This document shows, piece by piece, positions 1-35,365 of a DNA stretch of 35,365 nucleotides; position 1 is the stretch's first letter; each line of letters starts with the position of its first letter. The stretch covers positions 1 to 35,365 of the forward strand of contig JAPPGU010000078.1 of assembly GCA_028821265.1 (NCBI GenBank). The letters run 5' to 3'. The notes below the pieces were generated by a model, which saw only the letters and a program-made list of their open reading frames with translations, did no database searches and was not told where the DNA came from. Source of the DNA: a bacterium (lineage in GTDB: Bacteria > Actinomycetota > Acidimicrobiia > Spongiisociales > Spongiisociaceae). The position numbers were made by a program, and so were the translations under genes.

Positions 1-155
1 GAGGCTCGACCTTCTCGGGCATCTTCGACAGCCTGTCCACGATGGTGATCGGAGGAAACCTCCTCAAGACGATCGTCTGGTTCGACACCGGCTGGGGCTA
101 CTCGGCCCGCATCGTCGAGCTGCTCCGCCGGTACCACTCGCAAGGAGTGACATGA
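1..155 (+). CDS. Glyceraldehyde-3-phosphate dehydrogenase-like protein, C-terminal fragment
   Basis: Only the last 50 codons are inside the window. The frame ends with a stop at 153-155. It carries the C-terminal GAPDH signature: a Trp-Phe-Asp segment followed by GWGYS and an amphipathic helix (ARIVELL), which matches the WYDNEWGYS region of the complete GAPDH that follows. The stop overlaps the ATG of the next gene (ATGA), so the two are very probably translationally coupled. The residues differ clearly from those of the downstream copy, so this is a diverged paralogue and not an assembly duplicate. Whether it is a classical GAPDH or an erythrose-4-phosphate or other variant cannot be told from the fragment. 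Confidence 0.8.
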   Translation, partial: GSTFSGIFDSLSTMVIGGNLLKTIVWFDTGWGYSARIVELLRRYHSQGVT

Positions 156-1171
156 CCACGAGGGTCGCCATAAACGGCTTCGGACGGATCGGGAGGGCGG
201 TCCTGAGGATCATCCTCGACCGCCCCTCCTCCCCCATCGAAGTGGTGGCGATCAACGATCTGGCCGACCATGAGGTCCTCGCCTACCTGCTCCGGCGCGA
301 CTCGGTGATGGGCACGCTGGAAAAGAGGGTGACGGTGCGGGACGGGAGGATGACCGTCGGCGGTCACCACATCCTGATGGTGCGGGAGTCCTCGCCATCA
401 GCCCTGCCCTGGCGCGAGCTCGGCGTGGACGTCGTGATCGAATCCACCGGGGCCTTCCGTACCCGGGACCTGCTCGAGAAGCACCTGGAGGCCGGCGCCG
501 GAAGGGTCCTGCTCACGGTGCCCGCCAAGGACGGCATCGACTCCACCGTCGTGCTCGGGGTCAACGAGGGCGATGTCGAGGCCACGGACCGGATCATCTC
601 GAACGCCTCCTGCACCACCAACTGCCTGGCCCCGGTCGCCAAGGTGCTTGACGACGCGTTCGGCATCGTGCGGGGCGTGATGACCACCGTCCACGCCTAC
701 ACCAACGACCAGCGGCTGGCCGACGTGCCCCACAAGGACCTGCGCCGTTCAAGGGCCGCGACCGAGAACATCATCCCGACCTCGACCGGCGCCGCCCGGG
801 CGGTCGGGACCGTGCTGCCGGCCCTCTCCGGCAAGCTGGACGGGATGGCCATGCGGGTGCCGGTACCCGACGGATCACTCGTGGAACTGGTAGCCGAGCT
901 GTCCACCGACGTGGACGCCGGGGCCGTGAACGGAGCGCTGCGGAGCGCCGCCCGGGGGCCGATGAGAAGCGTGTTGCAGTATTCGGAGGAACCGCTGGTG
1001 TCATCCGACATCATCGGGAACGACCACTCCAGCATCTTCGACGCCGGCGGGACGGAGGTGCTGGGTGACCGGCTCGTCAAGGTGGTGGCGTGGTACGACA
1101 ACGAGTGGGGATACTCGAGCCGGGTGGTCGACCTGATCGAACTCCTGGGCTCGATGCCCCCGCCGGCCTAG
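152..1171 (+). CDS. gap: Type I glyceraldehyde-3-phosphate dehydrogenase
   Basis: A complete 339-residue GAPDH, the usual family length. The N-terminal NAD-binding Rossmann motif INGFGRIGR is at residues 8-16. The Asn-Asp pair (INDL, about residue 34) that normally goes with NAD use is present. The catalytic cysteine is Cys154 within NASCTTNCLAP, and the C-terminal WYDNEWGYS segment is intact. The enzyme oxidatively phosphorylates glyceraldehyde-3-phosphate to 1,3-bisphosphoglycerate in the cytosol. The start is fixed by the ATGA overlap with the preceding gene, which is also GAPDH-like. A second tandem GAPDH is odd, and the pair may serve opposite directions (glycolysis and gluconeogenesis) or different cofactors; that is inference. 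An intergenic stretch with its own promoter separates it from the PKS. Confidence 0.95.
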   Translation: MTTRVAINGFGRIGRAVLRIILDRPSSPIEVVAINDLADHEVLAYLLRRDSVMGTLEKRVTVRDGRMTVGGHHILMVRESSPSALPWRELGVDVVIESTGAFRTRDLLEKHLEAGAGRVLLTVPAKDGIDSTVVLGVNEGDVEATDRIISNASCTTNCLAPVAKVLDDAFGIVRGVMTTVHAYTNDQRLADVPHKDLRRSRAATENIIPTSTGAARAVGTVLPALSGKLDGMAMRVPVPDGSLVELVAELSTDVDAGAVNGALRSAARGPMRSVLQYSEEPLVSSDIIGNDHSSIFDAGGTEVLGDRLVKVVAWYDNEWGYSSRVVDLIELLGSMPPPA

Positions 1172-1224
1172 GAGGTCTCCTCCAGCCCTGCTCCTCTCCA
1201 ATGGCTTTAACCGGGCACGACGCT

Positions 1225-1252
1225 TTGCCATGGAGCGGCCACTGGCGATAAT
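1225..1252 (+). promoter_or_regulatory. Putative sigma70-type promoter for the PKS gene
   Basis: TTGCCA at 1225-1230 and GATAAT at 1247-1252 are separated by 16 bases, a good match to a housekeeping -35/-10 pair in an otherwise GC-rich intergenic region. The expected transcription start would be near 1259, giving a leader of about 40 bases. An AGGAG ribosome-binding site sits seven or eight bases before the ATG at 1299. This suggests the PKS starts its own transcript and is not read only from the GAPDH genes. Confidence 0.5.
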
Positions 1253-1298
1253 GCACTGAACGGTCCCTCCGGGCGCCGCCTCGGTTCAGGAGAGCCCC

Positions 1299-4200
1299 AT
1301 GACATTGAAGGACCTCACCGGCCCATCGACACAAGCACCTGCCCCATCCGTGGTCGGGCAACGGGAAGCCTTCCCGGCCGGGCAGCCGATCGCGATCGTG
1401 GGCATGGCGTGCCGGTTCCCCGGCGCCAACAGCCTGGAGTCCTTCTGGCAGGTACTGGCCGAGGGCCGTAACACCGTGACCGAGGGCATCCCCGGCTCGG
1501 GTGGAGAACGCCTCGCCGACCTGTTCGACGATCCCGATCAGAACGAGGCGTGCCGCTTCGGCGCCTTCGTCGAGGGGATCGACCGGTTCGACGCCGCCTT
1601 CTTCCGCATCTCTCCGGTCGAGGCGGAACTCCTGGACCCGCAACAGCGCATGATGCTGGAGGTGAGCTGGCAGGCTCTCGAGGACGCCGGAATCGACCCG
1701 GCCCGGCTGAGCGGGACCCGCACCGGTGTCTACACCGGGATCAGCAACGACGAGTACCGGATGATGGTCGTGGACTCGCTCAAGCCCAGCGAGGCGGCCG
1801 GGTGCCTCTACGCCCTCAGCGGGACCAACCTGAACGGCGCCAGCGGGCGGGTCTCCTACGTCCTGGGCCTGATGGGGCCGGCCAAGGCGGTCGATGCGGC
1901 CTGCGCCTCGTCCCTGGTGGCGGCGCACGACGCGGTGGCGGACCTCCAGCAGGGCAAGGCGGATCTGGCCATCGTGGGCGGCGTCCAGGCCATCCTCAAC
2001 ACCCGGATCTACGAGCTGAGGGCGGACGCGATGATGCTGTCCCCCGACGGGCAGTGCAAGACCTTCGACGCCTCCGCCAACGGTTACGTACGGGGTGAGG
2101 GTTGCGGCGTCGTCGTCCTGAAGCGGCTGAGCGAGGCGGTGGCCGACGGCGACCGGGTCTGGGCGGTCATCCGGGGTGCGGCGGTGAACCACGGAGGCGC
2201 CAGCACCGGCCTGACGGTCCCCCACACGCCCGCCCTCGAACAGGTGATGGAGACAGCCCTGTCGGATGCTGGCGTCCGTTCGTCGGAGATCGACTACCTG
2301 GAGGCTCACGGGACCGGGACCTCGGTGGGCGATCCGATCGAGATCGATGCCGTGGCCAACGTCTTCGCAGCGGAACGCCGGCCCGGCCGGCCCCTGCTCA
2401 TCGGTTCTGTCAAGACCAACATCGGCCATCTCGAGTCGGCGGCGGGCATCGCCGGATTGATCAAGGCGGCGCTGGTGGTGAACCGGGGCGTGATCCCCAA
2501 GCACCTGCATTTCCACGATCCCCACCCGGGTGTCGACTGGGACCGGCTACCGATCAAGGTCACCTCCTCCCAAATGGACTGGCCGAGCGACTACCCGGGG
2601 CCGCGGATGGCCGGGGTGAACTCCTTCGGGATTTCCGGGACGAACGCCCACCTCGTGGTAGAGGAGCACCGCGACCCCGATGGCGCAGGCGGCCGGGAAC
2701 CCCGGACAGCGGGCGCCGCGCAGGCCGTGCCGGTATCGCTACCGCCACTGATGGGCGGGGTCCCGTTGCCGGCGGAGAGCCTCGATGGTCGCCGGACACG
2801 TCTCCTGCCGCTGTCGGCCAAGTCCGGGATTGCACTCGGCGAGCTGGCAGGGCGGTACCTGTCCTGGCTAGATGATCGCCGCACGGAGTCGGGCCTGGCC
2901 GATATGGCCTGGACGGCGGGTATCGGCCGCAGCCACTTCGACCACCGGGCCGGCCTCGCCTTCACGGATGTCGACTCCTTGCGGGCCGGGCTGGCCGCCC
3001 TGGCGGAGGACGGCGAGGGCCCGGAGCCCCGGGCCGCCACCCGGGTGGCCTTCGTCTATACCGGGCAGGGGAGCCAGTGGGCCGGTATGGGCCGGGACCT
3101 GTACGAGCGCGAGCCGGTGGCGAGGGCGGTGCTGGACCGCTGCGAGGAGGTCTTCCGCGAGGCGAGGGGTACCTCGCTGCTCGACGTGATGTTCGGTCGA
3201 CCGTCGGCGGAGGGGGACCTGGGCGACACGGCGTGGGAGCAGCCCGCCCTCTACGCGCTGGAGTGCGCTCTGACCGCGCTCTGGGCCTGCGCCGGCGTTC
3301 GCCCGAGCGTGGTGATGGGGCACAGCGTGGGGGAACTGGCCGCGGCGCAGGCAGCCGGGGTGTTCACCCTGGAGGACGGGATGAGGTTCGCCGCGGCGCG
3401 CGGCTCCCTCCTGTCAGGGACCGATCCCGGCGCCATGGCCGCGATCTTCGCCCCGCCCGAACGGGTCGAGTCGGTGGTCGGAAAGCTGAACGGGTCGTCG
3501 AGCGGCGCCGGCGTGAGCGTCTCGGCCTACAACGGCGCCCACCAGGTGATCAGCGGTCCGGCTTCCGGGATCGATGCCCTCCTGGATCGTTTCCGATCGG
3601 AGGGAATCCGGGCCAGGCGGCTGAACACCACCAGGGCATTCCACAGTGCCCTCGTGGAGCCGGCCCTCGACCAACTGGAAGCCGCGCTGGACGGCATGAC
3701 GATCCAGCCTCCGGCCGTGACGGTGATCAGCAACCTGACGGGTGGGCCGGTCGAGCCCGGCACGGCGCTTGACGGCTCCTACTGGAGGCGCCACGCGCGG
3801 GAGGCGGTGGCGTTCGCCCAGGGGGTGCGGGCCATGGGCGATCTCGACGTGGACCTGGTGGTGGAGGTGGGCCCGCACGCGGTGCTGGGTCCGATGGCGA
3901 CGCTGGCATGGCCCGATGGAGCGGACGGGCGGAACGCCCCGGGGGCTCCGGTCGTGTTGGCCAGCATGCGGCGGCCGCGCCGGAACAGTTCATCGCCCGA
4001 TCCTGCCACCGGCTTCGTCGATGCGGTGGCGGAAGCCTACGCAGCCGGGCTGGAGATCTCCTTCGAGGGATTGTTCGCCGGGGAGACGCGCCGCCGGATC
4101 TCCCTGCCGGGTTACCCCTTCCAGCGCGAACGCTACTGGCTGGATCCGGCGAAGCGGCGGCGCACTGAGGCCGGTCACCCCCTGCTGGGCGTGCGGTACG

Positions 4201-4814
4201 AGTCGGCGCGAGGCGAGGTCACCTTCGAGACGGAGGTGTTCCCGTCGGACCCGGCCTGGCTGGAGGACCACCGGGTCTTCGGCCGCCTCGTGGCGCCGGG
4301 CGCGCTGTACGGCGCGATGGCTGCCACCGCGTCGCTTACCGAGGGGAGCGGCTCGGTGGTCATGGAGGACCTACAGCTCCACAACCCGCTGGTGTTTCCG
4401 GAGCCGGCTTCCGGGAACGGCACCGGCGAGGAAGGGCGCACGATGCAGGTCGTGCTGGACGACCCCGACCAATCCGCGTCGCGCCGTGTCCAGATCTACA
4501 GCAGGGGAGCCGAGCCGGATTGGACGCTACATGTCGAGGGTCGGATGTCGGCAGGCGCCCCGATGCCGGAGGCGGGCCAGAGGATCGATCTGGACGAGGT
4601 GGCAGCCCGCCTGGCGCCCGCTGACGTCCCTGCCTACTACCGCGCCAAGTCCGATACCGGGATCGACCTCGGTCCGTCGTTCCGGACGCTGGGGAGGGTC
4701 TGGTCCGGTCCCGGCGAGGCAGTCGGTGAAGTGCTCCTGCCGGAGACGCTGGGCCGCAACCGCCTGGACGTGCATCCGCTGGTGCTGGCGGCTGCTTCCA
4801 GGTGGTGGGCATAG
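1299..4814 (+). CDS. Reducing type I polyketide synthase, N-terminal part (KS-AT-DH, frameshifted)
   Basis: First part of a large type I PKS. KS (about residues 28-455) has the full Cys202-His337-His377 triad (CASS, EAHGTGT, NIGH motifs). AT (about 585-890) has GQGSQ, the nucleophile Ser676 in GHSVGE and RAFH with His782, which fits a malonyl-CoA-type transferase. DH begins about residue 950 with HxxxGxxxxP (His991). The reading frame is then lost: the last codons read [11 protein letters not shown] and stop. If one A is restored after 4788, the translation becomes [13 protein letters not shown] and runs directly into the next frame, and the restored Asp is the second catalytic residue of the DH. 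So this and the next entry are one gene broken by a one-base deletion, either real or an assembly error. The start has a good AGGAG site. Confidence 0.9.
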   Translation: MTLKDLTGPSTQAPAPSVVGQREAFPAGQPIAIVGMACRFPGANSLESFWQVLAEGRNTVTEGIPGSGGERLADLFDDPDQNEACRFGAFVEGIDRFDAAFFRISPVEAELLDPQQRMMLEVSWQALEDAGIDPARLSGTRTGVYTGISNDEYRMMVVDSLKPSEAAGCLYALSGTNLNGASGRVSYVLGLMGPAKAVDAACASSLVAAHDAVADLQQGKADLAIVGGVQAILNTRIYELRADAMMLSPDGQCKTFDASANGYVRGEGCGVVVLKRLSEAVADGDRVWAVIRGAAVNHGGASTGLTVPHTPALEQVMETALSDAGVRSSEIDYLEAHGTGTSVGDPIEIDAVANVFAAERRPGRPLLIGSVKTNIGHLESAAGIAGLIKAALVVNRGVIPKHLHFHDPHPGVDWDRLPIKVTSSQMDWPSDYPGPRMAGVNSFGISGTNAHLVVEEHRDPDGAGGREPRTAGAAQAVPVSLPPLMGGVPLPAESLDGRRTRLLPLSAKSGIALGELAGRYLSWLDDRRTESGLADMAWTAGIGRSHFDHRAGLAFTDVDSLRAGLAALAEDGEGPEPRAATRVAFVYTGQGSQWAGMGRDLYEREPVARAVLDRCEEVFREARGTSLLDVMFGRPSAEGDLGDTAWEQPALYALECALTALWACAGVRPSVVMGHSVGELAAAQAAGVFTLEDGMRFAAARGSLLSGTDPGAMAAIFAPPERVESVVGKLNGSSSGAGVSVSAYNGAHQVISGPASGIDALLDRFRSEGIRARRLNTTRAFHSALVEPALDQLEAALDGMTIQPPAVTVISNLTGGPVEPGTALDGSYWRRHAREAVAFAQGVRAMGDLDVDLVVEVGPHAVLGPMATLAWPDGADGRNAPGAPVVLASMRRPRRNSSSPDPATGFVDAVAEAYAAGLEISFEGLFAGETRRRISLPGYPFQRERYWLDPAKRRRTEAGHPLLGVRYESARGEVTFETEVFPSDPAWLEDHRVFGRLVAPGALYGAMAATASLTEGSGSVVMEDLQLHNPLVFPEPASGNGTGEEGRTMQVVLDDPDQSASRRVQIYSRGAEPDWTLHVEGRMSAGAPMPEAGQRIDLDEVAARLAPADVPAYYRAKSDTGIDLGPSFRTLGRVWSGPGEAVGEVLLPETLGRNRLDVHPLVLAAASRWWA
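4786..4791 (+). other. One-base frameshift site inside the PKS dehydratase domain
   Basis: The sequence GGTGCTGG|CGGCTGC around 4781-4794 needs one extra A after 4788 to encode Leu-Asp-Gly-Cys, the expected DH motif (HPLVLDGCFQ). Both flanking frames are otherwise open and conserved for more than 1,000 codons each, so the lesion is recent or technical. It does not lie in a long homopolymer. Confidence 0.85.
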
Positions 4815-7800
4815 CCCGCAACATGGTCGGCGGCCCGGAGGAGGCGACCTACCTGCCGTTCGGCTGGGACGGGTTGTGGCTGACCCGGCCGCTCCCCGAC
4901 CGGGTGTTCTGCCACGTCCGCATGAACGAGGCCCCGCAGCGTACCGAGACGGAGTCGGGCGAGCCGCCGGAGGTCCTCAGCGGGGAGATGCGCATCTACG
5001 ACGCGGACGGGGTGCTCATCGGCGGGTTGAACGGCTACGCGGTGAAGCGCGCCACCAAGGCCGCCTTGCTTTCGGCGTTCGAGGGCGTGGAGGACCTCCT
5101 CTACGAGATCGCCTGGCGCGACCGTCCCCTCGAGTCGGGATTGAAGCCGGCCGACTTCTTCCCGACCCCTGCCGAGGTGGCGTCCGGCTCGGCGCTGTTC
5201 CCTGAATACCTGTCGGAGGCCGGGGTAGACCCCGAGAGCAGGAACGGCCTGCTGGCCGACCTGGAGCGGTGGTCGCGTTCCTACGCGCTCTTCAACCTGG
5301 AGAAGCTGGGTTGGCGCCGGACACCGGGTGAGGTCGTCGATCCCGACGAGCTGAGGGAGCGCCTGGGGGTCATCCCCGAACACCGCCGCCTCTTCCTCCG
5401 GATGCTGGAAATGCTGGCCAAGTCCGGGATCCTGGCCGAGACGGACGGCGGGTTCGAGGTGGTGCTGGGACCCGACGACCCGTTGCCGGAGGAACTACCC
5501 CCCGATCCCGAGGGGTTTGCCGAACACATGGCGGGGCTGTACTCCCACGGCCAGACCGAGGTCGGGCTGTTCCGCCGCTCCGGCGGCGCTCTGGCCGATG
5601 CGCTGCGCGGTGAAGCGGATCCGCTGACGCTCCTCTTCAGCAGCGGGGAACCCACCGCGGCCGACCTCTATCTCAAGGCGCCGGTGGCCCGCGCCGCCAA
5701 CGCCCTGTTGCGGGACGCGGTCCGGGCGCTCCTGGCCCGGCTCCCGGAGGGACGCAGGCTGCGGGTGATCGAGGTCGGGGCGGGCACCGGATCGGCCACC
5801 GCGTCAGTGCTGCCGGAACTTCCCGCCGGGCGCTTCGACTACGCCTACACGGACATATCGGCGGGCTTCTTCGCCGAGGCGGAGGAACGGTTCGGCGATG
5901 GAGACGGGTGCATCGAGTACCGGCCGCTGGACATCGAGAAGGATCCCATCGCCCAGGGTTTCGCCTCCCACGGCTACGACCTGATCATCGCCTCCAACGT
6001 CCTGCACGCCACGCGTCTCCTCGAGGAGACGCTGGGCCATTGCCGGGCCCTTCTCGCCCCGTCGGGTCAGCTGGTGGCGCTCGAGAACCTGCGCGGCCTG
6101 GGCTGGATGGACCTCACCTTCGGCCAGTTGGACGGCTGGTGGCGGTTCGCCGACGAGCACTACCGCCCCCACCACGCCCTGGCCACCCCTGCCGTGTGGC
6201 GCCGCGCCCTCGGGGACACCGGCTTCGAGGGGGTCGAGGTCCTGGGGGTCGACGACTCCTTCTCCTTCGAGATGCTGGACAAGGGCGTGATCGTGGCGCA
6301 GGGCCCGGCGCAGGTGGACGAGCCTCCCGGAGCCTGGGTCGTGGCCTACGGCGGCAACGGCGCCGCCGAGGAGCTCGCGCAGGAGCTGGCGGCGCGGAAC
6401 CAGACGGTCGTCCTGGCGGGCGGCCGGTTGCCGGAGAGCGAGGAGTCGGCCGTCGGGGGCTCGGTCATCAGGAAGGGCCTGGATACGGAGTGCCGGGAGT
6501 CGTGGCGATCCCTCGTCGAGGACCTACCCCCGGACGTTCCCTTCAACGGGGTCGTCCACCTGCAGGGCCTCGGAGGGCGCGGGCCGGAGGCAACCACCGC
6601 CGAGATGGCGGAGGACGTGCGGCAGGCCGGAGCGAGCGCGCTGGCCCTGATCCAGGGTGTGGCCGATTCGGCTGCGACGCCGGCCAACGGTATGTGGTTC
6701 ATCACCCGAGGGGCGCAGGTGCTCGAGCGGGAACGGCTCGGGGAGCTGTCCGGCTCGATCCTGTGGGGTGTGGGCAAGGTGGTGGCCCTGGAGGCGCCGC
6801 ACCTGCAGCCGCGCATGATCGATCTGGACCCCGGCGGCTCGGACTCGATGTCCGACCTCGTGGACGAGTTGATGTATCCCGACCACGAGAACCACATCGC
6901 CCACCGCGCGGGAGGCCGCCTGGCGGCACGCCTGGTCCGGCCCGACGCCGTGGCCGGGCGGCTGGCGCTGCCCGAGGAGCCGAACTGGGTGCTGGAACCG
7001 GACCAGGACGGCGTGTTCGACCGACCGCAGATCAAAGTGCTGCCGGCGCGCTCCCTGGCGCCCAGGGAGGTCCGGGTGGCGGTCGAGGCCTCCGGTCTCA
7101 ACTTCTGGGATGTCTTCCGCTCACTCGGCTTCATCGAGGAGGGGGACCTGGGCCGGGAGCTGTGCGGCTACGTGGTCGACACCGGCTCCGACGTCTCCAG
7201 TGTCAGTGTCGGCGACCACGTGGTGGGGCTCGGGTTCGGCGCCTTCGCCCCCGAGATGGTCACCCACGAGGAGTTGGTGGCGCCGGCGCCCGAAGGGGTG
7301 TCCCCCTCCGCCCTGGCCACCGTCCCCAGCGCCTTCGTGTCGGCCGCCCTCTCCTTCCATTACTCGGGATTGGAGCCCGGGGAACGGGTCCTGATCCACG
7401 CCGGGGCGGGCGGGGTAGGAACGGCCGCCATCCAGCTGGCACACGCCGCGGGTGCGGAGGTGTTCGCCACGGCCAGCCTTCCGAAGCACGACTTCGTCCG
7501 GTCGCTGGGCGTGGAGCACGTATACGACAGCCGTCAGACCGCGTTCGGCGACCAGATCCTGGAGGCCACCGGAGGAGAGGGCGTCCATGTGCTGCTGAAC
7601 AGCCTCACCAGCGAGGGCTTCATCGAGGCCGGGCTGGCGTGCCTGGCCGAGGGTGGTCGCTTCGTCGAGCTGGCCCGGCGGGACATCCTGACCCACGAAG
7701 AGATGGCGGAGGTCCGCCCGGACGTGGGCTACGACATCCTGGAGCTGGACGTGCTCAAGAAGACCGAGCCGGAGTGGGTGGGCGAGGTACTGCGAGAGGT

Positions 7801-10800
7801 GATGGACCAGCTGTCGGCGGGCGTGCTGGAGCCGCTCATCCACAGCAGGTGGCCGCTGGCCGAGGCCGGACCAGCGCTGGGGTTCATGCGGGCTGCCCGG
7901 CACCTCGGCAAGATCGTGGTGACGGCCAATCCCCTCGCCCGGGGTCGGCTGCGGCAGGACCGCACCTACCTGGTCACCGGCGGCCTGGGGGGCATCGGCT
8001 GTGCCGTGGCCGAATGGCTGGCGGACCGGGGCGCCGGGACCATCGTGCTGAACGGCCGCCGGGATCCCGATGCCGAGGCCCGGGAGACCACCGAGGCGTT
8101 GCGCCGGAAGGGGATCAGGGTCGAGGTCGAGCTGGCCGACGTGACGGACGTCGCGGCGCTCGACGCCATGCTGGCGCGCATGGACTCGGAGCTGCCGCCG
8201 CTCGGCGGCGTCATCCACAGCGTGGGGGTCCTGTCGGACGCCGCGCTGACCAACCAGACCTGGGAGAGCTTCGAGCGGGTGCTGTGGCCGAAGATCGTCG
8301 GGGCCTGGCACCTGCACCGGGCCACGCGCCACCGCGACCTGGACCTCTTCGTCCTGTTCTCGAGCCGGGTCGGCGTCATGGGCAATCCCGGGCAGGCCAA
8401 CCATGCCGCGGCCAATGCATTCCTCGACCAGCTTGCCGGGCACCGTCGCGCCCAGGGCCTCGCCGGACAGGCCATTGCCTGGGGAGCGTGGTCGGACATC
8501 GGAGAGGCGGCCGAGCAGCGGGAGCGGATCGAGCAGCGACGGGCGGCCCTCGGCGGTCGCTGGTTCACGCCGCAGCAGGGCATCCGGACGCTCGAGCGGC
8601 TGGTGCGCCAGGACAGCACGAACTCGGTGGTCATGTCGATGGACTGGTCGGTGTTCGAGGAGGCTGTCGAGGAACGGCCTTCCCTGCTGGAGGAGATGCT
8701 GTCCTCGGATGCCGGCGACGCGGCCGGCGCTTCCACCGCGGCGGAGGACATCGTCTCCCGGCTCGGAGCGACCCCTGCCGGGGACCGTGAGGACATACTG
8801 GCCTCCTTCCTGGCGGAGCAGGTCCAGGCCGTGCTCAGGCTGCCGAAGTCGCCGTCGCCCACGGTCGGGTTCTTCGATCTGGGCATGGATTCTCTCATGG
8901 CGGTCGAGTTACGCAACCGCCTGAACCGCGCTTTCGACGGCGAGTACGTCGCCTCCAACACCATCGTCTTCGACTACCCGGACATCGAGAGCATGTCTCG
9001 CCACCTCGCCGAAGAACTCGGCCAGCTCTCAGCGGTCGGCAAGGCTCCCCCATCGCCCGAGATCCCGGAACCGGAGCCCCCGGCTCCGGCCCCTAGCGAC
9101 GAGGACGGGATCGCGGTGATCGGTATGGCCTGCCGCTTCCCCGGCGCAAGCGATCTGGAGGCCTTCTGGGACCTGCTGGAGGGCGGCGTCGATGCGGTGA
9201 CCGACGGGCGCCAGGACGCCGGGTCATGGAGCGACGCCGTCGGGGACCCCGGTGCGGAGGATGTCGCGTACCGGCGGGGCGCATTCGTCGACGGGATCGA
9301 CTGGTTCGACTCGCGGTTCTTCCGGATCTCCCCGCTCGAGGCGCAGCTGATGGATCCCCAGCAACGCATGCTGCTCGAGACCACCTGGCAGGCGCTGGAG
9401 GACGCCGGGCTGGATCCGGACGGGCTCAGAGGCAGCCGCACCGGGGTGTATGCGGGAATCGGTAGCAGCGAGTACCGCGATCTGCTCCAGGCGGGCAGCA
9501 GGGCCGACAGCTACCTCGGGACCACCGGAAGCGTGGCCGTGGGTCGGATCGCCTTTGCCCTTGGTCTCGAGGGACCGGCGATGCCGGTCGACATGGCCTG
9601 CGCGTCTTCGCTGGCCTCGGTGCATCAGGCGGTCGTGGGCCTCCAGCGGGGCGAGGTGGACCTGGCGCTCGCGGGTGGTGTGAACGTGATCCTCTCACGC
9701 CCGGTCTCGAAGTTCATGATGGAGATCGGGATGCTGTCCCCCACCGGGCGGTGCTGTCCGTTCGACGCCTCCGCCGACGGTTACGTGCGCGGCGAGGGTT
9801 GCGGGGTGGTGGTCCTGAAGCGGTTGAGCGACGCTGAGGCGGACGGCGACCGGATATGGGCCGTCATACGGGGGTCGGCGGTCAACCAGAACGGCGCCAG
9901 CGCGGGCCTGACGGTGCCGAACGGCCCGGCTCAGGAGCGCGTCATGAAGGAAGCTCTCGTCCAGGCGGGCATAGCACCGTCCCGGATCGACTATCTGGAA
10001 TCGCACGCCACCGGCTCGCAACTGGGCGACCCGATCGAGTTGCACGCCGCGGCGGCGGTCTACGGCGACGGGCGTGACGCCGATCGCCCCCTGCTCGTCG
10101 GGTCGGTGAAGTCCAACATCGGACACGCCGAGTGGGCGGCCGGGATCGCGGCTCTCATCAAGACCGTTCTCTCGATGAGCCGGCAGGTCATCCCTCCGAT
10201 GCTGCACCTGCGGGACCCGAATCCTCACGTCGACTGGGACCGGATACCGGTCAAGATCGCGTCGGAGAAGACAGCTTGGCCGACCGTATCCGGCCGGCCG
10301 CCTCTGGCAGGTATCAACGCTTTCGGGCTGTCGGGGACCAACGCACATGTCCTGGTCGAGGGCTACGGTTCCGGTCCGGATTCTGCGGCGGCGGACGGAG
10401 TGGCCGCCCGGCCGGCCGGAAGCCCGCAAGCGGTACCGGCGATCCTTCCGCAAGCCATGGCCGGTTTCTCCGTGTCGGAAGCCGCGCCGCGCGGCGCTCG
10501 CCTGCTGCCGCTCTCCGGCAAGTCGCCCGGCGCGGTCAGGGATCTGGCGAGGCGGTACGTGTCATGGCTCGGCGGTCGGCAAGGTTCCGCCTCTGATCCC
10601 CTGCTGTCCGACCTGGCCTGGACCGCGGGTACAGCCCGGAGCCACTTCCCGCACCGCGCCGGGCTGGTGTTCACGGATGCCGACCAACTCCGGGAGAGCC
10701 TGGGGAGGCTGGCCGGAAGCTGCGGGGCGCCTGACTTGCGTGACGGCACGGCCAGGGTGGCATTCGCGTACACCGGCCATGACCGCCGATGGATGGCCGC

Positions 10801-11620
10801 GGGCGAGGCTCTCTACCGGAGCGAGCCGGTGGCGCGTGCGGTGCTGGAACGCTGTGGTGAGGCACTCGGAGAAACCCTGAACGTATCACTGCTCGATGTG
10901 ATTTCCGGCCGACCCGGAGCAGGCCAGCACCTGAACGATCCTGCCCTGGTCCAGCCACTCTCCTACGCACTTGCCTGCGCGCTGACCGCGCAGTGGGCGA
11001 GCGTCGGCATCCGCCCCGCTGCGGTGGTGGGGCATGGTCCGGCAATCCTGGCGGCGGCGCAGGCGGCAGGTGTGCTCAGCCTGGAGGAGGGTCTGGGGTT
11101 GGCGGCGGAACTGGGCGCCCGGCAGAGGCCGGGCCCCGGCTGGGACCCGCAAGCAGCTCTCGACGGTCTGGAGGCGGAGGTGGCCGGCCTCACCCTCTCG
11201 GCGCCGTCCATCTCCCTCGTCGACGGTTCGGACGGCCGGGTGGTGGGGTCGGTCGACGATCTCGACATAGCCATCTGGCTCCGGCAGGCCACCGGACCGG
11301 CCGGCCTTTCCGCCTCCGCCGGCACCCTGGCCGGGCTCGGGACGGATGTGGTCATAGTGATCGGTCCCGACCCGACGCAGGGGAGGGCCATCCGTGAGGC
11401 CTGGCCGGAGTCCGGGGCGGCGCCGACCGTGCTCTCCGCCCTGGTGGGTTCCCGGGGCGACGCCGAAACGGCGGAGGCCGACGGCGGGTTCCTGAGCGCG
11501 GTGGCGGGCGCCTACGAGGCCGGGGTGGACATCTCGTTCGCCGGCCTGTTCGCCGGCGAGGTCCGGCGCCGGATCTCCCTCCCCGGCTACCCGTTCCAGC
11601 GCCGGCGGCACTGGATCTAG
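4802..11620 (+). CDS. Reducing type I polyketide synthase, C-terminal part (DH end-cMT-ER-KR-ACP-KS-degenerate AT)
   Basis: Continuation of the PKS in the shifted frame. The GTG at 4802 has no ribosome-binding site and is probably not a natural start. Order: rest of DH (1-110); C-methyltransferase (about 300-510, VGAGTGS near 325); enoyl reductase (about 715-1030, NADPH loop AGAGGVG near 867); ketoreductase (about 1050-1235, TGGLGGIG) with His1201 where the catalytic Tyr is usual; ACP with Ser1364 in GMDSL. A second KS follows with a complete triad (Cys1600, His1735, His1775), then an AT remnant in which the nucleophile Ser is Gly2079 (GHGPA), GQGSQ is lost and about 100 residues including the RAFH His are missing. 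No ACP or thioesterase follows. The first module should make a fully reduced, alpha-methyl-branched acyl chain; the job of the terminal KS is unknown. Domain order resembles fungal highly reducing PKSs and the Sup-type single-module PKSs of sponge symbionts. Confidence 0.9.
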
Positions 11621-11655
11621 GAGGGTATGGAGGTGGCGTCATAGGCGGCCCGACG

Positions 11656-13170
11656 ATGCGACCCAACATCCTCCTGGTCATGGCCGACCAGTTGGCGCCG
11701 CATTTCACGGGCGCCTACGAGCATCCGCTGGTCCGCACCCCGGCCATGGACAGCCTGGTGGAGCGGGGCGCCCGCTTCGACGCCGCCTACTGCCCGTCGC
11801 CGTTGTGCGCGCCTTCCCGGTTCGCCATGATGACGGGACAACCGGTGTCGGCCATCGCCGCCTGGGACAACGGCGCCGAGTTGCCGGCGTCGGTACCGAC
11901 CCTCGCCCACTACCTCCGGCTGTCCGGATACCGCACCACGCTGTCGGGGAAGATGCACTTCGTCGGTCCCGACCAGCTGCACGGCTTCGAGCGCCGCCTG
12001 ACCACCGACATCTACCCGGCCGACTTCGCCTGGACACCCGAATGGGAGTCGTCAGACGACCGGATCGACAAGTGGTTCCACGGGATGGACAGCCTGGCGG
12101 AGGCCGGCCGGGCATCGGCGACCTACCAGATCGACTACGACGAGGAGGTGGGCTTCGCCGCCGTCAGGCACCTCTACGACATGGCCCGCGACGCCGACGA
12201 GCGGCCCTTCTTCCTGGTCGCCTCCTTCATCCACCCCCACGACCCCTACGTGGCCCGCCCCGAATGGTGGAACCTCTACGACCACGACCACATCGACCTG
12301 CCCGACGTTCCGCCCCACGACTCTCTCGACTCGCACACCCGGCGCATCCGCCGGGCCGTCCAGGCCGAGAGCGTCGGCTACGACGAGGCCGGATGCCGCA
12401 ACGCCCGTCATGCCTACTACGCCAACACGAGCTACTTCGACTCGTGGGTGGGCGCCCTCCTCCAAGCCCTCACCGAGACGGGACAGGTCGACGACACGGT
12501 GGTCATCGTGACCAGCGACCACGGCGACATGCTGGGCGACCGCGGCACATGGTTCAAGATGTCGTTCTTCGAGCGCTCGGCGCGGGTGCCGCTCATCATG
12601 GCGGGCCCCGACATCACCAACCGCGCCGTCCCCAACGCCTGCTCGCTGCTGGATCTGCTGCCCACCCTTCTGGACATCGCCGCCGGTGGTGGACGCTGGC
12701 CGGAGTTGGCCGGAGCACCGGCCGGTCGCAGCCTGTGGGAGAGCGCCGCCGGCGGACGGGACCCGGTCGACGAGACCACCTGCGAGTACATGGCCGAGAT
12801 GACCACGCACCCGATGTTCATGATCCGCCGCGGGCGCCACAAGTACATCCACTGCGACACCGACCCTCCCCTCCTGTACGACATGGAGGCCGACCCGCTG
12901 GAGCGGATCAACCTGGCGGAGGATCCCGCCCATGCCGATCTCGCCTCGGGCTTCTCCGCCGAGGTGGCCGAGCGCTGGGACAGCGACGCCATCCGAGAGC
13001 GGGTGCTGGCCTCGCAACGCACCCGGCAGCTGGTCCACGCCGCGATGGCGACCGGTGACCCGGTCTCCTGGGACTACGCACCGGCGCGGGACGCGGCCAA
13101 CGAGTACGTCCGCAACCACATGGACTGGAACGTGGTTGGCCCCCGCTACCTCCTCCCGGAGCTCGGCTGA
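11656..13170 (+). CDS. Choline-sulfatase-like type I sulfatase (copy 1)
   Basis: A 504-residue cytosolic arylsulfatase-superfamily enzyme with no signal peptide. Cys51 in LCAPSR is the CxPxR site that a formylglycine-generating enzyme converts to the catalytic aldehyde. Metal and substrate elements include NILLVMADQ at the N-terminus, GKMHF, HPHDPY and TSDHGDMLGD. The ADQ tripeptide and the FKMSFFE..ARVPLIM block are characteristic of BetC-type choline sulfatases (choline-O-sulfate to choline plus sulfate), so that is the best guess; another small organosulfate is possible. It begins 35 bases after the PKS stop and overlaps the next gene (TGATG), so the PKS, both sulfatases and the oxidase could be one transcript. 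Confidence 0.85.
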   Translation: MRPNILLVMADQLAPHFTGAYEHPLVRTPAMDSLVERGARFDAAYCPSPLCAPSRFAMMTGQPVSAIAAWDNGAELPASVPTLAHYLRLSGYRTTLSGKMHFVGPDQLHGFERRLTTDIYPADFAWTPEWESSDDRIDKWFHGMDSLAEAGRASATYQIDYDEEVGFAAVRHLYDMARDADERPFFLVASFIHPHDPYVARPEWWNLYDHDHIDLPDVPPHDSLDSHTRRIRRAVQAESVGYDEAGCRNARHAYYANTSYFDSWVGALLQALTETGQVDDTVVIVTSDHGDMLGDRGTWFKMSFFERSARVPLIMAGPDITNRAVPNACSLLDLLPTLLDIAAGGGRWPELAGAPAGRSLWESAAGGRDPVDETTCEYMAEMTTHPMFMIRRGRHKYIHCDTDPPLLYDMEADPLERINLAEDPAHADLASGFSAEVAERWDSDAIRERVLASQRTRQLVHAAMATGDPVSWDYAPARDAANEYVRNHMDWNVVGPRYLLPELG

Positions 13171-14699
13171 TGGCCGGCTCGTCCGCTCAGCCCAACATCC
13201 TGCTGGTGATGGCCGACCAGCTGGCGCCGCAGTTCACCGGCGCCTACGAGCACCCGGTGGTCCGCACCCCGGCGATGGATGCCCTAGTGGAGCGAGGCGC
13301 CCGCTTCGACACCGCCTACTGCCCCTACCCGCTGTGCGCCCCGTCCAGGTTCTCGATGCTGACGGGCCAACCGGCCACGGCGATCGGCGCGTGGGACAAC
13401 GGCTCGGAACTGCCGGCGTCGGTACCGACCCTCGCCCATTACCTCCGGCTGGCCGGCTACCGCACCACGCTGTCGGGGAAGATGCACTTCGTGGGGCCCG
13501 ACCAGCTCCACGGCTTCAACCAGCGCCTCACCACCGACGTGTACCCGGCCGACTTCGCCTGGACCGCCAACTGGGACGAGGCCGCTGACCGGATGGGCAA
13601 GTGGTGGCACAACATGACCAGCCTGTCGGAGGCCGGCCAGGCACTGGCCACCTACCAGATCGACTACGACGAGGAGGTCGGATCGGCAGCCGTGCGCCAT
13701 CTCTACGACACGGCCCGCGACACCGACGAGCGGCCCTTCTTCCTGACCGTCTCGTTCATCCACCCCCACGATCCCTACGTGGCCCGCCCCGAATGGTGGA
13801 ACCTGTACGACCACGACGAGATCGACCTGCCCGACGTGCCCCCGGCCGCGTCGCTGGACCCCCACACCGTCCGCATCCGCCACGGCATCGAGATAGACGC
13901 GGTCGGCTACACGGAGGACCAGTGCCGCAACGCCCGCCGCGCCTACTACGCCAACACGAGCTACGTCGATTCCTGGCTGGGCAGGCTGGTGGAGGTGCTG
14001 GAGGAGACCGGGCAGTTGGACAACACGATCATCATGTTCACCAGCGACCACGGCGACATGCTGGGCGACCGGGGAGTGTGGTTCAAGATGTCGTTCTTCG
14101 AGCGCTCGGCCCGGGTACCGCTCATCATGGCCGGGCCCGACATCACCAACGGCACGGTCCCCAACGCCTGCTCGCTACTGGACATGGTGCCCACCCTGGC
14201 CGACATCGTCACCGGCGGCGGAGCCTGGATGGAGTTGGCCGAAGCACCGGCCGGGCGCAGCCTCTGGGAGAGCGCCACGGGAGGCCGCGACCCCGTGGAC
14301 GAGACCACCTCCGAGTACACGGGGGTCATGACCTCCCACCCGATGTTCATGATCCGCCGCGGACGGTACAAGTACATCCACTGCGACACCGACCCCGCCC
14401 AGCTATACGACCTGGAGGCCGACCCGCTGGAGCGGGACAACCTGGCCGAGGATCCCGACCATGCCGACCTCGCCTCGGGCTTCGCCACCGAAGTGGGCGA
14501 GCGCTGGGACAGCGACGCCATCCGGGAGCAGGTGCTCGCCTCGCAGCGAGCCCGCCGGGTCGTCCACGCCGCCATGGAGGTAGGCGACCTCCACTCGTGG
14601 GACTTCTCGCCCTCGAGCGACGCCACCAACCAGTACATCCGCAACCACATGGACTGGGCCGACGCCGGACCCCGCACCCGTTACCCGCCGGTCGCCTGA
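13170..14699 (+). CDS. Choline-sulfatase-like type I sulfatase (copy 2)
   Basis: A 509-residue paralogue of the preceding gene, alike along its whole length with long identical stretches, so a fairly recent tandem duplication. The formylglycine site is Cys56 in LCAPSR. The GKMHF, HPHDPY and SDHGDMLGD metal or substrate elements are all kept, so both copies look active. The ATG overlaps the upstream stop (TGATG), indicating translational coupling. Differences cluster in the middle loop (about residues 125-150) and near the C-terminus, which could mean slightly different substrates. The oxidase gene follows after 21 bases. Choline or related methylated amines released from sulfate esters could feed amine oxidation, but that link is inference. 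Confidence 0.85.
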   Translation: MAGSSAQPNILLVMADQLAPQFTGAYEHPVVRTPAMDALVERGARFDTAYCPYPLCAPSRFSMLTGQPATAIGAWDNGSELPASVPTLAHYLRLAGYRTTLSGKMHFVGPDQLHGFNQRLTTDVYPADFAWTANWDEAADRMGKWWHNMTSLSEAGQALATYQIDYDEEVGSAAVRHLYDTARDTDERPFFLTVSFIHPHDPYVARPEWWNLYDHDEIDLPDVPPAASLDPHTVRIRHGIEIDAVGYTEDQCRNARRAYYANTSYVDSWLGRLVEVLEETGQLDNTIIMFTSDHGDMLGDRGVWFKMSFFERSARVPLIMAGPDITNGTVPNACSLLDMVPTLADIVTGGGAWMELAEAPAGRSLWESATGGRDPVDETTSEYTGVMTSHPMFMIRRGRYKYIHCDTDPAQLYDLEADPLERDNLAEDPDHADLASGFATEVGERWDSDAIREQVLASQRARRVVHAAMEVGDLHSWDFSPSSDATNQYIRNHMDWADAGPRTRYPPVA

Positions 14700-14720
14700 A
14701 CGAGGCAGTCCGGAGGGGAT

Positions 14721-15830
14721 ATGGCAGAACTCCCTTCCTCCGCCTCGGTGGTGGTCATCGGCGGCGGCATCATGGGCGCGTCCGCCGCCTACCACCTGGC
14801 CGCCGCAGGGGTGGACGTGGTGGTGCTGGAGCGCGACACCATCGGTTCCGGCTCTACCGGCCGCGCCGCGGGCGGCTTCCGGGCGCAGTTCTCGGACGAA
14901 CTGAACATCCGGATGGCCGTCGAGAACATCCGCCGGCTGGAGAGGTTCGAAACGGAGTTCGAGACCGGCATCGATCTCAAGCAGTACGGCTACCTGTTCC
15001 TGCTGCGCGAATCCGAGGTGGACGCCTTCCACCGTGCGGTAGCCCTGCAGAGGTCGCTCGGCGTTCCTTCGGAACTGATCACCCCCGAGGCGGCGCTCCA
15101 CATGGTGCCGGGAATCCGCATCCACGACGTGGCGGCAGCCACCTTCTGCCCGTGGGACGGCTACTGCACGCCGGAGTCCGTGGCGCTCGGCTACGCACGG
15201 GCCGCCTCCCGCCACGGCGCGGCCATCGTCCAGGGTTGCGAGGTGACAGAGATCACCGTGTCGGACGGGCAGGTGCGGGGGGTGACCACCACGGACGGGT
15301 TCGTCTCGACCCCCGAGGTGGTGCTGGCCGCAGGAGTGTGGAGCCCCCGGCTGGCGGCACCTCTCGGCGTCAGCATGCCGGTGCGGGCGGTCAAGCGCTA
15401 CATCTGGCTGACCAGGGGCTCGGACCCCTTCCCGCGCCGGTTGCCGCTCGTGATCGACTTCGCCACCGGCTTCTACTTCCACCGGGAGGCGGAGGGGCTG
15501 GCCATGGGCGGGCGGGCGCAGACGATCGAGGACCTGGCGCCGGCCGTCCTCAACCGGGCGCCGGCCGTGGCCGAGATGGAGGTGACCCACAGTTGGTGGG
15601 GGTACTACGCCGTGACCCCCGACAACAACGCCATCATCGGCACCGTTCCCGGGATAGACCGCCTGCACTACGCCACCGGGTTCAGCGGGCACGGATTCCA
15701 GCAGGGACCGGTGGTGGGAGAGCACCTTGCGGAGCTGGTCCTCGGTTCGGAACCGACCTTCGACCTGTCCCCCTTCGACATGGCCCGCTTCGAGACGGGG
15801 CGTGTCCTCCCGGAGACCGCGGTCATCTGA
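14721..15830 (+). CDS. FAD-dependent amine/D-amino-acid oxidoreductase (DAO family)
   Basis: A 369-residue protein of the DAO/glycine oxidase/sarcosine oxidase beta family. The FAD-binding GGGIMGAS motif is at residues 14-21, followed by the Glu that binds ribose (VVLERD) and STGRAAGGFR, a typical FAD loop. The C-terminal GFSGHGFQQGP block is the second FAD-contact motif. The family oxidises secondary or D-amino acids (sarcosine, dimethylglycine, D-proline, D-hydroxyproline). A GGAGGGG ribosome-binding site precedes the ATG. It lies downstream of two sulfatases and converges on a proline-racemase-family gene, so either methylated amines from choline or D-(hydroxy)proline is a reasonable substrate. 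Sequence alone does not choose between them. Confidence 0.8.
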   Translation: MAELPSSASVVVIGGGIMGASAAYHLAAAGVDVVVLERDTIGSGSTGRAAGGFRAQFSDELNIRMAVENIRRLERFETEFETGIDLKQYGYLFLLRESEVDAFHRAVALQRSLGVPSELITPEAALHMVPGIRIHDVAAATFCPWDGYCTPESVALGYARAASRHGAAIVQGCEVTEITVSDGQVRGVTTTDGFVSTPEVVLAAGVWSPRLAAPLGVSMPVRAVKRYIWLTRGSDPFPRRLPLVIDFATGFYFHREAEGLAMGGRAQTIEDLAPAVLNRAPAVAEMEVTHSWWGYYAVTPDNNAIIGTVPGIDRLHYATGFSGHGFQQGPVVGEHLAELVLGSEPTFDLSPFDMARFETGRVLPETAVI

Positions 15831-15853
15831 TCGGACGGGCGGCCCTCAGAGCG

Positions 15854-16873
15854 TCATCCGCCGGCGGCGGGGAGGAAGAGGCCGGGGCCTAGGGGGTCGT
15901 CGGTGTCCAGGACCAGTTCGTTGAAGCCGGTCAGGTAGGCGGAACCGGTGATGGTGGGGACGATCGCCCGGCGTCCGGCGACCTCCGTCTCGGCCTCGAT
16001 GGTGCCGGTGAACATGGTGTTGAGGACGCTCTCGTGGACGAAGGTGTCCCCCACCGCCATCTCCCCCCGCCCGAAGTGCCAGGCCATGCGGGCGCAGCAT
16101 CCGGTGCCGCACGGGGAGCGGTCGAAACCCAGGCCCGTAGAGGTGGCCAAGTTCTGCCCGTCCGCCTCCGGGCTCGAGGGCGGCCCGACGTAGAGCAGCT
16201 GGTCGACCCGTCCGGGCGTTCCGGGCGGCCAGCCGGTTCGCTCGCGGAGCATCCGGTTGACTTCCAGCCGGATCCGATGGCTGAGGGCCACGAGGCCGGG
16301 CACCGATTCCACCGCTATCGGCATGCCGGTCTGCTCCACCCGCACCAGGGCGAACCAGATCCCACCGAACCCGATGTCCACCTCGAAGGCCTGCCCGCCG
16401 ACCTCCACCTCCAACCCGGTGACAGCCACCCAGGACGGCACCCCCCGGAACTTGACCGAGTGGACCTTCCCGCCGTCAACCCGCGCCTCGGCCCTGACCA
16501 GGCCGCTCAAGGTCTCTACTACCACTCCGGTCACCGGTTCCCGGGCCGGGATCCGCTCGGTCTCCAGGAGGGTGGTGACCGTCCCGATCAGGGCGTGCCC
16601 GCACATGGTGAGCGATCCGAGGGCGGAGACGATCAGGACGGAGAGATCCGCGCCGGCATGGAGCGGCGCCAGAGGCAGGACCGCGTGCCAGGGCGCATGG
16701 CCGCGCGGCTCACCGACCAGGAGCCTCATCAGGTCGGCATGGTTGGCGAGGAGGTCCGCCTCCTTCTCCGCCAGGGTGCTTCCGGCCAGTTCCGGGAAGC
16801 CTCCTACCACCACCCGGGTGGGCTCCCCGGCGGTGTGGGAGTCGACCACGTGCACGCGGTGGGCGAACGTCAT
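15854..16873 (-). CDS. Proline racemase / 4-hydroxyproline 2-epimerase family protein
   Basis: A 339-residue member of the proline racemase superfamily. Both catalytic cysteines are present: Cys91 in TMCGHALIG and Cys255 in SPCGTG. Retention of the second Cys argues for racemase or 4-hydroxyproline 2-epimerase activity and against trans-3-hydroxyproline dehydratase, which has Thr there. The N-terminal VDSHTAGEPTR is a family hallmark. It is cytosolic and cofactor-independent. It is transcribed divergently from an ALDH across about 80 bases and converges with the FAD oxidase. The three genes could run L-(hydroxy)proline to the D-form, oxidation, and aldehyde oxidation; that order is inference. 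Confidence 0.85.
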   Translation of the reverse strand: MTFAHRVHVVDSHTAGEPTRVVVGGFPELAGSTLAEKEADLLANHADLMRLLVGEPRGHAPWHAVLPLAPLHAGADLSVLIVSALGSLTMCGHALIGTVTTLLETERIPAREPVTGVVVETLSGLVRAEARVDGGKVHSVKFRGVPSWVAVTGLEVEVGGQAFEVDIGFGGIWFALVRVEQTGMPIAVESVPGLVALSHRIRLEVNRMLRERTGWPPGTPGRVDQLLYVGPPSSPEADGQNLATSTGLGFDRSPCGTGCCARMAWHFGRGEMAVGDTFVHESVLNTMFTGTIEAETEVAGRRAIVPTITGSAYLTGFNELVLDTDDPLGPGLFLPAAGG

Positions 16874-16954
16874 CGGGCGGGATCGGGATCGAGGCGGCTC
16901 ATGCTAGATTTCCGGGGTTCCCCTTCCAGCTATTTGCTCAAAGGAAAATACACT
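16874..16954. promoter_or_regulatory. Divergent regulatory region between racemase and ALDH genes
   Basis: An 81-base spacer whose ALDH-proximal half is much more AT-rich than the surrounding sequence (TATTTGCTCAAAGGAAAATA). It must hold the start signals of both the minus-strand racemase and the plus-strand ALDH, and a shared operator would be natural. An AAAGGA ribosome-binding site lies about ten bases before the ALDH ATG at 16955. No clear palindrome was seen. Confidence 0.4.
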
Positions 16955-18511
16955 ATGGGAAAGATCACCTATGCCACGATGTCGGCCGACGACCCGGCAC
17001 TCCATCAAGCCTACGAGGAGGGTCTCGCCGCCGCCACCGAGCAGATCGGGCAGACGCACCCGCTGCTGATAAACGGTGAGAAGCGCTACACCGACGAGAC
17101 CTACACGGAACGTTCTCCGATCGATTCCGAGCTGGTGGTGGGTGTCTATTCCCAGGCCTCCGACGACGATGTGGACGATGCCGTGGCGGCGGCCCGCGCC
17201 TTCCAGCCCGAGTGGGAGGGGACCCCGTGGCAGGACCGGGTGGCCATCATCCGGCGGGCGGCCGACATCATGGACGAGGAGACCCCGGTCCTAGCCGGCT
17301 TCCTGAGCCTGGAGATCGGAAAAAACCGGCTCGAGGCACTGGGAGACGTCTCCGAAGCAGTCGCCTTCGCCAACTACTACTGCGACCGCCTGGACGAGGC
17401 CGGGGGGATGGAAACGGCCATGGGCGCCTACGGGGTGGGAGACACCAACCACTCGGTCCTGCGCCCCTGGGGGGTGTGGGCGATCATCTCCCCCTTCAAC
17501 TTCCCGATGGCCCTGGTGGCCAGCCCCACATCGGCGGCGCTGCTGACCGGCAATACCGTGGTCCTCAAGCCGTCCAACACCGGCGCCCTGGGATCGCTGC
17601 TGCTGGCCGACATCTACTCCCGGGCCGGACTGCCTACCGGCGCCCTGCACGTGGTGACCGGCGGCGACGACGCCGGCGATCGGCTCGCCCACCACGACGA
17701 CGTGGACGGGGTCACCTTCACCGGCTCCTACGACGTCGGCATGTACCTCTACCGGACGGTTGCGGCCGGCCGCCCCAAGCCGGTGGTGTGCGAGATGGGC
17801 GGGAAGAACCCGGCGGTGGTCACGGCCAGCGCCGACCTCGATCTGGCCGCCGAGGGGGTGATGAGGGCCGCCTTCGGCCTGTCGGGGCAGAAGTGCTCGG
17901 CCAACTCCCGTGTCTACGTGGAAAGGCCCGCCTACCAGGAGTTCGTCAACCTGCTGGCCGACAAGACCGGCGAACTCGGGGTCGGCGACCCGCGCCAACG
18001 CGACACCTTCGTGGGACCCGTCATCGATCGGGATGCGGTGGGCCGCTTCCGGGCGGCGGTGGAGGCCGTGAAGGAGGCCGGGGGCGAGATCATCTCCGGG
18101 GGCGAGGTCGTCACGGACGGTGACCTGGAGCGGGGGAACTTCGTCCAGCCCACCGTCGTGACCGCTCCGGAGGACACCTGGATCTGGGAGAAGGAGCTGT
18201 TCGTCCCCTTCGTGGCGGTGACTCCCGTGGATTCCCTGGACGAGGGGATCGACAAGGCCAACGACACCATCTTCGGGCTCACGGCCGGGGTCTTCGCCGG
18301 CACGGACGGGGAGGTCGACCGGTTCTTCGAGCGCATCCAGGCCGGGGTGGTCTACGCCAACCGCCGGGCCGGATCCACCACCGGGGCGTGGCCCGACATC
18401 CAGCCCTTCGGCGGCTGGAAGGGTTCCGGCACCTCGGGAGCGGGCAGCGGCGGGCCCTGGTACATGCGCTCGTACGTGCGGGAGCAGGCCCGCACCGTGA
18501 TCCGGGAGTAA
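16955..18511 (+). CDS. Aldehyde dehydrogenase, 1-pyrroline-5-carboxylate dehydrogenase-like
   Basis: A 518-residue NAD(P)-dependent ALDH. Catalytic Cys314 is in SGQKCSANSR and the general base Glu280 is in CEMGGKNP. The cofactor-binding ISPFNFP and VLKPSNTG segments are present. The GQKCSANSRVYV block is typical of RocA/PruA-type L-glutamate-gamma-semialdehyde (P5C) dehydrogenases; alpha-ketoglutarate semialdehyde dehydrogenase is the main alternative. The open frame extends far upstream antisense to the racemase, but the ATG at 16955 has a ribosome-binding site and gives the normal N-terminus, so the longer version is not real. Divergence from a proline-racemase homologue supports a role in proline or hydroxyproline breakdown. 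Confidence 0.85.
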   Translation: MGKITYATMSADDPALHQAYEEGLAAATEQIGQTHPLLINGEKRYTDETYTERSPIDSELVVGVYSQASDDDVDDAVAAARAFQPEWEGTPWQDRVAIIRRAADIMDEETPVLAGFLSLEIGKNRLEALGDVSEAVAFANYYCDRLDEAGGMETAMGAYGVGDTNHSVLRPWGVWAIISPFNFPMALVASPTSAALLTGNTVVLKPSNTGALGSLLLADIYSRAGLPTGALHVVTGGDDAGDRLAHHDDVDGVTFTGSYDVGMYLYRTVAAGRPKPVVCEMGGKNPAVVTASADLDLAAEGVMRAAFGLSGQKCSANSRVYVERPAYQEFVNLLADKTGELGVGDPRQRDTFVGPVIDRDAVGRFRAAVEAVKEAGGEIISGGEVVTDGDLERGNFVQPTVVTAPEDTWIWEKELFVPFVAVTPVDSLDEGIDKANDTIFGLTAGVFAGTDGEVDRFFERIQAGVVYANRRAGSTTGAWPDIQPFGGWKGSGTSGAGSGGPWYMRSYVREQARTVIRE

Positions 18512-18552
18512 TGCCCGGACCCACCTAGCTGCTCCCGACCTGGGGTCTGCGG

Positions 18553-18867
18553 ATGGGTGTCACCCTCTTCTACAACGCGGACTGCCCGGACTGTGGCCGC
18601 CGAGCTGGGCGTACCGCCAGGCTGGACTGGCTGCGCCGGGTGCGGGTTTCGACCGACGACTCACCCATCGGCCCGGTGCCCAGGGGCGAGATCGTGGTGG
18701 TCGACGATGACACGGGCAGGGTCTTCACCGGCGTCTACGCCACCAGGGCCGTATGCATGCGGGTACCGGCCTACATGCCGTACGGGCTGGTGCTCCACAT
18801 CCCGCCTCTCCTGCGGATCGCCAGCCGCGGCAAGAAGGGCTGCAATGGCGATGCCTGCGAGGTGTGA
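18553..18867 (+). CDS. DCC-type thiol-disulfide protein (DUF393-like)
   Basis: A small 104-residue protein beginning with a beta strand followed by a CPDC redox motif (Cys11, Cys14). This matches the DCC/YuxK (DUF393) family, in which a thioredoxin-like fold carries DxxCxxC. The later VYATRAVCMRVPAYMPYGLVLHIPP segment also fits that family's helical C-terminal part. There is no signal peptide, so it is probably cytosolic. Function is unknown beyond likely thiol redox chemistry. The start ATG has only a weak ribosome-binding site. It faces the SIMPL gene across a strong hairpin. The C-terminus has two further cysteines. Confidence 0.6.
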   Translation: MGVTLFYNADCPDCGRRAGRTARLDWLRRVRVSTDDSPIGPVPRGEIVVVDDDTGRVFTGVYATRAVCMRVPAYMPYGLVLHIPPLLRIASRGKKGCNGDACEV

Positions 18868-18886
18868 CCACCCCGCGAAGTGATCA

Positions 18887-18916
18887 GGCCGGCCGGAACG
18901 CGATCCCCGGCCGGCC
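18887..18916. terminator. Bidirectional hairpin terminator between convergent genes
   Basis: GGCCGGCCGG at 18887-18896 pairs perfectly with CCGGCCGGCC at 18907-18916 around a ten-base loop. It lies exactly between the ends of the DCC-type gene and the minus-strand SIMPL gene. There is no T tract on either side, as is common in high-GC actinobacteria, so termination is inferred from position and stem strength. Confidence 0.65.
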
Positions 18917-18930
18917 GCTTACCGGCGACG

Positions 18931-19797
18931 CTACGTCTTGGGTCGTAGCTCGAAGATCATCGATACCCGGGACGTGACCACCTCGGAGCCGCCGAACACG
19001 GGCGTGGGCGCGGCAGCCGACTCCGCCGCCACCGCATCGTCCCCTTGCATCCTCTCGACGGCTGCATAGGGATCGAAGCCGGCCGGGGTGATCCTGACGA
19101 TCCGCACGATCTCGTACCCCATGTGCCCGGCGATGGCCCGGGCGGTCGCCTGGGCGTCGTCGATGGCATCGAGCAGGGCAAGCCGCTCGAACTCGGCACG
19201 GCGGGAGACGGTGAAGTCCAACCCGTCGAAGCGGACATGGTCTCCCCCGCTGTTGATCACCATGTCGACCAGCCCGCCGGCGAACCCGGTGCCTCGGATG
19301 GCGATCGACAGCCGGTTCTCGTAGAGGAAACCGAGCGACACCCGGCCCTGGTCGGTCCAGTCGAACTCCTCCCGGATGCGGATGCTCACCGTCTGCAGGC
19401 CGTTCGGGGAGATACAGGTCGGAGGCGCCGTGTGATCCGCCGTCTCGGGCTCGGTCTTCGTGCAGTTCTCGGCGACCGCGTCGGCGATGGCCTGGACCGC
19501 CTTGTTCCCGTCCGACACCGCGGTGATGAGCGAGTCACGCAGCACGCTCACCGTGAACCGGCCGATGGCGCCGTCGTAGCTGACGCTACGGCTGCCGACA
19601 CCCTCCACCGCCAGTTCCGTCAGTTTCGGCTCCCCCATCTCGACCTCGCCGGGCATGGTCGATCCGTTCCCTTCCCCCTGTCCTGCTCGCGCAGAGGGCA
19701 GGAGCGCGGGCGTGCTCACTACGGCCAGCACGATGATCGCCACCAGCATCACCTTGACCGTCCGGGACATACCCGGAACCCGTATCGCTTCCCTCAT
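18931..19797 (-). CDS. Exported SIMPL-domain (DUF541) protein
   Basis: A 288-residue protein with an N-terminal hydrophobic signal (VKVMLVAIIVLAVVSTPALL, cleaved near SARA) and a SIMPL/DUF541 domain. Visible family features are the VEGVGSRSV start, a periodic helix of the NKAVQAIADAV type, and the LDAIDDAQATARAIAGHMG helix near the C-terminus. SIMPL proteins are periplasmic or secreted and of poorly defined role. The open frame extends 34 codons further upstream, but ATG at 19797 has GGAGG six bases before it and gives a proper signal peptide. An insertion with two cysteines lies mid-domain (ENCTKTEP..PPTCIS), possibly a disulfide. It is divergent from the thioredoxin-like lipoprotein, so a shared promoter region and envelope role are plausible. 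Confidence 0.8.
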   Translation of the reverse strand: MREAIRVPGMSRTVKVMLVAIIVLAVVSTPALLPSARAGQGEGNGSTMPGEVEMGEPKLTELAVEGVGSRSVSYDGAIGRFTVSVLRDSLITAVSDGNKAVQAIADAVAENCTKTEPETADHTAPPTCISPNGLQTVSIRIREEFDWTDQGRVSLGFLYENRLSIAIRGTGFAGGLVDMVINSGGDHVRFDGLDFTVSRRAEFERLALLDAIDDAQATARAIAGHMGYEIVRIVRITPAGFDPYAAVERMQGDDAVAAESAAAPTPVFGGSEVVTSRVSMIFELRPKT

Positions 19798-19925
19798 CTC
19801 GATCCTCCAGATAGTTGCCGGCCGGCGCTCGACCGCGTCGATGCTCGATTCCACACACTCGAAACCTAGTGATACTGGCCGGGTATCCTGGCGCGGCACT
19901 CACCCTCCAGGTACGCGGAGCGGAC

Positions 19926-20840
19926 TTGCGGCTGATCCGTTCGGTAATAGCTATGGCACTACTGGCCGGCGCGGTCATGTCTTGCGGTGGAGACGCCACC
20001 GGTCCTGCCACCACTCAAGCACCCCCCGATCCGGGCACCACCATCGACTCCAGCCCTGCTCCGGAAGAGGCGACCACCACCGTTGCGGACACGGCGGCGA
20101 CCGTGGCCACTACATCCGAGGCACCCGATACAACCATCGGAACGACCGAGCCGGAACCGATATCCACCACCTCGGCGACGACATCGTTAACGACGGCCGC
20201 CTCGACCTCCGAGGAAACGGCAAACACCACCGAGCCGTCCACCACGACGACCGTGGCAGCCGAGACCACCACTACCACCGCCGCAGCCGAGACCACCACT
20301 ACCACCGCCGCAGCCGAGACCACCACAACGACCGCTGCTGCGGAGACCACCACGACCACCACCGAGGCCCTGGTAACCACCACAGCCGTACCGGCGACGA
20401 CCACCACCGCGCCGCCCGCCACCGCGATCTCCGATGACGTGCCCGACATCGAGATGTTCGACGCGGCCACCGGAGAGCTGGTCAGCCTGCGGTCGGTCGT
20501 CAAGGGCGAGAAGCCCCTGATGTTCTGGTTCTGGTCCCCATTCTGAGAGACGTGCCGGGAGGAAGCCCCGGGCATCGAGCAGTTCGCTCGGCAGCACTCC
20601 AACCGACTCACCGTCATCGGAATCGGCGGTGTAGGCACGCTCGAGATCGCGCAGGAATTCGTGGTCGAGAAGGGGGTCACGTTCACGGCGCTCTGGAGCG
20701 AGGCGCGCGACGCCTGGGAGTACTACGGGATGAACAGCACGTCGGACTTCATGCTCCTCGACAGGTTCGGCAACCGCCTGACCGAACCCGCACCCTATGA
20801 GGAGCAACTCGTCATCCAGCTTCTGGACGAACTGACCTGA
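19926..20840 (+). CDS. Thioredoxin-like lipoprotein, probable selenoprotein (in-frame TGA at UxxC)
   Basis: Read from TTG 19926 (GGAG five bases upstream) the product is 304 residues. It has a lipoprotein signal ending AVMSC|GG, a long Thr/Ala/Pro-rich linker with 9-residue repeats, then a thioredoxin/TlpA-like domain. TGA at 20544-20546 (residue 207) interrupts the domain exactly at the redox motif: FWSPF-TGA-ETCREEAP. Thioredoxin-fold relatives have W-x-P-x-C-x-x-C here, so the TGA takes the place of the first Cys, with Cys210 as partner. After the TGA, 97 codons stay open and domain-like (LTVIGIGG, FMLLDRFGNRL) to a stop at 20838. The best reading is Sec insertion giving a UxxC extracytoplasmic thiol oxidoreductase. 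A nonsense mutation is the alternative; then the product would be a Thr-rich lipoprotein without a redox domain. Confidence 0.7.
20256..20363 (+). repeat. 27-base tandem repeat encoding a Thr/Ala-rich linker
   Basis: Four in-frame copies of a 27-base unit encode AAETTTTTA-type blocks. The first two copies are identical and the last two diverge at third positions. They form the extended linker between the lipid anchor and the thioredoxin-like domain, probably spanning the cell wall and possibly O-glycosylated. Copy number is likely to vary between strains. Confidence 0.85.
20553..20590 (+). promoter_or_regulatory. Candidate bacterial SECIS hairpins
   Basis: Two stem-loops follow the TGA. Hairpin A (20553-20574) pairs TGCCGGG with CCC-GGGCA, one bulged G, loop AGGAAGC, with its loop G about 14 bases after the TGA. 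Hairpin B (20576-20590) is CGAGC/GCTCG with loop AGTTC, loop G about 35 bases after the TGA. Bacterial SECIS elements lie in the coding sequence just after UGA with a G early in the loop, so either could recruit SelB; B fits the usual spacing better. Which one is used, if any, cannot be decided by eye. Confidence 0.4.
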
Positions 20841-20876
20841 CCTGCCTGACCCGACGGCCAACTACCAACTAATGAT

Positions 20877-22064
20877 CTAGATCTGGTCCAGGCTTCTCTT
20901 CACGAAGGTCCGGTCGAGGGCGAAGGGTGACTCCTCGATCCGCCCGGTGATCAGGTCGGCCAGGATGCGACCCCCCGCCGGGGAGCACATGATGCCGTGA
21001 CCCGAGTAACCGCTGTTGACCCACAATCCGTCGATGGGCGCCTGCCCTATCAGGGGGCGGTGGTCGGGGCTCATCACGTACTGCCCGGAGTGGACCATCC
21101 AGGAGAGCTCTCCCCTCCTCCAGGCCTCGCCCCAGAAGGGACTGATCCGGGCGGCGGCGTCCGGACTGGAGGGATCCAGCACCCGGAACGCCATGCCGGA
21201 ACTGGGAGGGACATCCTCCACGGGATCCCTTCCAGGCCCCCGGGGCGCGGCGTCCAGCAATGCGGCACCCGCCAGGGCGGGGCGCCAATGCGTGCCGGTG
21301 TCGTCATCGATCGTCATGGGCGCGTCAGGAGGGACCCGCGCCAGATCGGGCACCACCACCTTGTGGCGGGGCTTGACCTCCAGCGGCAGTTCCACCCCGA
21401 GGAGGGCGGCCAGCCTGGCCGTGAAGGGTCCGGCGGCTATCACCACCTGTTCGGCCCGGATGTGACCCCTGTCCGTGCCCACGTCGAAGCCTCCCGCGGG
21501 AAGCTCTCGGAGCGACACCACCCGGCACGAAACGTGGAGCGGGGCGCCTGACGCCCGCAGCAGCCCCAGGGTCAGAGCCCTCGGATCGGCGAAGCCGTCG
21601 TCCGCCCGGTAGCGGGCACTGACCACCTCACCACTCAGATAGGGGAACCTGCGCCTTGCCTCGTCCCCGGTCAGGATCTCGATGTCGGTCTGCCCCCAGG
21701 AGTGCTGGCGAGCCACCAGCCGCCGCTGCTCCACAGCCTTTTCCTCGGACGTGGTGGCCCAGAGGTACCCCGGCTGCCTCACCGCCAGCCCGGCCGCGTC
21801 CTGGCCGGTGATCGCGGCGAAGTTCAGGATCAGGTCGACCGTCTCGCGCACCAGGTCGGTCTCCTCCCGGTTGTCGAACTGCAGCCGGAAGGCACCGGTG
21901 GAAGCCGGGGTGGTGAGCGAGGCGGCCACAGGCCGGGCCTCCAGCACCACCGGCGACAGCCCGGCCCGCGCAGCCCAGAACGCCGTGGACGCCCCGACTA
22001 TCCCGGCCCCGATGATCACCAACTCCGCGCCGGCCGGAAGGCCCCTGTCAACCTCGGATACCAT
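20877..22064 (-). CDS. FAD-dependent oxidoreductase (DAO family), second copy
   Basis: A 395-residue DAO/glycine-oxidase-family flavoprotein. The dinucleotide-binding GAGIVGAS motif is at residues 19-26, followed by VVLEARPV and STGAFRLQ (FAD loop). The C-terminal NSGYSGHGIMCSPAGG block is the second FAD motif. It is only distantly similar to the oxidase at 14721-15830, so the substrates are likely different. Candidates are sarcosine-like secondary amines or D-amino acids. It has no signal peptide. The ATG has no strong ribosome-binding site. It lies 75 bases downstream of the sterol methyltransferase on the same strand and could be co-transcribed with it, although no functional connection is obvious. 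Confidence 0.8.
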   Translation of the reverse strand: MVSEVDRGLPAGAELVIIGAGIVGASTAFWAARAGLSPVVLEARPVAASLTTPASTGAFRLQFDNREETDLVRETVDLILNFAAITGQDAAGLAVRQPGYLWATTSEEKAVEQRRLVARQHSWGQTDIEILTGDEARRRFPYLSGEVVSARYRADDGFADPRALTLGLLRASGAPLHVSCRVVSLRELPAGGFDVGTDRGHIRAEQVVIAAGPFTARLAALLGVELPLEVKPRHKVVVPDLARVPPDAPMTIDDDTGTHWRPALAGAALLDAAPRGPGRDPVEDVPPSSGMAFRVLDPSSPDAAARISPFWGEAWRRGELSWMVHSGQYVMSPDHRPLIGQAPIDGLWVNSGYSGHGIMCSPAGGRILADLITGRIEESPFALDRTFVKRSLDQI

Positions 22065-22139
22065 GCCACAAAGCTAGTTCGGCGGATGGGGAAAGGCACA
22101 AGGGGACAACCCGGTCATGGACCGTTCCGCCGCTCGGCC

Positions 22140-23174
22140 CTATGCCGGTTTGCGGGCGTGGATGAAGTACGCCGGTGTGAAGATGCCGAGCCGGCCGGCC
22201 TCGACCAGGGCGACCGCGCAGATGTTCAGGGTCTCCGACACCCGGACCGATCCCTTCGGCGCGATGCGGAGGGCCTCCAGCAATCTGAGCGAGACCTGGG
22301 TGATCGAGCGTCCGATCCTCGAGCTCCGGAAGGTCGCCAGCGAGATCCCCGAACCCACCAGGGGTTGGTACCAGGGAACCGACGGACCGGTCGGCACCGT
22401 GACGTCCCGCGTCTCCAGCACCTCGAACCCCACCGCCACGAGCGCTTCGTCGACCGTTCTGCGCTCGTCGAGCTCGAGTATGCCGCCGCCCAGCTCGATG
22501 TCGGCCTTGATCCTCCGGTGGAGGGGATCCTCGGGGTCGTAGCGGTCGGTCATGCACCACTCGTAGGAGGCGAAGCAGGCGCCCGGCTTCAGCAGCCGGA
22601 ACGCCTCGCCGTAGATGCTGACCTTGTCCGGGGCGTGGCAGGTCGCCTCTATGGAGAAAACGGCGTCGAACGAGCCGTCAGGAGCGTCCACGTCGAGGAA
22701 GTCGCAGTGCATGAATTCGGCCAGATGGGTCAGCTCCGCCTCCTCCGCATACTTGCGGGCGTGCTCGAGCTGGTAGGCGTTGCTGTTGACGCCCACGATC
22801 CGGGCGCCGGTGAACCGGGCGATCTCCAGGAGCGGCCCGCCGACGCCGCAGCCGAGGTCGGCGACCACCATGCCGGGTCCCAGCCCGAGCTTGTGGGCCA
22901 GGTAGTGCTGGTGGCGGGCCAGCGACGCCTTGAAGCTCTCGCCGGGGACCCGAGGGGCGAAATGGAACGACCTTCCCCACCCGAACTCGAAGAAGTCCGT
23001 GACCACGTTGTAGTAGAGATCGTTGATCTCCTTGTGGTCGAGCGGTGTCCTCTCCCGCTTGTCACGACGAGTCGTGCGGAAGCGCCGGTCGTACTCACCG
23101 ATGGTCCGGGCGATGCCGGAAGTGGCGCCCTTCAGGGAGTTGGAAAGTTTGAACGCCACGGTTCTCTCCAGCAT
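22140..23174 (-). CDS. Sterol C-24 methyltransferase (SMT/ERG6-like)
   Basis: A 344-residue SAM-dependent methyltransferase with the full eukaryotic-type sterol C-24 methyltransferase layout. The aromatic sterol-binding block is at residues 54-73 (YYNVVTDFF, FEFGWGRSFHFA). The SAM motif LGCGVGGP is at 107-114. EATCHAP is at 176-182 and YEWCMTD at 204-210. A C-terminal sterol-MT domain (about 275-344) ends in IFTPAYFIHARKP. ERG6/SMT adds methyl groups at C-24 of the sterol side chain. Generic small-molecule methyltransferases lack the GWG and YEWCMTD blocks and the C-terminal domain. The ATG at 23174 was preferred to a TTG 18 codons upstream. Bacterial SMTs are known from uncultured, largely marine bacteria. 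No squalene epoxidase or oxidosqualene cyclase gene is in the window, so the sterol may be host-derived or made elsewhere in the genome. Confidence 0.88.
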   Translation of the reverse strand: MLERTVAFKLSNSLKGATSGIARTIGEYDRRFRTTRRDKRERTPLDHKEINDLYYNVVTDFFEFGWGRSFHFAPRVPGESFKASLARHQHYLAHKLGLGPGMVVADLGCGVGGPLLEIARFTGARIVGVNSNAYQLEHARKYAEEAELTHLAEFMHCDFLDVDAPDGSFDAVFSIEATCHAPDKVSIYGEAFRLLKPGACFASYEWCMTDRYDPEDPLHRRIKADIELGGGILELDERRTVDEALVAVGFEVLETRDVTVPTGPSVPWYQPLVGSGISLATFRSSRIGRSITQVSLRLLEALRIAPKGSVRVSETLNICAVALVEAGRLGIFTPAYFIHARKPA

Positions 23175-23269
23175 GCCTTGCGACAACCCACCCCGGGCAC
23201 CGTAACGAGGGGCCCGCGCCGCTGTCAACCATCGACTGGCCGCTCAGCCCGGTCGAAAGCAGATGCCCG

Positions 23270-23665
23270 CTAGCAGCCGCAGGCGACTTCGCTACCCGGC
23301 TGGGAGTCGTCACCCTCGGTGGGGTAGCCGTCACGCTTCCACCAGTCGAGGCCGCCGATCAGCTCGCGCACCTCGAAGCCCAGCATGAGGAGCTTGAGCG
23401 CGGTCTTGGTGGATGCGTTGCAGCCGATCCCGTCGCAGTAGCAGACGTAGGTCCTTGACCGGTCCAGCGAGGCCGTCGAGTCGGCGTCGATACCCCGGTG
23501 TGGCAGGCTCAAAGCTCCCGGTATGTGCTCCCGGGCGTAGGCCTCGGCGGACCGGCCATCGACCACAACCAAGGGCTCGCCGTTGCCCAGCGCCTCGTGG
23601 ACGTCCCACGAGTCCATCTCGAAGTCGAGCTTTCTCTTGTAGTGGTTCAACTGGTCGGTGCTCAT
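23270..23665 (-). CDS. Rhodanese-like sulfurtransferase domain protein
   Basis: A 131-residue single-domain rhodanese. It shows VVVDGRSAEAYAREHIPGA (residues 33-51), the active-site strand and loop YVCYCDGIGCNAS (73-85), and the closing LIGGLDWWKRDGYP. Cys77 is the likely persulfide-forming residue; Cys75 and Cys82 flank it and the C-terminus ends in CGC, so it is unusually Cys-rich and may pass sulfur or bind metal. The start at 23665 has GAGGAA six bases upstream; longer versions lack a ribosome-binding site. It is cytosolic. It is divergent from the cyclophilin gene across about 150 bases. Confidence 0.8.
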   Translation of the reverse strand: MSTDQLNHYKRKLDFEMDSWDVHEALGNGEPLVVVDGRSAEAYAREHIPGALSLPHRGIDADSTASLDRSRTYVCYCDGIGCNASTKTALKLLMLGFEVRELIGGLDWWKRDGYPTEGDDSQPGSEVACGC

Positions 23666-23812
23666 CCGGTTCCTCGCGCTCATCGAGCCAGGCACCCTAG
23701 ACCCCCGCCCGCACCATGCCCAACTCAGGGGTCGGACGGCGGGAGCGGCGATCGCCACGGTTAGGGTTACCCGGTCCCTACACCCCAGTCACCAACACTC
23801 AGGAGTCCAGCA

Positions 23813-24373
23813 GTGACCGACGTACCCTGCCCGGCGGCCGACGGGTCCAGCCCCGCCCGCCGCCAGTTCCCGAAGCCGCCCCCGATGTGCATCGACCCCG
23901 CCAAGTCCTACACCGCGGTGATGGACACGTCGATGGGGTCGATCACCATCGCCCTCGATGCCGCCGCCGCCCCCCTTACGGTGAACAACTTCGTGGTGCT
24001 GGCCCGCTACCACTACTACGAAGGCGTGATCTTCCACAGAATCATCGAGGGCTTCGTCTGCCAGGGCGGCGACCCCACCGGCTCGGGTCGGGGCGGCCCC
24101 GGCTACCGCTTCGCCGACGAACTGCCGCAGCCCGGCAGCTACGAGCTGGGTTCGCTGGCCATGGCCAACGCGGGGCCCGACACCAACGGCAGCCAGTTCT
24201 TCATCATCAGTGGCTCCGACGGCACCCGCCTGCCACCCCACTACTCGCTGTTCGGCAAGGTGACCGACGGCCTGGACGTGGTGGACGCCATGCAGAGGGT
24301 GCCGACCGCCCGCAACGACCGCCCGCTCACCCCTGTCACCATCAACTCGGTTACGATCACAGAGTCCGACTGA
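23813..24373 (+). CDS. Peptidyl-prolyl cis-trans isomerase, cyclophilin type
   Basis: A 186-residue cyclophilin. Active-site elements are FHRIIEGFVCQGGDP (Arg76, Gln84), GRGGPGY and NGSQFFI. The domain fills residues 30-186, with a short 30-residue lead that is not a signal peptide, so the enzyme is cytosolic. It catalyses prolyl isomerisation during folding. The GTG start at 23813 has AGGAG seven bases upstream. It is a stand-alone gene with a TAGGGT-like -10 element in the spacer before it (about 23761-23770). Confidence 0.92.
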   Translation: MTDVPCPAADGSSPARRQFPKPPPMCIDPAKSYTAVMDTSMGSITIALDAAAAPLTVNNFVVLARYHYYEGVIFHRIIEGFVCQGGDPTGSGRGGPGYRFADELPQPGSYELGSLAMANAGPDTNGSQFFIISGSDGTRLPPHYSLFGKVTDGLDVVDAMQRVPTARNDRPLTPVTINSVTITESD

Positions 24374-24420
24374 CCTGACGGAAACCCCAAGCCGGCAGCC
24401 GGACGATCCGAACCAACACC

Positions 24421-24453
24421 GATCACCGGCCACTAACCACTGGCCACCGGATC
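24421..24453. terminator. Hairpin between convergent cyclophilin and SpoIID genes
   Basis: GGCCA at 24428-24432 pairs with TGGCC at 24441-24445 around an eight-base loop. Outer GATC/GATC pairing (24421-24424 with 24450-24453) extends it with small internal mismatches. It overlaps the stop of the minus-strand SpoIID gene and lies just past the cyclophilin stop, as expected for a shared terminator. There is no T tract. Confidence 0.4.
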
Positions 24454-26427
24454 GAATAGTTGGTCGAGAGCCCGCACCACGAAGGTGGCCATCTCGGCCC
24501 GGGACACGGGCCGGTCGGGGCAGAACCGCAGCGGATCGGTGGAGCACCCCGCGGTGATGTCGGCCGCGGCCAGGGCATCAATGTCGGCCTCGTGGGAGCC
24601 CCCGGTATCCGTGAAACCGGCCGACCCGGCGCGTTCCAGTTCGAACGCCCTCACCAGGAACGTGGCCATCTGGCCCCGAGAGACGGCCGAGTCCGGGCAG
24701 AACCGCGGCGGATCGGCGCCGCATCCCTTGGTCACCTCGAGTTCGGCGAGACGCTCCACATAGCCCGCCCACCATTCACCGGGATCCACATCTTCGAACC
24801 GCGTCACGGCATTGGAAGGCTCGAAACCCGGGTCGAGGACCCGGACCATCCACACCGCCATGGTCGAGCGCTGGAGGGGCAGCCCGGGGCAGAAGAGCCG
24901 CGCGCCGCACTCGGTGCCGTCCAGGACGCCCGCCTCCGCCAACCGGTCGATCGAAGCCTCGAAGACACTGCCGTCATCGTCTTCGAAGCTGCCCGACCCG
25001 GCGGGTTGTCCAGGTTCCTCAGGGTCGTCGGCCGGCGGAGGGGCCACGCCGTCGATGGCCGTGATGTTGGAGGACTTGAGGCCCAGCTTGGTCCGGAAGT
25101 CGGCCCCGGCGACCGTTACCGACACAGGGTCGCCGCCGCGGACACCCCGGAACAGGACCCGCGCCGGGGAGGACAGGGACTCCCGGTCGACCAGGACCGC
25201 CTCGGTGACGTCGTCCCATCCCAGCCAGGTGGCCAGAGAGGCGGCGCTCACCCGCTCCTCCCATGACGCGTTCGGGTTGCCTACGGCCGGGTCCACGTCC
25301 CACGGGTCCGCGACCGGTCTCAGGTAGGGCCACTCCGTTCCCGGCGTCCTGCCGTCCCACTCGGTGAAGAACCCGTACACGTTGGTGCGGGTGATCCCGC
25401 CGGATGAGGCGGAGAAGAACGTCTGGACGATCCCCGCCTTCGTGTACCTCTCCCAGCCGGCGCCGAAGTAGGTGAGCACCCGGTCCCTGGTGCTCACCAC
25501 ACCGTCGAGCCAGGGCTGCCCGTTCGAGCGGGTCTCCTTGGCCCAGCCTATGTAGTTGATGTCCCGCCAGCTGTCGTAGAGATGGCACCAGCAGCTGTCC
25601 TTGCGGGCGGCGTTGATTCCCGGATCCTCGTCGGGGTCGGCGGGGCGCGGCCCGGTCTCCCACAGGAAGAACTTGTAGGCCGCGTAGGAGCGGGACGTCA
25701 CGGCCTGGGCCTCGTTCACCCCCGGCGCCGACCAATGGTCCAGCACCTCGGCAACGCCGCGGAGGTAGTCCTCGAGCCCGATCGCCAGGACCACGTGGAA
25801 CCCCACCTCCACGGGGTCGTCCCGTATCTTCAGCTCCCCGTGCCGGTACTCGCAGACCTCGTTGGTGCGGGATGCGCACAGCTTGGCCCTGCTCTCACCG
25901 TGACGGAGCCGCACCCCGGCCGCGTCGGGCCACGAGATGGACGCCCGGCAGCTACCGGCCGTTCCCTGGAGCGCGCCACCGTGGAAGAAGCCGCACTGGC
26001 CGCGGGCGATGCGGCGGAACTCCCACCGCTCCCCCGCCTGGGGATGCTGCGGCTTCGGGCACGGACCCGCACCGTCGTCCGCCAGGCACAGATCGAGGGG
26101 ACCTCCCACGGCGGTGAACTCCAGCAGGGTGATCTGGGACCCCAGATTGATCCACAGCGGGTTGTCCAGCGTGTAGAGCAGGTCGTTGGGCAGGGCGAGA
26201 TCGCTCAGGGACCCCGGCGCCGAGCCCGGGAAGTAGTAGGCGGCGATGTCCTCGCCCGGCTTGGCCGGATCGGCGAGGGCTTGGCCCAGAGCGCCCCACT
26301 GGCCCATACCCACGCCGTGGCCCCATCCCGCGCCCTCGAAATCGAACCCAGGCGTGTGGTGGGCGTCTGCCCCGACAGCCGGGAGCAGCCCCACCAAGAG
26401 CAGTACGACGAGCACTCTCCGGACCAC
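24433..26427 (-). CDS. Exported SpoIID/LytB-domain protein with SLH-like repeats
   Basis: About 664 residues. The N-terminus (VRRVLVVLLLVGLLPAVGADA) is a classic signal peptide if the GTG at 26427 is used; a TTG ten codons earlier is the other option, and neither has a clear ribosome-binding site. GWGHGVGMGQWGA follows directly, then a SpoIID/LytB core with GLEDYLRGVAEV and AVTSRSYAAYKF and the SSGGITR segment. SpoIID-type domains act on peptidoglycan glycan strands (lytic transglycosylase-like or amidase enhancer). After a Pro/Asp linker come three 50-60-residue repeats containing FCPD..VSR..MATF[LV]VRA, S-layer-homology-like modules common in actinobacterial secreted proteins and thought to bind the wall. 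Likely role: cell-wall remodelling or anchoring. Confidence 0.85.
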   Translation of the reverse strand: MVRRVLVVLLLVGLLPAVGADAHHTPGFDFEGAGWGHGVGMGQWGALGQALADPAKPGEDIAAYYFPGSAPGSLSDLALPNDLLYTLDNPLWINLGSQITLLEFTAVGGPLDLCLADDGAGPCPKPQHPQAGERWEFRRIARGQCGFFHGGALQGTAGSCRASISWPDAAGVRLRHGESRAKLCASRTNEVCEYRHGELKIRDDPVEVGFHVVLAIGLEDYLRGVAEVLDHWSAPGVNEAQAVTSRSYAAYKFFLWETGPRPADPDEDPGINAARKDSCWCHLYDSWRDINYIGWAKETRSNGQPWLDGVVSTRDRVLTYFGAGWERYTKAGIVQTFFSASSGGITRTNVYGFFTEWDGRTPGTEWPYLRPVADPWDVDPAVGNPNASWEERVSAASLATWLGWDDVTEAVLVDRESLSSPARVLFRGVRGGDPVSVTVAGADFRTKLGLKSSNITAIDGVAPPPADDPEEPGQPAGSGSFEDDDGSVFEASIDRLAEAGVLDGTECGARLFCPGLPLQRSTMAVWMVRVLDPGFEPSNAVTRFEDVDPGEWWAGYVERLAELEVTKGCGADPPRFCPDSAVSRGQMATFLVRAFELERAGSAGFTDTGGSHEADIDALAAADITAGCSTDPLRFCPDRPVSRAEMATFVVRALDQLFDPVASG

Positions 26428-26471
26428 CTGCCGAGTGTAGGAGTGCTCTGTTAGCAAGACGTCAGGGCCCC

Positions 26472-26508
26472 ACCCGGCAGCCCATGTCGAGGGCTGGTTC
26501 CGCCGGGT
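26472..26508 (-). terminator. Hairpin downstream of the SAM methyltransferase gene
   Basis: ACCCGGC (26472-26478) pairs with GCCGGGT (26502-26508), and inside it AGCCC (26479-26483) pairs with GGGCT (26491-26495), with a six-base bulge on one side. It lies between the end of the methyltransferase gene and the start of the SpoIID gene, both on the minus strand, so it probably separates the two transcripts. Confidence 0.45.
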
Positions 26509-26576
26509 CGGTCTCGGCCCTCGCAGGCCGGAGAGCTACCCGGGCGGTTTGACCACGTCTGGCGGCGCCGGTTCGT

Positions 26577-27398
26577 TCAGCGTTTGGGGCGCCACCAGAG
26601 TGTGCTGTGCCGGCCCATGCGGTTCCCGACGTACAGGCGGCCGTCCTCCTCGGTGACCTGCGGTTCCAGGAGAGGCCGCAGTTCCGAGCGTCGGGCCAGC
26701 GGCAAGGTCACCCTCTTGCCGTAGAAGGCGAGGATCTCGTCCCAGTTCTCGAACCACAACAACGCCGGTCTCTCCCAGTACTCCACTTCGGGACGGACAC
26801 CGATCTCCTCGACGATCACCTCCACCAGGTCTTCGACCGACGGGCCGTCCGGACGGTCGACGCCGTGGACGGCGCGGAACAGCGGCGCGATGTTCACCCG
26901 GGGATGCCGTTCGGTCAGCTCGATCACCACCCCCCGGCGGGCAGCGTGGTCGAGAGCCGCCACGAACGGACCGATGTCCGCCACGTCGTAAACGACGTTG
27001 GCCGACATGACGACATCGACCTGCGGAACCTGACCCGCCACCTCCGGCCAGCGTCCCCTCACCAGCCGGGCGGAGACACCGAGCCGGGCCGCCTCCTCCT
27101 CGAAACCGTCCGCCATCCCCGCGTCGGGCTCCACCGCGGTGAGATCATGGCCCGAGAGGGCCAGGGGTAGTGAGACCCGTCCCCTCCCGGCGCCCACATC
27201 GAGCACCGAACCGTGCTCCCCGGCGAGGCGCCTCGCCACCTCGACCGTCACCGGAGGAGGCACAGAACGTGCCGCTGCCGACATGCGCTCCCATATCCAC
27301 GGCGACCAACCGTAGGGCGACTCCTCCGCCGCATCGAGCAGCCTCTGTGGAATCACCCAGGCCTCCAGTTCGGCCCGCCACCGATCCGCCGCCCTCAA
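26577..27398 (-). CDS. SAM-dependent methyltransferase, substrate unknown
   Basis: A 273-residue class I methyltransferase. Motif I is VLDVGAGRGR (residues 65-74), followed by the acidic residue of motif II (AVEPDAG) and VVMSANVVYDV at motif IV. The C-terminal third is less typical and ends STLWWRPKR. The TTG start at 27398 is supported by GGAGGT six bases before it. It follows the cytochrome c gene by 39 bases on the same strand, so the two are probably co-transcribed. The substrate cannot be read from the sequence; it lacks the sterol-binding blocks of the SMT in this window. Confidence 0.75.
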   Translation of the reverse strand: MRAADRWRAELEAWVIPQRLLDAAEESPYGWSPWIWERMSAAARSVPPPVTVEVARRLAGEHGSVLDVGAGRGRVSLPLALSGHDLTAVEPDAGMADGFEEEAARLGVSARLVRGRWPEVAGQVPQVDVVMSANVVYDVADIGPFVAALDHAARRGVVIELTERHPRVNIAPLFRAVHGVDRPDGPSVEDLVEVIVEEIGVRPEVEYWERPALLWFENWDEILAFYGKRVTLPLARRSELRPLLEPQVTEEDGRLYVGNRMGRHSTLWWRPKR

Positions 27399-27437
27399 CT
27401 CACCACCTCCTGTCCGGACCGCGCCGCACCGAACGTC

Positions 27438-27953
27438 TCAACCATCGCATACCGCCAACCCGGCCGGCTCGATGAAGATGCCGTTGGCGTACTGCAGCTC
27501 GCGCACGTAGCAGATGACCTTGTTCAAGTCCTCGGGCGATAGGCCCGGCACCGGATCCATGTCCCCGAAGTTCCAGTGGTGTTGGGGCGATCCCGTCTCC
27601 ACGGCGCGGACGAAGCTGAAGTCGGCGTGGTGACCCGGCTCGTAGATCTTGTGCACCAGCGGAGGGCCCTGCGACGACCCGCCGGCGGTGGGGCCGTGAC
27701 ACTCCGAACAGTTGGCGGTGAACAGTTCGGCGCCCTCGCTAGCCACGTCCGAGAGGTCGGGCACCTCGACCGACACCGTCTGGGCGCCGGAGGCGTCATC
27801 AACCGAGTATTCGTCTTCCTCGCCCCCCGAACAACTCGCCAGCAACACCACGACCAGTACGGCCACCGGGACCGGACGCCACATCGGGTGTAGCCGGCCA
27901 CCGACCCAGCGAATGCCCGCGCCTCGCCCGACCGACCGGGTGTTGAGGGTCAT
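27438..27953 (-). CDS. Cytochrome c family lipoprotein
   Basis: About 171 residues with a lipoprotein signal ending LLASC|SGG (Cys41 lipidated), a short acidic linker, and one class I cytochrome c domain. The haem motif CSECH is at residues 82-86 and the probable axial Met is Met132 in GDMDPVPGL. It is expected on the outer face of the membrane as a mono-haem electron carrier. ATG 27953 was chosen (GGGGA upstream); ATG 27884 is a possible shorter start that keeps the signal peptide. The open frame reaching further upstream is antisense to the VWA gene and not real. It is divergent from the VWA lipoprotein and followed by a methyltransferase. Confidence 0.8.
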   Translation of the reverse strand: MTLNTRSVGRGAGIRWVGGRLHPMWRPVPVAVLVVVLLASCSGGEEDEYSVDDASGAQTVSVEVPDLSDVASEGAELFTANCSECHGPTAGGSSQGPPLVHKIYEPGHHADFSFVRAVETGSPQHHWNFGDMDPVPGLSPEDLNKVICYVRELQYANGIFIEPAGLAVCDG

Positions 27954-28116
27954 CGCGTTCCCCACTTTTCGATCACACGTCTCCCAGTGCCTATCTGACG
28001 ATACATAGAGGATCCGGGCTAGGCGTTCGTGGTTCGGGGAAGGGGCCACGTCGGGAATCCGTAGGAATCTGGTGGGGCCGGGAACCTTGGAGCGGGCCGG
28101 CGTCGTCACAAGAGAC

Positions 28117-29658
28117 ATGAAGACCACACCTGCCCCCACCCGAACCCTGATAGTGCTGCTGGCGGTCGTCACCCTCCTGACGGGCGCCTGCAGATCCGAG
28201 AGCGTCGACACGTCCGTTGCAACCGCCGTCGTCCCGGTGGAAACAACGGCGGCGCCGGCCGTCGATCCCGGGCCCGAGCCCTCCGGCGAGGGCGGGACCC
28301 CGTCCGTTGACAGCGGAACCGCTCGGACCACCGACGAAGGATGGATCGAAGGCGAGCCCGACTGGGAGGGAGACGCCGCCGCCGCCGCATCCGTCGAGCT
28401 CGAGGCGATGGCGGATGCCGTGATGGAGGAAGTCGCCATGGCGGCAGATGCCGCCGAGAGGGCCGTCGAGGAAGCTGCCTCCCCCGAACCCACCGCCGCC
28501 CCCGCGACCACGGCGGCCGCGGCCACGATCGAAACCGCGGATGACGTTGTCGACTCCGAGCCGGATGCCGTTGTCCACGAGTCCGAGTTGCGGCAGGTGA
28601 GGCTCACGGGCGGGTCCATCGACGACAACGCACGCTTCGAGGACTACCTGGCCTACCGGGCCGACTTCTTCCGCCTCGGTATTCCAGTGCGCGACATCGA
28701 CCCCACCGGACGCATAGTGGTGACCGTGACCGGCGAGGGCGGCCTCCCGGCGGCCGGCGCCGAGGTCCTGGTGACGGCGGGCCAGAGAGGGGTGGGCCTG
28801 AGGACCACCGCCGACGGCACGGTCCGCTTCCACCCGGAGGCCTACGAGCTGGGTGATGGGCCGTACACGGTGTCGGCCGGCGGCGCCAGCGCCGAGGCCG
28901 CACGAGGCGAGAGCCTCGCCCTGGAGACCTCCCTGCCCACGGCGTCCAGCGAGACCGTCGCCCTCGATGTCCTGTTCCTGCTCGACGCCACCGGCTCGAT
29001 GGCGGACGAGATCCACCAGCTCAAGATCACCATCGACGAGGTGGCCATGCGCATCCACCGGCTCCCCGGCGACGTGGACGTGCGCCTGGGCATGACCCTG
29101 TACCGCGACGAGGGCGACATCTTCCTGACCAGGACGTTTGACCTCACGCCGGACGCAGAGGCCTTCGCCCAGGCCCTTTCGGAGGTGGTGGCCGACGACG
29201 GCGGCGACAACCCGGAAGCCCTCGACGAAGCGCTCGCCGACGCTCTGTCCAAGCCGTCGTGGCGGCCTCCATCCGAGACGGTGCAGCTGATCTTCCTGGT
29301 GGCCGACGCTCCCCCGCAGGTGCTGCGGCAGGTGCCGGTGCCCTACACCGACTCGATGCGTAACGCCGCCGGGCGGGGCATCAAGATCTTCCCGGTGTCG
29401 TCGTCCGGCACCGACGACCAGGCCGAGTTCGTGTTCCGCCAGCTCGCCCAGTTCACCGGCGCCCGCTACGTGTTCCTGACCTACGGCGCCGAGGGCCGCG
29501 CCACCGGCTCAGCCACCGACATCGACCAGCGCGACTACGAGGAGTTGTCCCTGGACGACCTGATAGTGCGCCTGGTCGCCGAGGAACTGGCAGACCTTCA
29601 CGGCCCCGCGGACGCCGAGACTCCAGAGACAACCGAGGACGGCCAGCAAGACAACTGA
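28117..29658 (+). CDS. VWA-domain lipoprotein
   Basis: A 513-residue surface lipoprotein. The signal ends TLLTGAC (Cys25), followed by a long acidic Ala/Pro/Thr-rich region (about 26-165), a beta-sandwich-like segment (VVTVTGEGGLPAAGAEV, about 205-260), and a von Willebrand A domain (about 284-480). The MIDAS start is DATGSM (Asp290), a variant of DxSxS, with GGDNPEALDEAL as the second metal-loop region. VWA domains bind ligands through a metal ion. ATG 28117 was chosen because it gives the lipobox signal; an upstream frame start adds 15 residues with no function. It is divergent from the cytochrome c gene. Ligand unknown. Confidence 0.8.
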   Translation: MKTTPAPTRTLIVLLAVVTLLTGACRSESVDTSVATAVVPVETTAAPAVDPGPEPSGEGGTPSVDSGTARTTDEGWIEGEPDWEGDAAAAASVELEAMADAVMEEVAMAADAAERAVEEAASPEPTAAPATTAAAATIETADDVVDSEPDAVVHESELRQVRLTGGSIDDNARFEDYLAYRADFFRLGIPVRDIDPTGRIVVTVTGEGGLPAAGAEVLVTAGQRGVGLRTTADGTVRFHPEAYELGDGPYTVSAGGASAEAARGESLALETSLPTASSETVALDVLFLLDATGSMADEIHQLKITIDEVAMRIHRLPGDVDVRLGMTLYRDEGDIFLTRTFDLTPDAEAFAQALSEVVADDGGDNPEALDEALADALSKPSWRPPSETVQLIFLVADAPPQVLRQVPVPYTDSMRNAAGRGIKIFPVSSSGTDDQAEFVFRQLAQFTGARYVFLTYGAEGRATGSATDIDQRDYEELSLDDLIVRLVAEELADLHGPADAETPETTEDGQQDN

Positions 29659-29699
29659 AACTACCGCCGGACTCCTTCGCGGTTTTCCCTCCGCCGGTC

Positions 29700-29742
29700 C
29701 CGCCACCCGTCCTCGACCAGCCTCCCGAGGAGTGGGTGGCGG
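29700..29742 (+). terminator. Long two-tier hairpin after the VWA gene
   Basis: CCGCCACCC (29700-29708) is perfectly complementary to GGGTGGCGG (29734-29742). Inside it CCTCG (29711-29715) pairs with CGAGG (29726-29730) around a ten-base loop. It begins about 40 bases after the VWA stop. A terminator is the simplest reading; no T tract follows. Confidence 0.55.
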
Positions 29743-29874
29743 TCGGCGTGTAGCAGGTTCAGAGTCCGATCAGGTCGGCGACGAACTCGGCCAACGCCCG
29801 TTACTCTTGAACGCCGTGGTCTACCAGCGGATCCCGGAGTACCGCCAACCTACGCCGGACGCAGCCGGCCGTTG

Positions 29875-31614
29875 ATGCGCGTCAACGAATACATCCGCTA
29901 CGAGCCCGACGAACGCTGCTCCGCCCGCCTGACGCTGGGTGTGGCTGTTCAGGGGACCATGATCAGCCTGTCGATCACCGTCATCGTGGTGACGATCTTC
30001 GTCCTCGGGGCAGGCGAGGACAGGGCCTATCTCTCCTGGGCGGTGTTCGCTGCCCTGATGATCACCGGACTCGGCACCCTGTTGGTGGCCAGCCGCCTGG
30101 GAAAGCTCGGGGCGGGGCACATTCTGATGATGGCATCGGGCGGCCAGTTCATAGGCGTCTGCGTGGTGGCGATGACCGAAGCCGGTCCGGCCACGCTGGC
30201 GATGCTGCTGGTCGTCTCGTCCGTGCTCCAGTTCCTGGTGGCCACATGGCTCCCGAAGATGCGCCGGATCATCACACCCGTCGTCGCCGGGACCGCGCAC
30301 ATTCTGATAGCGACGACAGTGATACCGGTAGCCATCGCCAGGTTGGTGGACACACCCGCCGGAACGTCGCCATCCCAGGGCTTGGCGGCCTCCGGGGCGG
30401 CAGCCCTCGCCTTCCTGTTCCTCGTCTTGAGGGGCACGAGTATCTGGCGCCTGTGGGCGATACCCATCGGGATCGGGGCCGGCTCGCTGGTCGCCGTGGC
30501 GGTGGGACTGTACGACCTCGGGCCGGTTCTGGATACGCCCTGGTTCGATCTGCCGGAAACGGCCGCATGGCCGGGGTTGGACCTGACGCCCGGCCCGGAG
30601 TTCTGGGGACTGCTGCCGATGTTCCTGATCGTGAGCCTCGTCGTGGCTGTCAAGTCGACCAGCGACGGCGCCGTGATCCAGCAGGTCTCACGCCGCCGCC
30701 CGCGCGCCACGGACTTCCGCACGGTGCAGGGAACTCTCAATGTCAGCGGAGTGACGATGCTGCTGTCGGGGATGGCCGGGACGGTTCCTCCCATCATGGT
30801 CTCGGCCAGCTCCATCTCATTGATCAACATCACAGGGGTCGCATCCCGCAGGGTCGGGCAGGTCATCGGGGGTGTTCTGATCCTGCTGGCGCTGTTCCCC
30901 AAGGGCCTCGCCATCCTGCTCGCCACACCGACTTCGGTGATGGGAGCGGTCCTGTTGATGATCATGGGAGTGCTCCTGGTGGAGGGTATGCGGACCATCG
31001 TCAAGGACGGTCTCGACCATCGGAAGGGGATGGTGGCGGGCGCATCCCTCGCGATCGGCATCGGCCTGGAGGCCAACAACGTCCTGGAAGATCTCCTGGT
31101 CGGAACGTGGGGTGTGGTGTTCGGCAGCGGGTTGGTCGTCGGCGTCCTGACGGTGGTGGTGCTGACAACCCTGATGGAACTGTCCAGCCCGCGCCGCAAG
31201 CGGCTGGAGGTGGAACTCGACATGTCCGACCTTCCCGGAATCAACACGTTCCTCACCAAGCTTGCCGCCCGCGCCGGCTGGAGCGCAGCTTCGACAGAGC
31301 GTCTGACCGCCGCCGGAGAGGAGACCCTCTCGACCATGTTGCAGCTACGTGAGGACTACGCGGATCAGGCCACGCCGCGCCTGATACTCACCGCCCAGGG
31401 CAGTGCTCGGGCAATCGATCTGGAGTTCATGGCTATCTTCGGGGAGGGAAACATCGAGGACCACCTGGCGTACCTGGTTGAACACACCGACACGCCGGAC
31501 GAGCGTGACATGTCGTTCCGCCTGCTGCGCCACTACGCATCCTCGGTGCGGCACAGCAAGTACTACGGCATAGACATCGTCTCGGTACAGGTGGAGTCCC
31601 TACCCGAGTCCTGA
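29875..31614 (+). CDS. NCS2 (uracil/xanthine) permease-like protein with C-terminal ATPase-like domain
   Basis: A 579-residue protein. Residues about 20-440 hold 12-14 hydrophobic segments typical of nucleobase/ascorbate (NCS2) transporters, including the half-helix region TSDGAVIQQVS and VSASSISLINITGVASRRVG. After a basic stretch (SSPRRKRLEVEL) comes a soluble domain of about 130 residues (FLTKLAARAGWS, LTAAGEETLSTML) that looks like a HATPase/anti-sigma-type fold; its helix carrying E-E-x-x-x resembles the N-box helix. Such a tail could gate transport or sense nucleotide, but that is inference. The ATG at 29875 is preceded by an in-frame TTG. A DUF1330 gene follows after 31 bases and is probably in the same operon. 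Confidence 0.75.
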   Translation: MRVNEYIRYEPDERCSARLTLGVAVQGTMISLSITVIVVTIFVLGAGEDRAYLSWAVFAALMITGLGTLLVASRLGKLGAGHILMMASGGQFIGVCVVAMTEAGPATLAMLLVVSSVLQFLVATWLPKMRRIITPVVAGTAHILIATTVIPVAIARLVDTPAGTSPSQGLAASGAAALAFLFLVLRGTSIWRLWAIPIGIGAGSLVAVAVGLYDLGPVLDTPWFDLPETAAWPGLDLTPGPEFWGLLPMFLIVSLVVAVKSTSDGAVIQQVSRRRPRATDFRTVQGTLNVSGVTMLLSGMAGTVPPIMVSASSISLINITGVASRRVGQVIGGVLILLALFPKGLAILLATPTSVMGAVLLMIMGVLLVEGMRTIVKDGLDHRKGMVAGASLAIGIGLEANNVLEDLLVGTWGVVFGSGLVVGVLTVVVLTTLMELSSPRRKRLEVELDMSDLPGINTFLTKLAARAGWSAASTERLTAAGEETLSTMLQLREDYADQATPRLILTAQGSARAIDLEFMAIFGEGNIEDHLAYLVEHTDTPDERDMSFRLLRHYASSVRHSKYYGIDIVSVQVESLPES

Positions 31615-31645
31615 CAACACCCGACACGAAAGGAGAGGACGAACG

Positions 31646-31933
31646 ATGCGAGGATACGCGATCGTCAACACTGAAATAACCGACCCAGAGGGGTACGCCG
31701 AGTTCATAGAGCGCATACCGGACGTCATAGCGACATACGGCGGGAAGTACGTGGTCCGGGGTGGAAGGACCGAGTACAGGTACGGTGACTGGCAACCGGG
31801 CCGCGTGGTGGTGATCGAGTTCGGCAGCTTCGAGGAGGCACGTACCTTCGCGGACTCCCCCGAGTTCACGGAACTCCGGGAGATCATCGATCGAACCTCG
31901 ACGGGGCGCATGATCCTGGCAGAAGGCGTCTAG
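31646..31933 (+). CDS. DUF1330 family protein
   Basis: A compact 95-residue protein of the DUF1330 family, a dimeric alpha/beta (ferredoxin-like) barrel. Typical features are GYAIVNTEITDPEGYAEF at the N-terminus, YGGKYVVRGG in the centre and RVVVIEFGSFEEARTF. The AAAGGAG ribosome-binding site is clear. Family members are cytosolic with no firmly established activity. Adjacency to the permease suggests a small-molecule metabolic role. Confidence 0.85.
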   Translation: MRGYAIVNTEITDPEGYAEFIERIPDVIATYGGKYVVRGGRTEYRYGDWQPGRVVVIEFGSFEEARTFADSPEFTELREIIDRTSTGRMILAEGV

Positions 31934-32168
31934 CCTCTCTCGCCCTGACGGAGAAGCTGCGCACCGGTCCGGCGAGGCCGCTCGGCGGGATCGGCGGCGA
32001 CTCGTCTTCGAGGGACCACCTCCCCTGGACGGTTCCGGTAGCACTGATCGAATAGACGAAGGGATTGACCATGAAGAACACGCTCGGTAGGTCCCCCTCG
32101 GCTCGCGGGCCTGGCCGCCCGGCCGACCCGACCGGTCCCCCGCCTCGCTCCGGCTCCGGAGTGCTCCC

Positions 32169-33053
32169 GTGGTAGGGGTGGATGTAGCCCTCCGGGCGGG
32201 CGCGCAGCTCGGTGAGTGCCCGCTCTGGAGTCCCGAGGAGGGGGTGCTCTACTGGGAGGACATCGACGCCCGGTTGGTGCACCGTTACGACCCTGCCACC
32301 GGCGAGGACCTGACCCGTGAGCTGCCGGGACGGCCCGGCTCGATGGTTCTCACGTCGGAGCCCGGCCGCCTTCTGATAGCGGCGGAGACCGAACTGGTCT
32401 GGTTCGACTGGGCGACCGGGGAGACCACTCCCTGGGTGACGCTGGAACCCCCGGGAACCGGAAACCGGATGAACGACGGCCGTACCGACCCGGTGGGCCG
32501 CTACTGGGTGGGCTCGATGTACGAGTTCGCCGCCGCCGAGCGCTATACCGGCAGCCTGTACCGCGTCGAGGGCGACGGATCGTTCACCGTCACCCGAGCC
32601 GGGGTGGGAGTACCCAACGCGCTGGCTTTCGACACCGAGCGGGACCGGATGTACTGGGCCGACTCCCTGAGCCGTACCGTGCTGTGCTACGACTACGACC
32701 TCGAGACGGGAGAGGCCAGGAACGGGAGGGTCTTCGTCGAGTTCGGCGACATCCCGGGACGGCCGGACGGTGCGTGCATCGACGTCGAGGGCTGCTACTG
32801 GGTAGCGGCCGTCCGCGGATCGGCCGTGCTGCGGTTCACGCCGGACGGCGCTCTCGACCTCAGTATCGACCTGCCCGTGGCCAAACCCTCGATGGTTGCA
32901 TTCGGCGGATACGATCTGGACACGCTGTTCGTGACCTCGATCGGCGGCGGGGGCAGCCACCGGCGGAAGGCCGCCGAACCGCGAGCCGGTGACCTGTTCG
33001 CCATCGAACCCGGCGTCGCCGGACTACCCGACGCTCCGTTCGCCGGTACCTGA
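32169..33053 (+). CDS. SMP-30/gluconolactonase family protein
   Basis: A 294-residue six-bladed beta-propeller of the SMP-30/regucalcin/gluconolactonase family. The metal ligands are visible: Glu16 (GECPLW), Asn102 (NRMNDGR), Asn150 (VPNALAFD) and Asp200 (GRPDGACID). Members hydrolyse sugar lactones or similar esters with a divalent ion. The GTG start at 32169 has GGAG about eight bases upstream and gives the expected N-terminus. It is cytosolic. The next gene encodes a 2-hydroxyacid dehydrogenase, and the pair would fit a sugar-acid or hydroxy-acid pathway. Confidence 0.88.
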   Translation: MVGVDVALRAGAQLGECPLWSPEEGVLYWEDIDARLVHRYDPATGEDLTRELPGRPGSMVLTSEPGRLLIAAETELVWFDWATGETTPWVTLEPPGTGNRMNDGRTDPVGRYWVGSMYEFAAAERYTGSLYRVEGDGSFTVTRAGVGVPNALAFDTERDRMYWADSLSRTVLCYDYDLETGEARNGRVFVEFGDIPGRPDGACIDVEGCYWVAAVRGSAVLRFTPDGALDLSIDLPVAKPSMVAFGGYDLDTLFVTSIGGGGSHRRKAAEPRAGDLFAIEPGVAGLPDAPFAGT

Positions 33054-33111
33054 GGTCCCCATACCCGCAGGGCGTCTCGATGCTCCAGTGCTAGCATCCA
33101 CCGACCCGCCC

Positions 33112-33128
33112 AGGAGGGACCCCGCATA
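33112..33128 (+). promoter_or_regulatory. Ribosome-binding site pointing to an ATA start codon
   Basis: AGGAGGG at 33112-33118 is the strongest Shine-Dalgarno near this gene. It is eight bases before ATA (33126-33128), in frame with the dehydrogenase, and about 38 bases before the first ATG (33156), which has no such site of its own. Translation from ATA adds ten residues (ARIWFERRI) that look like the first beta strand of the fold. Confidence 0.5.
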
Positions 33129-33155
33129 GCCCGTATCTGGTTCGAGCGTCGGATC

Positions 33156-34097
33156 ATGCCCCTCCTGCGGCCCTACGTTCCGTCGTCCGTCGAGGTGCTG
33201 GGGCCCGGCCGCCCGGAGGACACCCACGCCGGCATAGAAACGGCCCAGGGGGCCATCGTCGCCAGGTCCCGATTCGACGAACGAGTCTTCGACCGGGCGC
33301 CGGATCTGGTGGCCATCTGCCGGACCGGGATAGGCTGTGACAGCATCGACCTGGAGGTCGCCACCCGCCGCGGAGTCGCCGTCTGCAACGCTCCGGACGG
33401 ACCGACAATATCCACCGCCGAGCATACGGTCGCCCTGATGCTGGCGGTCTCCAAGAGCGTGGTGCGAGCCGGCAACCAACTCCGCAACGCGTGCGGCGAC
33501 GGTGACCACTATGCGACCCACCTGGGGATCGAGCTGCACGGCAAGACGCTCGGCCTGGTCGGATTCGGAAGGATCGCCCGCCAGGTCGCCGCCATCGGAG
33601 CCGGCCTGAGCATGCACGTACAGGCGTACGACCCCTACATCGCCGAAGGCGCCTTCCCCGTAACGGTGGTCCGGGCGCAGACTCTGGAGGAGTTGCTGAC
33701 CGCCAGCGACGTGGTGTCGGTGCACGTGCCCATGACCCCCACCAATGCGCGGATGTTCGACGCCCAGGCGTTCGCCACGATGAAGCCGGGCGCGGTGTTC
33801 GTCAACGCGGCCCGCGGCGGCCTCGTCGACCAAGATGCCCTGCTGGAGGCACTGGACAGCGGCCACCTCTTCGGGGCAGGCCTCGACGTGACCGATCCCG
33901 AGCCGCTCGACACCTCCCATCCGCTACTGCACCGACCCAACGTGACCGTGACCCCCCATGTCGCCGCCGGCACCGACGAAGCCCGGGTGCGAATGTTCCA
34001 GCCCGCCGTCGAGCAGGCGATCATGGTCATCGAAGGACGCAGACCTCCCCACATCGTCAACCCCGAAGCCTGGAAGGGCGTGGTCGCCCGCCTGTAG
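33156..34097 (+). CDS. D-isomer-specific 2-hydroxyacid dehydrogenase (phosphoglycerate dehydrogenase-like)
   Basis: A 313-residue NAD-dependent dehydrogenase from the first standard start. The Rossmann motif GFGRIA is at residues 136-141. Catalytic residues are Arg220 (NAARGGLVD), Glu249 (DPEPLD) and His268 (TPHVAAGT). The N-terminal substrate domain has CRTGIGCDSID. The family interconverts 2-hydroxyacids and 2-oxoacids; the length matches hydroxypyruvate reductase or short phosphoglycerate dehydrogenases without an ACT domain. The conservative ATG is given, but a strong ribosome-binding site and the missing first beta strand argue that translation begins at ATA 33126 (323 residues). Substrate specificity is not resolved. 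Confidence 0.88.
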   Translation: MPLLRPYVPSSVEVLGPGRPEDTHAGIETAQGAIVARSRFDERVFDRAPDLVAICRTGIGCDSIDLEVATRRGVAVCNAPDGPTISTAEHTVALMLAVSKSVVRAGNQLRNACGDGDHYATHLGIELHGKTLGLVGFGRIARQVAAIGAGLSMHVQAYDPYIAEGAFPVTVVRAQTLEELLTASDVVSVHVPMTPTNARMFDAQAFATMKPGAVFVNAARGGLVDQDALLEALDSGHLFGAGLDVTDPEPLDTSHPLLHRPNVTVTPHVAAGTDEARVRMFQPAVEQAIMVIEGRRPPHIVNPEAWKGVVARL

Positions 34098-34115
34098 ACA
34101 ACTCCAGCACCCGGC

Positions 34116-34134
34116 GCGCGATCGACGGACGCGC
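34116..34134. terminator. Weak hairpin between convergent dehydrogenase and DprA genes
   Basis: GCGCG (34116-34120) and CGCGC (34130-34134) flank a nine-base loop in the 52-base spacer between two convergent genes. It is short and GC-only, so termination is a guess from position. Confidence 0.3.
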
Positions 34135-34149
34135 ATGGTACGGACCAGG

Positions 34150-35094
34150 TCAGAAGAGCGCAGCCTGCTTAGGCGGCAGACCCTGTTCCAGATCGGATCG
34201 GGCGCCACTCAGGATCTGGTCGAGTTCCGATGTATCGGTCAGGGGTAAGGCGCCTCTCCGCTCGAGCGGCTCGTTGCCGGGACCCTCTCCGCTTCCCCGC
34301 CACACGGCTACCCGGCAGTAGACGCCCCTGATGGCTTCCGTAGCGCCCGTCCAGGTTCCGCCCGAGCCATTGTCAGCAGCGAGCGCCACCGTCACGTCCG
34401 ACAACGCGTAGATGAGCTTGTTCCGGCCCATCGCCTTGCCGACCGAGAAGGGGGAGTCAGGAGCGTACGGAGAGCACATCACCGTCAGCCCCTCGTGGAC
34501 CGCCCGCCGCACGTCCGGAGTCCTCAGCGTCCGGACGAGCGAGTGGGCCGGGACTCCGACCACGCTTCCTCCGGCCTGGAACGCCGCGCTCATCGCCAAC
34601 TGGTCGACTCCCCGCGCCGCGCCCGAGATGAGAGGAAGCCCGAGCGACGCAGCCTGCCGCCCCAGCGCCTTGGCAACTTCGGCGCCCTCCCTGCTCACGT
34701 TGCGGCTTCCGACGACGCCGACACCCGGCTGATCGAGGAGCTCGATGGCGCCGGCGGCATGGAGAATTGCCGGTCTCTTCGATCCGAGCCTCGCATGCAA
34801 CCGCTGCGGATAGCCCTCGTCGAACGGCGTCAGCGTCGCTACTCCGGACTGGTCGAGCCGGTCCAACTCGAATGCCATCGCTACTGCCCGCGAAAGGAGC
34901 CCCACCACCCGGGCCGACACGTCCTCCCCCAACCCGGAGCCGATCAGATCGTCCTCGGACCTTCCGAGTAGACCACCCGGATCACCGGCCTGATCGACCA
35001 GGCGCCAGAACTGCGAAGTACTAAGCGGCACCACGCTGTCCCGCGCCATCCTGCTCACCAAGAGGATGGTCGCCACCGAGTCGTCGTTCCGCAT
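34150..35094 (-). CDS. DprA/Smf-family DNA-processing protein
   Basis: A 314-residue protein with the DprA Rossmann-like fold. Hallmarks are GVVGSRNVS (about residues 126-134) and ISGAARGVDQLAM (156-168), the second being the SGxARGID motif. Canonical DprA loads RecA on incoming single-stranded DNA in transformation. This copy lacks an obvious winged-helix C-terminus and ends in a Lys/Gln-rich tail (LPPKQAALF), so it may be a diverged, perhaps defence- or element-associated member. GGGGAGGT lies seven bases before the ATG at 35094, supporting that start. The next gene to the right, divergently transcribed, begins like a GntR regulator. Confidence 0.75.
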   Translation of the reverse strand: MRNDDSVATILLVSRMARDSVVPLSTSQFWRLVDQAGDPGGLLGRSEDDLIGSGLGEDVSARVVGLLSRAVAMAFELDRLDQSGVATLTPFDEGYPQRLHARLGSKRPAILHAAGAIELLDQPGVGVVGSRNVSREGAEVAKALGRQAASLGLPLISGAARGVDQLAMSAAFQAGGSVVGVPAHSLVRTLRTPDVRRAVHEGLTVMCSPYAPDSPFSVGKAMGRNKLIYALSDVTVALAADNGSGGTWTGATEAIRGVYCRVAVWRGSGEGPGNEPLERRGALPLTDTSELDQILSGARSDLEQGLPPKQAALF

Positions 35095-35298
35095 CAAACC
35101 GACCTCCCCGCCGTGTCGGCGAGTGAGAACGGATCGACCGGTCCCGACCCCGCTCCTGGTAGCAACAGTGCGGTCCGATCTGTCTCGGGCATATCGACCT
35201 CGCGCGTCATCTCAGGACAACGTAACGAGGTCATGTGACAAGAGCAGCGCAACTTCGCTCGAGTGGCTCGGTGGCTGTCACGGCGCGGACACGGCAAG

Positions 35299-35326
35299 TT
35301 GCTATACGTATAGTTCTAGTTATAAT
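35299..35326 (+). promoter_or_regulatory. Strong promoter for the gene at the right edge (likely leaderless)
   Basis: TTGCTA at 35299-35304 and a perfect TATAAT at 35321-35326 are separated by 16 bases. Transcription should begin near 35332-35334, that is at the ATG at 35333, so the message is probably leaderless. The region is sharply AT-rich against its surroundings. Confidence 0.65.
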
Positions 35327-35334
35327 AGAACTAT
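35302..35334. promoter_or_regulatory. Palindromic operator covering the promoter
   Basis: Two overlapping palindromes are present: the perfect CTATACGTATAG at 35302-35313, and eight-base arms ATAGTTCT (35310-35317) and AGAACTAT (35327-35334) around a nine-base spacer that contains most of the -10 box. A repressor bound here would block RNA polymerase. Autoregulation by the product of the adjoining gene is the natural guess. Confidence 0.6.
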
Positions 35335-35365
35335 GCTCTGGAAGATCGATGCGCAGTCACCGCAG
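35333..35365 (+). CDS. Start of a possible GntR-family regulator (truncated by window end)
   Basis: Only 11 codons are visible: MLWKIDAQSPQ. N-termini of YtrA-like GntR regulators often read like this (W/R-I-D-x-x-S-P before a PLYEQI-type helix), and the palindromic operator over the promoter suits such a regulator. The call rests on very few residues. Confidence 0.35.
   Translation, partial: MLWKIDAQSPQ

Follow-up and report, generated by a model that had tools for sequence, protein, structure and literature searches.

A gene at positions 19926 to 20840 of the window very probably encodes a selenoprotein, as relatives across its class of bacteria apparently do, and incorporation of selenium into its product is predicted. 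The window is the whole stretch of DNA analyzed (35,365 nucleotides); it is one entire contig (C32), and the draft genome to which it belongs has 2.6 Mb in 87 contigs and is 84.56% complete. The prediction is strongly supported by the presence of Sec decoding machinery in the genome, by a TGA codon shared by 33 of 33 close homologues, and by a SECIS hairpin that is linked to this TGA. Sequence evidence shows the Sec codon, the decoding machinery, the SECIS hairpin and the class of fold to which the protein belongs. We infer the export of the protein, its display on the surface, the direction of its redox reaction and its substrate.

A conserved TGA codon at the redox position

The features of the gene are as follows.

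19926..20840, + strand: gene of the selenoprotein, a predicted lipoprotein; TTG at 19926 as the presumed start, UGA as Sec codon at 20544, stop TGA at 20838-20840
19926..19985, + strand: predicted lipoprotein signal sequence ending in VMSC, recognized by eye; lipobox Cys codon at 19983-19985
19986..20435, + strand: low-complexity stalk rich in Thr and Ala; 59 of its 151 residues (lipobox Cys counted in) are Thr
20436..20837, + strand: thioredoxin-fold domain, DsbF/TlpA-like (AlphaFold2 pLDDT 94.6; Foldseek), with Ser replacing the usual cis-Pro
20544..20546, + strand: Sec codon (UGA), N-terminal position of the UxxC redox motif
20553..20555, + strand: partner Cys codon (TGC) of the UxxC motif; Cys in 33 of 33 close homologues

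Upstream of the TGA at 20544-20546, the frame is open for 243 codons from the previous stop, or 206 codons from the presumed TTG start. This start is found in eight of 11 orthologues examined, the window gene among them (two of the others had no match to the search motif, and one differed), and GGAG precedes it in seven of the eight. The residues around the TGA read FWFWSPF-U-ETCREEAP, and in an alignment the N-terminal active-site Cys of both DsbF and MPT53 falls in the TGA column. The original prediction placed the TGA, in frame, at the first Cys of a thioredoxin CxxC (FWSPF-U-ETC), with the partner Cys kept and 97 further in-frame codons downstream; the alignment, the TGC at 20553-20555 and a count of the codons up to the TGA at 20838-20840 bear this out. 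Rfam and tRNA scans of the window gave no matches.

Close homologues were sought in 99 genomes of relatives. Of the 15 genomes from the window's own family, 12 gave strong matches (E-value of 2.1e-53 or better), each with one internal TGA, and the remaining three gave weak matches only. The TGA is also present in further paralogues of that family and in the best matches of all eight sampled genomes of family f7, which belongs to the same order. The TGA and a Cys three residues on are found in all 33 close homologues (12 orthologues and 21 paralogues or sister-family members), both in the alignment and in a search for exactly that pattern. Because this holds down to 37% identity, the earlier argument that a TGA at the redox Cys is beyond chance is sustained. 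Frame damage in related strains was also looked for and was not found; the frames remain open for 97-113 codons after the TGA.

These observations bear on the possibility that the gene is a pseudogene, its protein cut short by a nonsense mutation in a Cys codon, or that the TGA is a sequencing error. The lone TGA, in a frame that is otherwise ordinary and in an incomplete draft assembly, could be read in this way. However, a sequencing error would have to have arisen repeatedly, in 12 species and also in paralogues, and a pseudogene is at odds with the intact frames, with purifying selection after the TGA (dN/dS of 0.28 over 36 pairs of genus orthologues; 0.05 for the part of the domain before the TGA), and with a SECIS that is tied to the TGA. 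We regard the chance of this explanation as negligible.

Conservation of the TGA within the genus was not used as evidence. In a negative control, TGA-interrupted frames were compared across six syntenic loci, and overlapping and antisense frames were found to keep their TGA as well; because many meaningless frames of the window do so, such conservation is uninformative. An attempt to find other selenoproteins in the window through TGA conservation in these six loci was abandoned on the same grounds. The case for a selenoprotein rests on distant homologues and on the SECIS, not on genus-level conservation.

Aligning homologues, which had been suggested as a check, gave TGA alone among close homologues and both codons among more distant ones. 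In a local comparison, all matches with E-values of 1e-17 or lower have TGA, and the first Cys appears at 3.3e-10 (L030). A Cys in a 37-residue fragment, located where L021 is cut off (1.8e-9), is probably a misalignment, because the full copy in L066 has TGA. Of 395 genomes of the class, 214 contain a match to a family profile at an E-value of 1e-12. Among 50 further class members, the aligned codon is TGA in 38 and Cys in 12, which is not a frequency because 40 of the 50 were picked among the matches listed (the other 10 loci were given). A phylum-wide draw yielded matches at 1e-20 in 14 of 396 genomes, seven of them outside the class, with TGA in L160, L169 and L170 and Cys in L165-L168. 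Reading down to the codon covered 71 TGA genes plus L160, L169, L170 and L172, which is a part of the TGA matches listed. Viral contigs gave 51 pattern matches, none of which encodes a relative, and plasmid records gave five distant relatives (24-31% identity).

The predicted SECIS hairpin and the Sec decoding machinery

Two RNA elements are predicted downstream of the UGA.

20556..20574, + strand: weakly supported 5' helix, placed after the UGA and before the SECIS hairpin; variable, with different registers in different members
20575..20591, + strand: predicted bacterial SECIS hairpin; stem UCGAGC/GCUCGG with outermost pair U-G, apical loop AGUUC at 20581-20585

The hairpin spans +32 to +48, has a stem of 6 bp and the family loop RGUUN, and places its loop 34 nt from the UGA. 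The nucleotide block after the UGA is nearly identical even though the proteins fall to 37% identity, and positions +32 to +37, +39 to +41 and +43 to +47 are invariant in 28 distinct sequences of close homologues. The Ala codon at +14 is GCT in 33 of 33 (GCT is 10% of the Ala codons elsewhere in these frames), a choice that is partly attributable to hairpin pairing.

Presence of the hairpin follows the codon. At least five of the six pairs are formed in 67 of 71 TGA genes versus none of 12 Cys genes of the class, in any of which at most three pairs are kept; no Cys gene outside the class keeps more than three either. All six pairs are formed in 59 TGA genes, whereas seven lack only the outermost pair and one lacks an inner pair. 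The hairpin is absent in four TGA genes (L136, L139, L141 and L143). Judged by eye, L136, L139 and L141, which are divergent, seem to have another hairpin, CCUCGGUCGAGG, whose loop is GGU.

In the alignment used to assess covariation (A3), from which these four hairpin-less genes were omitted, 97.8% of hairpin cells are paired over 61 distinct sequences, and changes on both sides occur in three of the six pairs. The 5' helix has 51.6% of its cells paired in one common register; because this register is only half supported, the helix is not counted within the SECIS. When the two helices are assessed jointly, sliding the partner by 1-3 columns lowers pairing from 71.4% to 33-38%, and the covariation score is above that of 500 of 500 shuffles. 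In the same shuffle control, the number of pairs with changes on both sides was reached by 28 of 500 shuffles and is only weakly above chance, and further pair types are not above chance (301 of 500).

A covariance model assigns 45-53 bits to three genes outside the class that were absent from model building. The model fails to split the four hairpin-less TGA genes (13.3-26.7 bits) from the best Cys gene, because the latter, L126, scores equally high (26.8 bits; at most 18.3 bits for the other Cys genes). Within the window's own genome, a fixed-pattern SECIS search matched the window site alone, and the covariance model gave 19 matches at E-values up to 10, the window site included. Another of these matches, G000:C71:37597 (L145; 22.9 bits, E-value 0.006), reads LFWAEW-TGA-PSC and is TlpA-like, after a Thr-containing stretch. 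It looks true, and L145 is a second predicted selenoprotein of this genome. Two of the 17 weaker matches were inspected: L146 is a Cys gene, and L149 has no sensible frame.

The components of Sec decoding, for which a search of the source genome had been proposed, are all encoded there. The tRNA-Sec scores 77 bits (cut-off 47) and has anticodon TCA according to ARAGORN. The selA gene scores 422.6 bits and is adjoined by selB (315.8 bits when joined), and selD scores 380.2 bits. The selD gene has one in-frame TGA of its own (L054, 1531-1533), followed at a similar distance by a hairpin, GCGCAGGUCCUGCGC, identified by eye; SelD is therefore probably a selenoprotein.

The hairpin and the machinery also argue against the idea that the UGA is translated as another residue, through Trp or Cys suppression, or is passed by low-level read-through without Sec. 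Such read-through alone would also preserve the downstream frame, but the gene's own normal stop is TGA (20838), homologues have Cys at the site, and a conserved SECIS-like hairpin marks the TGA genes in a genome that has Sec machinery. We assign this alternative a very small probability, and take the UGA to be a Sec codon.

Across genomes, TGA genes and Sec decoding tend to occur together. Among the matches listed, 77 genomes have at least one match with TGA and 30 have only matches without a stop; 70 of the former encode a tRNA-Sec, versus 11 of the latter (Fisher P 2.6e-8, with relatedness ignored). The selA gene is present in all seven TGA genomes without tRNA-Sec above the cut-off. Because G277, G334, G271 and G287 are 93-97% complete and have selA and TGA genes but no tRNA-Sec above the cut-off, they may hold a divergent tRNA-Sec or an assembly gap. 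By contrast, selA is absent from all seven Cys-only genomes checked, which were picked from the 19 of 30 without tRNA-Sec and of which six belong to one family (f29). Other selenoproteins could explain the tRNA-Sec in 11 Cys-only genomes.

The gene had been thought an unusual actinobacterial selenoprotein, a view that we do not retain. Sec is widely used in this class of Actinobacteria, in which 246 of 395 genomes have tRNA-Sec and most family members that were read have TGA; for other Actinobacteria, the Sec trait has already been published, as excerpts of one report indicate (PMC5029168). Many very small genomes (0.6-1.1 Mb) of family f12, genus g65, are among those with tRNA-Sec.

On a tree of 83 members, in which many forks are unresolved and several branches are long, the Sec/Cys label requires six changes, at least four of which are forced by well supported branches. 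The Cys genes L113 and L125 (the latter on a long branch), both hairpin-less, have positions among Sec genes that point to a reversion to Cys; because the tree has a midpoint root, we infer this direction of change. The tree also places the protein of L091 (G341, family f2) together with that of G040 (family f7), and the two genes are identical over 51 bases from the TGA on; the L091 contig is therefore possibly mis-binned.

Protein architecture, likely function and gene context

The protein, whose C-terminal domain has 134 residues, scores above the Pfam cut-offs for Redoxin (39.8 bits versus 26.6) and AhpC-TSA (39 bits versus 26), and slightly below that for Thioredoxin (23 bits versus 23.5). 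Its closest solved relatives by sequence are DsbF (3ios, 1.7e-13) and MPT53 (1lu4, 1.3e-8) of Mycobacterium tuberculosis. The AlphaFold2 model is confident and predicts a thioredoxin fold in which helix 1 begins with the redox pair; DsbF and MPT53 are also the top structures found by Foldseek, with ResA next. The window protein has Ser at the cis-Pro column, as is the case for 24 of the 25 family members, and Pro is kept in one family member and in all eight sister-family members read. Because of this replacement, ordinary thioredoxin chemistry is not assured, and we call the domain TlpA/DsbF-like, not canonical TlpA/DsbE-type. Sec at the first motif position should be a strong nucleophile, and work on thioredoxin variants indicates that Ser at the cis-Pro position could alter substrate release or permit metal binding.

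A lipoprotein on a Thr-rich stalk, as originally proposed, stands as a prediction, given the VMSC lipobox and the abundance of Thr. Paralogues carry the selenoprotein domain behind SLH repeats (L058 and L065) or RCC1 repeats (L056), and these fusions lend support to the predicted cell-surface role. The claim that the protein is surface-anchored agrees with the lipobox and with the SLH-fused paralogues, and is kept as a prediction drawn from sequence.

The product is probably an extracytoplasmic thiol-disulfide oxidoreductase. In the mechanism that we propose, SelB with Sec-tRNA(Sec) would bind the hairpin 32-48 nt 3' of the UGA, and selenocysteine would be placed at the N-terminal position of the UxxC motif. 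The product would then be exported and acylated at the lipobox Cys, so that the DsbF/TlpA-like thioredoxin-fold domain would be displayed on its long Thr-rich stalk outside the cytoplasmic membrane. Sec would act as the attacking nucleophile and, with the Cys three residues on, perform thiol-disulfide exchange. Most likely, disulfides or selenenylsulfides of other surface proteins would be reduced or isomerized.

It is also conceivable, although we think it unlikely, that the selenoprotein does not act as a thiol-disulfide oxidoreductase but as a peroxidase that depends on Se, or that it binds metal or selenium at the surface. Loss of the cis-Pro, the stalk, and the higher Pfam scores of Redoxin and AhpC-TSA relative to Thioredoxin are in keeping with such a role. 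Nevertheless, the UxxC motif with Sec first matches the CxxC of DsbF, MPT53 and ResA, and these oxidoreductases are the best structural matches. Thiol-disulfide exchange is therefore the function that we prefer.

Two genes flank the selenoprotein gene.

18931..19899, - strand: SIMPL (DUF541) domain protein; beside the selenoprotein gene in 5 of 9 related contigs
20877..22064, - strand: FAD-dependent oxidoreductase (DAO); beside the selenoprotein gene in 6 of 9 related contigs

By tblastn synteny, both neighbors are kept in five of the nine contigs; a sixth contig, which ends beside the gene, has the FAD gene only, and L065 (same genus), L066 and L067 have neither. Given retention in five of nine, no functional partner is obvious among the neighbors.

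The window contains other genes as well. A sterol methyltransferase-like protein (22140-23228, - strand; PF08498 Sterol_MT_C, 7.5e-23), encoded close to the selenoprotein gene, is found in six of nine related contigs. Bacterial sterol methyltransferases of sponge symbionts bear on the debate over the 24-isopropylcholestane biomarker (PMC10070321); the strings 'Acidimicrobi' and 'Actinobacteri' are absent from the main text of that report. An SLH-domain protein (24433-26457, - strand) has C-terminal repeats that resemble those fused to selenoprotein paralogues; the best matches, in L065-L067, are about 54-56% identical. The window also encodes a polyketide synthase-like protein of 1171 aa (1299-4814; ketoacyl synthase, acyltransferase and dehydratase), followed by a frame of 2272 aa (4802-11620), and two adjacent sulfatases with a choline-sulfatase C-terminal domain (11656-14699).

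Relation to known selenoproteins and SECIS elements

Taken more broadly, the data may reflect a class-wide group of Acidimicrobiia surface selenoproteins, carried on Thr-rich lipoprotein stalks or SLH or RCC1 repeats and sharing one inherited SECIS (a variable helix and a near-invariant RGUU hairpin). The window family lacks the cis-Pro and so may have another chemistry, such as metal binding or substrate trapping, and Sec may be ancestral, having reverted to Cys in several independent events in which the hairpin was lost as well. We offer this broader interpretation tentatively, at slightly under an even chance. Gene callers that treat UGA as a stop truncate the protein inside its catalytic domain; a surface redox system that is widespread in Acidimicrobiia is therefore probably mis-annotated. 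The family also offers bacterial SECIS elements that vary naturally, together with Cys genes for comparison, and these could be used to study SelB recognition outside E. coli and how Sec and Cys interchange.

In the literature consulted, partly in excerpt, we found no earlier description of the class-wide RGUU SECIS, the surface-display architectures or the loss of the cis-Pro. Open-literature searches returned, by titles, nothing relevant on selenoproteins or selenocysteine in Acidimicrobiia or Actinomarina, and no selenoprotein linked to S-layer homology or to MPT53/DsbF; absence from print is not implied.

The active-site surroundings WFWxPxCxxC of M. tuberculosis DsbF (3ios) and MPT53/DsbE (1lu4) are common to the window protein. 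However, the first motif position is Cys in these proteins and Sec in the window protein, and the alignment places Pro of DsbF at the column where the window protein has Ser. To our knowledge, DsbF and MPT53 have no long stalk.

The NCBIfam model NF041054 (WAxxUGC) matches 18 of the 33 members weakly (best 6.4e-8) and does not match the window protein at E-values of 0.001 or below. The bacterial SECIS model outlined in excerpts of a recent report specifies a loop of 3-9 nt, a stem of 4-16 bp, a G in the first two loop positions and a distance of 16-37 nt from the UGA (PMC13188914). The window hairpin is like it in having a 5-nt loop, G at the second position followed by U, and a distance of 34 nt; unlike it, the hairpin is near-invariant over much of a class and is preceded by a variable helix.

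Table 1 of the same report lists a 'Redoxin family protein' (PF08534) with UxxC as a predicted prokaryotic selenoprotein family. The window protein shares its Pfam family and UxxC motif, a likeness based on the Pfam match and the description; the excerpts do not mention a stalk, an SLH fusion or a class-wide SECIS (PMC13188914). Also tabulated there are a 'Thiol-disulfide isomerase-like protein' (cd02966) with UxxC and TlpA-like selenoproteins containing UGC. Judging from these entries, they have a TlpA-like fold with Sec first in the motif, as does the window protein, in which the motif is UETC instead of UGC. As a predicted selenoprotein, the window protein belongs with the known UxxC redoxin/TlpA-like selenoproteins.
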